Assembly: GCF_000948985.2 (NCBI RefSeq)
Contig: NZ_CP059733.1
Location: forward strand, 310,001-374,000
Direction of reading: 5' to 3'
Origin: Thalassomonas viridans
Lineage (GTDB): Bacteria > Pseudomonadota > Gammaproteobacteria > Enterobacterales > Alteromonadaceae
DNA length: 64,000 nt
Below are positions 1 to 64,000 of the stretch, piece after piece; positions within the stretch are counted from its first letter, which is position 1; each line of letters opens with the position of its first letter. The notes below the pieces were generated by a model. It searched no databases and was not told the origin of the DNA. It worked only from the letters and a program-made list of their open reading frames with translations. The position numbers and the translations under genes were made by a program.

Positions 1-777
1 CAGGGGGTCTGCCTGGACAACAGTATCTGGCCGCTGATGTGTGATAAATGGCAGCAGGCGGCGCAGGTGTTACACGAAAGCCAGGAGGAAGACGAAGAGG
101 ATGAGGACAGCGGGGAAAACGAACACGAAAACGGCTCCGAGTTGCAACAGCTCTATGCCTATTCCCCCCTCGACTGCGACGACAAGTTTGATATCCGGTC
201 ACAGCCGGAAGAGCTGCCGCTGGCGCTGCTGGCACAAAATGTTAATCCAAGCCTGGTTAACCTGCTGCAGGGGGAATTCCAGCAGGTGGAGCCAAGGTCG
301 CAGGCCACCGTCAGCTGGCTCTGGGCGGCGGGTATTGCGCTTTTTGCCCTGGTGCTTAATGTCGGTATCAAGGGAGCGGCGCTGATGCAGGTTTCCAACC
401 AGCAGGAAGCGGTGGAACAGCAAATTATCGCCACCTATAAACAGGCGTTTCCCGCCACCAAAAGGGTGCGGGTAACCACGATTAAATCGCAGTTAAAACA
501 GAAGCTGGCTGAGCTGGGGCCGGGTAACAGCGGCGGCGGTTTCCTGGAAATGCTGTCCCGGGTGCAGCCGGCATTTGCCAGCGTTCCCGGATTGAAACCT
601 GCCTCGATTAAGTTCGACAGCAAACGCCAGGAGCTTCGCCTGCAGGCGCTTGCCAGCGATTATCAGCAGTTTGACAAGTTTAAAAGCGCGTTGGAAAAAG
701 CCAGGTTAACCGTCAACCTGGGAGCGCAGAGTAACCAGGGTGAGCAGATTTCCGGCTCATTCAGTATTAAGGGATAA
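1..777 (+). CDS. gspL: Type II secretion system protein GspL, C-terminal part (5' truncated by window edge)
   Basis: The reading frame is open from base 1, so the start lies upstream and about 258 residues are visible. GspL is the inner-membrane protein that links the cytoplasmic ATPase GspE to GspM in the type II secretion machine. The visible part has the end of the cytoplasmic domain with an unusually acidic Glu/Asp stretch (about residues 21-40 here), one transmembrane helix (about 103-124, SWLWAAGIALFALVLNVGIK) and a periplasmic ferredoxin-like domain. It is followed 2 bp later by gspM and then gspN, the standard end of a gsp operon, which supports the call. Only the N-terminal actin-like part is missing, through the window edge. 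Confidence 0.93.
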   Translation, partial: QGVCLDNSIWPLMCDKWQQAAQVLHESQEEDEEDEDSGENEHENGSELQQLYAYSPLDCDDKFDIRSQPEELPLALLAQNVNPSLVNLLQGEFQQVEPRSQATVSWLWAAGIALFALVLNVGIKGAALMQVSNQQEAVEQQIIATYKQAFPATKRVRVTTIKSQLKQKLAELGPGNSGGGFLEMLSRVQPAFASVPGLKPASIKFDSKRQELRLQALASDYQQFDKFKSALEKARLTVNLGAQSNQGEQISGSFSIKG

Positions 778-779
778 GC

Positions 780-1247
780 ATGAAGGCTAGATGGCAACAA
801 CTTAATGCGCGTGAGCAAAAAATGATCCTGGCACTGGGTTCTGTGGTGCTGGTGTTTCTTTTATATAGCCTGATTTGGCAGCCGCTTAATGAAAACCTGG
901 CGAAAACCCAGGCCAAGCTTAAGCGCCAGCAGGACCTGCTGACCTGGGTCAGTGAGAATACCGCCCGCTACCAGCAGGCCAGCAAAAACAAACAGGTATC
1001 CCGGGGCGGCAGCCTGTCCAGTATCGTCAACCGTACCGCCAAGCGTAACGGCATCGCCATTACCCGGATGCAACCCCAGGGCAATGATATTCAGGTATGG
1101 ATAGATGAAGTTTCCTTTAGCCAGCTGCTGCAATGGCTGGAACAGCTGACCAATAATGAAGGTTTGAATGTTAAAGCCATAGATCTTAATAACGCCAAAC
1201 AGCCCGGGGTTGTCGGGGTACGGCGTTTGCAGTTGGGAAGGGGTTAA
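780..1247 (+). CDS. gspM: Type II secretion system protein GspM
   Basis: This 155-residue protein has a short cytoplasmic head, one transmembrane helix at about residues 15-33 and a periplasmic ferredoxin-like domain, the family's usual size and layout. GspM is the inner-membrane platform partner of GspL and GspE. It starts 2 bp after gspL and its TAA stop shares one base with the ATG of gspN, so the three genes are surely cotranscribed and translationally coupled. Sequence conservation in this family is low, so position and architecture carry much of the assignment. Confidence 0.92.
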   Translation: MKARWQQLNAREQKMILALGSVVLVFLLYSLIWQPLNENLAKTQAKLKRQQDLLTWVSENTARYQQASKNKQVSRGGSLSSIVNRTAKRNGIAITRMQPQGNDIQVWIDEVSFSQLLQWLEQLTNNEGLNVKAIDLNNAKQPGVVGVRRLQLGRG

Positions 1248-1990
1248 TGAAGCAAGGTGTTGCCTATGCCGGTGTGTTCGCCGGCGTTTATTTGATTTTT
1301 GTGATTGCCGGCATACCGGCGAAGTTGCTCTTTAATTTTGTTTCCCTGCCTAAAAATGTCGTGGTTGAAAATGTTTCCGGTACGGTCTGGCAGGCGGAAA
1401 TCAGCCGCCTGGCCACCCCGGATATTGAACTGAACCGGGTCAGGGCAGAGCTGAGTCCCTGGTCTTTGCTGGTATTCGATCCCGCCGTCAGCCTGAACTT
1501 TGGTGATGACTTATTGCCGGGACCCCAGGGGGAAGTCGTGGTCAGCGGCTTGCTTGGCAGTCTGACTTTAACCGATGCCGACATTCTTATGGCGGCCAAC
1601 GAGATTTCCCGCCAGCTGGACTTGCCCGTACCTGTGTCCGCTTCCGGCGATGTTTCCCTGAAGCTGGATACCTTAGTGCTGGATAAGCCGTTTTGTACCC
1701 GGGCCCGGGGGCGGGTTTCCTGGCCCAAGGCGAGGGTGGCGGCACTGGAGCAAAATGTCGCTTTAGGGGCGCTGAGCGCCGATATCGGCTGCGAAGAAGG
1801 GGCCCTGGTGGTTACCGTCGACCCGAAGAACAACCTGGGTCTGACTTTTTCCGCCTACCTGCGCCAGGGAGGCAAGCTTTCCGGGCAGGGATATCTGCAA
1901 CCGGCAGCCAATTTTCCCGAGCCGCTTAAAGGGGCGCTGCCTTTCTTGGGCAAAAAGGACGTCCAGGGACGCTACCGCCTGGGCTTCTAG
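1247..1990 (+). CDS. gspN: Type II secretion system protein GspN
   Basis: This 247-residue protein has one N-terminal membrane anchor (about residues 5-25) and a beta-rich periplasmic body, including the typical early segment ending VWQAE that begins the repeated beta region. GspN is an accessory inner-membrane protein found at the end of many gsp operons; it is dispensable in some species. The ATG overlaps the gspM stop by one base. The next gene is convergent, so the operon ends here. Confidence 0.9.
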   Translation: MKQGVAYAGVFAGVYLIFVIAGIPAKLLFNFVSLPKNVVVENVSGTVWQAEISRLATPDIELNRVRAELSPWSLLVFDPAVSLNFGDDLLPGPQGEVVVSGLLGSLTLTDADILMAANEISRQLDLPVPVSASGDVSLKLDTLVLDKPFCTRARGRVSWPKARVAALEQNVALGALSADIGCEEGALVVTVDPKNNLGLTFSAYLRQGGKLSGQGYLQPAANFPEPLKGALPFLGKKDVQGRYRLGF

Positions 1991-2010
1991 TTAATCTGAA
2001 CCCGGTTGGC

Positions 2011-2736
2011 TCAGCGGCTGACCGGGGATTTCCTGATATCTTCCAGTAATATCCGGTAGTCTGTGATGGCGGGGTAATCGGCTATGGCGCGCTCTGCCTG
2101 CTGGCTGTCCGGGTTGGCAACCGCCAGCAAGTGTTTGATGCCGTACTTTTTCGCGGAATTAAGTACCGGCAGGCTGTCGTCCACAAACAGGGTTTTGTCC
2201 AGCGCAAACGCATGTTTTTGCTGCAACCTTTGCCATAACAGCTGGGATTCCTTGGTGGCGCCGAATTCATGGGTGGAATACAGGCAGTCAAAATATTGAT
2301 CCAGCTGGGTGCGTTCGATTTTCAGCGACAGGCTGTCCGGGTGGGCATTGGTTACCAGTACTACTTCACGGCCGCTGGCGCGCAGGGCCTGGAGGAAGTC
2401 TACCGCATCTTCCCGCAGGCGGATCAGGTGCTGTATTTCCCGTTTTAAGGTGGTGATCGGCAGCTGGGTTTGTTCCTGCCAGTAATCCAGGCAATACCAG
2501 GCTATGGTACCGGCAACCCTGTCGTAATGGCTGTGCAGTTTTTCCTGCGCCTGCTCGAAACTGATATTGGCATATTCGCTATAACGTTTGGGCAGGTGTA
2601 CCAGCCAGAACTGGTTATCAAAATGCAAGTCCAGGATGGTGCCATCCATGTCGAGTAATACGGTGGAGATTTCAGACCAGTTGAGCATAAGGAGATCGCT
2701 TATTGTTTCTTTTATCTGTGTCTCCATCATAGCCAA
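2011..2736 (-). CDS. yrfG: GMP/IMP nucleotidase YrfG (HAD superfamily)
   Basis: This HAD hydrolase resembles E. coli YrfG closely along its length. It dephosphorylates purine monophosphates in the cytoplasm. Motif I is DMDGT (Asp29 and Asp31 as nucleophile and acid/base), motif II is LVTNAHP, the conserved Lys lies in GATKES and motif IV is LFVDDS. The best ribosome site (AAGGA) is 6 nt from a TTG start. An ATG two codons later and a third possible start at residue 17 (MLNWSEIS, where E. coli homology begins) are alternatives. It is divergent from nudE, the same neighbourhood as in enterics. Confidence 0.9.
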   Translation of the reverse strand: MAMMETQIKETISDLLMLNWSEISTVLLDMDGTILDLHFDNQFWLVHLPKRYSEYANISFEQAQEKLHSHYDRVAGTIAWYCLDYWQEQTQLPITTLKREIQHLIRLREDAVDFLQALRASGREVVLVTNAHPDSLSLKIERTQLDQYFDCLYSTHEFGATKESQLLWQRLQQKHAFALDKTLFVDDSLPVLNSAKKYGIKHLLAVANPDSQQAERAIADYPAITDYRILLEDIRKSPVSR

Positions 2737-3013
2737 TCCCCGTCCTTTAGTTAAGCAGATTAGCTGTTTGCCGGAGCCTGCCTGCCGGATCGGCGGCTAA
2801 AGCCGTGCGAATATTCCCGTGCCCGCAAGCGGCAGGTTAAATTATCCTGGCCGGGCAGGTTGCATACTGGCTTATGAATGTGTTTAATTATATTAAAGCG
2901 ATAAATCACTGACTAATACCTGGCTGTGCAGTTCTTGCCATATGCGCGTATTCATTTAAGTTTATCGTCCCGTTAGCCGCTATTTATAACAAGAGACCAG
3001 GCCGTCGATAAAC

Positions 3014-3565
3014 ATGACACGTAAAAACCAGTTACCCGTAATCACCCAAAGGAAGAAAGTTGCCAGCAGCCGGTTTTTTGCCATAGAACAAATCGATCTC
3101 ACCTTCAGCAACGGGGTGCAGCGGCAATACGAGCGCATGCAGGGCTCCGGCCGGGGGGCGGTAATGATAGTGCCGCTGCAGGAGGACGGTTCTGTTTTAC
3201 TGGTAAAAGAATATTGTGCCGGCAGCCATAGTTATGAACTGGGTTTTCCCAAAGGATTAATCGATCCCGGGGAAACGGCGCAGGTGGCGGCCAACCGCGA
3301 GTTGCAGGAAGAAATAGGTTTCGGCGCCGAGATTTTGCAGCCTATTCACCAGGTTTCTATGGCGCCGGCGTTTTTTAATGCCAGGATGGATATTTTTCTT
3401 GCGCGGGGACTGTATCCGCAGTCACTGGAAGGGGATGAACCTGAACCGTTAGAGGTTGTCAGCTGGCAACTGGATGACTTTCAGGCGTTACTGGCGGAGC
3501 CGAGTTTTACCGAGGCACGCAGCATAGCTGCGCTGTTGTTGGTGGTTAATCACTTAAGAGGCTGA
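3014..3565 (+). CDS. nudE: ADP compounds hydrolase NudE (Nudix)
   Basis: This 183-residue Nudix hydrolase acts on ADP-ribose, NADH and Ap-n-A type compounds in the cytoplasm. The full Nudix box GX5EX7REUXEEXGU is present at residues 81-103, with the catalytic RELQEE helix. The N-terminal dimerisation region ending in an ERMQGSGRGAV-like stretch is typical of NudE. It lies 2 bp upstream of cysQ, so the two form an operon; the pairing is conserved in Alteromonadales and near yrfG in enterics. Confidence 0.93.
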   Translation: MTRKNQLPVITQRKKVASSRFFAIEQIDLTFSNGVQRQYERMQGSGRGAVMIVPLQEDGSVLLVKEYCAGSHSYELGFPKGLIDPGETAQVAANRELQEEIGFGAEILQPIHQVSMAPAFFNARMDIFLARGLYPQSLEGDEPEPLEVVSWQLDDFQALLAEPSFTEARSIAALLLVVNHLRG

Positions 3566-3567
3566 AT

Positions 3568-4386
3568 ATGGGCGAAGAGCAACTCCTGGATATCGCACTG
3601 CAAAGTGCCAGGTTAGCCGGTGCTGAGATAATGAACTATTATCGCCACGGCAATTTCGATACCGAGATCAAAGGAGACGAAAGCCCGGTGACCAGCGCCG
3701 ATCTTGCCGCCAACCAGGTGCTGATGGACAGGTTAAAAACCCTGACCCCGGATATTCCCATTATCTCGGAAGAGCTGGATATAGAAGGCCTGGCGCAGCG
3801 CAAGCTCTGGTCGAAATACTGGCTGCTGGACCCCATAGACGGCACCGGGGAATTTATTATCGGCAGCGGTGATTTTGCCGTCAATATAGCTTTAATCGAA
3901 AACGGCTGGCCGAGTATCGGGGTGATCCACGCCCCGGATCATTGCCTGACCTATTACGGGCAAAAGCACCTTGGCGCGTTTAAAGACAATGACCAGGGCA
4001 GCCATCAGATCCGGGTGGCTTCCTATAAGCCGGGAAGGGCGGTTAAGGTCGCCATCAGCCGCCGCCAGGAGCTGTCTTTAATGGGGCAGTATCTGAGCAG
4101 CGATTTTGATTTTGAATATATCGCCCTGGGCAGCTGTTCGTTAAAAAACTGCCTGATTGCCGAAGGCGGCGCCGACTGTTATCTGCGCATAGGGCCCACC
4201 GGCGAATGGGACACCGGCGCCAGCCAGTGTATTTTAGAGCAGGCGGGGGGCAGTATTTTGGACAGTGAGTTCCATCCTTTAAGCTATAACTGCCGGGATA
4301 CCTTAATGAACCCGGACTTTATCAGTATGGGCGACCGGGACTTTCCCTGGAAGCAAATCATACATCCCCATAAAACTCTACGTTAA
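3568..4386 (+). CDS. cysQ: 3'(2'),5'-bisphosphate nucleotidase CysQ
   Basis: This inositol-monophosphatase-fold phosphatase removes the 3'-phosphate from PAP, the by-product of sulfate assimilation and acyl-carrier-protein loading. At 272 residues it has the usual family length. Metal ligands are visible as the Glu68-Glu69 pair, the DPIDGTG motif (Asp88, Asp91) and the later EWDTGA motif. It starts 2 bp after nudE and is probably cotranscribed with it. The next 240 bp contain no gene. Confidence 0.93.
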   Translation: MGEEQLLDIALQSARLAGAEIMNYYRHGNFDTEIKGDESPVTSADLAANQVLMDRLKTLTPDIPIISEELDIEGLAQRKLWSKYWLLDPIDGTGEFIIGSGDFAVNIALIENGWPSIGVIHAPDHCLTYYGQKHLGAFKDNDQGSHQIRVASYKPGRAVKVAISRRQELSLMGQYLSSDFDFEYIALGSCSLKNCLIAEGGADCYLRIGPTGEWDTGASQCILEQAGGSILDSEFHPLSYNCRDTLMNPDFISMGDRDFPWKQIIHPHKTLR

Positions 4387-4626
4387 ACCTTGGCCCGGCT
4401 TTCATCTCACCGCCGGGCGGAGATATTATTCACACTGGCCTGCTTACGGCTAACCTTCTTACAGATAAAGATTATTTCCTGCCGCCCTGAAGATTTAGCG
4501 GTGAGTTTTCGCTAGTGAATCTCCTGCGCTTGGTTATAATTGTTATGACAACTTTTTGTGAACCAAGAAAAATAAGCAAGCGGAGCCGGTAACGTACAAC
4601 GGCGACAGCTTCAAAAGGAGAAATAC

Positions 4627-5205
4627 GTGCGTATATTATTACTATTGGCGAGTTTAACCACTTTTCCGGCATTCAGCGCCTGGTTGCTGGATAACCAGTT
4701 TTCCAAACTGAGTTTTGTGACTATTAAAAAAGGGGATATCGCCGAAAATCACCATTTCGCCCGGTTGGCGGGTAAAGTCAATAACGCCGGTACCGTGGAC
4801 TTTACCGTAGACCTGACCAGTGTCGATACCAAGATCGCTATCCGTGACGACCGCATGAAGCAGTTTTTATTCAACACCGATAAGTTCCCCAAGGCGAATT
4901 TCAGGGCCAAGCTGGATATGCAGGTGATCGACAAGCTTGCCAGCGGCACAACCCTGAAGATGCCATTGACCGGCAGCATCAGCCTGCACGGCCAGAAGCA
5001 GGAAGTAACCACAGAAGTGTTAGTGGCCAAACTCACCGGCGACAAGTTTGTTGTTTCCAGCCTGCAGCCGGTGCTGATCAATGCTCAAAGTTATGATCTG
5101 GTGGCCGGGGTGGCCAAGCTGCGGGAAATCGCCGGCCTGCCCAGCATCAGCAATGCCGTACCGGTAAGTTTTGTACTCTCGTTTAACCAGGCTCATTCCG
5201 GTTAA
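4627..5205 (+). CDS. YceI-family periplasmic protein
   Basis: A cleavable signal peptide (about residues 1-18, ending AFSA) precedes a YceI domain: a lipocalin-like beta barrel that binds isoprenoid-like lipids in known members. Characteristic segments are the early FSKLSF strand, a central RDDRMKQFLFNTDKFP-like stretch and the later LTGSISLHGQ strand. The start is GTG with a strong AAAAGGAG site 6 nt upstream; there is no better ATG. It is monocistronic and ends in a hairpin terminator shared with the convergent yheTU unit. The ligand cannot be told from sequence. Confidence 0.85.
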   Translation: MRILLLLASLTTFPAFSAWLLDNQFSKLSFVTIKKGDIAENHHFARLAGKVNNAGTVDFTVDLTSVDTKIAIRDDRMKQFLFNTDKFPKANFRAKLDMQVIDKLASGTTLKMPLTGSISLHGQKQEVTTEVLVAKLTGDKFVVSSLQPVLINAQSYDLVAGVAKLREIAGLPSISNAVPVSFVLSFNQAHSG

Positions 5206-5213
5206 CAGCTATT

Positions 5214-5256
5214 GCGGGAGTCCATATAAGGCCCTAGTGGCGGCTCCCGCTTTTTA
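5214..5256. terminator. Rho-independent terminator between YceI gene and yheU
   Basis: The arms GCGGGAG and CTCCCGC are separated by 23 nt and followed by five T on the plus strand. The hairpin ends the YceI transcript just where convergent yheU ends. Confidence 0.7.
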
Positions 5257-5484
5257 TTCTTCTGCCGCCGCGTCGAACTGCTCCGCCGGCACGATATTGA
5301 CACTTTCATAAAGTTCCGAATAAACCAGTAGCGCACTGCCGTCGGCGAGCTGTCGCTTTACCTGGGCTATTTTCGTCGATAAATCAATATCGGCAGCGCC
5401 GTATTCAGTCCCTTCCCTTAACACGAATTCTTCAATCACCGCAGCGAGTACCTGGGGGGAAAGTTTATCTGGCGGTATGATCAT
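5254..5484 (-). CDS. yheU: YheU family (UPF0270) protein
   Basis: This small 76-residue cytoplasmic protein starts MIIPPDKLSP and matches the UPF0270/YheU family. Its function is unknown. Its ATG overlaps the TGA of yheT by 4 bases (ATGA), so it is the second gene of a yheT-yheU operon exactly as in E. coli. The frame stays open further upstream inside yheT, but the conserved start, the ATGA overlap and the family length all point to this Met. Confidence 0.9.
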   Translation of the reverse strand: MIIPPDKLSPQVLAAVIEEFVLREGTEYGAADIDLSTKIAQVKRQLADGSALLVYSELYESVNIVPAEQFDAAAEE

Positions 5485-6458
5485 GGTTGTAAATGCTCCT
5501 TTAAATAAGCCGGAACCCTGTGTTCCAGGTAAAATTTCGGCCTGAAGGGGTTGCGGCCGGAAATAAAGCCGACATGGCCTCCCCGGCGGCAAAGTTCAAA
5601 TGTGGTTGTGGGGGACAGTTTCAGCCGGCCGGTGATATGCCTGTGGCTTAAAAAGGGATCGTCCATGGCATGGATCACCAGGCAGGGCTGGCGGATCTCC
5701 GCCAGCAGGTCCCGGCCGCTCATTTGCCGGTAATAATCTTCGGCGTCGACAAAACCGTTGACGGGGGCGGTTATCTTATCGTCAAAGTCGCGTATGGTGA
5801 CTACCTTCGCCAGTTGCCGGCGGTCGAGCCGGGTGAGCTGTTGGCGGGCGATTTTTTTATAGGTGCTTTCTTTCATCATTTTCACCAGGTATTGCTGGTA
5901 AACCTTAGAAAAGCCCCGGTTGATGCGATCGCTGCAACTGGACAGGTGCAGGGGAGCGCAGATTACCACAGCCGCCTTGTACGGATTTCCCGGTGTACAT
6001 GCCAGGTAGCGGGTCAGGACATTGCCGCCGAGGGAAAAACCTATGGCGCACAGCGGACTGTCGGGATAGCGTTGCTTAAGCAAGCCGGTTAAATAACTGA
6101 TATCCCGGGTATCGCCGCTATGGTAAGAGCGCTCCTGGCGGTTGGGGCGGCCGCTGCAGCCGCGAAAGTGCATAACCACCCCGATCCAGCCCAGCGCTTT
6201 GACGGCCCTGAGCATACCCTGGGCATAATGGCTGTTTACCGAACCTTCCAGGCCGTGCAGGATAACCACCAGTGGCCGGGTATTGCCGGCGGCCGGTATT
6301 TCGGTCCAGGCGAGATCGATAAAGTCGCCGTCCGGCAGCTCCAGGGTTTCGGTGACGGTCGCCAGGGGAGTTTTACGGCGCAAATATTTGGCGGCTATGG
6401 TTTGTAAGTGAGGGTTTGCTAACCACCAGGCCGCCTTGAACTGACTTTGATAAAACAT
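5481..6458 (-). CDS. yheT: Alpha/beta hydrolase YheT
   Basis: This 325-residue hydrolase belongs to the AB-hydrolase 4 / EMB8 family. The oxyanion strand is VVILHGLEGS, the nucleophile elbow is GFSLGG (Ser142), and the catalytic His lies in GGHVGF near the C-terminus. The substrate is unknown; lipids or esters are plausible. It forms an operon with yheU. In enterics yheS sits directly upstream, but here about 2 kb of other genes (flagellin, small membrane protein, Sel1 protein) separate them. Confidence 0.9.
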   Translation of the reverse strand: MFYQSQFKAAWWLANPHLQTIAAKYLRRKTPLATVTETLELPDGDFIDLAWTEIPAAGNTRPLVVILHGLEGSVNSHYAQGMLRAVKALGWIGVVMHFRGCSGRPNRQERSYHSGDTRDISYLTGLLKQRYPDSPLCAIGFSLGGNVLTRYLACTPGNPYKAAVVICAPLHLSSCSDRINRGFSKVYQQYLVKMMKESTYKKIARQQLTRLDRRQLAKVVTIRDFDDKITAPVNGFVDAEDYYRQMSGRDLLAEIRQPCLVIHAMDDPFLSHRHITGRLKLSPTTTFELCRRGGHVGFISGRNPFRPKFYLEHRVPAYLKEHLQP

Positions 6459-6549
6459 AGAACCGGATATGGCCCGTAATTGTTAACCGGACCGTTATTG
6501 TAAGGCAAAGCCGGGCAAAAACCTAAATTAACTCGTAGACGGTTTGCTT

Positions 6550-7239
6550 CTAGAGCAACTGGTCAATCAGCAGGCCCTTACGGCTCTCTTCGTCGCGCTT
6601 GTTTAATAAGGCGATTTGCAACCGGGTATCTGCCTGCTCCTGCTCCCCGGTAACCCGGGCAAAGTCGGCATCCTCAATCCGGGAGCGGCTGTCGCTCAGG
6701 CTGACCCGGCTGATGTCATAGGTGGCCGCCTGGCTGAGTAAGGCATTGCTGTCGGCCCCCAGGTCCGACGCCCTGTCGCTGATATTGGCCCGGGCGGCCT
6801 CCAGCGCGGCCTGGGTTGTGGCGGGATCTGTGGCGTCGAGGCGCTGGAGAAAATCGTCCTGCCCCAGGGCTTCGCCGGCTATAACATTGATTTCCGCGGT
6901 GATCTGATCCAGCTCTCCCTGGATGGCATCCCCCTGGTAAAGCGGATTGCCGGACTGAATAGCCAGCACATTGGCCCGTTGCAGGTTGTCGTTAATGGCG
7001 TTTAGCTGGGAGCTTTGCACTTGGTTGATATTGACCTGATCCCTGGCATTGGTTGCCAGCTGTTCAAAGGCATTGATGCCCGAGGTCAGGCGGTTGCTGA
7101 TTTGTAGGCCGGCGGGATCATCGGCGGCGCTGTTGATGCGTTTGCCGGAAGCGAGTTGTTCCCGGGCTTCCTGGCGCTCCTGATTGATGCGCTCGATAAA
7201 GCTGAGGTTGGCTGAGGTTTGCTTGACGGAAAAATCCAT
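6550..7239 (-). CDS. Short orphan flagellin-domain protein
   Basis: This 229-residue protein has the conserved flagellin N-terminal region, including LASGKRINSAADDPAGLQI at about residues 30-48, and the C-terminal region starting SRIEDADFA. Almost nothing lies between, so the D2/D3 surface domains are missing. The last about 40 residues (ending RKGLLIDQLL) differ from the usual AQANQ-type D0 helix of filament flagellins. No other flagellar gene is nearby. It may be a minor flagellin or a diverged flagellin-like secreted protein. A TATAAT-like -10 lies at 7284-7289 on its strand. It interrupts the yheS/yheTU neighbourhood. Confidence 0.82.
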   Translation of the reverse strand: MDFSVKQTSANLSFIERINQERQEAREQLASGKRINSAADDPAGLQISNRLTSGINAFEQLATNARDQVNINQVQSSQLNAINDNLQRANVLAIQSGNPLYQGDAIQGELDQITAEINVIAGEALGQDDFLQRLDATDPATTQAALEAARANISDRASDLGADSNALLSQAATYDISRVSLSDSRSRIEDADFARVTGEQEQADTRLQIALLNKRDEESRKGLLIDQLL

Positions 7240-7366
7240 AATAAGGCCCTCATAGTCGGTAGATGCAGGAGTCCTTATTTGAAATTATACCACAGGCAAA
7301 GCCGTGTCCGCCTGTTTTTTAAACAGCGCAGGTTTGGGCCCGGCGGGATAAAGGCGGTTGTGGGGG

Positions 7367-7414
7367 GTGACAAAAACCTTATGGTTAATGATGTCAGGGA
7401 AAGGTTTTTGTCAC
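7367..7414. repeat. Perfect 14-bp inverted repeat with 20-bp spacer
   Basis: The arms GTGACAAAAACCTT (7367-7380) and AAGGTTTTTGTCAC (7401-7414) are exact reverse complements. The hairpin lies between the small membrane protein gene and the flagellin gene. No T-tract follows on either strand, so it is not a textbook terminator. Confidence 0.7.
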
Positions 7415-7438
7415 TGTGAAATACTTATGCCGGGGCTG

Positions 7439-7567
7439 TTAGTTATTTTCTTTGATGTTTTTCATAAAGAAATAAACATAATAGGCGCAAATGGCCAGCA
7501 CTATAGCCAGTCCGCCGAATGAGAACCATACCACAGGGTCTTTGAGTAAAGTTGTGAAGATATCCAT
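7439..7567 (-). CDS. Small single-pass membrane protein, 42 aa
   Basis: This is an open frame of 43 codons with a strong ribosome site (TAAGGAG, 6 nt before ATG). The peptide begins MDIFTTLLKDPVVWFSFGG, continues into one hydrophobic helix (about residues 13-35) and ends with a charged tail (KNIKENN). Size and layout recall the DUF3149 type of small inner-membrane proteins common in marine gammaproteobacteria; that family link is an inference. Function is unknown. It lies alone between the flagellin gene and the Sel1-repeat gene on the same strand. Confidence 0.72.
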   Translation of the reverse strand: MDIFTTLLKDPVVWFSFGGLAIVLAICAYYVYFFMKNIKENN

Positions 7568-7659
7568 AACAGGCTCCTTAATTAATTTACCGTTTTAGTG
7601 TAATTAAAGAGCCCGTATGGACTTATGATTTAGATCAACGAATGATTTATATTCAAAAA

Positions 7660-8394
7660 TCAGCTTGTGCCTTTATAGGCTTCTTTGGTTTTCAGATCTA
7701 CCTGCATCATGATTTTTCGGTACATCTCTTCTGCTTTGGCGCGGGATTCTTCTATCTGGGCAACGCTTAAATCACGCTCATCCATATCCCGGCTTTTTTG
7801 CGCCTGGACATAACCGTTTTTGGCGGAAATAATGTTCCAGATATAAGACTTTTCGGTATCTTTTTCTACCCCTTTGCCTTCATAGTACATCAGGGCCAGG
7901 TTAAACTGCGCCAGGGCATAATTTTGGTAGGCGGCTTTTTCGTACCAGCGGGAGGCGGTTAAATAATTTTTGACGACTCCTTCTCCCTGGTAATACATAA
8001 CCCCTAAGTTAAACTGGGCGCTGGCCAGGCCTTTTTTCGCGGCTTTTTCCGTGAGTTCAAACGCCATTTTTTTGTTTTTCTTGACCCCTATGCCGTCGGT
8101 ATACATAACCGCCAGCTGAAACTGGGCATCCGGATAGTTTTGATCTGCCGCCAGGGAAAACAGTTCAAACGCCTGGCCGGGATCTTTCCTGACGCCGTTA
8201 CCGTTAAGATAAATCAGTCCCATCTGGTATTGCGCCGGCGCATAACCTTCAACCACTAGAGGCTTAAATTCATTGATGGCCGCCTTAAACTCCCCCCGGT
8301 TAAGCTGGTAGATACCTAATTCGAGATCATTGGCAGACACTGAACCGACTGTGCCCAGTGAAAGTAACAGTAACGACATTATGCTTTTTTTCAT
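7660..8394 (-). CDS. Secreted Sel1-like/TPR repeat protein
   Basis: A signal peptide (cleavage after about residue 21, VSA) is followed by four to five Sel1-like helical repeats with the pattern AQYQMGLIYLNGNGV...DPGQAFELFSLAA, about 36 residues each, and a charged C-terminal helix. Sel1 repeats form solenoids that bind other proteins, often in the periplasm or envelope. The partner is unknown. It is monocistronic, with 265 bp to the flanking yheS gene on one side holding a fold-back element. Confidence 0.85.
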   Translation of the reverse strand: MKKSIMSLLLLSLGTVGSVSANDLELGIYQLNRGEFKAAINEFKPLVVEGYAPAQYQMGLIYLNGNGVRKDPGQAFELFSLAADQNYPDAQFQLAVMYTDGIGVKKNKKMAFELTEKAAKKGLASAQFNLGVMYYQGEGVVKNYLTASRWYEKAAYQNYALAQFNLALMYYEGKGVEKDTEKSYIWNIISAKNGYVQAQKSRDMDERDLSVAQIEESRAKAEEMYRKIMMQVDLKTKEAYKGTS

Positions 8395-8453
8395 AAAACC
8401 TCTCTGCTGTCAATTCAGTGAAATTACTACTCTTTATTGTAGCAAGTTATCTC

Positions 8454-8615
8454 AGGGCCTGTTTATCTTTGACTGTGAATTATCTTTTTGGCTGTTTTCA
8501 CACCTACCGGCGTTAGAAAAATGTCATGTAGAGTAACTACACATCCATTTTCCTGCCTTGGTATGTGTAAAAACCGCTCAAAAATCTTAATCCCCGCCAA
8601 AGATAAGCAGGCCCT
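8454..8615. repeat. About 160-bp fold-back (MITE/REP-like) intergenic element
   Basis: The ends are an 18-bp inverted repeat with one mismatch (8454-8471 and 8598-8615, beginning AGGGCCTG). Inside, further segments pair imperfectly toward a centre near GTAGAGTAACTAC, so the whole element can fold into one long interrupted hairpin. It carries no gene. It looks like a non-autonomous repeat element; other copies would have to be found elsewhere in the genome. Confidence 0.6.
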
Positions 8616-8641
8616 AAAAGTCAAGTTAAAACAATCTGCGG

Positions 8642-10546
8642 CTAAGATGAAACCTGCGACATGATTTCCTCTATCTGCTCTTCAATGTCCATCCATTCCA
8701 TCTCCGCCGCCTCTATTTCCTGCTTCAGGCTGGCCTGCTGTTTTAACAGCTCTGTCAGGCGCTTTTTGTGCTCGCTCTGGTAAATCTCGCTGTCGGCAAG
8801 TTCCGCTTCGACCGCCTGCAGGCTTTGCTGCCACTGGTGAATGCTTTGTTCAAATTTATCCGCCTGCTTTTTCAGCGGTGCGGCTTTTTTACGTAGCTCC
8901 GCCTGTTCCTTACGCTGCTGTTTTTTATCGACCACATTTTCTTTGGCGGCCTTATTGCCCTGGCCGGTTTGCTTTTTGTCGTCATTGAGCCATTGCTGGT
9001 AGTCGTCGATATCGCCGCTGAAATCGCTGACCCCGCTGTTGGCCACCAGGTAAAATTCGTCAACACAGGACTCAAGCAGGAACCTGTCATGGGCAATCAG
9101 GATGATGGCGCCGGCGAATTCCTGCAATGCCAGCACCAGCGCCTGGCGCATTTCCAGATCCAGGTGGTTGGTGGGCTCGTCCAGCAGCAACAGCTGGGGT
9201 TTTTCCAGCACGATCAGCGCCAGCACCAGGCGGGCTTTTTCGCCGCCGGACATAGTGCCCACCTGGCCCAGGGCCTGGTCGCCGCTAAAGCCGAAGCGGC
9301 CTAAAAAGGAGCGGGCCTGCAATTCCGTCAAGGTTGGTTTGGCCTTTAAGATATGGGCGACGGCGCTGCTTGGCGCATGCAACTGCTCCAGCTGGTGCTG
9401 GGAGAAATAACCGATTTTGAGTTCCTGGGCGCAATAACGTTCCCCTTGCAGCAGTGCCAGCTCCCCCGCCAGGGATTTGATCAGGGTGGACTTACCGGCG
9501 CCGTTTCTTCCCAGCAGGCCGATCCGGCTGCCGGGCACCAGGGTGAGGTTAACCTGGTTTAAAATCACGGCATCCTGATGGTAGCCGCATTGGCTGTCGG
9601 TCAACGACAGCAGGGGATAGGGCAAGGTTTCCGGCTGCTCAAAGGTGAAGGTAAACTGGGTATCGACATGGGCCGGGGCTAAGTCCGGCAATTTTTGCAG
9701 GCGTTTTAACCGGCTTTGCGCCTGTTTCGCCTTGCTGGCCTTGGCGCGGAAACGGTCGACAAAAGAAGTTAAATGGGCGATTTCCTTTTGCTGTTTCTGG
9801 TACTGGGCATCCTGCTGGGCCAGGTGTTCGGCGCGCTGGCGTTCAAAGGCGGTGTAGTTGCCGGCATAGAGTTTTGCCCGCTGCTGCTCGATATGCAGTA
9901 TCTGCCCGATCACATCGTCGAGAAAATCCCTGTCATGGGAAATCAGCACCAGGGTGCCGGTAAAACGTTTCAACCAGCGTTGCAGCCAGATCACCGCATC
10001 CAGATCCAGGTGGTTGGTGGGCTCATCCAGCAGCAGGAGATCGGCGCGGCTGATCAGTGCCTGGGCAAGGTTCAGGCGCATGCGCCAGCCACCGGAAAAG
10101 TCTTTGACCGGGGCGCTGAGCTGGGGCTGGAGAAAGCCCAGGCCGTGCAACAACTCACCGGCCCGCGCTGGCAGGCTGTAACCATTGATGGCATCGATTT
10201 TATTGATCAGTATGGCTTCTTCATTGCCGTCGTTATCGGCCCGGGCCTGAGCCAGGGCCTGTTCCAGCTGGCGGAATTCCTTATCGCCGTCCATCACGTA
10301 ATCTAAAGCTGACATCTCCAGCGCCGGGGTTTCCTGCTTAACCGTGGCTATTTTCCAGCTGCCGGGCAAACTGATGCTGCCGCTGTCCGGCTGCAGCTGC
10401 CCCAGCAGGGCGGCGAATAAAGAGGATTTACCACAGCCATTTGCACCGACCAGGCCGACTTTATGGTTAGGGTGTATGGTAAAGCTGGACGAGTGAATCA
10501 GGTTTTTAGCCCCTCTGTCTAAGCTTAATTCATTGGCTACGATCAA
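8642..10546 (-). CDS. yheS: ABC-F family ATPase YheS
   Basis: This 634-residue soluble protein has two ABC ATPase domains and matches E. coli YheS over its length. Walker A motifs are GANGCGKSS (residues 34-42) and GRNGAGKST; both signature (SGG) and LLLDEPTNHLDL Walker B motifs are intact. The linker region between the domains is rich in basic residues (FRAKASKAKQAQSR), and a long coiled-coil Glu/Lys/Gln tail follows the second domain. ABC-F proteins act on ribosomes at the tRNA exit or peptidyl-transferase region, not in membranes. No transmembrane segment is present. Confidence 0.96.
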   Translation of the reverse strand: MIVANELSLDRGAKNLIHSSSFTIHPNHKVGLVGANGCGKSSLFAALLGQLQPDSGSISLPGSWKIATVKQETPALEMSALDYVMDGDKEFRQLEQALAQARADNDGNEEAILINKIDAINGYSLPARAGELLHGLGFLQPQLSAPVKDFSGGWRMRLNLAQALISRADLLLLDEPTNHLDLDAVIWLQRWLKRFTGTLVLISHDRDFLDDVIGQILHIEQQRAKLYAGNYTAFERQRAEHLAQQDAQYQKQQKEIAHLTSFVDRFRAKASKAKQAQSRLKRLQKLPDLAPAHVDTQFTFTFEQPETLPYPLLSLTDSQCGYHQDAVILNQVNLTLVPGSRIGLLGRNGAGKSTLIKSLAGELALLQGERYCAQELKIGYFSQHQLEQLHAPSSAVAHILKAKPTLTELQARSFLGRFGFSGDQALGQVGTMSGGEKARLVLALIVLEKPQLLLLDEPTNHLDLEMRQALVLALQEFAGAIILIAHDRFLLESCVDEFYLVANSGVSDFSGDIDDYQQWLNDDKKQTGQGNKAAKENVVDKKQQRKEQAELRKKAAPLKKQADKFEQSIHQWQQSLQAVEAELADSEIYQSEHKKRLTELLKQQASLKQEIEAAEMEWMDIEEQIEEIMSQVSS

Positions 10547-10705
10547 TCTTTGTTCCTCTTTATGGCGCTTTATATATCATCACCGGCTATTGTCGCTTTT
10601 CCTGTGGGGCTTGTTCAAGGTAAAATATACCTCTAAGTTGTGATCCGCCTTATGGCCCTTTTACTTAACCCGGGTTACTTAAAAAGGGAAAAGGCGAGTT
10701 AAAGT

Positions 10706-10912
10706 GTGAATGCAAACGTGAAAAAACGATTTATTGCCGGGGCGGTATGCCCTAAATGTAAGGCCATGGATACCATGGCCCTGACCAAGGAGCAGGGGGT
10801 GGAAAAAGTTACCTGCGTCAGTTGCGGCGAGCAAATGAGCCAGCCCGAAGAGCATGTGATCACGCAAGTGCGCAGCAATGAGCAGGTGATCGGCGTCTTT
10901 AAACCTGAATAG
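10706..10912 (+). CDS. yheV: YheV family putative zinc-ribbon protein
   Basis: This 68-residue cytoplasmic protein has two CxxC knuckles (Cys15/Cys18 and Cys37/Cys40), a likely zinc site, and ends EQVIGVFKPE as in E. coli YheV. Function is unknown. The start used is GTG with AAGGCGAG 7 nt upstream; a second GTG four codons later is possible. It lies between yheS and slyX, the conserved neighbourhood. Confidence 0.88.
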   Translation: MNANVKKRFIAGAVCPKCKAMDTMALTKEQGVEKVTCVSCGEQMSQPEEHVITQVRSNEQVIGVFKPE

Positions 10913-10943
10913 AAGCTAAGCCCGAAAAGCTAAGCCTGAAAAA

Positions 10944-10979
10944 CAAAAGCCGCGAGTTAGTTGCAAACTCCGGCTTTTG
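10944..10979. terminator. Terminator between yheV and slyX
   Basis: The arms CAAAAGCC and GGCTTTTG enclose a further pairing GAGTT/AACTC. The hairpin sits between convergent yheV and slyX and can serve both strands. Confidence 0.6.
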
Positions 10980-11031
10980 TGCAATCTTTTGTTACGATTT
11001 TTTGTGCTGCCTTTTCCTCTAGCCTTTTCCT

Positions 11032-11271
11032 CTAGTAATGGGGGGGAGGCGGCTCCACTTCATTTTTCATGCCCTGGTTGGCGCTGTTTTCTTTCAGGCG
11101 GCTGGCCAGTACCTGTACCTGGTATGTCAGGTCGGCAATTTGCGCCTGGTGTACTGCCAGCTCCTGGCTGAGCTGTTCTATAACATCGTCCTGAAAAACA
11201 TTGCGGGCTTCAAGGGCATTGATCCTTTCTTCAAGGACGGTCAGGGGGTTTTCTATTGTGTTATCGGCCAT
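11032..11271 (-). CDS. slyX: SlyX family protein
   Basis: This 79-residue protein is a coiled coil through most of its length (LEERINALEARNVFQDDVIE) with the family's C-terminal proline signature ending PPPPHY. Function is unknown. Its 5' end overlaps the 3' end of the WD40 lipoprotein gene by 19 bp, so the two are coupled. It faces fkpA across that gene, as in enterics where slyX and fkpA are neighbours. Confidence 0.9.
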   Translation of the reverse strand: MADNTIENPLTVLEERINALEARNVFQDDVIEQLSQELAVHQAQIADLTYQVQVLASRLKENSANQGMKNEVEPPPPHY

Positions 11272-12287
11272 AATTCGGCATATCCGGAAGAGCTTTCGGT
11301 TAAGATGTGCTTATTATCGCGAAAAGCCACACTATACACAACCGCACCGGCGGGACGGATATCTTCCCTCGGGGTTACCCGCCAGCTTTCCAGGCGCTTG
11401 CCGGTGGCGATATCCCATAGGCTGACTTTTCTCGACGGCGCCCCCGTGAGCAGGCGCTTGCCGTCTTCGGAAAACTGTACCGAACTGAATACTTCCTGGC
11501 GGTTGGTATATTTGAGGTTGCCCAAGCGTTCGCCGGTTTTTAAATCCCAGACATAGGCGGCTTTTTTGCTGTCGGCGGTAAAGGCGTAACGGCCCCTGGG
11601 ATCCAGGGCGACTTTAGTGACCCGGCTGGGATGGTTAAAGCGGTAGATCACTTGTCCCGAGCGGGTATCCCAGACGTAAGCGACAAAATCATTGGAGCCG
11701 GAAATGGCGATGCGGCCATTGGGCAGCATATCTACCGAATTGATCCTTTCCTGGTGGCCGAGAAATTCCAGCCGGCGCCCGTTGGCCAAAGTAACATGCA
11801 CCACAGCACCGTTGCCTTTGCCTATCAGGATATGGCTGCCGTTGTTGGACAGGGCAATGTCGCGGATGCGGGACTCCCTGACTTGCCAGTAGCCCTGCGC
11901 CTGCCCGGTGTTAATGTTCCATAAGGCAAAATTGCTGCTGCTGGCGGTGAGCACATGGCTGTTGTTATCGCTGATATCGGCCGCCAGCACCAGGTTGTCG
12001 GCGCTGTCCTGCTGCTGGAACCAGGTATATTTGAGGGCGTTTTGTTCCAGATCCCACAGACTGATGCCGTGGTGAATGGAAGAAACCACGCTTAAACGGC
12101 CATCGTTGGAAATATCGGCGGCATAGGCGCCTTCTACCGCATGCTGCCAACGTTGGTCGGGGGTACTGCCGGAAGGCTGGCAAGCCGTGAGCAAAAGCGG
12201 TAAAAACAAGACAAAGGCTGACTTGAAAATCTTATTTTTTACCTTATTAAAAGAGGACAAGATATTAATACTTTTTTCTCTCGGCAT
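11253..12287 (-). CDS. WD40-repeat lipoprotein
   Basis: A lipoprotein signal with lipobox LLLTAC (Cys36) is followed by about seven WD40 blades with recurring SLWD, ALWN, YVWD and LWDI motifs, long enough for one complete beta propeller (344 residues). It should sit in the envelope as a protein-binding scaffold; the partner is unknown. The signal is long from the annotated ATG, so the true start may be a codon further in (for example TTG at residue 10). It overlaps slyX by 19 bp and is divergent from fkpA. Confidence 0.85.
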   Translation of the reverse strand: MPREKSINILSSFNKVKNKIFKSAFVLFLPLLLTACQPSGSTPDQRWQHAVEGAYAADISNDGRLSVVSSIHHGISLWDLEQNALKYTWFQQQDSADNLVLAADISDNNSHVLTASSSNFALWNINTGQAQGYWQVRESRIRDIALSNNGSHILIGKGNGAVVHVTLANGRRLEFLGHQERINSVDMLPNGRIAISGSNDFVAYVWDTRSGQVIYRFNHPSRVTKVALDPRGRYAFTADSKKAAYVWDLKTGERLGNLKYTNRQEVFSSVQFSEDGKRLLTGAPSRKVSLWDIATGKRLESWRVTPREDIRPAGAVVYSVAFRDNKHILTESSSGYAELWPITQ

Positions 12288-12384
12288 TTCTCGTTAGTAT
12301 AAAGTGTTTTTATCGTATTGTTTACAATATTTCAACTGCGGCTTGGGGGGCGATTCTCCAACTGTGAAAAAAATGGAGATATAA

Positions 12385-13146
12385 ATGAAATTGTTCAAAC
12401 CCACTATGGTGGCTATAGCACTTGTTTCTGTACTTGGATGTCAGGAAGCAAAACAAGAAGAGAAAGCCGCGGTATTAGATACTGAAGTTCAAAAACAAGC
12501 TTATGGTTTAGGTGCTTCCATCGGTATGTATATGGAGCGCAACCTGGAAGAGCACACCAAAATGGGCCTGTCTCTTGATAAAGATTTAATTGTTAAAGGT
12601 TTTATTGAAAGCCTGGAAGGCAAGTCGCAGATCGAAAAAGAAGAGATCCAGACTTTGCTGTCTAACCTTGAGCAAACCATGAGAGCTAAACAGCAGGAAC
12701 TGGCCAAGAAAGAAGCCGAAGCCAGCTTAGCTGAAGGTAAGAAGTTCCTGGAAGAGAATGCCAAGAAAGATGGGGTTAAGGTCACAGAATCCGGCATTCA
12801 GTATTCAGTGATCACCGAAGGTAGCGGTGAGAAGCCAAGGGCTACCGATACCGTAGAAGTTCACTACAAAGGAACTTTCTTAAACGGTGAAACTTTCGAC
12901 AGTTCTTATGACCGCGGTCAGCCTACAGTATTCCAGTTAAACCGCGTGATCCGCGGTTGGACCGAAGGCGTACAGCTGATGTCTGTCGGTTCTAAATATA
13001 AGTTTACCATTCCGTCTGAACTGGCCTACGGTCCTGTCGGCAATCCGCCGCGCATTCCGGGCAACTCGGTACTGGAATTTGAAATTGAATTATTGAACAT
13101 TCAAAAGCCTGAGCAGCCTGCACAAGTTGGCGATAAGTCAGAGTAA
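12385..13146 (+). CDS. fkpA: FKBP-type peptidyl-prolyl isomerase FkpA
   Basis: This 253-residue periplasmic folding factor has an N-terminal helical dimerisation domain (about 30-130) and a C-terminal FKBP domain (about 137-235) with VEVHYKGTF, FDSSYDRGQP and the IPSELAYG strand. Unlike E. coli FkpA the export signal ends VLGC (Cys19), so it may be lipid-anchored. ATG is preceded by ATGGAGAT. Position next to slyX and divergent from it matches the enteric order. Two terminators follow. Confidence 0.93.
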   Translation: MKLFKPTMVAIALVSVLGCQEAKQEEKAAVLDTEVQKQAYGLGASIGMYMERNLEEHTKMGLSLDKDLIVKGFIESLEGKSQIEKEEIQTLLSNLEQTMRAKQQELAKKEAEASLAEGKKFLEENAKKDGVKVTESGIQYSVITEGSGEKPRATDTVEVHYKGTFLNGETFDSSYDRGQPTVFQLNRVIRGWTEGVQLMSVGSKYKFTIPSELAYGPVGNPPRIPGNSVLEFEIELLNIQKPEQPAQVGDKSE

Positions 13147-13159
13147 GTTTCACTGATAA

Positions 13160-13236
13160 CGGCCCGGCAACTATAATCGGGCTGTTTCTTTAGCTAAAAG
13201 CCAAAATGGGTGCCCATCCGTTTTGGCTTTTTTTAT
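13160..13236 (+). terminator. Two consecutive hairpin terminators after fkpA
   Basis: The first hairpin is GCCCG...CGGGC followed by TGTTTCTTT (about 13162-13190). The second is AAAAGCCAAAA...TTTTGGCTTTT (13196-13231) followed by T-rich sequence. Together they end the fkpA transcript. Confidence 0.75.
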
Positions 13237-13237
13237 A

Positions 13238-13390
13238 TTCAGGAAGAATGGTATGCCATGAGTACATGGATGTGCAGGAATGGTGATGTTCAGGAAGAAT
13301 GGTATGCCATGAGTACATGGATGTGCAGGAATGGCGATGTTCAGGAAGAATGGTATGCCATGAGCACATGGGTGCGCAGGAATGGCGGTA
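13238..13390. repeat. Three tandem copies of a 51-bp repeat
   Basis: Copies occupy 13238-13288, 13289-13339 and 13340-13390. The first two differ by one base; the third has several changes. Each unit contains CCATGAGTACATGG, a small hairpin. As 51 is a multiple of 3, the array is open on both strands (17-residue units), but neither frame has a good ribosome site or family, so I treat it as DNA repeat, not a gene. Confidence 0.85.
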
Positions 13391-13492
13391 TTTTGGGGAG
13401 ATTTGCCTGCCCCGTTTCATTTACGGCTCGTGCCCGGCGGCTTATTTCCGTATAATCCTCCCTGTTTTTCTTCTGTTATAAAGTTAGTTTTC

Positions 13493-14767
13493 ATGAAGCA
13501 TGTTTTGATCATCGGCTATGTCTGGCCCGAGCCCAATTCTTCCGCTGCCGGCAGCCGTATGATGCAGTTGATTGCCTTTTTTAAATCCCAACAATGGGCA
13601 GTAACCTTTGCCAGCCCGGCGCAGCGCACCGAGCATATGGCGGATTTGGCGGCCATAGGCGTCGACAGCCGGGACATCAGCTTAAACTGCCAGAGCTTTG
13701 ATGCCTATATTGAAAGCTTGCAGCCGGATATCGTGATGTTCGACCGCTTTATGATGGAAGAACAGTTTGGCTGGCGTGTGCGCCAGCAATGCCCGCAGGC
13801 GCTGACGATTTTGGATACCGAAGATTTGCAGTTTTTGCGCCATGCCCGGCACCAGGCCGCTAAGGGGCAGCGTGAAGTGCAGGCGCAGGACTACCATTCG
13901 GATCTGGCCAAGCGGGAAGTAGCGGCGATTTTCCGCTGTGATCTCAGCCTGATGATTTCCCGGGAAGAAATCGAGCTGCTGACCCGGCGCTATCAGGTAG
14001 ACAGCCGCTTGCTGCACTACAGCCCTTTTATGCTGGAGCGAGCAGTATTGTCTCAGCTTAACCCGGGTTATGAGCAGCGCCAGGGGTTTATTTCCATCGG
14101 CAATTTTCGCCATGCCCCCAACTGGGATGCGGTATTGTGGTTGAAACAGCAGGTATGGCCCCTGATCCGCAAAGCCTTGCCCCAGGCGCAGCTGTTTGTT
14201 TACGGCGCCTATCCGCCCCCGAAAGCGACGGCGCTGCACGATGTGAAGTCGGGTTTCCTGGTTAAGGGCTGGGTGGACGATGCCATAGCGGCAATGCAGT
14301 CTGCCCGGGTCTGTCTTGCGCCCCTGCGGTTCGGCGCCGGCCTTAAGGGCAAGCTCGCCGAAGCCATGATCTGCAATACCCCGTCGGTGACTACAGATAT
14401 CGGCGCCGAAGGCATGCAAACCGATCAGGCCTGGGGCGGTGCTATCGCCAATGACGCCGAAGCTATCGCCCAAGCCGCCGTCGCCTTGTATCAGCAGCCC
14501 GGCTTGTGGCAGGAAAGCAGCATCAGGGGCCAGGAAAATGCCCGGCAGCTGTTTGATCGCCACCAGCACTTTGATGCCCTGGCAGAGAAAATAGCGCAAG
14601 TGAGCGGAGATTTAAGCGGCCACAGGCAAGAAAACTTTACCGGCGCCATGCTTAACTTCCATCATCACCGAAGCACCCAGTACATGTCCCAATGGATCGA
14701 GTCGAAAAACAAGCTGGCGCAGTTACAGGAGCAGCAGGACAAAACTCTAAATCAACCTGAATTATAA
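13493..14767 (+). CDS. GT-B fold glycosyltransferase
   Basis: This 424-residue protein starts MKHVLIIGYVWPEPN, a typical first Rossmann strand of GT1/GT4-type enzymes. The C-terminal Rossmann half has the donor-binding region GAGLKGKLAEAMICNTPSVTT, with Lys/Glu at the usual donor-binding positions. The acceptor and sugar are unknown; no polysaccharide cluster is nearby. The frame is open upstream through the 51-bp repeats, but this ATG fits the fold. Its last 6 bp overlap the convergent nuclease gene. Confidence 0.85.
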   Translation: MKHVLIIGYVWPEPNSSAAGSRMMQLIAFFKSQQWAVTFASPAQRTEHMADLAAIGVDSRDISLNCQSFDAYIESLQPDIVMFDRFMMEEQFGWRVRQQCPQALTILDTEDLQFLRHARHQAAKGQREVQAQDYHSDLAKREVAAIFRCDLSLMISREEIELLTRRYQVDSRLLHYSPFMLERAVLSQLNPGYEQRQGFISIGNFRHAPNWDAVLWLKQQVWPLIRKALPQAQLFVYGAYPPPKATALHDVKSGFLVKGWVDDAIAAMQSARVCLAPLRFGAGLKGKLAEAMICNTPSVTTDIGAEGMQTDQAWGGAIANDAEAIAQAAVALYQQPGLWQESSIRGQENARQLFDRHQHFDALAEKIAQVSGDLSGHRQENFTGAMLNFHHHRSTQYMSQWIESKNKLAQLQEQQDKTLNQPEL

Positions 14768-15664
14768 TGCCTGCTCCAGCAGACCGCTCAGGCGCACTGC
14801 GGCCTGCAGAATGCGCTGGTGCAGTACCGGGGCAAATTTTTCCTGGTAGTTTCCGGCAATATTGACCTTGCAGCTGCCGTAACTTTTACATTCCTGATCT
14901 TCGTTTAGGCGGCAATAACCGACATCCGGCTGGCGCGTGATCGCCAGTGATTCACTGGCCCATTGCCAGACACCTGTTTGCTGCCATTTATCTACGGGAG
15001 CCTTTTGCCACTGGGAGCTGAGTTGTGCCAGCAGCTGCTTATGGTGAGCGCGTAAGCTTTCCGCGGTGTTTGCCGGATAAGTCAGTAAACAATCGTCCCA
15101 TAACCAGTGCAGGTTGCTGCATTTTCCCAGGGTGGAGGTGATTTCGCTGCGGTTGCCGCCGAGATCGCTGGCAAAGCTGATATGCAGGGGCTGGTGAATA
15201 TCCCCGAGCCAATGCCCCAGAAACATCAGCGCCTGCTGTTTTTGCCACTCGTCGCTGCCTTTGGACAACTGTTGTTGGTGGAACAGGATGGCTTGCGGTA
15301 CGCAGTTATCCCGGCAGGCATTTTCGGTGATTACCTGGGTATCCCGGTCGATATTGAGGTAATGCCAGGGTTTAAAGGCATCAAATTCGCTGTCTTTTTT
15401 GATGGCATCCGCCCATAAACAGGCATCGGCGAAACTGGTATTTTCCGTGTTTTCCGGTGTGCCCGCATAGGCGGCGATTTTATCTTTATGCTCCCGGGGT
15501 AGGGCTGCGAGCAGGGTGTCGATTTTTTCGCGGCTGGCCGGGGTGAGATGTTCATAACTGAGCTGGCATACCAGCTGATGGCCCATTTTTCCCAGGGCAA
15601 AAGCCTTAAATGTGCCGGTTAAGAGTAAGACGGGCACCAGCAACGGCAGAATTTTTTTTAGCAT
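14762..15664 (-). CDS. Secreted S1/P1-family nuclease
   Basis: This 300-residue zinc nuclease has a signal peptide (cleavage near AFA, residue 23). The zinc ligands can be matched to nuclease P1: His29, Asp86, His101, His151, Asp155, His161, His186 and Asp190. These enzymes cut single-stranded DNA/RNA and remove 3' phosphates outside the cytoplasm, providing phosphate and nucleosides. Oddly the mature N-terminal Trp of the family (WGxxGH) is Leu here (LGKMGH), so the N-terminal metal ligand would rely on the main-chain amine only. It is divergent from the aminopeptidase gene. Confidence 0.88.
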   Translation of the reverse strand: MLKKILPLLVPVLLLTGTFKAFALGKMGHQLVCQLSYEHLTPASREKIDTLLAALPREHKDKIAAYAGTPENTENTSFADACLWADAIKKDSEFDAFKPWHYLNIDRDTQVITENACRDNCVPQAILFHQQQLSKGSDEWQKQQALMFLGHWLGDIHQPLHISFASDLGGNRSEITSTLGKCSNLHWLWDDCLLTYPANTAESLRAHHKQLLAQLSSQWQKAPVDKWQQTGVWQWASESLAITRQPDVGYCRLNEDQECKSYGSCKVNIAGNYQEKFAPVLHQRILQAAVRLSGLLEQAL

Positions 15665-15783
15665 CTTTTTTCCAGGTTAGTTTCCGACATAGTTTTTAAC
15701 ATGATTTTCGGGGATTTTACGCTATGTCTGTGAAATAGTTAGCAATCAGTATAAAGCCCCGTCGTTATGCCCTCAAGCAAGTG

Positions 15784-15821
15784 CCTGCCGACAGGATAAA
15801 ATATTTATCCGGTCGGCCAGG
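15784..15821. repeat. Stable hairpin in nuclease/aminopeptidase intergenic region
   Basis: The arms CCGACAGGATAAA (15788-15800) and TTTATCCGGTCGG (15804-15816) pair with one mismatch around a 3-nt loop and extend into CCTG/CAGG. No T-tract follows. It may be an operator or part of a 5' leader. Confidence 0.5.
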
Positions 15822-15929
15822 GAGCTGTTTAGACTGGCCCCTACTATCTCCAAAGCCAATATGCCTTTATAATTCCGCCTGAAAGTGCGACACCTGAGTC
15901 GCTGATACCTGTCAGAAAAGGAAAATATT

Positions 15930-18578
15930 TTGAAACTTGGCATTTCCACATTAGTAGCATTAAGCCTGACCTTAACGGCGTGTGCATCAAAGGATGATTC
16001 AGCCGGGGAAAGCTTGCCTTACACACCGCGGGCACAAGCAAGTTATTTAACCGAACACCAGGCGGCACTGAGATCCGCCCGGGTCTCGAATGTCGATTAT
16101 GTCCTGGACTTTAACCTCGGCACGGAAGAAAGCTTTTCTGCGGTTTCCCGGGTTGATTTTGATTTAAGCGATGTTTCATCGCCGTTAACCCTGGATTTAA
16201 ACGAAGCCAGGGTCACTAAGCTGGTGGTGAATGGCAAAACAGTCGAGGCCGACTACAACCAGTGGTTTATCACCCTGAGCGAGCAGGATTTAAGGCTTGG
16301 CCGCAACTCTGTCAGTGTCAGCTTCGAGCGCAAGCACAGCACAGACGGCGAGGGCCTGCACAGGTTTAAAGATCCGGTAGACGGCAAGGTTTACCTCTAT
16401 TCCCATTTTGAACCGGCGGCTGCCCAGCAGATGTTTGCCCTGTTTGATCAGCCGGACTTAAAAGCCAATTTCGAAATGCGGGTGCTGGCTCCTAATGACT
16501 GGCAGGTATTTACCGCCATGCGGGAAAGTCGCGTAGAACAGGTGGGGGAGAAAAAACGCTGGCATTTCAACACCACTTTGCGCCTGAGCCCGTATAACTT
16601 TTCCCTGCATGCCGGACCGTACCGGGAATGGCGGGATAACAGCGGCAAGTATCCGCTCAGACTATTTGCCCGCCAGTCTGTGGCCAAACAGGTTAATCCC
16701 GAAGACTGGTTTACCTATACCCACCAGGGCATAGCTTTTTTTGAGGACTATTACGGTATCGACTATCCGTTCCGCAAATATGATCAGGTGTTGGTGCCGG
16801 ACTTTCTCTATGGCGCCATGGAAAATGCCGCCGCCATCACCTTCTCCGAGGGCAGCTTTTTAACTAACGGTGAAATGAGCCACAGCCAGAAGGAAAACCT
16901 TGCCCGGGTGATCATGCACGAAATGGCGCACCAGTGGTTCGGTAACCTGGTGACCATGAAATGGTGGAACGGCCTGTGGTTAAATGAAAGTTTTGCTGCC
17001 TTTATGGCGACTCTGGCGACCGCGGAAGCCACCGAATTTACCGATGTCTGGCGCTCTTTTTATGCCGGGGGCAAACAATCGGCGTACCGGGAAGACCAGA
17101 GGGTGACCACACACCCCATCGAAGTGCCGATAGCCACCAGCGACAACGCTTTTGACAATATCGACGCCATCACCTATTCAAAAGGGGCCTCGGCGTTAAA
17201 GCAGCTGGGTCACCTGCTCGGTGAAGAAACCTTCAGGCGCGGCATACATAATTATTTGGCGAAAAACGCCTATCAAAATGCCGAGCTGGACGATTTTATC
17301 AATGCCCTGGCCAAGGCTGCAGACAGAAACCTCGACCAGTGGAAACAGGACTGGCTCTATCAGGCGGGGGTGAATACCATACGTGCCGACTACCAGTGCC
17401 GACAGGGAAAAATCACGGCTTTTGCATTACGGCAATCGGCGCCGGAAGACCTGCCCACCCTGAGGGAGCAAAGGGTACAGCTGGGGCTGTTCACCAGTGA
17501 TAATAAGCAGTTAAAACTCAGCGATAAGCTGGCGGTTACCTATAAAGGGGCCGTGACTCAGGTGGACGAATTGATCGGCCGCCGGTGTCCCGAGCTGGTG
17601 TATCCGAATTACCAGGACTGGGGCTTTGTTAAGGTGAATCTGGATGAAAGATCCTTTAATACCGCGAAACAGCAACTCAATCAGGTGACAGATCCCCTGC
17701 TGCGCTCCATGTTATGGCAAAGCCTCTGGGACAGTGTCCACGACGGCCAGCTGCCGTTAACCGACTATCTGGAAATTGCCCTGTTAAATATCGAGCAGGA
17801 GTCGGATTACACCATCTTAGGCCAGGTATTGTCGCAAGTCCGCCAGGGGAAAAATTACCTCAACAGTATTTACGGCCCTGAAAGTAGCCGGGTGAAAGCC
17901 GTCGGTGAACAGCTGGAGCAACTGAGCTGGCGGGCGGCTTTAGCCAACACAGGCGATCGCAACAAACTCAGACGCTGGTTCCATTATTACCGGGTGTTTG
18001 CCAGCTCTCCCCGGGCACTGGATAACTTGCTAAGCCTGCTGCAGGGAAAAACCGCCGTGGACAACCTGGAGATCAGCCAGGATATGCGCTGGCAGATCAT
18101 CAGCCAGTTAAGCCGCTTCGGTCACGGGCAGGCGGCCGAGTTAATCGAGCAGGAACTGGCCCGGGATAACTCAGATACCGGACAAAAATCGGCAATTTAT
18201 GCCCGGGTGATAGTGCCGGATGCCAAAGTGAAGGCGTCCTGGCTGGAAAAAATCCAGTCCGGCAACAGCGATCTGCCGTTTTCCAAGCTGCGCACCGCCA
18301 TGAATGCCCTGTATCCTGGGGAGCAGAACCAGTTGGCAGAGCTGACGGCGCAGCAAAGGCTGGCCACCCTGGCCGAGATGGATAAAAACAACAACCCGGT
18401 GTTTATGCGCAGCTATGCCGCGCTGTTGATTCCCATGACCTGCACCGATGCCAGCGTCAAGCGTCTCGATGCCGCCATTGAGAATGCCGCCGCTTTATCC
18501 GCCGGCACCCAGAGAAGGCTGCTGGTGGCACGTCAGGAAGATCAGCGTTGTTTAACGATAAAGAATAAGATGTTGTAG
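15930..18578 (+). CDS. pepN: M1 family aminopeptidase N, lipoprotein
   Basis: This 882-residue zinc aminopeptidase has GAMEN at residues 295-299 for substrate N-terminus recognition and HEMAH at 330-334 with the third ligand Glu353 (HExxH-18x-E). It removes N-terminal residues from peptides. The signal ends LTLTAC, with lipidation at Cys18, so this copy is envelope-anchored rather than cytoplasmic like E. coli PepN. The start is TTG with AAAAGGA nearby; no ATG fits the signal peptide. An ERAP1-like C-terminal helical domain follows the catalytic part. Confidence 0.93.
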   Translation: MKLGISTLVALSLTLTACASKDDSAGESLPYTPRAQASYLTEHQAALRSARVSNVDYVLDFNLGTEESFSAVSRVDFDLSDVSSPLTLDLNEARVTKLVVNGKTVEADYNQWFITLSEQDLRLGRNSVSVSFERKHSTDGEGLHRFKDPVDGKVYLYSHFEPAAAQQMFALFDQPDLKANFEMRVLAPNDWQVFTAMRESRVEQVGEKKRWHFNTTLRLSPYNFSLHAGPYREWRDNSGKYPLRLFARQSVAKQVNPEDWFTYTHQGIAFFEDYYGIDYPFRKYDQVLVPDFLYGAMENAAAITFSEGSFLTNGEMSHSQKENLARVIMHEMAHQWFGNLVTMKWWNGLWLNESFAAFMATLATAEATEFTDVWRSFYAGGKQSAYREDQRVTTHPIEVPIATSDNAFDNIDAITYSKGASALKQLGHLLGEETFRRGIHNYLAKNAYQNAELDDFINALAKAADRNLDQWKQDWLYQAGVNTIRADYQCRQGKITAFALRQSAPEDLPTLREQRVQLGLFTSDNKQLKLSDKLAVTYKGAVTQVDELIGRRCPELVYPNYQDWGFVKVNLDERSFNTAKQQLNQVTDPLLRSMLWQSLWDSVHDGQLPLTDYLEIALLNIEQESDYTILGQVLSQVRQGKNYLNSIYGPESSRVKAVGEQLEQLSWRAALANTGDRNKLRRWFHYYRVFASSPRALDNLLSLLQGKTAVDNLEISQDMRWQIISQLSRFGHGQAAELIEQELARDNSDTGQKSAIYARVIVPDAKVKASWLEKIQSGNSDLPFSKLRTAMNALYPGEQNQLAELTAQQRLATLAEMDKNNNPVFMRSYAALLIPMTCTDASVKRLDAAIENAAALSAGTQRRLLVARQEDQRCLTIKNKML

Positions 18579-18677
18579 TTTTTAAGCAGTGTGATGACTT
18601 GATTCGATTCATGGGCTTATAAGCGAGCTTTTACCGGCTGAGCGAATGCGCCCTTGAATCCTATTAACATAAGCAGC

Positions 18678-19553
18678 TTACAAGCTCACGACTTCCATTA
18701 ACAGTTTGATAAAGGGGGAAGATAAACGCTCATTTGATATAACCAAATGACTTTGAATTTCAAACGAAGCTTCATTGATCGCAACAGTATGTATATTTTT
18801 ATGTTCAACATGCTCATGATTGGCGACCACTGAAATTCCCATGCTGTGCCCGACGGCATCCCTTACGGCTTCCCTGCTTCCCAGTTCATAGGCAATATCT
18901 AATTTAATGTTATTTTCATTTGCCGCTTTTTCTAATTGCTGTCTTGTTAGCGAGCCGCTTTCCCTGACAATGATTTTCTGGCCCGCAAATGCAGAAATGT
19001 CTATTTTCTTCTCGACCGAAAGGGGGTGATCTTTGGGGACGATCGCTTGTATCCGGTACTTGAAGTGCGGTATTACCTGGTATCCCAGTAACTTATCATT
19101 TTGCACAAAGAACCCCGCGTCCACATCGCCGCGCAGCAACATGGCTTTAATGACCTCGGATGAAGAGTAGGTAACTTTGACCTTTATGTTTGGACACTTC
19201 CTATGCAAGCATTTTAAAACTTCGGATATCAGATAGGGGCTTACAGCGGCAAGGTGGACTTCTCCATATTGCATTTTATCGGATGCCATCAACATAAACT
19301 CAGCATCTTTTACCTGGTTTAGCGCCGCTTTAAAGAGGGGAAGTAAAGACTCTCCAAGTGGCGTGAGCCTGTTGTTTTCTCTTGAGCGGACAAAAAGTTT
19401 GGTATTGTATACTTCTTCCAGCGAAGATATTTTATTGATTAATGAAGGCTGGGTAATACTCAGGCTTTCAGCGCTTTTTTTAAAGCTTCTTGTCTTAGCC
19501 AAAATACAAAAAGCTTCAATTTGAGAAAGTGTTACCTTGCGGGATATTCTCAT
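18678..19553 (-). CDS. LysR family transcriptional regulator of the phosphonate locus
   Basis: This 291-residue protein has a winged HTH at residues 1-65 (SQIEAFCILAKTRSFKKSAE...ITQPSLINKISSLE) and a type 2 periplasmic-binding-like effector domain. It is the last of six same-strand genes and begins 5 bp after the transporter stop, so it is cotranscribed with it. By context it should control phnX, the transporter and the upstream genes, with a phosphonate or phosphonoacetaldehyde as the likely inducer; this is inference. Confidence 0.88.
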   Translation of the reverse strand: MRISRKVTLSQIEAFCILAKTRSFKKSAESLSITQPSLINKISSLEEVYNTKLFVRSRENNRLTPLGESLLPLFKAALNQVKDAEFMLMASDKMQYGEVHLAAVSPYLISEVLKCLHRKCPNIKVKVTYSSSEVIKAMLLRGDVDAGFFVQNDKLLGYQVIPHFKYRIQAIVPKDHPLSVEKKIDISAFAGQKIIVRESGSLTRQQLEKAANENNIKLDIAYELGSREAVRDAVGHSMGISVVANHEHVEHKNIHTVAINEASFEIQSHLVISNERLSSPFIKLLMEVVSL

Positions 19554-19558
19554 CGCTT

Positions 19559-20887
19559 TTACCCGGCCAGCCTTTTGCCGGTATTTGATGATGAAAGCGG
19601 CTTCACTGCAAAAGCTTGCTTATCAAATTTTGGTAACTTACGGGCAAAAAATATTGCAGATACCAGCATTAACCCTACTGAACCTATAGACAGGAGCATT
19701 ACCATCTGCTGGAGAAACTCAACCCAGGACAGCCTGATATCCCCCAGGTAGCGAATAAAGGTAAGCACAACACTACCTAGATAACCAAAGGCGTCGCAAA
19801 GATAGATACCGAAAGTTGCCGTGCCTATCGAGCCTGTTGCTGCCACCATACGATCAAATAGCACGGAACTAAATGGAACATATGCCGTGAATAATCCAAT
19901 GGTCAACAACAGCATCCAAGTTTGGGGGTCGATCGCGTGCAAGTGGAAACCTAAGGTTACAACAACCATAAGTAAACATCCTGTCATGATTAACCAGTGA
20001 TAGCCGATAAACGCACTACGGTTGTTTTTGATCATGCTAAAACATGACAAGATGACAGCCAGAAACAGGCCTACTTTTAAACCTAATGTTGCGAAGATCT
20101 CCGGCTGGTCGCCAAAGCCCAGTTCCTGCCAAATTTCTGCCTCATAGTTACCGCGTATATCGCGCAGGGCGGTAAGCAAGATCTGAACGATTATCAGGCA
20201 AATCAAGCCCAGCTGCCATTTTTTAAAAAATGTGCGTTTCATCTTTCCGGACATAGTGTCTCGATGGACACGTAATGCTTCATCTTCCTTTGTTGGGGGG
20301 GGCGACATGGATAACATGTATGCCGAGATAATCAATAGGGGGTAAAAAAGTAGTCCCGTATAAAATGGCATCCAAAACTCGGGTACGGAAAGTTCTTGAA
20401 TGAGGTAGCTGCCTACAGACTTAACAAATCCGGAGGCGACAATAAAACTGACGGTTAACGCAGCTCCCAGAAACTCTGATGTTTTTCTCCCTTCAACGAA
20501 ACTGATGACAATTCCCCAGATCATACCGAGCGGCAGGCCATTGATGAAGAGAGCTATGAATTTGTACTTTAATGGAACCAATGGCAGCAGGAGCAGGGCG
20601 GCAAGCGCAATTGTTACTAAGGCAATGATTGCTTGCAGGCGATATTGTCTGTTTAATTCAGTGATAACCTTGATACCAATGAATTTTGAGATGGTATAAC
20701 CTAACACTTGGGATACGACCAGCAGCACCTTAAGATCGATATCAGATGTCCATCCATCAATATTTGCATATGTTGTAGCCGAGAAAGGTTTTCTCAAACC
20801 ATACATAGAAAAGTATGTAATAAAGGAAAAAACTAATATGTATAGCGTGAGCGCAGTCCCGGCTAATTTATTGACTACCTTTTGCAT
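19559..20887 (-). CDS. MFS-like membrane transporter (DUF5690-like), phosphonate locus
   Basis: This 442-residue integral membrane protein has about 12 helices. It begins MQKVVNKLAGTALTLYILVF, with YFSMYGLRKPF in the first helix region, the signature I associate with DUF5690, a major-facilitator-related family often found with phnX. The ATG chosen has GGAG 5 nt upstream; the frame is open 20 codons further but without a site. Its place between phnX and the LysR gene suggests uptake of an organophosphonate across the inner membrane. The substrate is not known from sequence. Confidence 0.83.
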   Translation of the reverse strand: MQKVVNKLAGTALTLYILVFSFITYFSMYGLRKPFSATTYANIDGWTSDIDLKVLLVVSQVLGYTISKFIGIKVITELNRQYRLQAIIALVTIALAALLLLPLVPLKYKFIALFINGLPLGMIWGIVISFVEGRKTSEFLGAALTVSFIVASGFVKSVGSYLIQELSVPEFWMPFYTGLLFYPLLIISAYMLSMSPPPTKEDEALRVHRDTMSGKMKRTFFKKWQLGLICLIIVQILLTALRDIRGNYEAEIWQELGFGDQPEIFATLGLKVGLFLAVILSCFSMIKNNRSAFIGYHWLIMTGCLLMVVVTLGFHLHAIDPQTWMLLLTIGLFTAYVPFSSVLFDRMVAATGSIGTATFGIYLCDAFGYLGSVVLTFIRYLGDIRLSWVEFLQQMVMLLSIGSVGLMLVSAIFFARKLPKFDKQAFAVKPLSSSNTGKRLAG

Positions 20888-20992
20888 GTAAACTCCAAAA
20901 CAACAAGGCTTTTGGTTTGCGTTAGCAGCAAACCAAAAGCGCAACAATGCTAGCTAAAAATTGTTAAAGAAATATGATACTTAATTTTTGGG

Positions 20993-21808
20993 TTAAGGCC
21001 GTTCACCGGCAATAAGGCGATTATTTATTTCCTGAAGTACAGGCTCGATCATGGCTAAACTGTCAATGACAAAGTGTGCCCCGGCGCAGGTAAGTTCTTC
21101 AACGGCCTTTGAGCGCAATGCCTGTTGCTCATTACCCGACAAGGCTTGCCATTCTTCCTGCGTTGTTCCTACTGCGTTTCCCGTCAATGCAAGGCCAACC
21201 GTCCACATGCCGGCATTTATCCCTTCTTCAATACCCGGGGTTGAATCATCGACCTTTACGCAGTTAAATACGGATTTTATGCCCAGTTCTATTACGTTTT
21301 GTAGCGCCATCCAGGGACCGGGACGAGACCTGGCAGCCAGGTCATCACTGCATACATAACAATCTGGTTTGTAGCCATAGGCAGCAGCTGCCGGTACCAG
21401 CACTTCCATCACTTCCCTTGGATAGCCGGAGCAGCTACCAAGTTTAATTCCCTGGTTTTTAAGGCTGTTTAATACCGGCATAACATCAGGAATTGGTTGG
21501 GCACGTTCTGCAACTTTAGCTTTTTGCAAGGGCATAAAGGTATTGTAAATCTCGTCGATTTGCTCATTTGTCATCGCATGGCCGAATTGTTCTAACCAAC
21601 GGCCCCGAACGGAAGGAAGCTTGCCTAGCGCCCGAATATGATCCCATTTCCCCATACCCATAGGTACGCGAGCTTCATCCATGCTTATTTCAAAGTTGTA
21701 TGCTTTTTTAAAAGCTTCAACAAAGATACTGGTAGGAGCTACAGAGCCGTAATCTACGACTGTACCCGCCCAATCCAAAATGAGTGCTTCGATTAGTATG
21801 TTTTGCAT
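20993..21808 (-). CDS. phnX: Phosphonoacetaldehyde hydrolase (phosphonatase) PhnX
   Basis: This 271-residue HAD enzyme cleaves the C-P bond of phosphonoacetaldehyde to acetaldehyde and phosphate. The nucleophile is Asp12 in LDWAGT, the Schiff-base Lys54 lies in GMGKWDH within the cap domain, CSGYPREVM is motif II and KVDDSTPG (Asp187/Asp188) binds Mg2+. The family length and motifs are complete. In most bacteria phnX is paired with phnW (2-aminoethylphosphonate transaminase); no phnW is in this window, and an alcohol dehydrogenase is present instead. Confidence 0.95.
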   Translation of the reverse strand: MQNILIEALILDWAGTVVDYGSVAPTSIFVEAFKKAYNFEISMDEARVPMGMGKWDHIRALGKLPSVRGRWLEQFGHAMTNEQIDEIYNTFMPLQKAKVAERAQPIPDVMPVLNSLKNQGIKLGSCSGYPREVMEVLVPAAAAYGYKPDCYVCSDDLAARSRPGPWMALQNVIELGIKSVFNCVKVDDSTPGIEEGINAGMWTVGLALTGNAVGTTQEEWQALSGNEQQALRSKAVEELTCAGAHFVIDSLAMIEPVLQEINNRLIAGERP

Positions 21809-21949
21809 TTCAAATATCTCTTATTGTTTTAAATATGACAGTCAGGTTCAGTACGTATTTAATGGAAAGCAAGCGGGCGTCAGAACCTGGCTGGAAAACG
21901 TGATTTTCAGGGAAAAGGCGAATTTTAGTTCGCTGTTACAGGCCTATAG

Positions 21950-24751
21950 CTAAAAACTATAGTTGAACCCCAGCATGCCTTTTCGTCCATAATATTCAAG
22001 CTGAAGCGGGCGTTGATCATTACCTAAGAAGTAATAAAGCGGTTCATCTGTTAAGTTGTTTAATTCGATAAACACCATGGCATTGTCATTGAGGTAATAT
22101 GAGGCCGAAAAGTCGAGGCTGGTATATTCACCGTAGTAGCTGTCAAATGTTGGCTCATTACCATGTTCTTCGATGTACTCGTCCTTATGGTTCAGGGCAA
22201 TACGGGCTGATAGATTTGCGTCATCGTAATAAAGTGCAATGTTGTATAACATGTCTGCCTGGCGGGGGATGCTGACTTTGCCTTTACGTCCGGGGATAGT
22301 CATATCCGAGTCCATCAATGTGACATTGGTTTGAATACCAAAGTTATCCATAGCGCTTGAAATGAAGCCGAATGAACGGTTGTAAGCTATTTCCAAACCG
22401 TATAGCGAGGCATTGTCGCCATTTGCAGGGGTGAACTTTCTAACTCCTTCAGTGCCGTTATAGGTGACCAATGACGAGTTTTGGAAAATTGGATCTGAAA
22501 TGTCTTTATAAAAAAGGCCTGCTGAAACTATACCCGCGTCTTCAAAGTAATACTCGACCATTAAATCTATATTGTTTGAATATGTTGGATTGACTTTGGG
22601 GTTACCCGCTTCCAGCTCGAAATCGGCTTCCCTGTAGGTAGAGCCGGGGGAAATAAAACCGAAATCAGGTCGGGCAAAGGTACGGGTTAAAGCCAGGCGG
22701 TAGTTAATATTTTCACTTGGGCTGTATTTGACGTGCAGTGAAGGTAAAACTGATAAGTAATCTTTTTTACCTGTGGTGTCAGAGACACTTTCATTTCCGT
22801 TTACATCAACTTCAAATTTAAAGCCCTCTACCTTAGTATCTGTCTGTGTCAGGCGAAGACCGCCAAGAATAGTCCATTCACTGTCCGGCGTATAGGTAGC
22901 CATACCGTAAGCCGAGGTATGCTTTTCAAAAACATTAAAGTGCCTGCCTAATGCTCCGCCATTTTCAATTAATGCTGACGATTCTTTGTTTAGAACCAGG
23001 TTGTCGCGATTGCGGTTCCAAAAGCTGACGACATCATTGATTGAAGCCACCCGGGTGAATTGCTTATGCCAGTCGCCATTCAGCTGGCTCAGGAAACCGC
23101 TTCGGCCCGGTTGATCAGATAGGCTAAAATCGGATAATAAAGGAACATCACCGGCATTTTGATCCCAATTGTAGTGCTCGTCGGAGAATGTAGAAATGCG
23201 TTCTTTATCACGATACTTGACGCCGAATTTCAGCTCGGTCGATTCAGTTAGCTGGTGTGTTAAGTCCATGCTGAAAATGATATTGTCTTTTTCATTGATG
23301 TAACCTTTGTATAGCACTATCTCGGCCAGTTTCGCCTGGCTGGGGTCCATTTCAAACCCCTCCGGCAAGTGGCTACTGAACTTGTTCCAAAGGTCTGTAC
23401 CGCCGTCGACTTTATTGTAAGCGTAATTGCTGCCAACACGATTTTCCAAGCCGATAAAGCCGACATCGCTTTGATGGAACTGTGCAATAAAGTAGGCATT
23501 ATCTTCGGAGTTGGGGGAATTATCGTATCTGAATTCATTATCGAAGTGGGCTGCTTTCCATTCAAGCGTTGTGTCGTAACCAAAATAGTGTTCACCGCCC
23601 AGTTCAAAGCCGGTCATTTCAGTGATCATTTCATTATAGATGTGCTGAACCTCGATTCGGTCTTTATCAAAGCGTAAACGATGCTTGTAGTGAGTTTCAT
23701 CATCTTTTAGTGTTCCGTAAAGTGCGCTGGCATAGATCTTTCCCTCTTCCAACAGGTACTCAAGCCCACCGTTAAAACCGTAAGTGTGACGTTCACCGGT
23801 ATAGTCCCGTAATTCAAGGCGGCGGACACCTAAACCATCAGATCCCCTGCGAGGTTCGTAATTGTCTGTTGCCCAATTCCGTTTCCAGTAACTTGCGTTC
23901 AGGATATAACCGAATTTGTCATCGGCACTGCGGTCACCATAAAGAAGGTTTAAAGAGTTATCGCTGCCGCCTGCTTGTTCATGGTGACCTATTGCGCCAC
24001 TAATTTTGAATGTCTGCTCTGCAGGTGCCGTGCGCGTGATAAAATTAACGTTACCGCCAATTGCGTCGCCTTCCATATCTGGAGTAATGGCTTTGGTAAC
24101 TTCCACAAATTCAATCATTTCTGAAGGGAAAAAGTCGAATGCCGTTCCTCTGTGGGATGTTTCCTGTTCCGCTGTTGGCAGCCTGCTGCCATTAACGGTT
24201 GAACTGCTCCATTGAGCAGGTAAACCTCTCACTGCAACAAAACGACCTTCGCCCTGATCCCGCTCTATAGAAACCCCGGGAATACGTTGTACTGCTTCGG
24301 CCGCGTTCCGGTCTGGCAACTTGCCGATCCCGTCGGAAGAAATGACATTGATAATTTTATTTGAACTCTTTTGAATGTTTGAAGCTGCCATTTCGCCGCG
24401 TAATATCTGGCCTAAAACAACAATCTCTTCCATCGTATTGTTGTCTGCGTTTAATACAACCGAACCGAGTGTTTTACGTTCGTTTTCAGAGACTTCAATA
24501 TCAATGATTTGCTTTTTATAACTTAAGTATTCGACTTCAAGCTGGTATGTGCCTGCCGGGAGTTTTAATATTTCAAACTCACCTTTGTAGTCTGTGGTTG
24601 TTTTAATGCCAGTATCCAGAACTTTTACTGTAGCACCGGGCAACAGGTTGGCCTTGTCTTTAATTGTGCCGGTTACGACCGCCGACTGAGCAAAGGCATT
24701 TAGCGAAAGTGGTATCGCCATTGCTAAGGCCACTGGTTTAAGTTTTGTCAT
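21950..24751 (-). CDS. TonB-dependent outer-membrane receptor of the phosphonate locus
   Basis: This 933-residue receptor has a signal peptide (to about residue 22, NAFAQ), a carboxypeptidase-regulatory-like beta domain (about 25-105), a plug with RNAAEAVQRIPGVSIERDQG and VAVRGL, and a beta barrel ending in the terminal Phe of GFNYSF. It is of the TonB-Xanth-Caul type used for sugars and other large ligands rather than classic siderophore receptors. It stands 141 bp upstream of phnX in the same direction. Likely cargo is a phosphonate-bearing saccharide or lipid fragment; this is inference from context. Confidence 0.9.
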   Translation of the reverse strand: MTKLKPVALAMAIPLSLNAFAQSAVVTGTIKDKANLLPGATVKVLDTGIKTTTDYKGEFEILKLPAGTYQLEVEYLSYKKQIIDIEVSENERKTLGSVVLNADNNTMEEIVVLGQILRGEMAASNIQKSSNKIINVISSDGIGKLPDRNAAEAVQRIPGVSIERDQGEGRFVAVRGLPAQWSSSTVNGSRLPTAEQETSHRGTAFDFFPSEMIEFVEVTKAITPDMEGDAIGGNVNFITRTAPAEQTFKISGAIGHHEQAGGSDNSLNLLYGDRSADDKFGYILNASYWKRNWATDNYEPRRGSDGLGVRRLELRDYTGERHTYGFNGGLEYLLEEGKIYASALYGTLKDDETHYKHRLRFDKDRIEVQHIYNEMITEMTGFELGGEHYFGYDTTLEWKAAHFDNEFRYDNSPNSEDNAYFIAQFHQSDVGFIGLENRVGSNYAYNKVDGGTDLWNKFSSHLPEGFEMDPSQAKLAEIVLYKGYINEKDNIIFSMDLTHQLTESTELKFGVKYRDKERISTFSDEHYNWDQNAGDVPLLSDFSLSDQPGRSGFLSQLNGDWHKQFTRVASINDVVSFWNRNRDNLVLNKESSALIENGGALGRHFNVFEKHTSAYGMATYTPDSEWTILGGLRLTQTDTKVEGFKFEVDVNGNESVSDTTGKKDYLSVLPSLHVKYSPSENINYRLALTRTFARPDFGFISPGSTYREADFELEAGNPKVNPTYSNNIDLMVEYYFEDAGIVSAGLFYKDISDPIFQNSSLVTYNGTEGVRKFTPANGDNASLYGLEIAYNRSFGFISSAMDNFGIQTNVTLMDSDMTIPGRKGKVSIPRQADMLYNIALYYDDANLSARIALNHKDEYIEEHGNEPTFDSYYGEYTSLDFSASYYLNDNAMVFIELNNLTDEPLYYFLGNDQRPLQLEYYGRKGMLGFNYSF

Positions 24752-24840
24752 AGTTGTTCCCGCGTATTTGAATGAAAAATGTGTAAAGTTCAAATTGGCG
24801 ACTATTAGGACAAAGAAAAATGACAGTAATGGCTATGCCT

Positions 24841-24861
24841 GATTAGCTTTTAACTAATTAA
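24841..24861. promoter_or_regulatory. Candidate operator upstream of the TonB receptor gene
   Basis: The plus strand reads GATTAGCTTTTAACTAATTA here; its reverse complement resembles the site at 27980-28000 upstream of the alcohol dehydrogenase gene in most positions. It lies 90-110 bp upstream of the receptor ATG. Proposed LysR-binding site or shared promoter element. Confidence 0.4.
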
Positions 24862-24966
24862 GAATACGTAATACATAAATACAGGGGATAGGGATTGATA
24901 TTCCGGATAGCTGTGAGGGCAATGCCAGAGTTTAAAAAGTTTAAAAACCAATTGTTGGCAGGTAAT

Positions 24967-24990
24967 TAAAAAGCCCCTCAGGGCTTTTTA
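24967..24990. terminator. Bidirectional terminator after the PAN-phosphodiesterase gene
   Basis: The hairpin AAAAAGCCC-CTCA-GGGCTTTTT lies between the phosphodiesterase stop and the TonB receptor promoter, with T-tracts on both strands. It separates the two genes into different transcripts. Confidence 0.8.
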
Positions 24991-25014
24991 ATAAACTTGA
25001 TAACCCCGGTATAT

Positions 25015-26439
25015 TTAATATCCGCAATCAGGATGGATATTGCCGTCGGTAGTATTATTAATTCCCAGAAAGTCTAAAATATGCGGCGTTGCGCTATCCA
25101 CCTGATAAAGGGGAGTCGCTGACAAATCCCCGCTACAGTAGCTTGCCTTGCCGGGGTTCAGGTAATTGTTGTTCAAAATAAGGAAAGTATTCCTTTCCTG
25201 GTTTGACTGACCTCCGTGACCTCTGTTAATGCCGCCGTGATCCGAAGTAACAACTATCAGCCATTCTTCGTTCCGGTAGTTCGGCCTGTTGGTAAGCGCA
25301 GTTAATACTTGCTGAATTTGGGCATCTTCACTGGCAATATTCTGCTTATATGTAGAACTAAGCGGATCATATGACGAAGTATGAATATCGACATTGTGCA
25401 GGTAGTAAAAAATTGCGGTGGGCGGGTTATCCCAGCTTAACCAGCCTTTTACTGTGTCTGTAGCTTGTTGGGATGCTTTATTTGAGTTGGCAACGACATG
25501 ATCTGCTCCGTTTGGAAGCAGGTTGTGAGTAAGGTTATACCAGTCAGCAACAACAGCGGTTGTTGCTGTGGGATATGTTTGTTTAATCAGCTCAAATACA
25601 TGGGGTTTTAGCATAGGCAGAGAAGTGTTGTTGGAAGTCACTCCATGCTTATTGCTCCAGAAACCCGTGAAAACGCTTGCCCATCCGGGGCCGCTAGAAG
25701 TTACCTGGTCGCCCCCGGCAATAACATTCGAGTGAAAAGCTCCGCTACTGATGAGTGCATCTAACGCATCCGTTCGCGCGCAGCCTGCACACTGTATTGA
25801 ATCGCCTCTCAAGCCATCAATGCCTATCAGCAATACGTGTTTTTTGCCCGGAATCGGGTTAGGGGTATCATTAACTTCGAGGCTGTAATGGTCGTAAGGG
25901 TTGCCTGAGTAATCAGTTTTCAATCCTCCGACATCACCGGCTCGCTTGTCGCTCAGATCACATTTATTGTCTTTTTTATGATAATCAAATGAGCGGCACC
26001 AATATGAACGTTCATGGCTGGTACATGCTGCGGCGCAATCTTCAGCAGTGACATTTTCCAGGCTTTCGTTATTGTGACCATAAATTGCCGCATTTTCCGT
26101 TAAGACAAACCGTGGAAGTGCTTCTGGCTTGAGGCTGTAGTGATCGTAAGGATTTCCCTGGTAATCTGTTTTTAATCCTCCAACATCCGCCGCGCGTTTA
26201 TCGCTTAAATCGCATTTGTTTTGATGCTTGTAGTAATCAAATGATACGCACCAATCATTGCGAGTGTCTGCCAGGCATTGTGTTGCGCATTGTTGCGGTG
26301 ACACATTGCTTAACGTTTCAACATTGTGCCCGTAAATAGCAGCATTAGTGACTAAGTCAAACTTATTGAGGGTGTTTGCATTTGCCATGGATGTATACAC
26401 GGATATTATCCCGGCAAGTATTAAATAGCTTTTTTTCAT
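25015..26439 (-). CDS. Secreted protein with two PAN/apple modules and an alkaline-phosphatase-superfamily phosphodiesterase domain
   Basis: A signal peptide (to about residue 21) is followed by two nearly repeated cysteine-rich PAN/apple modules of about 80 residues (roughly 25-105 and 108-190; both contain AAIYGHN, WC, SFDY and KCDLSDKRA) and a type I phosphodiesterase / nucleotide-pyrophosphatase-like domain (about 195-474). Metal-site motifs are LLIGIDGLRGD, a nucleophile region in SSGPGWASVFTG and TSDHGGINRGHGG. The superfamily includes phosphonate monoester hydrolases. PAN modules bind proteins or glycans. The neighbourhood suggests hydrolysis of a phosphonate or phosphate ester outside the cytoplasm. 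The ATG used opens MKKSYLIL; another is 4 codons upstream. Confidence 0.85.
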   Translation of the reverse strand: MKKSYLILAGIISVYTSMANANTLNKFDLVTNAAIYGHNVETLSNVSPQQCATQCLADTRNDWCVSFDYYKHQNKCDLSDKRAADVGGLKTDYQGNPYDHYSLKPEALPRFVLTENAAIYGHNNESLENVTAEDCAAACTSHERSYWCRSFDYHKKDNKCDLSDKRAGDVGGLKTDYSGNPYDHYSLEVNDTPNPIPGKKHVLLIGIDGLRGDSIQCAGCARTDALDALISSGAFHSNVIAGGDQVTSSGPGWASVFTGFWSNKHGVTSNNTSLPMLKPHVFELIKQTYPTATTAVVADWYNLTHNLLPNGADHVVANSNKASQQATDTVKGWLSWDNPPTAIFYYLHNVDIHTSSYDPLSSTYKQNIASEDAQIQQVLTALTNRPNYRNEEWLIVVTSDHGGINRGHGGQSNQERNTFLILNNNYLNPGKASYCSGDLSATPLYQVDSATPHILDFLGINNTTDGNIHPDCGY

Positions 26440-26520
26440 AGGGGTTCCCATTCAGGTCAATTGATAGTTCCCCCCTATTTCTACAGTTATATATGACAAA
26501 CATTGAGGTACAAAGTTATT

Positions 26521-26537
26521 GTTAAAGCTAACTTAAC
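26521..26537. promoter_or_regulatory. Candidate operator upstream of the PAN-phosphodiesterase gene
   Basis: GTTAAAGCTAACTTAAC lies 82-98 bp upstream of the ATG and shares the GTTAAAGCT core with the element upstream of the alcohol dehydrogenase gene. It is followed by further AGCTTA repeats. Proposed regulatory site, weaker match than the other two. Confidence 0.35.
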
Positions 26538-26814
26538 TTAGCTTATTTAAGCTTTGGGACCTGGAATAATATTGCTTTGCTCTCCTGTGCCTAGATAGAG
26601 AGTTAAGTGGGGTGCAGGTTTATACAAGTTTACGCACAAGTCTTGTTAAGGTGATAGAGGCGAACCTTATTTGCTGTTCAGGCTTACTTGTGCAATATAC
26701 GGCTTTGGCAAGGAGCAGATGGCAATCAGGGCTGTTGGCTGACGGCAAGATCGAGCACCGAAGCGCCTGTAGATCAGGCGCTGCCGGGAGTGGCAGTGAA
26801 ATCTGCTCAAACCG
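26538..26814. other. Intergenic region with two hairpins between ADH and phosphodiesterase genes
   Basis: There is no convincing gene. Two adjacent hairpins lie near the ADH stop: AGCGCCTG-TAGAT-CAGGCGCT (26762-26782, perfect 8-bp stem) and CTGCC...GGCAG (26781-26796). Neither is followed by a T-tract on the minus strand, so they may stabilise the ADH transcript end rather than terminate it. Confidence 0.5.
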
Positions 26815-27906
26815 TTAAATTTGAGGAAGTACAACCTCTTTCAGGCCAATAAAATTTGCTCCGCGCGCACCATCAAAGGCATTGGAAACAATAGCCGTCC
26901 ACTCGGTTTGTTTGATGCCATAATCTGCATACTCTGTCGCTACACCTAAAATTGAAAAGAAGTCTTTCATGTATTGCGGCGCCAACTCCAGTTTTACAGG
27001 GAAAACTTGTGCTAAAGCATAGTCAAGTTTGGTATCCTGCCCGATCATGGCGGTTAAAATTCCAGGTAATGTAAAGGAGCATGCCAGACCATGGACTACG
27101 CCGTATTTCATGGTGACTTCATAAGAAATATTGTGTGCCAGTGCCGTTTTTGTGTTTGAAAATGCAAGACCTGCTAGCGTAGATGAGACGGCAATTTTTT
27201 GTCTCAATTTTGGGTTTTTCAAATCTTTAACCAATAAAGGCAAGTATTCAAAAATACCTTTTATCGCCTGAACGGCAAGCGCATTAGAAACCGGGTTTCT
27301 GTTTTTATTCCAGAGACTTTCAAAAGCATGGGAAAGTGCGTCAAGGGCCGTGTTTATGGTAATACCAAGCGGCAGTTCCAGCATAAGTTCCGAATCAATC
27401 AGTGCGTGTTCGGCATAAAGTGCTTTTGACTCTAATGATAACTTGCTTTGATTTTCAGTATCCCAAATTGTTGCCCAACAGGTCACTTCGCTTCCTGTTC
27501 CCGCAGTGGTTGGAATTGCAATGATTTTGGTTTTAATGTCAGGAATATCATAGCCTTGCCTAAGCATAGCTACTAAGTTATCAATGCCACTTTCGCATGC
27601 AGCGAGAAACTTTGCTGAATCGAGAGCTGAGCCTCCGCCTAAACCCACTATCACTTCTGGAAACGGGGAGCACTTTTTTAACTCTCGTGCCTGTTGAATC
27701 AAATGATTTAAACTGGGATTAGGTTCGACGTTACTAACAACTTTTACCGGGCTGCCCGCGCTTTGCCGGATAGCCTGAACCCAATTGGCAAAAGGCTCCC
27801 CGTCATAAGTAACGATACAATAACTTCTTCCTGCAATTAATTCCCCCAAATTTTTTAAACAATCAGGTGAAAACCGAAGGTTAACCGGGTTGATAAAATT
27901 CCACAT
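26815..27906 (-). CDS. Iron-dependent alcohol dehydrogenase, phosphonoacetaldehyde reductase type
   Basis: This 363-residue group III alcohol dehydrogenase has the NAD(P)-binding GGGSALDSAK motif and all four metal ligands: Asp and His in TALDALSHAFE, and His in LAHNISYE and VVHGLAC 14 residues apart. Overall it resembles phosphonoacetaldehyde reductases (PhpC-like), which interconvert phosphonoacetaldehyde and 2-hydroxyethylphosphonate. Next to phnX and with no biosynthetic PEP mutase/decarboxylase pair nearby, the oxidative direction (hydroxyethylphosphonate to phosphonoacetaldehyde) makes sense. It is the first gene of the six-gene set and has its own upstream region. Confidence 0.85.
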   Translation of the reverse strand: MWNFINPVNLRFSPDCLKNLGELIAGRSYCIVTYDGEPFANWVQAIRQSAGSPVKVVSNVEPNPSLNHLIQQARELKKCSPFPEVIVGLGGGSALDSAKFLAACESGIDNLVAMLRQGYDIPDIKTKIIAIPTTAGTGSEVTCWATIWDTENQSKLSLESKALYAEHALIDSELMLELPLGITINTALDALSHAFESLWNKNRNPVSNALAVQAIKGIFEYLPLLVKDLKNPKLRQKIAVSSTLAGLAFSNTKTALAHNISYEVTMKYGVVHGLACSFTLPGILTAMIGQDTKLDYALAQVFPVKLELAPQYMKDFFSILGVATEYADYGIKQTEWTAIVSNAFDGARGANFIGLKEVVLPQI

Positions 27907-27979
27907 AAAATTACTCCGAATAAAGGTGAGGTAATTTTATTAAATAGTTGTATTTCTACATATTTGTATTTAACTAAGT

Positions 27980-28000
27980 TTAACTAGTTAAAGCTTAATC
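27980..28000. promoter_or_regulatory. Candidate operator upstream of the Fe-alcohol dehydrogenase gene
   Basis: TTAACTAGTTAAAGCTTAAT lies 74-94 bp upstream of the ATG and contains the palindrome TTAACTAGTTAA. A related sequence in reverse orientation lies upstream of the TonB receptor gene. Likely binding site for the locus LysR protein; not proven. Confidence 0.45.
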
Positions 28001-28277
28001 TGAGCGCGACAAATATGTAACTTCAACTAATTAGCAATCATTCCCTATCAAGTATTTACAATGAATATTTTGTGAGAAAACTACTGATGAGGAGCCGTTC
28101 CCGCACGGACAGGCAAAGACACGGTTATAGTTGTCATTTCAGCATGCTTATATGACAGATGTTATAACTTTATGGTTAAAAGTTAATCATTGACTCGATA
28201 GCGCTTTTCACTATTTAATAAAACCCGGATTATTTGCCCGGGTTTTGTTTTATCGGGACTTTTTAGAGGGAAATGAA
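28001..28277 (+). other. Intergenic leader region before the SnoaL-like gene
   Basis: It contains a terminator-like hairpin AAAACCCGG...CCGGGTTTTGTTTT (28220-28250) only about 15 bp upstream of the ribosome site of the next gene. It could end an upstream short transcript or act as an attenuator. A small hairpin CCGTTCCCGCACGG is near 28095. I could not match a known riboswitch. Confidence 0.4.
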
Positions 28278-28745
28278 ATGTCTATAAAATCTTTGCTGTC
28301 CTTGCTTGTGATTGCCGGTTTTTATATTGTCCCGGTGCAGGCCTGTGACTTTGAATGCACTTATAAGAAACATATCAGTGCGATAGAGAAAAAAGATATT
28401 GCTGCATTTGAATCTACTATCACCAAAGGGGACAAGCTGACCTTTATCCTGCCCGACGGCACTTTTTTTGAAGACAGCGCCACCTACCGTAAGCTGCTCA
28501 AAGGCTGGTTTGCCGAAGGCGGCTGGACCTTTACCCCCGAAGTGCTCCAGGTGGAGCAAACCAGTGAAATGGGTACCGTACTGCTTAAGGTGCTCTATCA
28601 CGAAGACGACCGCGACGGTAAACCCTATGATTTAGAGCATTACCTGTACCTGGTGTTTAAGAAGCAGGGAGACGGCTGGTTTTTGATCCATGATCAGAAT
28701 ACTAAGGTCAAAGCGGTTAAAGGTGATAAAAGTAAGGCAAGCTAG
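28278..28745 (+). CDS. Secreted SnoaL/NTF2-like small protein
   Basis: This 155-residue protein has a signal peptide (cleavage near VQA, residue 22) and a body resembling NTF2/SnoaL-like or DUF4440 folds (helix KKHISAIEKKDIAAFES, then beta strands with WFLIHDQNTKV near the end). Function is unknown. The ATG has AGAGGGA 6-8 nt upstream; an earlier in-frame start lacks a site. It converges on the response regulator gene with a 4-bp overlap. Confidence 0.72.
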   Translation: MSIKSLLSLLVIAGFYIVPVQACDFECTYKKHISAIEKKDIAAFESTITKGDKLTFILPDGTFFEDSATYRKLLKGWFAEGGWTFTPEVLQVEQTSEMGTVLLKVLYHEDDRDGKPYDLEHYLYLVFKKQGDGWFLIHDQNTKVKAVKGDKSKAS

Positions 28746-29422
28746 CCGTCATCAAAGCGGTAGCCGACGCCGTATACCGAAACTATGGGGTTATAGTCGC
28801 TTTTAATGGTGCTGATTTTGCGGCGGATATTTTTGATATGGGTGTCGATATTGCGGTCGCTGACCTGTTCGGATTCATTATAAACACAGTCGATCAGCGC
28901 CTGGCGGCTAAACACCCTGTGGCTGTTGGTGAGCAGTTTTTCCAGCAGGCGGAATTCTATCGGGGTCAGCACCAGCGGCTGGTCAAATAAACTCACCTGG
29001 TATTTGTCCGGCTCAAGGGCAAAGCCCGCCTGTTTGATCAGGCTTTCGGCCGAAACGCCGGTGCGTCTCAGTACGCCTTTGACCCGGGCCACCATCTCCC
29101 TCGGGCTGAAAGGTTTACAGATATAATCATCTGCCCCTAACTCCAGGCCCAACAGGCGGTCGATTTCTTCGTTTTTTGCCGTCACCATAATAATGGCCAC
29201 CTGGGAAAACATCCGGATTTCTTTACATATGCTGATGCCGTCACTGTCCGGCAGCATAAGATCCAGCAAGATCAAATCCACCTGATTATTTTTGACGTGG
29301 CTGACCACATCTTTACCGCTGGCCATATGGGTCACGGCATAACCGGCATTCTTGCAATAGGCAATTTGCACTTCGGCAATATTCATTTCATCTTCAACGA
29401 TCAGTATTTGCTGTTTTCGCAT
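28742..29422 (-). CDS. OmpR-family response regulator, BaeR-like
   Basis: This 226-residue protein has a receiver domain with phosphoacceptor Asp54 (LILLDLMLP), Asp11 acidic pocket and Lys103 (ICKPFSP), and a winged-helix DNA-binding domain from about residue 130. It matches E. coli BaeR closely, including the NEEIDRLLGLELGADDYICK stretch. Its gene starts 20 bp after the sensor kinase stop. BaeR systems answer envelope stress and toxic compounds; the target here may be the adjacent YHYH operon, by inference. Confidence 0.92.
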   Translation of the reverse strand: MRKQQILIVEDEMNIAEVQIAYCKNAGYAVTHMASGKDVVSHVKNNQVDLILLDLMLPDSDGISICKEIRMFSQVAIIMVTAKNEEIDRLLGLELGADDYICKPFSPREMVARVKGVLRRTGVSAESLIKQAGFALEPDKYQVSLFDQPLVLTPIEFRLLEKLLTNSHRVFSRQALIDCVYNESEQVSDRNIDTHIKNIRRKISTIKSDYNPIVSVYGVGYRFDDG

Positions 29423-29442
29423 ATGTTGATAACCTTAAATGT

Positions 29443-31071
29443 TCAGCGGGCTGCCAGGGGCAGGGTCAGTTTAATGCACAAGCCCCCCAGCGGGGAAGAC
29501 ATGGCGGTGATCGTCCCCTGGTGCGCTTCGATAATTTGCTTACACAGCGCCAGTCCAAGGCCGGAGCCACCATATTTGCGGCTGCGTGAAGCTTCTACCC
29601 GGTAAAAGCGCTCGAACAGTTTGGGCCGTTTAGCGGCAGTGACCCCGGGGGCGGAGTCCTGAATTTGAATTTCCAGCGTCTGTCCGGCGCAATGAGTGAC
29701 GATGTTGAGCTTGCCCCCCGGGTCGGTGTAACGGCAGCTGTTTTCCAGCAGGTTGGAAAACAGCTGTTTGATCCTGTCTTTATCGACAATAGCTGTATAT
29801 TCGCGGGCGTTGGGGTCGTCCAGGTTATGGCTGACGCTTAGGTTGCACTGCTCAAATTTCCCCTGATAGTTGGCCACCACCTGGGACAGCAAAACCAAAG
29901 GCTGCTGCTCGGTTTTCTTATAGGTCAGGCCGCCGATATCTGAACTGGAAAGCTGGTAGAGGTCGTCCACCAGGCGGTTTAATTTTTCGATTTCCTCGAT
30001 AAACAGGGCGATCTTTTTCTCGTCCGCCTGGAAGATGCCGTCCTGTATGGCAATCAACTGGGATTTGATCACCGTCAGTGGGGTTCTGAGTTCGTGGGAG
30101 GTGTCCGACATCCACTGGTAGCGGTTGCTTTGGTTTTTTTCCAGGGTCTGGGCGAGATCGTTAACGTTTTCCGACAATTGTCCCAGTTCATCCCGGGTCA
30201 GCACAGGCACCCGGGTATCGTACAAGCCGCCGCGCAGGCCGTTGGTGGCGGCTATCAGGCGTTTTATCGGCGCCACCAGGTGGCGGGATAACCCTAACGC
30301 CATCAGTACGGCGAGAAAGATCACCGCCAGGGCGATCAGGGCAAACATCTGGTACTGTTGTTTGAGGAAGATGCTGGCGGGACTGTTTTTTTCCGCATTG
30401 GCGGGCACCAGCGCCAGGTAGCCCACGGTATCGCCGTTAAAGGTGATAGCTTCGATCCACTGGTTCTCGTCGATATCTTCCCGGCCGACAAAAGGCACCT
30501 TGTTGGCGTCGTAGAAGCTGATGCGCCGCTCTGTCTTCATAAAGTCGTCGCCCTCGTTTTTCGGCGGCCTGTAGTTCCTGTCGCTGCGCTCTTCTCTTGG
30601 CGGTGGCCTGTAGCTCCTGTCACCGCGGTCTTCTCTTGGCGGCGGCCTGTTGTTTCTGTCACCGCGCCCCTCTCTTGGTGGCGGCCTGTTGTCCCTGTCA
30701 CCGCGGCCTTCTCTTGGTGGTGGCCTGTTGTTTCTGTCGCCACGCCCTTCTCTTGGCGGTGGGCCGGATCTCGGGCGTTGTTCATGGCGGGGAGCGGGCT
30801 GTGAGGCTTTTTCCGGCATTCTGGTGTCTGAGTTGGGAGCAAAAACATCACGCCATAGTTCCCGGTCTTGGGTTAAGGGCTGCCAGCTTTGGTGTTGTTG
30901 ATAAACCTGAGTCAGCGACTGTTTTACCCGGGTAAAATACTGCTGGTCGCTGGTATTGACGAACTCGTTAAAACCTGAGGTTAAACTCCAGATCACCAGG
31001 GCCAGCAATAAAAGTACGGCAATAAAATTGCTGATTAAAAAGGCGAGTGAAAATTTATGTAGCAGTTTCAA
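29443..31071 (-). CDS. Sensor histidine kinase, BaeS-like, with Pro/Arg/Glu repeat sensor
   Basis: This 542-residue kinase has two transmembrane helices (about 10-32 and 230-250), a periplasmic region, HAMP, HisKA with His326 (TSHELRTPL) and an HATPase domain. The periplasmic part contains five tandem 13-residue repeats of the type PPPREGRGDRNNR (30568-30762), very rich in Pro, Arg, Glu and Asp and likely disordered. This is unusual for BaeS-type sensors and may bind ligand or metal. The start is TTG. It is paired with the response regulator gene downstream and lies 146 bp after the YHYH operon. Confidence 0.88.
   Translation of the reverse strand: MKLLHKFSLAFLISNFIAVLLLLALVIWSLTSGFNEFVNTSDQQYFTRVKQSLTQVYQQHQSWQPLTQDRELWRDVFAPNSDTRMPEKASQPAPRHEQRPRSGPPPREGRGDRNNRPPPREGRGDRDNRPPPREGRGDRNNRPPPREDRGDRSYRPPPREERSDRNYRPPKNEGDDFMKTERRISFYDANKVPFVGREDIDENQWIEAITFNGDTVGYLALVPANAEKNSPASIFLKQQYQMFALIALAVIFLAVLMALGLSRHLVAPIKRLIAATNGLRGGLYDTRVPVLTRDELGQLSENVNDLAQTLEKNQSNRYQWMSDTSHELRTPLTVIKSQLIAIQDGIFQADEKKIALFIEEIEKLNRLVDDLYQLSSSDIGGLTYKKTEQQPLVLLSQVVANYQGKFEQCNLSVSHNLDDPNAREYTAIVDKDRIKQLFSNLLENSCRYTDPGGKLNIVTHCAGQTLEIQIQDSAPGVTAAKRPKLFERFYRVEASRSRKYGGSGLGLALCKQIIEAHQGTITAMSSPLGGLCIKLTLPLAAR
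30568..30762 (-). repeat. Five 39-bp in-frame repeats in the kinase gene
   Basis: Each unit codes 13 residues beginning PPPRE and ending R. Units 1-3 are nearly identical in DNA, units 4 and 5 have diverged (REDRGDRSYR, REERSDRNYR). The array can expand or contract by slippage without breaking the frame. Confidence 0.85.
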
Positions 31072-31181
31072 TGAATAAGATCCGGTGCTTGCTGTATTGG
31101 CTTGATATCAGGTTTGTGCATTAGCATAACCCTATTGCTGGGGAAAATACCGCTCTTTTTGGCTTTAAGCCGATTTTTCCG

Positions 31182-31206
31182 CCGCCAGAAGGTGAAGATT
31201 AAGCGG
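31182..31206. repeat. Inverted repeat after the YHYH gene
   Basis: CCGCCGC and GCGGCGG arms flank a 17-nt loop between the YHYH stop and the kinase start. There is no T-tract in the direction of transcription, so termination is doubtful and readthrough into the kinase gene is possible. Confidence 0.4.
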
Positions 31207-31217
31207 CGGACAGGGTT

Positions 31218-32417
31218 TTAACGGCAATAAGTGCCGGTTTCGATCAGGCCGCCGTTGCTGACGGTTTTTTGCTCGAAATCATAACAGTTGGCTGTGCCCG
31301 CCGATGGACGGTAACTGACATAATAATTTTCTCCGCGGTAGTCATAACGCATGGTGCGGCTGCCGTCTTCACCTATAACATGGCTGAGGTTTTCCACGCC
31401 GTCCTGCGGCGGTGTTAAATGGGCCCGTGCGCCTGTGGTATCGCCGCTTAACGGGCTGACCCGGGGTAAGATGCCGGTGTCGACTTCCCCCACCAGGCAC
31501 TGGATGATATAGGGAGGTGTTACTGAGGTATGGTAGCGGTAACCAAAGCTTTCATCGGCCTGGCCGTTACAGACATCTAAAGTACCGGCTTCAATTGCCG
31601 AACCGTCCGGATTGTTATTGCCGTATAGGGGGTAACCGTCGTAGCCCCAGCCGATCACTGTGTCGTCGGCTTTATTCGGCATAGCGTCAATCATGCAGTT
31701 CGGTGCGACATGGTAGTGATAGTCGTCTCCCCGCCCGGCATGTCCGCCGCAGTTGTCCAGCTGGCCCAATACCAGGGTGTCTGCGTTGGCATCATAGTTA
31801 TAAACATCCAATTCCCCCTGGGCGGAATAATCGTAAATAGGGACGCCGTTTACCGCCACGCCGACAGCGGCATCTATAGTCGTCAGGCTGGAGGCCAGTT
31901 GCGGCGTCAGCTTGACGGGAGCGGCATAGTTGACGACGGGTACAGGAATTTGCTCGTTGGTGCCGGTAATACCGTTCATCAGATCATGGTCAGGATAAGT
32001 ATCTGAAATGATATAGGCATACTCGTTATCGCAGTTGACGCTCACACCGTTGAAGCCGCCGGCGGCGACCGAGTCAGTGATCTGCTGGCAGGCTTCCCGC
32101 TTAGTGGTGTCTTCAATATTGTCGACGCCGATATTGCTGGCTTCACTGCCGCCGGTTTCCGTGCCCGGCCCCCGGCTGTTGGGGTTGCAGGCAAAATATT
32201 TCCGGTCCGGGGTGTACTCGCAGTAGCCGGTTTCAGTCCGGTCGCCTCTGCTCATCTGGCACTGGCTGAATTCTGCCTGATCCTGGCAGATTGCTATTGC
32301 CTGTTGCGGCGGCTGGCCGCCGGGTCCTCGCGGTTTCGGCGGCGGTTCCGGGACAAAAGCCTGGGCCAAATGGGTGAGTGCCAGCAGGCAACCGGCGGTT
32401 AATAGATTGAATTTCAT
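31218..32417 (-). CDS. Secreted YHYH-domain protein
   Basis: This 399-residue protein has a signal peptide (ending near AQA, residue 20), a Pro-rich linker (PEPPPKPRGPGG), a Cys-containing segment (about 40-80) and a large YHYH domain with GRGDDYHYHVAPNC and further Cys pairs. YHYH proteins are extracytoplasmic proteins of unknown function; the His/Asp/Cys cluster suggests metal binding. The last about 270 residues are strikingly similar to the PEBP-YHYH protein encoded two genes upstream, so the pair arose by duplication. Spacing to the preceding gene is 33 bp, so one operon. Confidence 0.85.
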   Translation of the reverse strand: MKFNLLTAGCLLALTHLAQAFVPEPPPKPRGPGGQPPQQAIAICQDQAEFSQCQMSRGDRTETGYCEYTPDRKYFACNPNSRGPGTETGGSEASNIGVDNIEDTTKREACQQITDSVAAGGFNGVSVNCDNEYAYIISDTYPDHDLMNGITGTNEQIPVPVVNYAAPVKLTPQLASSLTTIDAAVGVAVNGVPIYDYSAQGELDVYNYDANADTLVLGQLDNCGGHAGRGDDYHYHVAPNCMIDAMPNKADDTVIGWGYDGYPLYGNNNPDGSAIEAGTLDVCNGQADESFGYRYHTSVTPPYIIQCLVGEVDTGILPRVSPLSGDTTGARAHLTPPQDGVENLSHVIGEDGSRTMRYDYRGENYYVSYRPSAGTANCYDFEQKTVSNGGLIETGTYCR

Positions 32418-32450
32418 GATGTTACTCCTTCACAGGTTCAATAGGTTTCG

Positions 32451-33113
32451 CTAATCCGTATGTTTGTGTGCTTGAGCGCTTTTCGACGCCGGTTTGGCGG
32501 TTTTGTTAATGCTCGGTTGTTGTGGCGTTGGAAAAGCTATATGGCCGGTTTTTCCTGCAGGGATCATCTGGTACCTGGGTTTGATCACGCTGGTATAAAC
32601 CGCTCCCAGGGAAGGCGGAAAATGTATTTTCAGTTGTTCGACCTGGCTTTGTCCGTGGCGGCCGACGATTTTTATCAGGGTAAAATCATGATCGCCGTGC
32701 CGGTTTTGCGGTAAAAATGTTATCTGCTCTAAGACCAGTTTTTCGTCGTTGATGTCCAGGCGGACTTCTCTGCTCAGCAGGTTTTTCAGAAATGCTTGTT
32801 GCTGCTTTGGAGGTAACTTGGCCGGCATCATTTCGGAAATCTCCCCCGTTAGCCAGGCCTGGCTGTCCTGCAGTGTGGCTTGCCAGTGCGCCAGATCCAG
32901 CTGGAGATAGATTTCGGCCTGGCCGTCCCTGAGGGTGATCCTGGCAGTGTTTTCCTGCAGGGCATGGGCGTAGGCCCGGGAGCTGAACAAAGCCGCACTG
33001 CCCAGGGTCAGGCAGCAAATAAAGATAGTGCTCAGCAACAGGTAAGCCAGATAATTGCCATAGCCGTTGGCGGTTTTTTTAGTTTTGTTAACTTTTTTAA
33101 CATAAGCAAACAT
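32451..33113 (-). CDS. Membrane-anchored periplasmic protein of unknown function, YHYH operon
   Basis: This 220-residue protein has one hydrophobic segment (about 23-45, ending SRAYAHA, which could be a signal peptide or anchor) and a periplasmic body with ITLRDGQAEIYLQLDLAHW; the C-terminal tail is Lys/Ser/Ala rich and ends AHKHTD. I do not recognise a family. The start is fixed by AGGAGG 7 nt upstream of the ATG. It lies between the two YHYH genes, 11 bp after the first, so it should work with them. Confidence 0.75.
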   Translation of the reverse strand: MFAYVKKVNKTKKTANGYGNYLAYLLLSTIFICCLTLGSAALFSSRAYAHALQENTARITLRDGQAEIYLQLDLAHWQATLQDSQAWLTGEISEMMPAKLPPKQQQAFLKNLLSREVRLDINDEKLVLEQITFLPQNRHGDHDFTLIKIVGRHGQSQVEQLKIHFPPSLGAVYTSVIKPRYQMIPAGKTGHIAFPTPQQPSINKTAKPASKSAQAHKHTD

Positions 33114-33124
33114 GATGATTCCTC

Positions 33125-34606
33125 CTAACGGCAAAAGGTGCCGGTTTCTACTATGCCGCCGTTGCTGACGGTTTTTTGTTCAAAGTGATAACAGTTTTCC
33201 TGATCCGTCAGCGGCGAGTAGGTCACGTAATAGGCTTCTCCCTGGTAGTCGTAACTCATGGTACGGCTGCCGTCTTCATTAATGACATGGCTGAGGTTTT
33301 CCACGCCTCCCTGTGGTGGCGTCAAATTGGCCCGTGCGCCTGTGCTATCGCCGCTTAACGGGCTGACCCGGGGTAAGATATTTGTGTCCACCTCACCCGA
33401 CAGGCACTGGATGATATAAGGGGGTGTCTGCGAAGTGTGGTAGCGGTAGCCAAAGGTTTCATCTTCCTGGCCGTTGCAGACATCCAGGGCGCCGTCGGTA
33501 ATGGCGGAGCCGTCCGGATTATTGTCCCCGTATAAGGGGAAGCCGTCATAACCCCAACCGATGATGGCATCGTCTCCCCGGTTCGCCATGCTGGCGATCA
33601 TGCAGTTGGGGGAGGCATGGTAATGGTAATCGTCTCCCCGGCCGGCATGGCCGCCGCAGTTATCCAGCTGGCCTAAGGCCAGGGTATCGTCGGCGGCATC
33701 ATAGTTGTAGATATCCAGTTCTCCCTGGGCGGAATAGTCATAGATAGGCACACCGTTGACCGCAACCCCGACGGCGGCGTCTATGGTGGTCAGGTTGTAG
33801 GTCAACACCGGCGCCAGTTTGACCGGCGCGGCATAGTTGACGGCAGGCACAGGAATTTGTTCATTGGTGCCGGTAATGCCGTTCATCAGGTCGTGGTCCG
33901 GGTAGGTATCCGAGGTGATATAGGCATAGTCGTCATCGCAGCTGACGCTGACCTCATTAAATCCCGCCTGGCTCACCGATAAGCCGATTTGCTCGCAACG
34001 GCTGGTTTCCCCTGTGGCGGATGTACGTTCATAACTCAGGGTTAAGTCCGTTGATGCCAGGGTGATATTTTCTATGGCGCTTAATAGGGTCTCGCCGTCA
34101 ACTGTGGCGGCATCACCAAATTCGGCGCTCTGCGACAGGGCATACAGGGTAATTGTATATATTTTTTCTCCCGGCCCCTGGGAGCAGGGCGGGGCATATT
34201 CATTGAGGCCGTTGATACTATTGGCGCCTAAGGTACCTATGATTTCCCCGGGGGCCAGGCTGTTGATATCTGCAGGAATATCATAGGCAAGCCAGTACCA
34301 GTGCCGGATGCCGTCGCTTGACTGGTGCTGCATGACCACAGTGAAATTTGTTGTCTCCTGCGGTGCGCCCTGCCAGGAAAGGGCGGGAGACAGGCTGCTG
34401 CCGTCGCAGGTGTAGGCAACGGGGAGTTCACCTCTGTCTGTTATTTCTGTGCCGGTTAAGGCAAATTCCACCGGGTCTTCTTCCGGGGAAGTTACTTCGG
34501 TATCGGGTATTGCCTGTTCGGTGCTACCGCTGCCCGAACCGCCGCCGCAGGCGCCCAGGCCGGAAATTAACAAAAAAACGTAAAGGAGTTTCAGTCTGTT
34601 ACACAT
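33125..34606 (-). CDS. Lipoprotein with fused PEBP-like and YHYH domains
   Basis: This 493-residue protein has a lipobox LGAC (about Cys20), then a phosphatidylethanolamine-binding-like domain of the YbhB/YbcL type (about 50-195, with CDGSSLSPALSW and RHWYWLAYDIP), then a YHYH domain (about 200-493, with GRGDDYHYHASPNC). In some bacteria the two domains are neighbours; here they are one polypeptide. It is first in a three-gene operon upstream of a two-component system. The ATG used has AAGGTGAT just upstream; a GTG three codons earlier is possible. Function is unknown. Confidence 0.85.
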   Translation of the reverse strand: MCNRLKLLYVFLLISGLGACGGGSGSGSTEQAIPDTEVTSPEEDPVEFALTGTEITDRGELPVAYTCDGSSLSPALSWQGAPQETTNFTVVMQHQSSDGIRHWYWLAYDIPADINSLAPGEIIGTLGANSINGLNEYAPPCSQGPGEKIYTITLYALSQSAEFGDAATVDGETLLSAIENITLASTDLTLSYERTSATGETSRCEQIGLSVSQAGFNEVSVSCDDDYAYITSDTYPDHDLMNGITGTNEQIPVPAVNYAAPVKLAPVLTYNLTTIDAAVGVAVNGVPIYDYSAQGELDIYNYDAADDTLALGQLDNCGGHAGRGDDYHYHASPNCMIASMANRGDDAIIGWGYDGFPLYGDNNPDGSAITDGALDVCNGQEDETFGYRYHTSQTPPYIIQCLSGEVDTNILPRVSPLSGDSTGARANLTPPQGGVENLSHVINEDGSRTMSYDYQGEAYYVTYSPLTDQENCYHFEQKTVSNGGIVETGTFCR

Positions 34607-34786
34607 ATAGATCACCTTTTGCTGCCGGGTGAGGATTTAATGATGATCAGTATATCGGGGCAATATGGGGTAAAAATGAAAGCTGTGAGTTTTTTAATTT
34701 GCTGATATTTAAGGGTTATTTCTTAACGCTCGGGACTTTTGTGAAAAATGTGTGGAAAATGTGTAAGTCTTGCCGGGACGGGGAAA

Positions 34787-34809
34787 CCGGGCCTGAACTA
34801 CAGGCCCGG
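34787..34809 (-). terminator. Terminator after the 577-residue secreted protein gene
   Basis: CCGGGCCTG-AACTA-CAGGCCCGG is a perfect 9-bp stem; on the minus strand it is followed by TTT. It lies 31 bp past the stop of the upstream gene and separates it from the YHYH operon. Confidence 0.65.
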
Positions 34810-34839
34810 AAAATATGCTAACGCTTTAATTAAGCAGGA

Positions 34840-36573
34840 TTAATCATTCCAGTAATGGTCGATTTTGTTGCCGTCTACCGTGATGCGCACATGGTAACGG
34901 TAGCAGAAGCAGGAGAAATGGAAATCCAGGGAGTTGTAATATGAGGCATTATTGATGCTGTTGACGAAATTCTGGTAATTGCCATGGGTGCTGCTATTAC
35001 CGACATAGGCCCCCCAAAGCTGGCGGCCGCGGTTACCCTCGCAGCCGTATTCGCCGTTGATTTTGCCGCTGCAGCCCCGGAAAACCGCGATATAGGAATC
35101 GTTTTTGCGGCCGATAATCCAGCGGCCGTTTTCCTGGGTTTCGTCAAAGGCTTCCGTTGGCCAGTGCAGGCTGACATCTGTATCCAGCGGGCCGAAAAGA
35201 TCGCCGGCATTGATTTCCGAGTTGGGCCAGTAGATGGCCATCAGCAGGTTGCCCTGCTGGAGCACTTTCGGCAGATGAGTATTTGTGGTTTGACTTCCCC
35301 GGTTGTTGAAGCTTTTCACTTCGCCTGACTGGCTCCAGACCGCGATATCTTCCACCGTGGCGACCCAGGGCCAGGTTTGAAAGCCCATATAACCGCCGTA
35401 GTGATTTTCCAGTGAGCTCAGCACTACCGAGTTGTTCTTATAGATATCGACATTAAGTCCCGCCAGGTTGGATCCGCGGGTAAAAGTCGGCGTCAGGTTC
35501 TTGCCCAGGATACGCAGCGGTGTTGCGACATCTTTAAAAGACTGGTGCTCTTCCAGCGAATAATAGTCGTCTATGCCCCAGAAAGTATCGGACCAGGTAT
35601 CGGGATGGAAATAACCGCCGAAACTCCACTGGAACAATACCCTGTCCTGGCGGGAAAGTGCTGCGTTTACCGGCGCTGTGATGCTGTGGCCGTTGGCAAC
35701 CGTCCTGTTTTCAACCGCCGACCAGCTCTCGATCACTGAGGTCATATCGACACTTGTGGTGCTGATAAAGGCGCTGCCGGCGCTGGCGCTGTCCGGCTCC
35801 CGGCCCAGTCCGGTAAGTACATATATGACTTTACTGTGGTTGGCGGTATAAGCGTTGAGATATTTGCCGGTATTGGAGCGTCCCGCCGCCGGGAAAAAGA
35901 CCCCGAGATCATTGGTGGCCCACAGCACTTCCGTTAACAGGCGTTTAACCGCCGCCGTGGCCAGGGCCTTAATGGTTTCATCCCGGGAAAAGTCCGCCAG
36001 GTTCAGCAGGGCCGACATGGTATAGGGAAAATAATTCGGCGATAAAAACTCATAAAAGCCGTAGTTGTTTTTCAGTTCGAGAAAATGCACCAGCCTTTGC
36101 TTTAACAAGTTATCTGTGGCCCGGTTGTGATGTTCGTCCAGCAGCCAGGCGGAAGACAACCACATGATCATATGGTTTTCCGACCAGTAAATATAATCTT
36201 GTTCGCCGGACTCCAGCCACAGCGGCACACCGGATACCGCGATGCCATCCGTGATCTGTTGATCGTATTCATTGCTGAGGTTGAGAATACGGATGAGTTT
36301 GATCAGGGTGAAGTCTGCCTTGTCGGACGTGCGGTAATCGCCGAGCAAGTCATCCACCAGGGCCGGGTTGCTGATATCCAGGGCCGCCAATATCGGCATG
36401 GCGCTGGTGGAAGGGCTGTTGGCGGCAATCTGGTTATGTAGCTGCTGGCGCTCCCTGAAAGCCTGCTCAGTGGTTTGTGCGCTGGCGCTGGTAATAAAAA
36501 AGCTCAGCAATAACAAGATAAACCGGCATGTTTTATTGCTCAGCGAAGAAATTCTTAACAGCTGATTTTTCAT
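34840..36573 (-). CDS. Large secreted protein of unknown function
   Basis: This 577-residue protein has a signal peptide (cleavage near ASAQ, residue 33). The first half is helical, with regularly spaced aromatic residues (SENHMIMWLSSAWLL, NNYGFYEFLSPNYFPYTMSA) as in alpha/alpha toroid glycan-active proteins; the second half is beta-rich and ends with a Cys-containing segment (HFSCFCYRYHV). This recalls polysaccharide lyases such as heparinase- or alginate-lyase-like enzymes, but I see no decisive catalytic motif. The ATG has AAGGAAAA upstream. No neighbour clearly belongs to it. Function is left open. Confidence 0.72.
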   Translation of the reverse strand: MKNQLLRISSLSNKTCRFILLLLSFFITSASAQTTEQAFRERQQLHNQIAANSPSTSAMPILAALDISNPALVDDLLGDYRTSDKADFTLIKLIRILNLSNEYDQQITDGIAVSGVPLWLESGEQDYIYWSENHMIMWLSSAWLLDEHHNRATDNLLKQRLVHFLELKNNYGFYEFLSPNYFPYTMSALLNLADFSRDETIKALATAAVKRLLTEVLWATNDLGVFFPAAGRSNTGKYLNAYTANHSKVIYVLTGLGREPDSASAGSAFISTTSVDMTSVIESWSAVENRTVANGHSITAPVNAALSRQDRVLFQWSFGGYFHPDTWSDTFWGIDDYYSLEEHQSFKDVATPLRILGKNLTPTFTRGSNLAGLNVDIYKNNSVVLSSLENHYGGYMGFQTWPWVATVEDIAVWSQSGEVKSFNNRGSQTTNTHLPKVLQQGNLLMAIYWPNSEINAGDLFGPLDTDVSLHWPTEAFDETQENGRWIIGRKNDSYIAVFRGCSGKINGEYGCEGNRGRQLWGAYVGNSSTHGNYQNFVNSINNASYYNSLDFHFSCFCYRYHVRITVDGNKIDHYWND

Positions 36574-36777
36574 AAATTTTCCTTAATCTACTTGAAGTCC
36601 GGGGGCTGTAGTTCTGACAGGTCCGATGACAGAAGCTGGCGTGAAAATTGACATATTTTTTACCGTAAACAAGGGGAGCAGCCGAAAACTGGCTCAAAAA
36701 TGATCTGTGGCGAGGAAACTGTCCGGGATTTTACTTATTGGCGGGATCTTTTATAGGAAAAGTACAGGAATCTAGCC

Positions 36778-36812
36778 GGGCAGCAACATCAGGAAAACGG
36801 ATATTGCTGCCC
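36778..36812. terminator. Hairpin after the CMD-family gene
   Basis: The arms GGGCAGCAA and TTGCTGCCC flank a 17-nt loop about 34 bp past the stop of the CMD gene. No T-tract follows, so it may be a weak or Rho-assisted terminator. Confidence 0.4.
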
Positions 36813-36845
36813 TGAATAGGGAAGGGAATTAAAGCGCCTGCTGTA

Positions 36846-37397
36846 TTATTTTTTCTCCCAGAGGAAGTCCTGGAAGGGGGCGTCAACCGGGGTCTGGGCC
36901 AGGTGATTAATATAGTTGCTCATCACTTTTTGCGACATGCCCAACACTATGTCCAGCAGGTGTTTATGCTGGTATCCGGCAGCATAGAACTTTTCTATAT
37001 CAGCCTGGTCGATCACGCCGCGGTTTCTTAGCATAAGTAAGGTTGTCTGGCGCAAGGTTTCCAGCTTATCGCTGGGCAGGGGCGTTTCATCCCGCAGGGC
37101 GTTGATAATGTCTTCGTTTACTTTCATGCCGTGGGCGATAGCGGTATGGGCGGGTACGCAGTAATGGCATTGATGTTCGACATTGATGGTTTGCCACACT
37201 ACGGTTAATTCTTCCTTATCAAAAGACGACTGCATAAAAAGGGTGTGTAGCTGCTGGTAAGCCGCCAGAGTCTGGGGAGACTCCGCCATGACCGCGTGCA
37301 GGTTGGGGATGATGCCAAAAGTTTTCAGCGATTGTTCCAGCAGGGGTTTTGCTGCTCGCGGGGCGGTTGCTAATGTATGTAGTTCAAAGCTGTTCAT
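36846..37397 (-). CDS. Carboxymuconolactone decarboxylase (AhpD-like) family protein
   Basis: This 183-residue all-helical protein has the active-site motif EHQCHYCVPAH (Glu74, Cys77, Cys80, His84), the AhpD-type CxxC with proton-relay residues. Members act as peroxidase/disulfide partners or remain unassigned; the motif supports a redox role against peroxides or organic radicals. It is divergent from a TetR regulator with two palindromic sites between them, so it is probably the main target of that repressor. Confidence 0.88.
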   Translation of the reverse strand: MNSFELHTLATAPRAAKPLLEQSLKTFGIIPNLHAVMAESPQTLAAYQQLHTLFMQSSFDKEELTVVWQTINVEHQCHYCVPAHTAIAHGMKVNEDIINALRDETPLPSDKLETLRQTTLLMLRNRGVIDQADIEKFYAAGYQHKHLLDIVLGMSQKVMSNYINHLAQTPVDAPFQDFLWEKK

Positions 37398-37478
37398 TGC
37401 TGCTTACCTCGGTTTTTCAGTGCCTGTGAAAAGAAAATGTTTAAGCCGATCTTCACGCTTTAATAAACAATAGTTGAT

Positions 37479-37519
37479 CTTGAACGATCGTTCAAGCTAT
37501 ATTTTGAACAAGTGTTCAA
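37479..37519. promoter_or_regulatory. Two TetR operator palindromes
   Basis: CTTGAACGATCGTTCAAG (37479-37496) is a perfect 18-bp palindrome, and TTGAACAAGTGTTCAA (37504-37519) is a near-perfect one. The shared core TGAAC-N4-GTTCA is typical of TetR-family operators. They lie in the 166-bp gap between the divergent CMD and TetR genes and should control both. Confidence 0.75.
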
Positions 37520-37563
37520 CTTGTTTTCCGGATACTGTTTAACCAAAGGAAACCCGCGCTGTT

Positions 37564-38151
37564 ATGGCTAATAAAGTGAAATTCGACCGTGATGAAGTGA
37601 TTGATAAAGCGACCTTGCTGTTCTGGCAACAGGGCTTTTTGGGCACCAGCATGCGTGATTTGCAGCAGCACTTGGATATGCGTCCCGGCAGCATTTACGC
37701 CAGCTTCGGCAGTAAAGACAATCTGTTTAAAGAAGTGATCGGCTATTACGGCGAACAATGTCTCCAGGGGGTGAATGCTTTCCAGCTTGAGGCGGCAAGC
37801 CCGTTAGCGGGGTTAGAGGGCTTTATCCGCCATGTTACCTTAGGGGAAGAGGAAACTGCCGGCTGCCGTTTATGTCTGCTGGCAAAAACCTTAAGCGAAC
37901 TGCCCGCAGAACAGCAGGAATTGATCGATGCCGCCCGGCAGGCGTTATTGCAGATAGAGAGCAAATTTGAACAGATATTGATACAAGCACGCGAGCAGCA
38001 AGAGCTGTCTGCACAGGCCGATTGCCATCGCCTGGCAAAATGGCTGCAAATGCAGCTGATGGGGCTGAGATCTTATGCCAAAAGCCAGGCCGCTATAGCC
38101 GATCTTGAACTGATGATTGATGATATTTTTACCAGTTTAAAAAGTCGCTGA
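37564..38151 (+). CDS. TetR family transcriptional repressor
   Basis: This 195-residue regulator has a TetR N-terminal HTH (about 8-55, with GFLGTSMRDLQQHLDMRPGS and YASFGSKDNLF) and a helical ligand-binding domain of the AcrR/NemR sort with Cys residues (CRLC, about residues 100-103) that could sense electrophiles or oxidants. It is divergent from the CMD-family gene, with two operator palindromes between them, so autoregulation is likely. The inducer is unknown. Confidence 0.88.
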   Translation: MANKVKFDRDEVIDKATLLFWQQGFLGTSMRDLQQHLDMRPGSIYASFGSKDNLFKEVIGYYGEQCLQGVNAFQLEAASPLAGLEGFIRHVTLGEEETAGCRLCLLAKTLSELPAEQQELIDAARQALLQIESKFEQILIQAREQQELSAQADCHRLAKWLQMQLMGLRSYAKSQAAIADLELMIDDIFTSLKSR

Positions 38152-38335
38152 AATTTAATTAAAAATCGATAATTACTGTTCATTTGGCGGGAAATTAGTT
38201 GTTTGTCAATATTGCCTTCGAAGTAAAAATCCGTATGATGCACGACCCAATTTAATAATTCTGCCACCAAGCTTGTGGTTTCTATTTCCGGAGCTCTTGT
38301 ACACAGTGAGAAAGCTATTAACTTCCCCGTCTAAA

Positions 38336-39484
38336 ATGCCTTTGTCTGACAACGAAGCCATTATTTATCAAAATGCCCTGAAACAGGTATCTGACATCAG
38401 TTTAAACCTGATGGCGGTGAAAGTTGACAATCACCCCGGTGAATTTAATCTTTGGTGCCGTGAGCTGGCAGAAATTTGTCTTTATAAAGTAAACCGCGAC
38501 CTGATGGACGAACACCAGTTTAAGCCGTTAAATAAACTGATCGACCTGATGAAGCTGGGGGCCGGCGTCAGCCAGCTGCGCATGTCCTGTATCGCCCCCT
38601 GGCCGTTTTATGCCGGATTTTTGCAGGAGCAGGCGGAAATTCATGCCCTGGAAGAACGCAGCCGGTTACTGACTTTTATCGAGAAAATAAAAGCCACGCC
38701 GCTGGCGGAAATGATCAACGAAGACCGCCTGGCTTATGCCGGCAAGCACACCAGCGGCCATGACACCGCGGTGTATAACTTTGATGTTGAATGGTTTGGC
38801 GGCACTAAGGGGGCGAAAGCTTTCCATAATGTGCTGGCCCAATATCCGGAATTGCTCGATACTGCCCTGGCCCATATCCCGTTAACCGGTGAGGTGAGCA
38901 AAAGCGACTATCAGGCCTTTGTCCGCGACTATAAAACCGCTTTCGATAAAATCGGTGAAAAGGCGACTTTGGCCCCCGCCACCCGTTTACTGGCAATGCG
39001 CCGCCCGGATCAGTTTGTGGTGCTGACCAGTGGTAAAATCGACAGCTTATGCCAGGGTATAGGCATTCCGCGTTTAAGCAACCAGAGCTTTGACGATTAT
39101 TTCACTGCCCTGATCGGCAGCGTGCGCAACATGGCCTGGTGGCGCCAGGAAGCACCGGAAGACGAGCAGGAGCTGTTTTTGTGGCAGCACAGGGCGATTT
39201 TGATGGATATGCTGTTTTATGCCGACGCGCAAACGGCGGAAAACTCCAACTATCTGAAGTTACTGAACAAGCCGGTGAAAGCCAAGGCGGCAAAAAGTTC
39301 AGCTTCAGGCTCAGGCGGAGGTCGCCGCAGCAAAGATACCGCTGCCATGCTGGTGGACCGCGCCCTGGCCGCCGAAGATATCCCCGAGCATATTCTGGCG
39401 AAACGCGACTCTATTGTTGCCGAGGTGGAAAAAGGCAAAAAAGTGGAAGATGTGCTGAATTTGATGCGCATGATTTTTGGTTAA
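38336..39484 (+). CDS. Hypothetical protein (about 382 aa, cytoplasmic)
   Basis: I do not recognise the family. The protein is mostly helical with several Trp-rich stretches (IAPWPFYAGFLQEQ, NMAWWRQEAPED) and has a Lys/Ala/Ser/Gly-rich linker (about 318-330) before a short C-terminal helical piece. There is no signal peptide or membrane helix. The frame is open upstream to a TTG at 38273, with a GTG at 38306 that has GGAG 12 nt upstream, so the true start may be earlier than this ATG. It stands alone upstream of a TonB receptor gene. Confidence 0.75.
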   Translation: MPLSDNEAIIYQNALKQVSDISLNLMAVKVDNHPGEFNLWCRELAEICLYKVNRDLMDEHQFKPLNKLIDLMKLGAGVSQLRMSCIAPWPFYAGFLQEQAEIHALEERSRLLTFIEKIKATPLAEMINEDRLAYAGKHTSGHDTAVYNFDVEWFGGTKGAKAFHNVLAQYPELLDTALAHIPLTGEVSKSDYQAFVRDYKTAFDKIGEKATLAPATRLLAMRRPDQFVVLTSGKIDSLCQGIGIPRLSNQSFDDYFTALIGSVRNMAWWRQEAPEDEQELFLWQHRAILMDMLFYADAQTAENSNYLKLLNKPVKAKAAKSSASGSGGGRRSKDTAAMLVDRALAAEDIPEHILAKRDSIVAEVEKGKKVEDVLNLMRMIFG

Positions 39485-39635
39485 TCCTTTCATTAACTTT
39501 CGTTTTCTGCGCAACCATAAAGGTTGCGCAGCCCTTTGCCCGATACATGCCTGGTTTTGGCGGCACAGGTTCTGAGGCATAAAAGTTTGTCCTAAGCTAA
39601 AATGATGATTGTCTGTTTTTAACAGGACAAGCATT

Positions 39636-41660
39636 ATGCGCTCCTTATGTTTTCCAGCTTCTTTCGTCCTTTGCTGTTTTTTGTCTCTGGTTTGCCAGCC
39701 CCTAGGTGCAGCACAAGATCTCAACAGGTTATATACTCTGTCGCTGGCACAGCTGGCTATGTTGAAAGTCACCTCTGCCACTAAACGCTCCCAGCCGTTA
39801 AACCAAATCCCCGCCACGGTTTATGTTTTCACCGAAGATGACTTTAACCGTTACGGTTTTAGCGATCTCAAAGACGTACTGAAATTTACCTCAGGGGTGG
39901 AATACGGTTATGCCCATTCCTGGCTGCAGGGCGGGCAGCGGGGCTTTACCGGTGTCTGGTCGCAAACCCGGATCCTGATAGACGGCCGCGATGCCGATGA
40001 AACCAGCAGTAACCAGGCCCATATTACCCACCAGTACCCCTTATATAATGTCAAGCGGGTAGAAGTGATCCAGGGGCCGGCTTCTTCCCTTTATGGCGCC
40101 GATGTTTTTGTCGGTTTGATCAATATAGTCACCAAAAACAGCAGCAATTCCGCTCCGGGGCACAAACTTTCGCTATCCTACGGCAGGGGACAGGACGAGC
40201 AGGAGAGCCGGCAAATCAATTATTCCTGGATCCATAAGGCCGGGGATTGGGGATTAAGCCTGCATGCCAGTTATCTTGACCTTGAAGAGCCGGATTTTTC
40301 GGATTATGTCGTCACCACCGACTATAGCTTTGCCGACCGCCAGCTGAGGGAGGACTTTCTCGCTGCCGGTTACCCCTACAAAGACGACAATGAAGGTTAT
40401 AACCTCATGGTTCATTATCAGAAGTCGCTTGACGCTTCATCCGGCCTGGAAGTCGGCGTTGATCAGCGCGGCAGCCGGGATGGCGGCGGCATAGAAAACC
40501 CCGAACTGATCTATACCAACTTTCAGGAAACCCAGGACCAGACCCGCGCCTATATCAGCTACCGCAAAATCCGGGAAAACGGCGATAAGTTATCTTTTGA
40601 TTATCAATTTGAACGTGAACGCACCGTTTATGATTTTAACTGGCGCAGTCTTGAGCTGGGGGATCCCCCGCCCCTGCTCAGCTTTGCCCAGGAATGGGGC
40701 AGGCTGAAAACCTATACCCTGCAGTATGACGTCGACAACCGGGAACTGAATAATTACCTGATTTTGGGGCTGAACTATAAAGACCTGGATCTGTCGAAAC
40801 CCGAGTTCCAGCTTAGTACCTTTGATGCCCTGATCCCTTTTCTCGATCATAAGGTGAAGTCCCTGTTTGTTCAGGATCAGCAGGCTTTCTGGCAGGAGCA
40901 GTTTTTGCTGACCTTAGGGGCCCGCTATGACGACAGTGATTTATACGGCGGCATTACCACCGTCAGGGGAGCGCTGCAATACAACATAAACCAGCACAGT
41001 TCGCTGAAACTCCTGTACGGGGAAGCATACCGGGAGCCCACCGTATTCGAACTGAGCACCAACGATGCCTTAGATCCCTCGGATATCACCACCACAGAGC
41101 TGGTTTACGACGGCCGGCCGAATGAAAATATCAGCTATAAGTTCAGCATCTATCACAGCGAGGCGAAAAATATTATCGCCGAAGACCGGCAGGCCACAGA
41201 CGGCGTTGCCCGCAATATAGGTAAAAAAGATGCAGACGGGGTCGAGCTGATGTTGCGCTGGCTGTTAAAGCGTTACCAGGGATTTGCCTGGTTTAATTAT
41301 GTGGATGTCTCAGAACAGCTGGATGTCGCCGATATCAAGCTGGCGGCCGGCGTGACCCGCACCCTGGACAATGACTGGCAACTCAGCGCCGTGGCAAAAT
41401 ATACCGGCGCGGTGGATACCGAGGCATTCAACCGGGATGCCGAGCGGGAAAACGTAGAGGTCGACAGTTACCATACCCTGGACATTATCCTGAAAAGTAA
41501 GGCCTTTGACCTGGGCAATGCCGGACGGGCTTCCCTGACCGCCACCATTAAAAATGCCTTTAACCATAAAAACTTTTATTCCAATCCCAGGGGGCCGGAC
41601 CCGATTAAGTTTCTCGACCAAGGGCGCAGCTTTACTCTGCAGGCAAGTTTTAGCTTTTAG
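39636..41660 (+). CDS. TonB-dependent receptor
   Basis: This 674-residue outer-membrane receptor has a signal peptide (ending near GAAQ, about residue 27), a plug domain with LNQIPATVYVFTEDDF and VEVIQGPASSLYGADVFVGLINIV, and a beta barrel ending in FSF with terminal Phe. The plug layout fits the vitamin B12/siderophore/copper type. No uptake partner is adjacent, so the ligand cannot be inferred. The ATG has AGGA 8 nt upstream; the frame is open 9 codons further. Confidence 0.92.
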   Translation: MRSLCFPASFVLCCFLSLVCQPLGAAQDLNRLYTLSLAQLAMLKVTSATKRSQPLNQIPATVYVFTEDDFNRYGFSDLKDVLKFTSGVEYGYAHSWLQGGQRGFTGVWSQTRILIDGRDADETSSNQAHITHQYPLYNVKRVEVIQGPASSLYGADVFVGLINIVTKNSSNSAPGHKLSLSYGRGQDEQESRQINYSWIHKAGDWGLSLHASYLDLEEPDFSDYVVTTDYSFADRQLREDFLAAGYPYKDDNEGYNLMVHYQKSLDASSGLEVGVDQRGSRDGGGIENPELIYTNFQETQDQTRAYISYRKIRENGDKLSFDYQFERERTVYDFNWRSLELGDPPPLLSFAQEWGRLKTYTLQYDVDNRELNNYLILGLNYKDLDLSKPEFQLSTFDALIPFLDHKVKSLFVQDQQAFWQEQFLLTLGARYDDSDLYGGITTVRGALQYNINQHSSLKLLYGEAYREPTVFELSTNDALDPSDITTTELVYDGRPNENISYKFSIYHSEAKNIIAEDRQATDGVARNIGKKDADGVELMLRWLLKRYQGFAWFNYVDVSEQLDVADIKLAAGVTRTLDNDWQLSAVAKYTGAVDTEAFNRDAERENVEVDSYHTLDIILKSKAFDLGNAGRASLTATIKNAFNHKNFYSNPRGPDPIKFLDQGRSFTLQASFSF

Positions 41661-41677
41661 CCGTTACAGCTGCTTCC

Positions 41678-41700
41678 CGGCCTAAGCCCCTGAGGCCGGC
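41678..41700. terminator. Hairpin between TonB receptor and AraC genes
   Basis: The CCGGCCT/AGGCCGG stem with a 9-nt loop lies between two convergent genes. It lacks a T-tract. Confidence 0.45.
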
Positions 41701-41747
41701 ATATGCGGTAAAACAGGGCCAGTGTGCACGGCGGAACAGCCCGGAAT

Positions 41748-42695
41748 CTATGCCGGAATAACCGGAATATAGATTTTAATGCAATGTTTGTTTTGCGGAT
41801 GCTGGTTAGGATCGTTAAGGTATTCCTCAAAGGCGCACCTGTTGTCCGGCATATAGCCGCTGCCTGGCAGCCAGTCGCTGTAGAGAATATCCCAGGCCTG
41901 CTGGTATTCATCGGCATCTATTTCAAAGTATGCCTCGGCATATTTGCCTGCGGGCAGGATACAAGTGCCGATCTCGCCGTCGGATTTGCTTCCGGCGGGC
42001 ACGGAAATACAGACATCGGTTTTAAATTTTTCGAATTCGGTGATTTTCAGATCATCGCGAAACAGGGTAAAAAACTGGGTGCCCGGGCAGCTGACCAAAT
42101 CACGGGCCGCGCCCCAGGTCATTAATCTGTCAAATAGCTGCGCCCATTTTTTCTGCTGGCCTTTAAAGGGGCCGATATGGCGCAGATAAGCCAGCTGTAT
42201 TTCCGGTAAGTTCCTGATTTCTATGGTGACACTCTTTCTTGTAAGCATATCTAAATTCCATTGTGAATGATTGGTTTCAGGGTCAATATACATGGAAGAC
42301 AGGTTGCTTTTTTGCCAGCTGTTGCTTTGTTCTTTGCAATTCTTGCTAAATCGCTGATCCGGGGTTTTGCGCCAGGCTGTGGCGCTCATGGCAAAGTATT
42401 CTTTAAAGGTGCGGGCAAAAGAAGCCGGGTTGCCGAAACCACAGTCCAGGGCGATGGCGGTAACGGATTTTTGCCTCTGGTATTTCAGTTGATGGGCGGC
42501 CTTTTCTATACGCAAACGCTGAATATATTTATACAGGGATTCGCCGACGACAGCTTTAAAAATACGGTGAAAATGGTAGGGGGAGAAATGGGCAATACCG
42601 GCTAAGGTTTCCAGGTTTTGCTCCTGCGCATAATGCCGGTCCAGATGATCTAATACCGCATTTATCCTGCGTTTGTATTCATTGTTTTCACTCAT
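41748..42695 (-). CDS. AraC-family regulator with GyrI-like effector domain
   Basis: This protein of about 315 residues has two AraC HTH motifs in the N-terminal 110 residues (AGIAHFSPYHFHRIFKAVVG and IALDCGFGNPASFARTFKEY) and a GyrI-like small-molecule-binding domain in the C-terminal half (EIRNLPEIQLAYLRHIGPF). Such proteins (Rob/SoxS-BmrR-like) respond to hydrophobic cations or other toxic compounds. An in-frame ATG 9 codons upstream is an alternative start. It heads a same-strand run of four small genes with detoxification or stress flavour. Confidence 0.9.
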   Translation of the reverse strand: MSENNEYKRRINAVLDHLDRHYAQEQNLETLAGIAHFSPYHFHRIFKAVVGESLYKYIQRLRIEKAAHQLKYQRQKSVTAIALDCGFGNPASFARTFKEYFAMSATAWRKTPDQRFSKNCKEQSNSWQKSNLSSMYIDPETNHSQWNLDMLTRKSVTIEIRNLPEIQLAYLRHIGPFKGQQKKWAQLFDRLMTWGAARDLVSCPGTQFFTLFRDDLKITEFEKFKTDVCISVPAGSKSDGEIGTCILPAGKYAEAYFEIDADEYQQAWDILYSDWLPGSGYMPDNRCAFEEYLNDPNQHPQNKHCIKIYIPVIPA

Positions 42696-42752
42696 GTTTT
42701 TATTGGCTTGCCGGCTTTCCATAGACAGAGGTTCTTATTTGCCTGATATAAA

Positions 42753-43130
42753 CTAACAGCCGGTATGCTTGCCTTGCAGATGCAGGCTGACGGCTTTAGC
42801 GATAAAGGCTTCGACTTGGGTATCCGCCACCGGTATTGATTTTTTGAACCTGATACAGCCTTTGCCGAGATCTAACCCAGCCAGCAACTCTCCCTGTTCG
42901 TCGATAGCGCTGATATTGCCGACATACAGGCTGACATAATGTTTCTGTGCGTTAAGGTGGAACAGGCTGCCGCGGCTGTCGCTGTAACTGAGCATTTTGT
43001 ACTGTATGCCTTCGGTTAAAAAAGGGGCCGCATCTTTGATCAGACTCCTGAGTTGTTCCAGGGTATCGCGGCGCCAGTCATCGGCCAGGGCGTTGAGATA
43101 TTGTTTTGGGGTTGCTACGTCGTATTGCAT
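42753..43130 (-). CDS. DUF1801 (YdhG-like) protein
   Basis: This 125-residue protein has the DUF1801 fold: N-terminal helices (YLNALADDWRRDTLEQLRSLI), then GIQYKMLSYS and the basic CIRFKKSIPV segment. It is related to the frataxin-like iron-chaperone fold of YdhG; function in bacteria is not settled. It lies 13 bp downstream of the MAPEG gene. Confidence 0.82.
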   Translation of the reverse strand: MQYDVATPKQYLNALADDWRRDTLEQLRSLIKDAAPFLTEGIQYKMLSYSDSRGSLFHLNAQKHYVSLYVGNISAIDEQGELLAGLDLGKGCIRFKKSIPVADTQVEAFIAKAVSLHLQGKHTGC

Positions 43131-43143
43131 ACCGGCTCCGGGA

Positions 43144-43569
43144 TTAAAAGGCTTGAAATAAAATGCTGCCGAAAATAAATGAGGTCAATAAAATCAGCAG
43201 GATACAACCTAAGGTAAAGACTTTTTTCCTGTGGGGCACATAGTTGGAGCCCGTGTGGATCACGGCATGGACGATGCGGCTAAAGACAAAAGCCCAGGCC
43301 ACCAGCTGCACATAAATATTGGTAAAGCCCATGGCCCAGAGGATAAAAATCAGTACATAGAATAATACCGGCAGTTCGAACTGGTTGCGGATGCAGTTAT
43401 TGATCTTACGGACACTGTCGGGCCAGGCATCATCATGTAAGGCACGGCGAGCCTGGTCGACCTGGCCCTCTTTGATCGCCTGCGCCTTGGTTTTGGCAAG
43501 CCGGATATACAGGACAAAGACGATGGCGATATTGACCAGTACAGGTAAAAATATCAGGTTATTTTGCAT
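43144..43569 (-). CDS. MAPEG family membrane protein
   Basis: This 141-residue integral membrane protein has four helices. The motif NQFELPVLFYVL after a basic first loop is the hallmark of MAPEG (membrane-associated eicosanoid/glutathione metabolism) proteins. Bacterial members may have glutathione transferase or peroxidase activity; the substrate is unknown. Its 5' end overlaps grpB-like gene by 11 bp. Confidence 0.85.
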   Translation of the reverse strand: MQNNLIFLPVLVNIAIVFVLYIRLAKTKAQAIKEGQVDQARRALHDDAWPDSVRKINNCIRNQFELPVLFYVLIFILWAMGFTNIYVQLVAWAFVFSRIVHAVIHTGSNYVPHRKKVFTLGCILLILLTSFIFGSILFQAF

Positions 43570-44083
43570 GTGATCCCTCTTTGGTTTTTGTTAGCAGTGC
43601 CTGAATAAAAGGCCATTTTTTCTGGGTATAAAGTTCGCGGTCATGTTTGTACTCCCGGGCGAGCTTTTTTTTCAGCTCGCTGTATTCGGCGGCGTCCTCT
43701 GGATGTTTGCGCAAATGGTCGCGAAACGCCAGGCGCTCAAGCCATAACGGGCTGTTAAAAGGCACCAGGTGCAAATGGTGGGTGCGTATCTCAGGCATCG
43801 GCTTGCAAAACCAGTGCATGACTTCGCTTTTGTAGGGGTAATAGCAATAGCCGTTGGCGGACAAGATGGCGATGGCATCCCGGGAATCTGCCAGGCTTTT
43901 TACCCCGAGCATAATATCTATTACCGGTTTGGCCGCCAGCCCCGGAACTGAAGTGCTGCCGACATGTTCGATGCCGCCGGTGACAAACTGCGGCAACAGC
44001 TTTGCCAAAAATGCTTTTTCGGCTGCAAACATAGCCGGCCATTCGGGGTTGTAGTCGCTGATGATGATGGCGTCTTCACTCAT
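43559..44083 (-). CDS. GrpB family protein (UPF0157)
   Basis: This 174-residue nucleotidyltransferase-fold protein is of the GrpB/UPF0157 family: early VTGGIEHVGSTSVPGLAAKP with the GSTSV strand, then DIMLGV and a late LHLVPFNSPLWLERLAFRDH. Function is uncertain (adenylyltransferase-like fold). The ATG chosen has GGGGA 7 nt upstream; a TTG 10 codons earlier is less likely. It overlaps the MAPEG gene by 11 bp, so the two are coupled. Confidence 0.85.
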   Translation of the reverse strand: MSEDAIIISDYNPEWPAMFAAEKAFLAKLLPQFVTGGIEHVGSTSVPGLAAKPVIDIMLGVKSLADSRDAIAILSANGYCYYPYKSEVMHWFCKPMPEIRTHHLHLVPFNSPLWLERLAFRDHLRKHPEDAAEYSELKKKLAREYKHDRELYTQKKWPFIQALLTKTKEGSHAK

Positions 44084-44327
44084 CGTTTTTTCCCCAGGAG
44101 GGGGACGGCCCAAAGCCCGTTTAAAAGTGCCTGCCGGGTTAGTTTGCCTTGTTCCATATATGTGCTCTTGTGCTAATCAGCCGCCTTTTGTTGCGGAGAT
44201 TCCTCTTTATTGGCTATAACTTAGCACAACTAAGCGCCTACAGAACGGAAAAAAACTGTTCCGGTTCACTTATTTTTTGCAAAGTGCCTGATGCAACAAG
44301 CTGGAATCCTTTAAGCACATATTAAGG

Positions 44328-44588
44328 TAATACCAAACGAAATAATGAATCGATCACCTTCAATGGTCTAAACTTTCAATCTCTTCGTTGCGCTCAATCC
44401 CAATAGCTGGCTATTGCTCGGCAAACTGCTCCTGCGTTGTCCTAATAGCCAACATCCATGTTGGGATCAATCACGCGCCTCGCCTGCATGGATGCAGGTG
44501 CTTAGCTTTAGTCAGGAACAATAAAGCTGTGAACTTGACTGTTTATCCTCATTGAATCTTGATCGATTCTTTATTACGTTTGGTATAA
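44328..44588. mobile_element. 261-bp MITE-like element with 29-bp terminal inverted repeats
   Basis: The terminal repeats at 44328-44356 and 44560-44588 match in 26 of 29 positions and begin TAATACCAAACG / TTATACCAAACG. Inside are three perfect hairpins: AATAGC-TG-GCTATT, CCAACAT-CC-ATGTTGG and CCTGCAT-GG-ATGCAGG. There is no coding frame. The features fit a non-autonomous miniature inverted-repeat element. It ends one base before the stop codon of the neighbouring minus-strand gene. Confidence 0.75.
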
Positions 44589-44589
44589 G

Positions 44590-45108
44590 TTAATTATCAT
44601 AGTCGCTAACAATAAACTCATCTCGTGCTATTTTTGCCATCATTTTTTCCCAAAAAGCCTTGTTTTCTTCTTTGCCCATGGCAGCGATATCCTGCTCCAT
44701 GCTTTGCCAGGCGTGCTCGTCCAGTACCCCGGATTCAAACACTTTTTCGATTGACCCGGCAAAGACTTGCGGCTGGTTAACCTGGGCTGTTTGAGTCGGT
44801 TCCGGGCGGTTTTGCCGGTACGCGAGGGCATCTTGCAGTCCCTGGCTGTTTTGTCTGCTGGTTTCGCTGAGGCGGTTAAGGGCCTGGTTGATGAGGCTTA
44901 ACTCGGCAGATAACTCTTCAAAGCGGGACTCCAACCGGATTAGCCTGTCCAGCTCTGCGCCCAGTTTATCTTTTGCTATATTCGGGTTTGCCGCCGCCGG
45001 TTTGTTATCCCGGGTAATGCCGGATTGCAGGTCGTATAACATGCCGATGTTGGCCAGCATAAGGAGGCAAAACAGGGTTAACAGGTATTTGTTGATTGTC
45101 ATCGTCAT
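44590..45108 (-). CDS. Small inner-membrane coiled-coil protein
   Basis: This 172-residue protein has one N-terminal membrane helix (about residues 6-26, KYLLTLFCLLMLANIGML) and a Glu/Leu-rich coiled coil (about 50-90) followed by a charged globular tail (VLDEHAWQSMEQDIAAMG). The family is not recognised. The start (ATG) has AAGGAG close upstream. Its stop lies directly at the MITE boundary. The secreted beta-rich gene lies 65 bp upstream. Confidence 0.7.
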   Translation of the reverse strand: MTMTINKYLLTLFCLLMLANIGMLYDLQSGITRDNKPAAANPNIAKDKLGAELDRLIRLESRFEELSAELSLINQALNRLSETSRQNSQGLQDALAYRQNRPEPTQTAQVNQPQVFAGSIEKVFESGVLDEHAWQSMEQDIAAMGKEENKAFWEKMMAKIARDEFIVSDYDN

Positions 45109-45173
45109 GCTCCTTGTTTGCAGTTGTACCGTGGAAGTTAAAGAGGCCAGCCAGGTGGCTGGCCGGAATATTT

Positions 45174-45608
45174 TTAGTAGGTAATAGTGATGGCGTTGTG
45201 GTTACCGGCAAAGGTCGCATCTTCCAGGTAGGTAAAACCGGCGGAAGTGGCGCTGACACCGCCGACTTGTGCACCGTTGCCAAAGTAATGGGAGCCCTGC
45301 ACGGTAAAGTTATAGTTGCCCCATTTCCAGATAATGGTCATCTCCATGGAGGACTTGTTTACCGAGGACGGAATACCAAAACTGACCCGTTTTTTCCGGG
45401 TATAGTAACCGACATGGGTGTTGCCAATGTAAACATCGCCGCCGTCAAACTGCCAGCGTCCTTCGGCGTCGTTGACATTGGTTAGATTACTTTTCTTCAC
45501 CAGTTTGTAAGTGGCTGTAGCCGCCTGTGACGGCATAGATACCATTACCCCTAAAAGAATGGCGGTTGCCGCCAGCACTGCCTTGTTATTAAATTTAATA
45601 TTAAACAT
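45174..45608 (-). CDS. Small secreted beta-rich protein of unknown function
   Basis: This 144-residue protein has a signal peptide (to about residue 30, SQAATA) and a mature part made of short beta strands with aromatic residues (GNTHVGYYTRKKR, TIIWKWGNYNFTVQGSHYFG). The pattern recalls allene-oxide-cyclase or dirigent-like barrels but no motif decides. It could interact with glycans or membranes. It is transcribed toward the coiled-coil membrane protein gene. Confidence 0.65.
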   Translation of the reverse strand: MFNIKFNNKAVLAATAILLGVMVSMPSQAATATYKLVKKSNLTNVNDAEGRWQFDGGDVYIGNTHVGYYTRKKRVSFGIPSSVNKSSMEMTIIWKWGNYNFTVQGSHYFGNGAQVGGVSATSAGFTYLEDATFAGNHNAITITY

Positions 45609-45882
45609 CCGACTCTCCTCAGTTGAACTGATTGTTTATAAAACCAAATGGTTACGCACAACTCCATCCGGACTGACAGCCATATTCGCCACGGCAAAAT
45701 ACGGGAATATGCAGTTTTATATCTGATTGAAACACTGCAAATGAAACCCTTAGCCCCTGCATAAAAGCTTCACTTACTCTAGTGCTTCAATCCGGGGAAA
45801 TGTCTCACTCAGGGGAGGAATTTTCTTGGGTTAGTTGGTCGGATACTTTGACATGGTTTTGACCGGAGGGTGAGAGCGCCTT

Positions 45883-46815
45883 TTAATAATTCATCTGGTG
45901 CCGCAATTCATGCGTCAGCCAGTCGACAAAGTAACGGATGCGGGTCGACATCAGTTTGGCATGGGAATAGACAATATTGACATCAAGCGGCGGCGGTTCA
46001 TATTGCTCAAGCAGCAGGCAGAGCTCACCGCTGGCAAGCTCTTTTTCCACCTGGTATGAGAGAAACATGCCCAGGCCCAGCCCTTCTTTGACGACATTTA
46101 ATGCCGAAGTTATGTTGTTGCAGGCAAGCGGCCCTTTTACCGGGATCGAAAGGATTTTTTCCCCCTGGTGCAAATGCCAGTTAGTGCCGTGGCTTAAACC
46201 TGTAAACAGAATGCAGGGGGCGTTACTGAGATCTTTGGGCCGGGTGATGACGTCAATTTCATTTAACAGCTTAGGCGTTGCGCATATCATTCTGCGCACG
46301 CTGCCAACCTGTTTCGCCACCATGTTGGAATCGTCTAAAGGGCCGATACGGACGGCGACATCAATCCCTTCTTCGAGCAAGTTGAGGTTTTGATCCGACA
46401 GCTGCAAATCTATGGTCATTTGCGGATGTTCTTTCAGGAACTTTGCTACTAAGGGGGCTATGTAAGTCGAGCCGTACATGACGGATGCGGTGACTTTCAA
46501 GTTACCACTCGGCGCTTTTTGGTGGGCGCTTATTTCCAGTTCCGACTGTTCAATTTCATAAAGAATGCGGCGGCAGCGCTGCAGGTAACGCTGGCCTTCT
46601 TCGGTGATGGTGATCTTGCGGGTGGTGCGGTTAATCAGGCGGATATTTAAATGTTCTTCCAGCGCCGCCAGGGTGCGTACCACGGTTGGCAATGAGGTAT
46701 TTAATTTATTGGCGGCTTTGGTCAAACTGCCGCTTTCGACGATCTGCACAAAAACCTGCATCGCAATCAGCTTGTTAATGCTAATTACTCCATAAAGTGA
46801 AAGTATCTTATTCAC
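45883..46815 (-). CDS. LysR family regulator, divergent from the DsrE/oxidoreductase unit
   Basis: This regulator of about 310 residues has the LysR HTH (MQVFVQIVESGSLTKAANKL, THR KIT at the wing) and an effector domain. The annotated start is GTG; the core protein starts near the internal MQVFVQ at residue 19 and another start in between is possible. It is divergent, with a 97-bp gap, from the DsrE and flavo-iron-sulfur genes, which it should control. Confidence 0.88.
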   Translation of the reverse strand: MNKILSLYGVISINKLIAMQVFVQIVESGSLTKAANKLNTSLPTVVRTLAALEEHLNIRLINRTTRKITITEEGQRYLQRCRRILYEIEQSELEISAHQKAPSGNLKVTASVMYGSTYIAPLVAKFLKEHPQMTIDLQLSDQNLNLLEEGIDVAVRIGPLDDSNMVAKQVGSVRRMICATPKLLNEIDVITRPKDLSNAPCILFTGLSHGTNWHLHQGEKILSIPVKGPLACNNITSALNVVKEGLGLGMFLSYQVEKELASGELCLLLEQYEPPPLDVNIVYSHAKLMSTRIRYFVDWLTHELRHQMNY

Positions 46816-46912
46816 AATAGCGCATTTATTCCACTAATCAAAATACTAATAATGAATTTCAGAAACAGGGGAGCACCAGCTTCCAAACCCGTAACTCTTT
46901 AGGAGAGAAAAA

Positions 46913-47287
46913 ATGAAAGCAGCAATATTAGTATTATCCGATCCAAACCACGGTCAGGAAGAAGCCTTAGGCCGGTTATTCAATGCCCTGGCGACGGCTT
47001 TTGATTACAAGCAAAGCGGTGCCGAGGTGCAGGTGATTTTTAACGGTACCGGCACCCGCTGGATTGCCGAGTTGAGCAAACCTGAACACCCGGCTTACGC
47101 CTTATTCGATGCGGTAAAAGATACCGTTGCCGGGGTATCCTGTGGCTGTGCCGACGTCTTCGGTTCGGCGGAACAGGTGGAAACCTCAGGTTTTGATTTC
47201 CTGACGGAAAACGCCGTTCCCGGTACCCGGGGTTTGCCAAGTCTGCACAGGCTGGCGACAGAAGGTTATACCTTGCTTACCTTCTAA
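46913..47287 (+). CDS. DsrE-family protein
   Basis: This 124-residue protein has the DsrE/TusD fold: ILVLSDPNHGQEEALGRLFN at the start, a small loop with SCGCAD (Cys pair at about 78-80) and a C-terminal beta strand. DsrE-like proteins move sulfur or interact with flavoproteins. It has AGGAGAG upstream of the ATG and lies 65 bp before the large oxidoreductase gene, separated by a hairpin AGGCTCC...GGGAGCCT. Confidence 0.83.
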   Translation: MKAAILVLSDPNHGQEEALGRLFNALATAFDYKQSGAEVQVIFNGTGTRWIAELSKPEHPAYALFDAVKDTVAGVSCGCADVFGSAEQVETSGFDFLTENAVPGTRGLPSLHRLATEGYTLLTF

Positions 47288-47352
47288 AACTCACACTCAT
47301 TGGCAAACGCCAGGCTCCTCATAGGGGAGCCTGCCTTGTTGAGGTTAATCAC

Positions 47353-49242
47353 ATGACTTTATCATCACCTTTTCATCCCGGCGAATTAGCGGTACAGGTT
47401 CGGGCTAATGAAGCGGATATCGCCCAACGTAACGCTACTGTGGTCAGCAAGCATATTATTAAAGGTGCGCTGCCTTTTATCGGCCAGCAGTTTATGGCGG
47501 TGGTCAGCAGTTCAGATGAAGATAACCGTATCTGGACCTCGGTATTATTTGGCGAGCCGGGCTTTATCAGCGCCCCCGACGATCAGCATGTGCTGATTAA
47601 TCCCCAACAAATGATCGGGCAAGCCGACGATCCGCTTTGGCGCAATATCCGGCATAACTCCCAGGTGGGCCTGTTGATCATTGAGCTCAGTACCCGCCGC
47701 CGTTTACGGGTAAATGGCAGTATCAGCTTATTGGCAAGCGGCCGGTATCAGGTCACAGTGGCGCAGGCTTATCCCAACTGTCCTAAGTATATTCAGCGCA
47801 GGCAGCCTGCTTTAGCCGAAGGGGTATTGTCTTATGTCACTCCTGCGCCGAGAGCGGGGGAGGTCTTAACATCAGAACAAGTTGACTTGATTGTCCGCTC
47901 TGACAGTCTTTTTGTCGGCTCCGGCGTATCTGATCTTCATTACGATGCCTCATATCGCGGCGGCGATCCCGGCTTTGTTGCTGTCGTTAGTAAGCAGCAA
48001 CTGCTTATTCCCGACTATAAAGGCAACAGCATGTTCAATACGTTGGGTAACTTTGAATTAAACCCGCATGCCGGTCTGGTTTTTATCGATTTTGAAAACA
48101 ACAAATTATTGCAGTTAACGGGCACGGCAAAAGTCTTGTGGGGCCATAAAGATGATGAAGACAGAACCGGCGGCACTAAACGCTACTGGCACTTTAATAT
48201 TACCGGCTGGCGGGAAACCGACTTGCCTCCCGGCCTGCACTGGACTTTTTTTGATTATTCTCCCCATAATCCAAAACCAAAAAGTAGTGAAGACTTAGCC
48301 CTGGTAGTGGCCGACATTGAGCAAAAATCACCGAAAGTAAAACTATTCAGGCTAACGTCACAAACCGGCGTTATCTTGCCCGCCTTTGAACCGGGGGCGC
48401 ATTTGCCGGTTGAAGTTGAACTTCCCCGGGGTAAAAAAGCCTTAAGGCATTACTCGATTATTTCCTCAAGCCACGACAACCGGTTTTATGAAATTGCCGT
48501 ACAACAGGAAAAGCACGGCAGCGGCGGATCTAATTATCTGCACAAAAAAGTACGCACCGGCCAGGTGTTGACGGTCAAAGCGCCGGTGAATGAATTCTCC
48601 CTGTCGTCCAAGGGCAAGCATCATATTCTGATTGCCGGCGGTATAGGCATTACGCCCGTGCTCTCTATGTTAAGGCAGCTGGCTCAGGGTAAAGAGTCAT
48701 ATGAACTGCATTACAGCGTAAAAACCCGGGATGATCTTGTATTTAAAGAAGAAGTACAAAAGTTAGCCGGAGATAGGGCACACTTCTATTGCACCCGTGA
48801 AGAAAATGCCATCAGGCTGGATCTCAACACCTTGTTAGCCGCAGACAATAATTCCAGCCATGTCTACATATGCGGCCCGGCCGGCATGATCCAGGCAGTG
48901 AAAGACACCGCCGTCAGCAACGGCTGGCAGGCAAGCCAAATCCATTATGAAAGTTTCGGCGGTGCAATACAGGAAACGGATCGCGAAGTAGAAGTTAAAC
49001 TGCAAAAATCCGGACAGGTGATCGTTATCGACCCGAAAGAAACCTTGCTCGATGGTTTGCTCGCCGCAAAAGTACCTGTGCCGTTTGAATGTAAAAGGGG
49101 TGAGTGCGGCATGTGTGTTACTGAATATGTGGCAGGTACGCCGGAACACCGCGATGTCTATTTAACAAAAGAGGAAAAAGCCCACAGCATGTGCCTGTGC
49201 GTGTCCCGTGCGAAAAGCAAATCCATAACCCTGAATCTGTAA
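47353..49242 (+). CDS. Three-domain oxidoreductase: pyridoxamine-phosphate-oxidase-like, ferredoxin-NADP reductase-like, [2Fe-2S] ferredoxin
   Basis: This 629-residue cytoplasmic protein has an N-terminal FMN-binding split-barrel region (about 1-300; pyridoxamine 5'-phosphate oxidase-like), a FAD/NAD-binding reductase (about 310-535; RHYSIISSS, GGIGITPVLSML, YICGPAGMI), and a C-terminal plant-type ferredoxin (CKRGECGMC, with a fourth Cys in SMCLC). Such fusions may move electrons from NAD(P)H to a small substrate, possibly with sulfur or nitric-oxide links. It is cotranscribed after the DsrE gene and under the divergent LysR gene. Confidence 0.9.
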   Translation: MTLSSPFHPGELAVQVRANEADIAQRNATVVSKHIIKGALPFIGQQFMAVVSSSDEDNRIWTSVLFGEPGFISAPDDQHVLINPQQMIGQADDPLWRNIRHNSQVGLLIIELSTRRRLRVNGSISLLASGRYQVTVAQAYPNCPKYIQRRQPALAEGVLSYVTPAPRAGEVLTSEQVDLIVRSDSLFVGSGVSDLHYDASYRGGDPGFVAVVSKQQLLIPDYKGNSMFNTLGNFELNPHAGLVFIDFENNKLLQLTGTAKVLWGHKDDEDRTGGTKRYWHFNITGWRETDLPPGLHWTFFDYSPHNPKPKSSEDLALVVADIEQKSPKVKLFRLTSQTGVILPAFEPGAHLPVEVELPRGKKALRHYSIISSSHDNRFYEIAVQQEKHGSGGSNYLHKKVRTGQVLTVKAPVNEFSLSSKGKHHILIAGGIGITPVLSMLRQLAQGKESYELHYSVKTRDDLVFKEEVQKLAGDRAHFYCTREENAIRLDLNTLLAADNNSSHVYICGPAGMIQAVKDTAVSNGWQASQIHYESFGGAIQETDREVEVKLQKSGQVIVIDPKETLLDGLLAAKVPVPFECKRGECGMCVTEYVAGTPEHRDVYLTKEEKAHSMCLCVSRAKSKSITLNL

Positions 49243-49514
49243 GCCATCCCTTTAAATTACTGAGTTTAGGCGCTTTATTTCCCGGCGAATTTTCCCGGGA
49301 AATACCTCAATTCCAACCCGAAAATATATCGTCATTTCCTGTGGATTTATCTAGCCCTGTATACTATTACTAAAGGGGTTCCCAAGATTTACCCACACGC
49401 AACGGAGGTACCTTTTATTCCCTGAAAACACCTGATAGACGAGCGCTACCCCTGAGTGGACCAACACACAGAGGTAGCTAACCAAAATAGATACAAACCT
49501 AGGAGGTATCCATT
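49243..49514 (+). other. Leader region before the two small coupled genes
   Basis: About 270 bp with a TATACT-like -10 near 49362 and several purine-rich boxes (ACGGAGGT, ACAGAGGT, TAGGAGGT). The last TAGGAGGT is 6 nt from the first ATG. Short decoy frames or structured RNA are possible; I see no riboswitch match. Confidence 0.4.
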
Positions 49515-49703
49515 ATGGCTAAGCCTAATGATATGCCAGAGTTTCACTCGGTTAAAGTTTGTTTAACAGAAAATACACCTGCATTCACATCCATATTTCT
49601 GTCCGGACTCCCGCTACTGACGACGAACGGCTTTGCCGCTGATAGTTCAAGGTTAAGCATAAGCGTTTGGTCAATCACTAAAGGAGGGCAGTATCATGTC
49701 TGA
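49515..49703 (+). CDS. Small protein of unknown function (62 aa), first of a coupled pair
   Basis: It has a near-perfect ribosome site (TAGGAGGT) before ATG. The peptide begins MAKPNDMPEFHSVKVCLTE, is hydrophobic in the middle (IFLSGLPLLTTNGFAA) and ends QYHV. It overlaps the next gene by 8 bp and the next ribosome site (AAGGAGG) lies within its end, so translation is likely coupled. There are no recognisable domains. It could be a peptide toxin, a RiPP-like precursor or a regulator; I cannot choose. Confidence 0.6.
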   Translation: MAKPNDMPEFHSVKVCLTENTPAFTSIFLSGLPLLTTNGFAADSSRLSISVWSITKGGQYHV

Positions 49704-49941
49704 ATCAACCACTTATGATGAGGAAGTTAGCATAAAGCAGCTGTCCAGCGACTGTATCAGGCTTTGCGACGACTTTAACAAATTCAGTGAAGAATGCGCC
49801 TTTCTGTGCGATGCCTTTGCCGCTGTGGCCCGCGAGCCGGATGACATCAGCGAGGATACCAGTGAAGGAATAGGCCATCTCAGTTGTTGGCTCAAAGAAC
49901 AGGCCAGAGGTTATTGCTATAGAGATAGACAAGCTCCATGA
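49696..49941 (+). CDS. Small Cys-rich protein of unknown function (81 aa), second of the pair
   Basis: It has a strong ribosome site (AAGGAGG) 8 nt upstream. The peptide is acidic and helical with six Cys residues (including DCIRLCDDF and ECAFLCDAFAA about 15 residues apart), a pattern that could bind metal or form disulfides. There is no signal peptide. A terminator hairpin follows. I do not recognise a family. Confidence 0.68.
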   Translation: MSESTTYDEEVSIKQLSSDCIRLCDDFNKFSEECAFLCDAFAAVAREPDDISEDTSEGIGHLSCWLKEQARGYCYRDRQAP

Positions 49942-49990
49942 AGCTTTGTCTACCCTCGCCCGTGAGGAGCAAGCTTAAGGTTTAAGCAGT

Positions 49991-50019
49991 AAAACCCGGT
50001 TTTCGCGGACCGGGTTTTT
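49991..50019 (+). terminator. Terminator after the two small coupled genes
   Basis: AAAACCCGG...CCGGGTTTTT with a 10-nt loop, a strong hairpin followed by T. It closes the small-gene transcript before the alkylation-repair operon. Confidence 0.8.
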
Positions 50020-50158
50020 AAATCTGCTTGTGCCAACCTCTTACCTTTGCCCCTTTTTGAAAAACGATTAACATTCAGTTCCGATTCTGGCTAGGTTTTT
50101 TATTTTACTGGCGTATAGTGACCTCATTAGCTTGAATGCTTAGTGTAAAGGAACTGAA

Positions 50159-51523
50159 ATGCTCAACCCTGAAATTTGTCAAAAGGCCCGTTTTTCCCGG
50201 GATCCGCGATTTGACGGCAAATTTTTTACCGCAGTAAAAACCACGGGGATTTTTTGCCGCACCACTTGCCCCGTATCACCCCCTAAAGAAGAGAATGTCT
50301 GTTACTACGCTACCGCCATTGAAGCGGCCAATGCAGGCTTTCGTCCTTGTCTGCGCTGCCGCCCCGACAGTGCGCCGGGTTCTCCGGCATGGAAAGGGGT
50401 GAATACCACGTTAGAGCGGGCCATTAAGCTGATTGACGAAGGAGCATTGCAAAGCGGGGATTTACCTGCACTGGCGGAGCGGCTCGGGATCAGCGACAGA
50501 TACCTGAGGGAGTTGTTTAAAAAGCATTTGGGCACGTCGCCGAAAACCTATGCCCAGTACCAGCAATGCCTGTTTGCCAAACAATTGTTGCAGCAAACCA
50601 AGCTGCCGGTAACGCAAGTGGCGCTGGCCAGCGGCTTCAGCAGTATCCGCCGTTTTAACGATTGTTTTTTAAACCAGTTGAAATTAACACCGTCAAAAAT
50701 GCGTAAGTCGGTTGAGGAAACCACTAACAGTTTGCAGCTCAAACTGTATTACCGGCCGCCGTATAACTGGAGCCAAATGTCGGCTTTTTTGATGGCCAGG
50801 GCCATTCCCGGTTTGGAGTGGTGCGGTGAGCACAGTTATGGCCGTATGTTTGAATGGGCAGGCACCCGGGGTTGTTTTACGGCTAAACATGTCAGTGAAA
50901 ATTTCAGGTTTGATGTCACTATTGAAGTGGATGATGTCAGGCACTTAAAGGCAATCGTCAATAATATCCGCCGTATCTTAGATCTGGATGTGGATATGCA
51001 GATGGTGGAGCAGGATCTGGCCCGGAGCTGCCCCGATGATTTCACCGTTAAAGAAGGCATCCGCCTGCCGGGGATCTGGAGCATGTTTGAAGCGGGGATT
51101 AGGGCGATTTTAGGTCAGCAGATTTCCGTGACTGCGGCACGTAACCTGGTGACGGTTCTGGTGCACTCCCTGGGGGAGAGTAGCGGCGGCAAACACTTTT
51201 TTCCGATACCCGAGGCCATTGCCGATAACGAGCTGGATTGCCTGAAAATACCGGGTTCACGTAAACAAACGCTACGTAATCTTGCCCGCCATTACCTGGA
51301 CAGCGATAACTCGGATGACGCATCTGCCTGGCTCAAGCTTAAGGGCATAGGTCCGTGGACGGTAGATTATGCCAGGCTCAGGGGCTTAAGCGAGCCGGAT
51401 ATTTTTCTCGGCGGCGACCTGGGCGTGAAGAAAGCCATGGGGAAAAGTGCGCAAACGCTGAAGCCGGAACAGGCTTCCCCCTGGCGCAGTTATTTAACTT
51501 TTCAATTATGGAGCTTGCTCTGA
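50159..51523 (+). CDS. Ada-AlkA fusion: DNA methylation-responsive regulator and 3-methyladenine glycosylase
   Basis: This 454-residue protein has an Ada N-terminal domain with the zinc/methyl-acceptor cysteines Cys33, Cys37, Cys64 and Cys67 (GIFCRTTCP, FRPCLRCRP), then an AraC HTH (about 80-180), then an AlkA-type DNA glycosylase with a helix-hairpin-helix (LKGIGPWTVDYARLRGL) and catalytic Asp420 (FLGGDLGVKK). It senses methyl damage, activates alkylation-repair genes and removes alkylated bases. Its stop overlaps ogt by one base. Confidence 0.95.
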   Translation: MLNPEICQKARFSRDPRFDGKFFTAVKTTGIFCRTTCPVSPPKEENVCYYATAIEAANAGFRPCLRCRPDSAPGSPAWKGVNTTLERAIKLIDEGALQSGDLPALAERLGISDRYLRELFKKHLGTSPKTYAQYQQCLFAKQLLQQTKLPVTQVALASGFSSIRRFNDCFLNQLKLTPSKMRKSVEETTNSLQLKLYYRPPYNWSQMSAFLMARAIPGLEWCGEHSYGRMFEWAGTRGCFTAKHVSENFRFDVTIEVDDVRHLKAIVNNIRRILDLDVDMQMVEQDLARSCPDDFTVKEGIRLPGIWSMFEAGIRAILGQQISVTAARNLVTVLVHSLGESSGGKHFFPIPEAIADNELDCLKIPGSRKQTLRNLARHYLDSDNSDDASAWLKLKGIGPWTVDYARLRGLSEPDIFLGGDLGVKKAMGKSAQTLKPEQASPWRSYLTFQLWSLL

Positions 51524-52065
51524 TGTATATAGATTATTTAGACACCCCGCTGGGGGAAATGGAAATTCAGGCCACAGATGAAGGAGTTGCCCAGGTGATA
51601 TTTTGCGGGCAGGAAAAACATCCGGCAAAACCCAGCGAGATCACCAGGCGTTGTCGGGAACAATTAGAGCAATATTTTGCCGGGCAGCGCAAGGCCTTTG
51701 ATTTGCCGCTGGATCCCTGCGGTACGGAATTCCAGAAGTCGGTATGGGGCTGTTTGCAGGAGATCCCTTTTGGCCAGAGCCTGTCTTACGGTGAAATTGC
51801 CGACATGCTTAATAATCCCAAAGCGGTGCGGGCGGTTGGCGGGGCAAACGGAAGAAATCCGCTGACGATAGTCGTGCCCTGCCATAGGGTGATAGGTTCT
51901 AATGGCACGTTAACCGGTTATGCCGGCGGGGTAGAGCGTAAGTTGTGGCTGCTTAAACACGAAGGCTTTCAGGGGCTGGCGGATAAAGAAAACCGCAAAG
52001 ACAGTGATGATGCCCTTAATGAAGTGATCAAACTCCGCCAGGATAAAACTCAGTTTTTAAAATAA
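51523..52065 (+). CDS. ogt: Methylated-DNA-protein-cysteine methyltransferase (Ogt type)
   Basis: This 180-residue suicide enzyme removes the O6-methyl group of guanine. The acceptor Cys120 lies in VVPCHRVIGSNG, and the helix-turn-helix and GGANGRNP segments are typical. The ATG overlaps the Ada-AlkA stop by one base, so the two are translationally coupled in an alkylation-repair operon likely activated by methylated Ada-type sensor. Confidence 0.93.
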   Translation: MYIDYLDTPLGEMEIQATDEGVAQVIFCGQEKHPAKPSEITRRCREQLEQYFAGQRKAFDLPLDPCGTEFQKSVWGCLQEIPFGQSLSYGEIADMLNNPKAVRAVGGANGRNPLTIVVPCHRVIGSNGTLTGYAGGVERKLWLLKHEGFQGLADKENRKDSDDALNEVIKLRQDKTQFLK

Positions 52066-52093
52066 TTTTTGTTAAAGAAAAACAGGAAGAAAG

Positions 52094-52891
52094 ATGAACA
52101 ATAATATTGCGGCGTTTAATGCCTTACACCAGCAAGAGCAGGTTTTGTGTTTAGGCAATGCCTGGGATCTGCTGTCGGCCTTAGTGTTGGAGCAGGCGGG
52201 ATTTAAAGCCATAGGCACCACCAGCTGGGGTGTAGCCAATACTCTGGGCTATAAAGACGGTGAAAAGATTGCTTTTGATGAGCTATTAACGGTAGCAGAG
52301 AAAATTATCGCCAACGTAACCGTGCCGGTAACGATAGATGTTGAAGCCGGATTTGCCAGTGATGCCGGGGCTATTGCAGAGAATGTGTTGAAAATTGCCG
52401 ATCTCGGGGCCGCCGGTATCAATATTGAAGATTCCCTGAAACAGCAAGCGGGTTTACAAGGGCTGCAGGCCCATTGCCAGGTGCTGGAGAAAATCCGCCT
52501 AACCCTGGACAGCAAAGGTTATCAGGATTTTTTTATTAATGCCCGCACCGATACTTATTTGCAATTGGAGCAGCCGCTGGCGGAAACCATCAGCCGGGGA
52601 CAGGCCTATGTCAACAGCGGCGCCAGCGGTTTGTTTGTTCCGGGGTTAACGGATACAGATGATGTCCGTGCCGTGGTTGCAGCCATTGATGCTCCCTTGA
52701 ACCTGATGTCTTTGCCAAACCTGACCGACGTACAGGCTTTACAGCAGTTGGGGGTGAAGCGCTTTAGTATTGGCAATGCCTTGTCTGACGCCACTATCGC
52801 CTTTATGGAAAGCCAGGCCAAGCTATTGCTGGCGCAGCAAAACAGTGCCGGGTTATATGACCACGGGGAGGTTAAAACTGCTTTTAAATAA
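52094..52891 (+). CDS. Isocitrate lyase/PEP mutase family protein
   Basis: This 265-residue TIM barrel of the ICL/PEPM superfamily has TIDVEAGFAS at the metal site and GINIEDS later, with ARTDTYLQ for an active-site arginine. It lacks the KKCGHL-type motif of isocitrate lyase, so it may be a carboxyvinyl- or oxaloacetate-type lyase or something unassigned. It follows ogt by 28 bp and has AGGAAGAAAG upstream of ATG. It should be cotranscribed with the repair genes, which is unusual. The very strong terminator follows it. Confidence 0.82.
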   Translation: MNNNIAAFNALHQQEQVLCLGNAWDLLSALVLEQAGFKAIGTTSWGVANTLGYKDGEKIAFDELLTVAEKIIANVTVPVTIDVEAGFASDAGAIAENVLKIADLGAAGINIEDSLKQQAGLQGLQAHCQVLEKIRLTLDSKGYQDFFINARTDTYLQLEQPLAETISRGQAYVNSGASGLFVPGLTDTDDVRAVVAAIDAPLNLMSLPNLTDVQALQQLGVKRFSIGNALSDATIAFMESQAKLLLAQQNSAGLYDHGEVKTAFK

Positions 52892-52903
52892 GCCGCCGTT
52901 TTC

Positions 52904-52954
52904 AAAATAACAAACCAGCCGGGAGACTTTTTCTCCCGGCTGGTTTGTTATTTT
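52904..52954. terminator. Strong terminator after the repair operon
   Basis: A perfect 23-bp stem (arms beginning AAAATAACAAACC and ending GGTTTGTTATTTT, core CCAGCCGGGAGA) with a 5-nt loop. It can work in both directions. Confidence 0.88.
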
Positions 52955-53153
52955 CAGCGATTTTACCGGCCGGGCAGCACAACCCGAATGCTGATTGCCG
53001 AAGGCGCTTTTCTTAAATTAAATGGCGAATATTTGATTTAAATTAGCATAAGTGCAGACAGTTGGCCCAATGGCCACTCTCACCTTTATTCTTTTCTTTT
53101 CCCTTTGCTAAGATGCGCGGGCTTTAAACCTGTTATCAAGTATTGGGGCCGTA

Positions 53154-54557
53154 ATGAAACACATGTTTTTGCTGCTATTGGCTTTGTTCTTGCCAAATAT
53201 CGCGCTGGCATCGGGTGCCGCGCATGAAACCCTTAACCTGACGGATCACTGGCTGGGTTATACCGCCCTGGTGATTTTTACCCTGGCGTATAGTCTGGTG
53301 ATTCTGGAAGAGAAACTACACCTGAGGAAGTCCAAGCCGGTGTTGCTGGCTGCCGGGCTGATCTGGATTTTTATCGCCGCCTATTACGGCGCCCACGGCA
53401 TGCCGGATGCGGCCGAAGTCGCTATCCGCCATAACTTCCTTGAATATGCCGAACTGTTTTTCTTCCTGCTGGTCGCCATGACTTATATTAATGCCATGCT
53501 GGAACGCAATGTTTTTGATGCCTTGCGTGACTACCTGGTGGCCAAAGGCTTTACCTATAAGGCACTGTTCTGGCTCACCGGGATCCTGGCATTTTTTATT
53601 TCCCCGATTGCCGATAACCTGACCACGTCCCTGATCATGTGTGCCGTGGTGCTGGCGGTAGGTAAGGATGAGCCTAAATTCGTTGCCATAAGTTGCGTTA
53701 ATATTGTGGTGGGGGCCAATGCCGGCGGGGCCTTTAGCCCGTTTGGCGATATCACAACCCTGATGGTGTGGCAAAAAGGCATAGTGCAGTTTACCGAGTT
53801 CTTCGACCTCTTTATTCCGTCGGTGGTGAACTTTGTTGTGCCCGCTTTTATTATGCAGTTTGCCCTGCCTGACGGTAAGCCGGGAGGCGGCTCAACGCAG
53901 ATGACGCAAATCAAACACGGCGGCCTGACCATAGTCGGCCTGTTTATTTTGACTATTATCACCGCCGTTTCTTTCCATAACTTCCTGCACTTGCCGCCGG
54001 TATTCGGCATGATGGCAGGTTTGGCCTATCTGAAATTTTTCGGCTACTACCTGCGTAAAACCAGCCATAACAACCTGAACAAGCTGGAGCAGCCCATCAG
54101 CCATGAAAGCGCCGACGTGGTGGATGATTACGATATTTTTGACAGCATTGCCAAGGCGGAATGGGATACTTTGTTTTTCTTCTACGGCGTGATCCTGGCC
54201 GTGGGCGGTTTGGGCTTTATCGGGTATCTGGGCATGGCATCGGAGTTTATTTACGGCGAACTCGGCGCGACGACCGCCAATGTGCTGGTGGGGATCCTAT
54301 CTGCGATTGTCGATAACATTCCTGTGATGTTTGCCGTGCTGACCATGAACCCGGAAATGCCCCATAGCCAGTGGCTGCTGGTGACCCTGACCGCGGGCGT
54401 AGGCGGCAGTTTATTGTCTGTCGGTTCGGCGGCCGGGGTTGCCCTGATGGGCCAGGCCCGGGGTTATTACACCTTCTTTGCCCATTTAAAGTGGGCGCCG
54501 GTAATTGCCTTAGGTTATGGCGCCAGCATATATGTTCACCTGTTGATAAACGGGTAA
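53154..54557 (+). CDS. nhaD: Na+/H+ antiporter NhaD
   Basis: This 467-residue inner-membrane protein has a signal-anchor-like N-terminus and about 12 helices of the ArsB/NhaD family: FFLLVAMTYINAM, AFSPFGDITTLMVWQKG and VDNIPVMFAVLTMNP are typical. It exchanges Na+ (or Li+) for protons at alkaline pH. A terminator hairpin follows the stop. Presence is typical of marine and alkaliphilic gammaproteobacteria. Confidence 0.95.
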   Translation: MKHMFLLLLALFLPNIALASGAAHETLNLTDHWLGYTALVIFTLAYSLVILEEKLHLRKSKPVLLAAGLIWIFIAAYYGAHGMPDAAEVAIRHNFLEYAELFFFLLVAMTYINAMLERNVFDALRDYLVAKGFTYKALFWLTGILAFFISPIADNLTTSLIMCAVVLAVGKDEPKFVAISCVNIVVGANAGGAFSPFGDITTLMVWQKGIVQFTEFFDLFIPSVVNFVVPAFIMQFALPDGKPGGGSTQMTQIKHGGLTIVGLFILTIITAVSFHNFLHLPPVFGMMAGLAYLKFFGYYLRKTSHNNLNKLEQPISHESADVVDDYDIFDSIAKAEWDTLFFFYGVILAVGGLGFIGYLGMASEFIYGELGATTANVLVGILSAIVDNIPVMFAVLTMNPEMPHSQWLLVTLTAGVGGSLLSVGSAAGVALMGQARGYYTFFAHLKWAPVIALGYGASIYVHLLING

Positions 54558-54577
54558 CTTTTCTTTCTTATTTGCCA

Positions 54578-54603
54578 AAGCCGCTAAAGTCATTTAGCGG
54601 CTT
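54578..54603 (+). terminator. Terminator after nhaD
   Basis: AAGCCGCTAAA-GTCA-TTTAGCGGCTT, a perfect 11-bp stem with 4-nt loop; moderate T content follows. Confidence 0.8.
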
Positions 54604-54767
54604 CTATACTAAAACCCCCTCCGGCTCTGCAATTACAGCAGACATTACACGCCATTACACTTTGTATAGTTCAGCCATCTGAGCTGCTAAGATACCCATA
54701 CGTTTCTAACATTATATTTACTTTTTTCTGGCGCCGCTGTTGCCGTTTTGAACCGGGGAATAAATCA

Positions 54768-55037
54768 ATGAGAATATTACTGAAGCTGTTGGCTCTGTTA
54801 GGTGTTGGCTTGGCTGCTTATACTGCCTTCAAGTCTGGAGAGCTATTCAGTTCAACCGTTATTTCCGGTATCTTTGCCATTGTTTTTGCGGTGATTTTTC
54901 TGCAGTTTCCTTCTCGCCGTCGGCAGCCGCAGCAAAGCCTGGATCCGGTTGCCATCACCGCTTCGAATACCCCTTATAAGCGCGTCTTTCTTTCTGCACA
55001 TAGCGGCCGTTCCCGTTGCGGTGACAGCAGCTGTTGA
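54768..55037 (+). CDS. Small membrane protein of unknown function (89 aa)
   Basis: It has two hydrophobic helices (about 1-20 and 30-48) and a basic, Ser/Arg-rich soluble tail ending RCGDSSC. ATG is preceded by GGGGAA. No family is recognised. It stands alone with 150-200 bp on either side. Confidence 0.6.
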   Translation: MRILLKLLALLGVGLAAYTAFKSGELFSSTVISGIFAIVFAVIFLQFPSRRRQPQQSLDPVAITASNTPYKRVFLSAHSGRSRCGDSSC

Positions 55038-55230
55038 TGCCGCCGGCCCGGCATATGGCCGGGAAAGTTAGCTTTTGTCTGTGTCTGTCGGCAGCTAATA
55101 TTTTTCCTGAACTTCTTATTTTAAGTTAACTCATTAATAAACCATGTTTTTATTAATGTTGCCTTAAGTCTTCCTTCGCCGGATATTGTCTATAATTGCT
55201 GTATCTGTTTAACGATTTTGGCGATTGGCA

Positions 55231-55953
55231 ATGAGGCAGGCAGTTAAGGCAAGATTACTGACGTTATTAGGGATGTTGTTTTTTTCCGCCGGTGTTTCTG
55301 CCCATGAATTGATCACCGTATATACCGAGAACTACCCGCCTTATAATATGTATGCGCCGGATAACAAGACTATTGTCGGTAAATCCACTGAACTGGTACG
55401 GCAGATTTTTCACCGGGCCAATATCGAGCATGACATGATATTGACTACCTGGGCCAGGTCGTTACAGACGGCCAGGGACCAGAAAAATACCGCAGTATTT
55501 TCCACCGCCAGGACTGCCGACAGGGAAAAAGATTTTTACTGGATTGGTCCTTTGGTGATTAACCAATGGATCTTTATGGCCAGGGAAGAAGACAATATTA
55601 TTATCGATTCCTTGTCGGACCTTAAAGGTCTGGTGATCGGCAGTTATCGCAGTGACGCTTCTGCTCAATTTTTGGCGGAGAATGGTATTGCAGTAGAGAT
55701 AACCAGCTTTGACGGGCAAAATGCCCATAAACTAAAGTCGAAAAGAATCGATCTCTGGGCTACAGGTATCCTGCTTGGGCCTTATCTTGCCCGGGAAAAT
55801 CAGGTTAGCGGCTTAAGCATAGTGAAAAATTCACAAGGTGAACCTTTTGTCTATATAGATGTGGGGATGCATCTGGCGTTAAATAAAAATACTTCTATTG
55901 ATATTTACCACCGGCTGAATAATGCCTTCAGGGAAATCTCGGCCTTGCATTAG
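55231..55953 (+). CDS. Periplasmic solute-binding protein (SBP_bac_3-like)
   Basis: This 240-residue protein has a signal peptide (cleavage near VSA, about residue 22) and a solute-binding fold of the amino-acid type (VYTENYPPYNMYAPDN, LKGLVIGSYRSDASAQFL). No transporter genes are beside it, so it may serve as a stand-alone sensor or partner. An earlier TTG two codons upstream is possible. Confidence 0.8.
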   Translation: MRQAVKARLLTLLGMLFFSAGVSAHELITVYTENYPPYNMYAPDNKTIVGKSTELVRQIFHRANIEHDMILTTWARSLQTARDQKNTAVFSTARTADREKDFYWIGPLVINQWIFMAREEDNIIIDSLSDLKGLVIGSYRSDASAQFLAENGIAVEITSFDGQNAHKLKSKRIDLWATGILLGPYLARENQVSGLSIVKNSQGEPFVYIDVGMHLALNKNTSIDIYHRLNNAFREISALH

Positions 55954-56034
55954 GGGAAGAGCAGGACAAATACTTCCACGCATAAACCCTGCTTATTTCC
56001 TTCCATGAAACGCAGGATAAATACTTCCGTGTAT
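55954..56034. repeat. Two imperfect 26-bp direct repeats
   Basis: Sequences GCAGGACAAATACTTCCACG (from about 55961) and GCAGGATAAATACTTCCGTG (from about 56013) and their next 6 bases match in most positions. They lie just downstream of the solute-binding gene and next to the candidate small RNA. Confidence 0.5.
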
Positions 56035-56123
56035 AAAAAAGCCTTACCAAAGGTAAGGCCCGAAGTGCTCGCTGTATGGTCTTGTATAGACAAGCTTCTT
56101 ATTAGTTATCTCTTAACTAGCGC
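56035..56123 (-). ncRNA. Candidate 89-nt small RNA with own promoter and terminator
   Basis: On the minus strand, TTGCAC (-35, 56153-56158) and TATAAA (-10, 56130-56135) are separated by exactly 17 bp. About 75-85 nt downstream a perfect 8-bp hairpin (GGTAAGGC paired with GCCTTACC, 56041-56059) is followed by six T, a Rho-independent terminator pointing left. No coding frame of useful length lies between. This makes a discrete transcript of about 89 nt likely. It matches no sRNA family I know. Confidence 0.5.
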
Positions 56124-56304
56124 GAATTATTTATATCAAAGGCAAATCCCGTGTGCAACATCTTTAATAGAGCAATAGCTTTATATCGTGCAGCATTTTT
56201 CGGCAAATATCTTAGCCAATATGAAAAATTCTTTGATTCATAACATGGTCAGCAGGGCTAACTCCATGTAGAATACGGGCGATATTTTATGGGGATCAAA
56301 TTTT

Positions 56305-57372
56305 ATGACTGAATTAAAAAACGACAGTTATTTACGTGCATTATTACGTCAACCTGTTGATTACACACCAATATGGATGATGCGTCAGGCAGGGCGTTAT
56401 CTCCCTGAATATCGTGAAGTGCGTGGTCAGGCGGGCGACTTTATGTCTTTATGCCGCAATGCCGAACTTGCCTGTGAAGTTACGCTGCAACCTTTACGTC
56501 GTTTTGAACTTGATGCCGCTATTTTATTCAGTGATATTTTAACTATCCCGGATGCCATGGGCTTAGGTTTGTATTTCGAAACCGGCGAAGGCCCGAAATT
56601 TGAACGTCCGATTACCTGTAAAGCGGATGTAGACAAAATTGCTGTCCCGGATCCGGAAGATGAGCTGGGTTATGTGATGAATGCGGTACGTACCATACGC
56701 CGCGAACTAAAAGGCCAGGTGCCGTTAATCGGTTTCTCCGGCAGCCCCTGGACCCTGGCGACCTATATGGTGGAAGGCGGCAGCAGCAAAGCCTTTACCA
56801 AGATCAAGAAAATGATGTTTGCCGAGCCGCAGGTGTTACATGCCTTGCTGGATAAGCTGGCGGACTCAGTGATCACTTACCTGAATGCCCAGATTGCCGC
56901 CGGCGCCCAGTCGGTGATGGTATTTGATACCTGGGGAGGAGTGTTGTCGCCGCGCGATTATAAAGACTTCTCACTGCAATATATGGCGAAGATTGTTGAC
57001 GGCCTGACCCGTTTCAACGATGGCCGCCAGGTGCCGGTTACCCTGTTTACCAAAAATGGCGGTATGTGGCTGGAAGATATTGCCGCCACCGGTTGCGATG
57101 CGGTAGGTTTGGACTGGACCATAGATATTGAAAACGCCAAAGCCCGTGTCGGCGATAAGGTATCACTGCAGGGCAATATGGACCCGTCTATGTTATATGC
57201 CCCGAAAGAGCGCATTGAACAGGAAGTGGCGAAAATTCTCGCCGGTTTCGGCGAAGGCGGTACCGGCCATGTCTTTAACCTGGGCCATGGTATCCATCCG
57301 GATGTTAACCCGGATCATGCCGGACACTTTATCGATGCGGTACATAAGCTGAGTAAGCCTTACCATAAGTAA
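56305..57372 (+). CDS. hemE: Uroporphyrinogen decarboxylase HemE
   Basis: This 355-residue enzyme removes four carboxyl groups from uroporphyrinogen III to give coproporphyrinogen III in haem biosynthesis. The family signatures [16 protein letters not shown] near the N-terminus, [12 protein letters not shown] and [17 protein letters not shown] are complete, and the length is standard. GGGGATC precedes the ATG. A tetraloop terminator follows. Confidence 0.97.
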
Positions 57373-57395
57373 GCCTTATCAAGCCTGCTATTGAC

Positions 57396-57419
57396 AAAAG
57401 GAGCTTCGGCTCCTTTTTT
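57396..57419 (+). terminator. Terminator after hemE
   Basis: AAAAGGAGC-TTCG-GCTCCTTTT with a UUCG-type loop and a run of six T; classic form. Confidence 0.88.
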
Positions 57420-57501
57420 GTTGCCTGTTTTTAAAGTTGTTTTGTTCTCTTTCGGCTATGGTGTAAGCTGGGGGCATAAACAAATAATAAGGATCCAGCA
57501 G

Positions 57502-57936
57502 ATGAGATTTGCGCTTAAAAACGGTTTGTGTCTTTTACCTGTAACGCTTTTATTGATGGCCTGTCAGACCTCCGAACCGGCGCCGGCAGAAATGGCGTCG
57601 TCATCGGGTAAAGTGGCGGCCAGTAAGCAGGGAGGGAACGTGTCCAATAAACTTATCAAACAAGAGCGGCGTCCGGTGCAGGAATGGCAGCACGGCACGG
57701 TAAAATATCTGACCATGGAAGGGGGTTTTTACGGCATAGTCACGGATGAGGGCAAGAAGCTATTACCTATGGGGTTAGCGGCCGAATATCGTCAGCACGG
57801 CGCCAAAGTTAGGGTGAAGGGGGAATTGATCAAAGATATGATGACCATACAGCAATGGGGCACGCCTTTTAAGATCACAGAAATAGAACTCTTGGCCCCC
57901 GGACTTAAGCATCCGCCGGGACAGGCAGAGCGATAA
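57502..57936 (+). CDS. Small lipoprotein of unknown function
   Basis: This 144-residue protein has a lipobox LLMAC (about Cys21) and a mature part with a beta-rich OB-like segment (YGIVTDEGKKLLPMGL, HGAKVRVKGEL). AAGGATC lies before the ATG; longer in-frame starts lack a site. The function is unknown. It ends before the convergent sthA gene with a shared terminator. Confidence 0.75.
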   Translation: MRFALKNGLCLLPVTLLLMACQTSEPAPAEMASSSGKVAASKQGGNVSNKLIKQERRPVQEWQHGTVKYLTMEGGFYGIVTDEGKKLLPMGLAAEYRQHGAKVRVKGELIKDMMTIQQWGTPFKITEIELLAPGLKHPPGQAER

Positions 57937-57959
57937 CTAAGCAGTAAAAGGATACAAAA

Positions 57960-57982
57960 AAGGGCGCTTCAGTAGCGCCCTT
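57960..57982. terminator. Terminator between the lipoprotein gene and sthA
   Basis: AAGGGCGC-TTCAGTA-GCGCCCTT hairpin between convergent genes, with A/T-rich flanks on both sides; bidirectional. Confidence 0.75.
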
Positions 57983-57999
57983 GCTTATTTTGTATCAGG

Positions 58000-59433
58000 T
58001 TAAAACAAGCGGTTTAAGCCGTTTAACGCCGCTACCCGGAAGGCTTCCGCCATGGTGGGGTAGTTAAAGGTAGTTTCGACAAAATATTCTATGGTATTGC
58101 CGCCGTTTTCCTGCTGCATGATCGCCTGGCCGATATGGATGATTTCCGCGGCATTCTCCCCAAAACAGTGTATGCCCAGGATCTCTTTGCTTTCCCGGTG
58201 GAAAAGAATTTTCAATGAGCCCACCAGGGAGTTGGCGATTTGTGCCCGGGCCAGGTGTTTAAACTGGGCCCGTCCCACTTCATAGGGGATTTTTGCCTCG
58301 GTAAGTTCCTGTTCGGTTTTTCCTACCGAGCTGATTTCCGGGATAGTGTAGATGCCGGTGGGGATGTCGGTGATCAGTTTGGCATTGCTGCAGTCGTCGG
58401 TCATGGCGCAGGCGGCAATCCGTCCCTGGTCGAAGGCGGCACTGGCCAGGCTGGGGTAGCCGATAACATCGCCGACGGCATAAATATTCTCTACCTGGGT
58501 TTGGTAGGTGTTGCTGACAGCCAGCTGGCCGCGGCCATCGGCTTCGAGACCGGCGGCGGCCAGGTTTAAATCTGCGGTATTGCCGGTGCGGCCGTTGGCA
58601 AACAACAGGCAGTCGGCACGCATTTTTTTCCCGGACTCCAGGTGTACGACAACGGCATCGTTTTTGGCTTCCACCCGTTCGATTTGTTCGCCGTGGCGGA
58701 TCACTACGCCGTTATTCCACAGGTGATAGCTGAGGGAGTCCGACATTTCATCATCCAGGAAAGACAGCAGGCGATCCCGGGTGTTGATCAAATCTACCTT
58801 GACCCCCAGGCCGCGGAAAATAGAGGCATATTCGGAGCCGATAACACCGGCGCCGTAAATAATGATATGGCGCGGGTCATGGGTCAGGCTCAGGATACTA
58901 TCGGAGTCGTAAACCCTGGGATGGCTGAAGTCGATATCTTCCGGATGATAGGGACGTGAGCCGGTGGCGATAAGGATTTTCTCTGCGGTGATTTGCTCCA
59001 CCGAGCCGTCATTGCGCAAAATCTGTATGGTATGTGGATCGATAAAGGAAGCCTCGCCGCAGTAATGCTCGACCCGGTTTCGGTCGTAAAAGCCGCTGCG
59101 TAACCTTACCTGTTTGCGGATCACGGCATCGGCATGGCTTAGGATATCCGGGAAAGTGAAATGTTTGGCCTTCTCTGTGCCGCTAAACAGCGGGTTGGCA
59201 TTGTACTCAATCAAACGGCTGACGGTTTGTCTTAATGCCTTGGACGGGATGGTGCCCCAATGGGTACAGCCGCCGCCGACATCTTTGTACCTTTCAATAA
59301 CCGCGACTTTTTTCTTTTGCTTTGCCAGGTTCATGGCCGCGCCTTCACCACCCGGGCCTGTGCCTATGATGATAGCGTCGTATGTGTAATTGACGGGTTT
59401 CTTTTTCCGGGGAGAGACGTTTTTTTTAGCCAA
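58000..59433 (-). CDS. sthA: Soluble pyridine nucleotide transhydrogenase SthA
   Basis: This 477-residue flavoprotein transfers hydride between NADPH and NAD+. It has the [14 protein letters not shown] motif and [16 protein letters not shown], in which one of the redox Cys of lipoamide-dehydrogenase-like proteins is replaced (CTHWGT), the SthA signature. NAD-binding [11 protein letters not shown] is present. It sits with the desaturase and fabR as in enterics (sthA-fabR-trmA). Confidence 0.95.
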
Positions 59434-59532
59434 TGAAAGTACCTCAAATCCTGCTGTGAGGTGAAAATATTAGCAGGATTTGGGTACCAGGTAACTAGTT
59501 AATAACTAAGAATTTGTGCTAAGCCAAATTTA

Positions 59533-60651
59533 TCAGGCAAGTTTTGCCGTAAGCAGGTGCCAGCTGCGCTGTTGCTCTGCCAGATGTAACTTCAGCTCTT
59601 TATACTGTTTTACCAGCTCTGACTTTTCGACATCTGCCAGCAATTGATCGCGTTTTTCTGCCAGCAGTTGTTTGCGGGCGGCATAGAACTCATTGAGTTT
59701 AACCAGCAGGGCGTCATATTCCTGCTGCAGGCGTTCCAGCATCAATTCGGCTTCCGGGTGGCTTCTCAGTTTTAACTGGCTGCGTTTCAGGGTCATGGCC
59801 AGACGGGCTTTTTCCACTTTGTCTTCCGGGCTGGTTCTGAGCTTAGAGGTCAGTTTGAGCCATTCACAGCTTTTGATCAACCATTTGGTGGGGTCGAACT
59901 GCCACCAGCGGATACCGTTGCGATAGTCGTTTTCAAAAATATGGTGGTAGTTGTGGTAGCCTTCGCCGAAGGTGAAGAAAGCCAGAATGCCATTGTCGCG
60001 GGCGGTATTCTTATCGGTATAGGTTTGCTTGCCCCAGATATGGGCCAGTGAGTTGATAAAGAAAGTGGTGTGGTGGCTCAGCACCAGGCGCAGGACACCT
60101 ACCAGCAATAAGCTGCTGATTACATCGCCGTGCCATAAACCGAACAACAAGGGTACGCCGAAATTCATGGCAATGGTCAATAACAGGTAATGTTTGTGCT
60201 GCCACATGACGATGGGATCTTTTTGCAGATCGCGGACATTGTCATAATTGGCATACCTGTGCGCCTGGTACTCCCTTAACATCCAGCCGATGTGCGAATA
60301 CCAGAAACCCATTTTGGCGGAATAGGGGTCGACATCGTTTTTATCGACATGCTTGTGGTGAATGCGGTGATCGGAAGACCAGTGCAAGATGCTGTTTTGT
60401 AGGGCAAAGGCGCCGCCCAAGGCAAATAAAAACCTCAGGCTCCAGTGTGCCTGGTAGGCTTTATGGGACCATAACCTGTGATATCCGGCGGTAATGGACA
60501 TGCCGCAATAGATGAAACACAGCACAGCCATGGTGCTTTCAGCGCCGTCAAAGCCATGGGTAAATGCCCGGTATGGCACGGCTATGGCGGCAAATAAAAA
60601 CGTTACCAAAAAAACGGTAACGTTTAGCCAGATAATGGGTGGTTTTTTCAT
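59533..60651 (-). CDS. Acyl-CoA/acyl-lipid delta-9-type fatty acid desaturase
   Basis: This 372-residue membrane enzyme has the three histidine boxes HRLWSH, HRIHHKH and HNYHH plus four hydrophobic segments of the delta-9 desaturase family, and a C-terminal coiled-coil extension rich in Glu/Leu/Lys. It makes monounsaturated fatty acids. The ATG chosen is 10 codons after an upstream in-frame start. A FabR-like box lies upstream, fitting control by the divergent fabR gene. Confidence 0.92.
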   Translation of the reverse strand: MKKPPIIWLNVTVFLVTFLFAAIAVPYRAFTHGFDGAESTMAVLCFIYCGMSITAGYHRLWSHKAYQAHWSLRFLFALGGAFALQNSILHWSSDHRIHHKHVDKNDVDPYSAKMGFWYSHIGWMLREYQAHRYANYDNVRDLQKDPIVMWQHKHYLLLTIAMNFGVPLLFGLWHGDVISSLLLVGVLRLVLSHHTTFFINSLAHIWGKQTYTDKNTARDNGILAFFTFGEGYHNYHHIFENDYRNGIRWWQFDPTKWLIKSCEWLKLTSKLRTSPEDKVEKARLAMTLKRSQLKLRSHPEAELMLERLQQEYDALLVKLNEFYAARKQLLAEKRDQLLADVEKSELVKQYKELKLHLAEQQRSWHLLTAKLA

Positions 60652-60672
60652 TAAAATTCCGAAAATAAATTC

Positions 60673-60690
60673 AGCGTACAAGTGTCCACC
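60673..60690. promoter_or_regulatory. FabR-like operator upstream of the desaturase gene
   Basis: AGCGTACAAGTGTCCACC matches the left half of the FabR consensus AGCGTACA-NN-TGTACGCT exactly and the right half in part. It lies 22-39 bp upstream of the desaturase ATG, in the gap divergent to fabR. Confidence 0.7.
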
Positions 60691-60859
60691 ATTCTAGAGA
60701 GTCAGCCGGTTATCCGTCAAGTGAAGTTTGTGTTAATTTTATCCGCCGACAGGCGGTTGACGGTTTTGAAGATAGTTATGCGAATAGTTATGTTATGCGA
60801 TCGGCCAATATTTGAGTATGATAGATGCTGAGATGAAAAAGAGAGAGGATCAGTGAGTT

Positions 60860-61483
60860 ATGGCTGGGATTCGAGCACAGCAAAAAGAAAAAACACGTCG
60901 CCAGTTGATTGATGCAGCACTGGGGCAGCTTAGTGCCGAGCGGAGTTTTTCCAGTTTAAGCTTGCGTGAGGTCGCCAAGGAAGCCGGTTTGGCCCCCACT
61001 TCTTTCTATCGCCACTTTTCCGATATGAATGAACTGGGTCTGACCCTGGTTGATGAGGCCGGCCTTACCCTACGCCAGTTGATGCGGCAGGCACGCCAGC
61101 GCATCGAAAAGGGAGGCTCGGTAGTGCAGATATCTGTGCTGACCTTTATGGAATTTATTGAAAACAATGCCAATATTTTCCGCCTGTTACTAAGGGAGCG
61201 CTCCGGTACTTCGGCAGAATTTCGGGCGGCGGTCAGCCGGGAGATCCGCTATTTCACTATGGAGTTATGCGATTATTTAGAGCAGGCCAATAACCTGGAT
61301 TCGGAAGTGGCCTATATACATGCCAATGCTGCCGTGACTATCGTATTCAGTGCCGGTTCGGATGCCTTGGATCTTGATAAGAAAGAGCGGGAATTACTGG
61401 CGGAGCGCACTATTTTACAGCTGAGGTTTATTGCGCGCGGGGCCGCTGAGTTCAGCCGCCGGGAACTTGGCAATAAAAGTTAA
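60860..61483 (+). CDS. fabR: TetR-family repressor FabR of unsaturated fatty acid synthesis
   Basis: This 207-residue regulator is very similar to E. coli Fab[40 protein letters not shown] for the HTH and [19 protein letters not shown] in the ligand domain. It senses the unsaturated/saturated acyl balance and represses fabA/fabB or, here, a desaturase. It is divergent from the desaturase gene with a FabR-like box between, and the neighbour trmA is as in enterics. Confidence 0.95.
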
Positions 61484-61527
61484 CCTGGCAGTTGCTTTGT
61501 TATTAAGATCATTTGAGGTTAAGAAAA

Positions 61528-61550
61528 GAAGCCGGGAAAATCCCGGCTTC
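61528..61550. terminator. Bidirectional terminator between fabR and trmA
   Basis: GAAGCCGGGA-AAA-TCCCGGCTTC, a perfect 10-bp stem between convergent genes, followed by CTGTTTT on the plus strand. Confidence 0.82.
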
Positions 61551-61567
61551 CTGTTTTGCTTATGTAT

Positions 61568-62662
61568 TTATTTACGGGTAAGCACCACACCGGTTTCTAC
61601 ATGGTGGGTGTAGGGAAACTGATCAAATAAGGCAAACTTTTCGATATTATGGGTTTTAGTTAATACCGCTAAGTTATCTTTGAGTGTTTCCGGATTACAG
61701 GAAATATAGATAATTCGTTCAAAGCGGCTTACCAATTCGACACTGTCGGGGTCAAGACCGGCGCGCGGCGGATCAACCAGCACGGTTTCGTATTTGTACT
61801 GGGTCAGATCGAAGCCTTCCAGGCGCCGGAACTGGCGCTCGCCATTCATTGCCTGGCTGAATTCTTCACTGGACATACGTACGATATCAATATTATCTAC
61901 TTTATTAAGGGCGATATTGACCTGGGCCGACTTGACCGAGGTCTTAGAGATTTCCGTGCCCAGCACCCGGTCGAAATTTTGCGCCAGGGCGATGCTGAAA
62001 TTACCGTTACCGCAGTAAAGTTCGATTAGGTCACCGCCCAAGCCCGCGCTGGCCTGTTGCGCCCAGGCAAGCATTTTCTCGTTTACCTTGCCGTTAGGCT
62101 GGGTAAAGCTGTTCTCAACTTGCTGGTATTGGTAGGTTTTGCCCTGTACGGTTAAGACTTCAGTGATATAGTCTTTATCCAGGACTATTTTTTGTTTTTT
62201 TGCCCGGCCAATAATATCCACCGGCGCGATAGCCGACAAAGTTTGCTTCAACACTTGGGCGGCATCCTGCCAGGCTTGATCCAGCTGCTTGTGGTAAAGC
62301 AGGCTGATCAATAATTCACCGCTGAGGGTGGACAGGAAGTCTACCTGGAATAATTTCTGCCTCAACACCTGGTTGTCTTTGATCTCGTCGAGCAAGGCCT
62401 TCATGGCGGTATTGATCAGTTCGCTGGCAACGGGAAAGTATTCGACGCGATACTTTTGCTTGGTTTCGCTGTTAAACATGATGTAATCAAGCGCATCACC
62501 ATCATGCCAAACACGAAATTCAGCTCTTTGACGATAGTTCAATCTTTCAGATTCATAAATATCGAAATCAGGTAAATCAAATGCTGAAAATAACTCTGCA
62601 ATCTCTTGCTGCTTTTGAGTTAGTTGCTGATCGTAATTATCGGGATGAATAAAACTGAACAT
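61568..62662 (-). CDS. trmA: tRNA (uracil-54-C5)-methyltransferase TrmA
   Basis: This 364-residue SAM-dependent enzyme makes ribothymidine at tRNA position 54. The SAM-binding [24 protein letters not shown] and catalytic-Cys motif YISCNPETL are complete. Its convergent position next to fabR and close to an rRNA operon matches enteric gene order. No partner gene is needed. Confidence 0.97.
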
Positions 62663-62883
62663 GTTTTCGCCTTGTCGCTAGTAGGAGCGCAGATTTTAGC
62701 GCCGCATTTTGCTTTGTCTAGTAAATTGTCCGCTAAATTACCGGGTAAATGATTGGCCGGTGTTTTTGGTTCTTACTGCATATAAAGAAAACGCTTCTAT
62801 ATAAAGGATAATATGCTTTAGCCGGATGTATTGCCGGCAGGGGCTTGGTCTGTTTAACAAAGCATACCTTCAAACAGGCAATA

Positions 62884-62905
62884 AAAAGCCCGCTGTTGCG
62901 GGCTT
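62884..62905 (-). terminator. Terminator after the RRM protein gene
   Basis: AAGCCCGC-TGTT-GCGGGCTT with a run of five T on the minus strand, 31 bp past the stop codon. Confidence 0.85.
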
Positions 62906-62935
62906 CTGTTTAGCTGTTGATTAGCTGGTCAACAC

Positions 62936-63382
62936 TTAGATGGCTTCATCCGTACGCTCTGGCCGCTCTTTGGCTTCACGTACTTTCAATGTGCGTTGCT
63001 GAAATTCCGTATCATTTAATGCTGAAATTGCTGCTTCAGAATCGCGCTCGTTCATTTCTACAAAACCAAAACCGCGGCGTTTACCGGTATGCTTGTCTTT
63101 CATCAAACGAACTGAGTGCACATTACCATATTCGGAAAATAAACTTCTAACAGATGCTTCGTTAGCGCGATAAGGCAAGTTACCAACATATAATGTTTTC
63201 ACTTCGTCGCCTTTTGAACTTTCCACTTCCTTTTTGCTGATAAATGGTGCAAGCAGAGCACCGATAAAGACACTGACAGCAACAGTTGCAGGATCAACAC
63301 CTATAGGTCCTGCGATAAAATAACCGATCAGGGCAAAAACAACTGCCACTATGATAACGGTTAATACTTGGGGAGACTTCAT
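62936..63382 (-). CDS. Membrane-anchored RRM RNA-binding protein
   Basis: This 148-residue protein has two N-terminal transmembrane helices (about 6-25 and 31-48) and a C-terminal RNA recognition motif with RNP2 TLYVGNL and RNP1 RRGFGFVEM. Single-RRM proteins of this size occur in bacteria, often cold-related, but a membrane anchor is uncommon. It would hold RNA or ribosomes at the membrane; function is not known. The ATG opens MKSPQVL; a longer start (14 codons) is possible. It is between trmA and the rRNA operon, where enterics have btuB-murI. Confidence 0.85.
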   Translation of the reverse strand: MKSPQVLTVIIVAVVFALIGYFIAGPIGVDPATVAVSVFIGALLAPFISKKEVESSKGDEVKTLYVGNLPYRANEASVRSLFSEYGNVHSVRLMKDKHTGKRRGFGFVEMNERDSEAAISALNDTEFQQRTLKVREAKERPERTDEAI

Positions 63383-63653
63383 AATATGTACCTGATTATT
63401 TTTTTTAAAATCACAAAATTGCAATTATATGTTACCCGGCTTTCATTAATGTGCAACTATAAGTGTAATTTTTATGCAATTTAATCAATTGAATATAATA
63501 TAGAGCAACAAGTCAGCATCCAGCTGTTGCTTTTCATAGAGTTATTTTAAAGTTTAATTACCCCAACATCCCATTAATTAAGCCCTTTACCATCCTAATT
63601 TTAGCTAAGTTGCGTTAAAAGTAACCGCTTGAACAAAATCTTTAAAATAGTGC
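63383..63653. other. Intergenic region between RRM gene and rRNA promoters
   Basis: No gene is seen. A hairpin AGCAACA...TGTTGCT lies at 63504-63531. The rest is A/T-rich and may include upstream activator sites for the rrn promoter. Confidence 0.5.
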
Positions 63654-63681
63654 TTGATCTATTCCTTAAACTCTCTAGAAT
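63654..63681 (+). promoter_or_regulatory. rRNA operon promoter P1
   Basis: -35 TTGATC (63654-63659), 16-bp spacer, -10 TAGAAT (63676-63681), followed by GCGCATCC, a GC-rich discriminator typical of stringently controlled rrn promoters. Confidence 0.7.
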
Positions 63682-63769
63682 GCGCATCCACTTCAACGGG
63701 GCAGCCCAACGAAGGGTTTTGACAAGTTTACTTTCGCTTTTAATGGTCAGAGTTAAACGGTTAACGGTT

Positions 63770-63829
63770 AAAAATGATTTTAAAATTTTTAACGAAAAAA
63801 GTTGACATCAAAACTGAGAGGCGTATGAT
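63770..63829 (+). promoter_or_regulatory. rRNA operon promoter P2 with A/T-rich UP-like element
   Basis: -35 TTGACA (63802-63807), 16-bp spacer, -10 TATGAT (63824-63829). The 30 bp upstream are almost pure A/T with A-tracts, as in UP elements. Confidence 0.8.
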
Positions 63830-64000
63830 TCGCATCTCGCTTGAGACAAGCGCTCAGGCAACCACGGTTAACGAATGCGATTAATCGTTTCTTCTTATCT
63901 AGTAGAGAGCGGAAGAGTTCTTTAACAATCAGTTATCATGCAATTTGTGTGGGCACTCACGTTAATGTTGATTTTACATAAGCTACTTCGGTAGCAAATA
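63830..64000 (+). other. rRNA operon leader with boxA; 16S gene starts beyond window
   Basis: The leader has GAGTTCTTTAACAAT (63915-63929), matching the gammaproteobacterial rrn boxA antitermination site, followed by TGTGTGGGCACTC, as found just before 16S rRNA genes. The mature 16S start is not reached. Confidence 0.8.

Follow-up and report, generated by a model that had tools for sequence, protein, structure and literature searches.

Sequence survey of a six-gene bacterial cluster probably devoted to the scavenging of phosphorus from 2-hydroxyethylphosphonate

Here we surveyed a cluster of six genes in a window of 64,000 nucleotides (the whole stretch of DNA that was analysed), and we consider it probable that this cluster serves to obtain phosphorus from 2-hydroxyethylphosphonate (HEP) and probably also from HEP esters. 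Direct observation covers the genes present, their catalytic residues and the neighbourhoods that recur in other genomes, and the chemistry is deduced from these. The cluster occupies 18678..27906 of the minus strand with open reading frames for a LysR regulator, a DUF5690 protein, PhnX, a TonB receptor, a PAN-phosphodiesterase and an iron-containing alcohol dehydrogenase (Fe-ADH, below ADH); the six same-strand genes described in the first-pass annotation were recovered both in the list of reading frames and in the family scans. The features, all on the minus strand, are as follows.

26815..27906, minus: Fe-ADH of a TIGR03405-like group, proposed HEP dehydrogenase (family score, metal ligands, tree, gene contexts)
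25015..26451, minus: exported phosphodiesterase with two PAN domains, alkaline-phosphatase superfamily, proposed phosphonate-ester hydrolase (family scan, relatives)
21950..24793, minus: TonB-dependent receptor with N-terminal carboxypeptidase-regulatory-like domain (family scans, relatives)
20993..21808, minus: PhnX, phosphonoacetaldehyde hydrolase (TIGR01422, Asp12/Lys54, solved relatives)
19559..20947, minus: DUF5690 membrane protein, proposed phosphonate permease (PF18943, ten hydrophobic segments, gene context)
18678..19553, minus: LysR-type regulator (best NCBIfam match phn_lysR, TIGR03339)
28152..28158, minus: CTGTCAT, resembling a Pho-box half-site, upstream of the ADH gene (motif count)
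24820..24826, minus: CTGTCAT upstream of the TonB receptor gene (motif count)
21835..21841, minus: CTGTCAT upstream of phnX (motif count)
26493..26499, minus: TTGTCAT, one base off, upstream of the phosphodiesterase gene (motif count)

The proposed route has four steps. A larger ester would first be hydrolysed by the exported phosphodiesterase to free HEP, either outside the cell or in the periplasm after import by the TonB receptor, a step towards which the evidence leans slightly. DUF5690 would then probably take HEP across the inner membrane, the ADH would very probably oxidise it to phosphonoacetaldehyde, and PhnX, by the established function of its family, would cleave this product into acetaldehyde and phosphate. 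The G+C content of the cluster is 0.439 against a window mean of 0.495, and the lowest-G+C stretch of cluster-like length in the window overlaps the six genes.

PhnX belongs to the phosphonatase family TIGR01422 (323 bits, cut-off 220). Phosphonatases use an Asp as nucleophile and a Lys for the Schiff base, and this pair, reported intact by the first-pass annotation, was read in the sequence as Asp12 and Lys54 and in an alignment to one solved relative. The earlier statement that phnW is missing holds for the six-gene cluster and fails for the genome, in which a phnW was located on the second contig (C2:372157, 593 bits, cut-off 400.8); this distant gene could supply the cluster PhnX from 2-aminoethylphosphonate (AEP). 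The genome also has a second phnX (C2:594941, 319 bits), adjoined by a receptor paralogue 52% identical to that of the window, and the pair of receptor and PhnX is repeated, the ADH being replaced by an oxidoreductase that scores over the cut-off of TIGR03329 and putatively acts on aminophosphonates.

The best family of the window ADH is by far TIGR03405, Phn_Fe-ADH (PsrA), at 389.5 bits and below the cut-off of 423.7; its relatives from phosphonate operons scored from 248.7 to 526.5 bits, some of them also below this limit. The Fe-ADH Pfam domains place the protein in the superfamily, and the four metal ligands noted earlier were found as D-H-H-H at Asp189, His193, His258 and His272. Two short ADH peptide patterns, one being EVT[CS]WATI, were used to gather 77 loci, which means that the invariance of W144 and T146 is to some extent a product of the search. 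In the tree the loci with PhnX and those with PhnA/PhnY are interleaved within one clade (100/100) which contains the window ADH, and therefore it appears that the ADH is retained where the module downstream of it is exchanged. The window ADH may have a shifted substrate, as it lies below the TIGR03405 cut-off and its end branch is long (1.48). The tree label PepM_ctx was given to L095 from a PEP mutase search, to L065 from its neighbours as read and to L047 from kinship alone.

A phnX near the ADH with no clear phnW near was found in 48 of the 78 ADH loci, genes being counted as near when their centres lay no more than 8 kb apart and their phmmer scores exceeded 120 (PhnX), 300 (PhnW), 200 (PhnA) or 400 bits (PhnY); one of the 48, L068, has a weaker PhnW-like match of 171 bits nearby. 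PhnW was undetected genome-wide for 41 of these 48, which include the named isolates Psychrobacillus soli, Gemmiger formicilis and two Evansella, and many of the PhnW-free genomes are draft MAGs in which some absences may be gaps. Several loci stop at contig ends (e.g. L030 and L047), beyond which further neighbours may lie. The order HTH regulator, phnX, ADH, phnD, phnC, phnE, phnE is shared by Evansella halocellulosilytica, Paenibacillus aceris and Succinatimonas hippei, the label DeoR-like for the HTH regulators beside phnX-ADH having been assigned by eye. In three sphingomonad genomes, PhnW being found in none of them, the genes after the ADH encode PhnA, PhnY, a GlpT-like carrier and a TonB receptor; PhnA and PhnY also flank the ADH on plasmids of Ensifer, Leisingera and two Variovorax. 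For 16 of the 78 loci, some of which lie on short contigs, no PhnX and no PhnA/PhnY was found within 8 kb. PhnW was present in 29 of the 78 genomes, including that of Paenibacillus aceris. Because the contexts of ADH with PhnX lacking PhnW, and of ADH with PhnY and PhnA, recur in this manner, the ADH most likely oxidises HEP to phosphonoacetaldehyde, as had been proposed from the window, and the putative core of HEP to phosphonoacetaldehyde to acetaldehyde plus phosphate is strongly supported by gene content.

Two other roles of the ADH were weighed. It may act downstream of PhnX and reduce acetaldehyde to ethanol, the phosphonoacetaldehyde being made from AEP through the phnW of the second contig. 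This would agree with the presence of a true phnW in the genome, with the 11 of 78 loci that hold both phnW and phnX near the ADH, and with the commonness of acetaldehyde-reducing Fe-ADHs, an AdhE model being the second-best NCBIfam match and AdhE and methanol dehydrogenases being among the solved relatives. The route by PhnY and PhnA, however, yields acetate and no acetaldehyde, and the same ADH group sits with it; the 41 loci without detected PhnW would leave PhnX with no known source of substrate; and several group-invariant residues differ in three other Fe-ADHs of the genome. We regard this role as improbable. Still less credit is given to a reductase like PhpC, making HEP for phosphonate-decorated molecules, as has been suggested for phpC genes in 2-AEP operons (PMC9381506). 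PhpC does fall in the same Fe-ADH class (PMC9381506), and the genome of L095, one of the 16 loci mentioned above, encodes a PEP mutase over the cut-off, and there the ADH should run as a reductase. No PEP mutase over the cut-off was found, however, in the own genome, which makes a biosynthetic role unlikely, nor in 30 of the 31 ADH genomes tested (of the 78); around the window ADH lie a hydrolase, a phosphodiesterase and transport-type proteins, and the adjoining PhnX would destroy the phosphonoacetaldehyde. Oxidation of HEP is kept as the preferred role.

For the inner-membrane step, the DUF5690 protein is a member of PF18943 (464 bits, cut-off 25) with ten hydrophobic segments and a start probably at a later ATG, about 20887. 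A phosphonate-cleaving gene adjoins DUF5690 in all 20 copies viewed, which would offer this family a function; one of the 20 is the window's own, L149 was reached via the phosphodiesterase, ten come from one genus, and the copy of the control genome, Caulobacter vibrioides, is left out. The PhnX-like gene of 12 of these loci was called by phmmer to the L106 protein, which itself scored 211 bits where the cut-off is 218.9. In another family, the eight DUF5690 loci that carry a phosphodiesterase relative all belong to one genus. The earlier reading as a phosphonate transporter is favoured by context and not by homology: kinship to GlpT was rejected since there was no profile match to the GlpT-like carriers of related clusters, a weak test with three sequences on one side. 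Among solved structures no relative of DUF5690 was found, and neither DUF5690 nor the phosphodiesterase gave a usable structure model from its single sequence (pLDDT 48.6 and 33.2).

The phosphodiesterase contains two PAN_1 stretches and a Phosphodiest domain (PF01663, 47.5 bits, cut-off 23), and its best solved match has an E-value of 0.0012, none being close. Against the two-metal ligand roles of type I phosphodiesterases/NPP, it keeps D212, S253, D404, H405 and H412, and its DxxxH is shortened to D355-x-H357, which could weaken a metal site; the motif is intact in all eight aligned relatives. A formylglycine-type phosphonate monoester hydrolase (PehA) was rejected, as the motif of that class is C/S-x-P-x-R, the window has S253-G-P-G-W257, and the PehA model gave 27 bits against 900. 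Several lineages have relatives in their phosphonate clusters: one such cluster, from a bacterium of the same order, reads DUF5690-PhnX-PhnR-PhnW-phosphodiesterase-TonB receptor, and in Paenibacillus aceris the relative lying directly behind phnX-ADH-phnDCEE (113 bits) carries LamG, NPCBM and dockerin domains. Other relatives lack nearby phosphonate genes, as seen in one genus (four genomes) and in 5 of the 6 plasmid stretches viewed from among 15 matches. The earlier claim that the secreted enzyme cleaves a phosphonate ester is plausible: the association with phosphonate clusters speaks for it, and the lack of the formylglycine motif, the shortened DxxxH and the relatives elsewhere speak against it.

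The TonB receptor (TIGR01782, 509 bits, cut-off 310; start probably the ATG at 24751) has a 54% identical counterpart in another family, located in a phosphonate cluster. At E <= 1e-150 the 369 genomes searched yielded it at three places, each within a phosphonate cluster, with the two best candidates per genome scored, so that further receptors may exist; a distant relative in Flammeovirga (30% identity) has no phosphonate genes around it. An outer-membrane uptake step is plausible, and the cluster suggests that phosphonate esters may have dedicated uptake there. It is conceivable that the locus serves only free HEP or a similar hydroxyphosphonate, with an ordinary or degenerate phosphodiesterase and an unrelated or mixed receptor ligand. 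The altered DxxxH and the relatives outside phosphonate loci would fit this, as would the clear phosphodiesterase relative in just one of the 78 ADH loci (Paenibacillus aceris) and the PhnCDE importer in most of them; the phosphodiesterase relatives in phosphonate clusters of several lineages and the finding of the receptor, at E <= 1e-150, only in such clusters argue against it, and we hold it unlikely. The use of HEP esters remains the preferred reading.

Compared with PhnW-PhnX for AEP, the cluster shares a clear PhnX and the release of phosphate from phosphonoacetaldehyde, and differs in having an Fe-ADH and no phnW in the place of the enzyme making that aldehyde. PbfA, PbfC/PbfD and PbfF are likewise described as accessory enzymes beside PhnX feeding phosphonoacetaldehyde, but act on amino- or N-methylaminophosphonates (PMC8154272, PMC10590968, PMC12366243); PbfF is reported as tested and not a HEP dehydrogenase (PMC12366243). 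The window ADH is of another family than these enzymes. PhpC of biosynthesis shares the Fe-ADH class and would run the proposed reaction in reverse, whereas the window ADH keeps catabolic company in a genome without PEP mutase over the cut-off. HEP is given as one of the two most abundant phosphonates of marine high-molecular-weight phosphorus (PMC8931226). C-P lyase acting on marine dissolved organic matter takes substrates of the same class, HEP and the polysaccharide esters of HEP, and HEP breakdown is credited to it with ethylene as product (PMC5649143), whereas the ADH-PhnX route would release acetaldehyde. AepP, a GlpT-related 2AEP permease (PMC8316502), is similarly a secondary carrier tied to phosphonate use, but DUF5690 has no detectable profile similarity to GlpT-like carriers. 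In the literature searched, neither a catabolic HEP dehydrogenase nor a HEP pathway of Fe-ADH with PhnX or with PhnY and PhnA was found. A broader view is offered tentatively, at somewhat less than even confidence: Fe-ADH with either module may mineralise HEP in Pseudomonadota, Bacillota and Fibrobacterota, and in some Gram-negatives a glycan-utilisation-like locus may strip HEP or AEP esters off macromolecules, the phosphonoacetaldehyde-making enzyme (ADH, PhnW or FAD oxidoreductase) being swapped per ester. Such a locus would comprise a TonB or SusCD receptor, an exported phosphodiesterase with lectin-like or PAN domains and a DUF5690 permease. If the ADH-PhnX route is true, phpC-like genes in metagenomes become ambiguous markers of synthesis.

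The promoter and terminator scans were not above shuffled controls. The LysR protein is best matched by phn_lysR (TIGR03339) at 189.7 bits, below the cut-off of 341.1, and probably senses the substrate or an intermediate, to which PhoB may add phosphate control. Searched with the Pho-box consensus, the full 18-base box showed no excess (3 found, 3.42 expected), leaving 7-base half-sites only, and CTGTCAT was noticed by eye before being counted. Two AT-rich 7-mers also recur in three of the four upstream regions.

Six genes on the minus strand were recovered by ORF reading of the window, in the arrangement described by the first-pass annotation as a possible locus for utilisation of 2-hydroxyethylphosphonate (HEP) esters, in which the ester is cleaved outside, the product is imported and oxidised by an alcohol dehydrogenase (ADH), and phosphonoacetaldehyde hydrolase (PhnX) releases phosphate with no phnW involved. 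This gene set was borne out, each of the six labels being backed by family scans.

18678-27906, minus strand: Fe-ADH, PAN-phosphodiesterase, TonB receptor, PhnX, DUF5690 protein and LysR regulator, in order of transcription

PhnX passes its family cut-off, with Asp12 and Lys54 in place. The TIGR03405-like ADH has all four metal ligands; like the LysR protein, it scores under the cut-off of its best NCBIfam model. The G+C content of the cluster is 0.439 against a mean of 0.495, and the cluster overlaps the window's lowest-G+C stretch of that length, which hints at acquisition from elsewhere.

The neighbourhood of the ADH was surveyed across 84,980 species genomes of bacteria and archaea. The window ADH plus one relative served as queries, and 77 loci were obtained; one more came from another search, so that 78 were examined. 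Genes were taken as near the ADH when gene centres were <=8 kb apart and phmmer scores were over 120 (PhnX), 300 (PhnW), 200 (PhnA) or 400 bits (PhnY). PhnX without PhnW was found near the ADH in 48 of the 78 loci, and for 41 of these 48 PhnW, the source of phosphonoacetaldehyde from 2-aminoethylphosphonate (AEP), was undetected in the whole genome (all 78 genomes searched in batches of 31 and 47, E up to 1e-60; present in 29, undetected in 49). At 11 loci phnX and phnW lie near the ADH together. Neither PhnX nor PhnA/PhnY is near in 16, among them L095, which belongs to the sole genome with a PEP mutase over cut-off of 31 tested. Evansella halocellulosilytica, Succinatimonas hippei and Paenibacillus aceris share the order regulator-phnX-ADH-phnD-phnC-phnE-phnE; in a second Evansella the operon is limited to phnX-ADH, and at two other loci the ABC-type genes that follow are different ones. 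The regulator-phnX-ADH-phnDCEE operon is recurrent (L042, L045 and L075 as examples), many copies being in gut Bacillota, and phnW was undetected genome-wide for most of these loci, which suggests that HEP is used in the gut.

The same ADH also accompanies a different degrading module. In three sphingomonads the genes behind it encode PhnA, PhnY, a GlpT-like carrier and a TonB receptor, and PhnW was undetected in the genomes; the one scanned for families (L024) gave 546 bits for PhnA and 780 bits for PhnY. Nine plasmid records carry the ADH, and examination of all of them showed PhnA and PhnY in four, PhnX in two, only PhnCDE in two (same species) and only LysR in one. The PhnY and PhnA route yields acetate rather than acetaldehyde, so the ADH is not retained beside these genes for acetaldehyde; an alcohol oxidation able to supply both PhnX and PhnY is that of HEP to phosphonoacetaldehyde. 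The tree places 26 ADHs from Pseudomonadota or plasmids, including that of the window, in one clade (support 100/100) within which PhnX and PhnA/PhnY contexts alternate, so the ADH is the constant part and the degrading module is exchanged. The window ADH retains the group-conserved residues W144, T146, W148, S157, W199, T252, T254, Y262, R348 and N351 (W144 and T146 being partly preselected by the search pattern), at which three other Fe-ADHs of its genome differ. Its end branch is long (1.48), and a changed substrate preference is therefore possible. Taken together, the ADH-PhnX core proposed earlier is likely right, and wider than was then known. At Rhodobacteraceae loci L027 and L033, glycerophosphodiester phosphodiesterases and genes resembling ABC importers accompany the ADH, which may point to a glyceryl-HEP route.

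In the literature searched, which covered few subscription journals, DUF5690 was not mentioned, and no description of a catabolic HEP dehydrogenase was found among the matches listed. A word search of a review of phosphonate degradation (PMC10574752) found neither hydroxyethylphosphonate nor HEP. HEP oxidation was a hypothesis for PbfF that was tested and excluded (PMC12366243); phpC occurs in 2-AEP catabolic operons, where it was proposed to make HEP (PMC9381506); and HEP esters are used via C-P lyase, alkaline-phosphatase-like enzymes being suggested for the ester bond (PMC5649143).

The absence of phnW holds at the cluster but not for the genome (7.9 Mb, two contigs), as a phnW (593 bits) lies on the second contig. 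Adjoining it is a secreted alkaline-phosphatase-superfamily enzyme, which shares 34% identity with the window phosphodiesterase across 228 aligned positions. The second contig also has a second phnX cluster, with a TonB receptor (52% identical to that of the window), PhnX (67%), a FAD enzyme that passes the TIGR03329 cut-off ('putative aminophosphonate oxidoreductase') and a PhnR-like regulator that stays below the cut-off of its own model. A second DUF5690 gene (L105:9653-11715; G000 C2:710652-712714, on the second contig) is divergent from an adjoining gene for a PhnZ-like HD-domain oxygenase, which reaches 197 bits to TIGR03276 (cut-off 214.6); L105 is probably a further phosphonate locus of this genome. 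A search of the genome for PEP mutase gave no hit over cut-off.

For the outer steps, ester cleavage and outer-membrane uptake, the evidence is mixed and the proposal plausible. The window phosphodiesterase begins with a signal-peptide-like stretch and carries PAN domains. The C/SxPxR motif that marks phosphonate monoester hydrolases is missing from it, and at the site of the DxxxH of eight aligned relatives it reads D355-x-H357. A search of the order (394 genomes) gave seven places matching it at E up to 1e-20. Three of them belong to phosphonate clusters: those of the window, of the phnW in the same genome and of L149 (G041:C2:113000-132999), a compact DUF5690-PhnX-PhnR-PhnW-phosphodiesterase-TonB receptor cluster with the look of a counterpart of the window locus for AEP esters. 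The other four, all in one genus, show none of the phosphonate markers used, over stretches of 13-20 kb. In another family, eight of 12 DUF5690 loci, all eight in one genus, have a phosphodiesterase relative about 5-9 kb off. In Paenibacillus aceris, whose genome has PhnW elsewhere, a relative with LamG, NPCBM and dockerin domains immediately follows phnX-ADH-phnDCEE. Five of six opened plasmid hits (15 in all) have no phosphonate neighbours. From these features the enzyme may be a phosphonate-ester hydrolase; GDPD and calcineurin-like phosphodiesterase families are also near the ADH at some loci. A distant relative on a Hymenobacter plasmid (L165, NZ_CP043649.1) stands with SusC, SusD, a PhnZ-type oxygenase, two alkaline-phosphatase-superfamily enzymes, a HAD protein and a TIGR03364 FAD oxidoreductase, a phosphonate locus whose layout resembles that of a polysaccharide utilisation locus. 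Behind the L149 cluster a phosphoesterase-like gene was noticed by eye.

With the two best candidates scored per genome and E up to 1e-150, the receptor was found at three places among 369 genomes: two in this genome and one (54% identical) in a member of another family, where it clusters with PhnX-like, DUF5690, FAD oxidoreductase, PhnF and PhnM genes. These two genomes are also the ones that carry DUF5690 among 369 genomes of the class (three copies). Phosphonate genes are missing around a receptor of 30% identity encoded on a Flammeovirga plasmid. DUF5690 was further found in the family of the 12 loci above (13 of 345 genomes), on four plasmids and in one genome reached via the phosphodiesterase. 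The 20 copies viewed, ten being from one genus and one the window's own, adjoin PhnX (6), a PhnX-like hydrolase (13) or a PhnZ-like protein (1); the control genome Caulobacter vibrioides carries another copy, outside these 20. The order DUF5690-phnX-phnW is present in Bacteroides, Parabacteroides and Phocaeicola records. The window protein has ten hydrophobic segments; profile comparison with GlpT-like carriers gave no match and no relatives of solved structure were found. From gene context, DUF5690 is taken as a putative phosphonate permease family.

The Pho-box half-site CTGTCAT lies 5' of the ADH, receptor and phnX genes, is one base off upstream of the phosphodiesterase and is absent from the region ahead of DUF5690. 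Over both strands, the whole window has eight copies, and three copies were reached in 1 of 5000 base shuffles of the five upstream regions. Among nine upstream stretches of related genes elsewhere it is in four (second receptor, second DUF5690, L149 DUF5690, L149 receptor) and absent from five, that of the genome's own phnW included. Full Pho boxes were not enriched. The half-sites are a hint of Pho control of the cluster.

Other features of the window are as follows.

28742-31071: two-component system
30562-30759, in the kinase gene: 39-base tandem repeat, about five copies, coding an Arg/Pro-rich stretch
31218-32417 and 33125-34615, adjoining the two-component system: two YHYH-domain proteins with C-terminal halves very alike by eye, one of them fused to a PEBP-type domain
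13238-13387: 51-base tandem repeat, 2.9 copies, 95% matches, reaching into the start of a glycosyltransferase ORF
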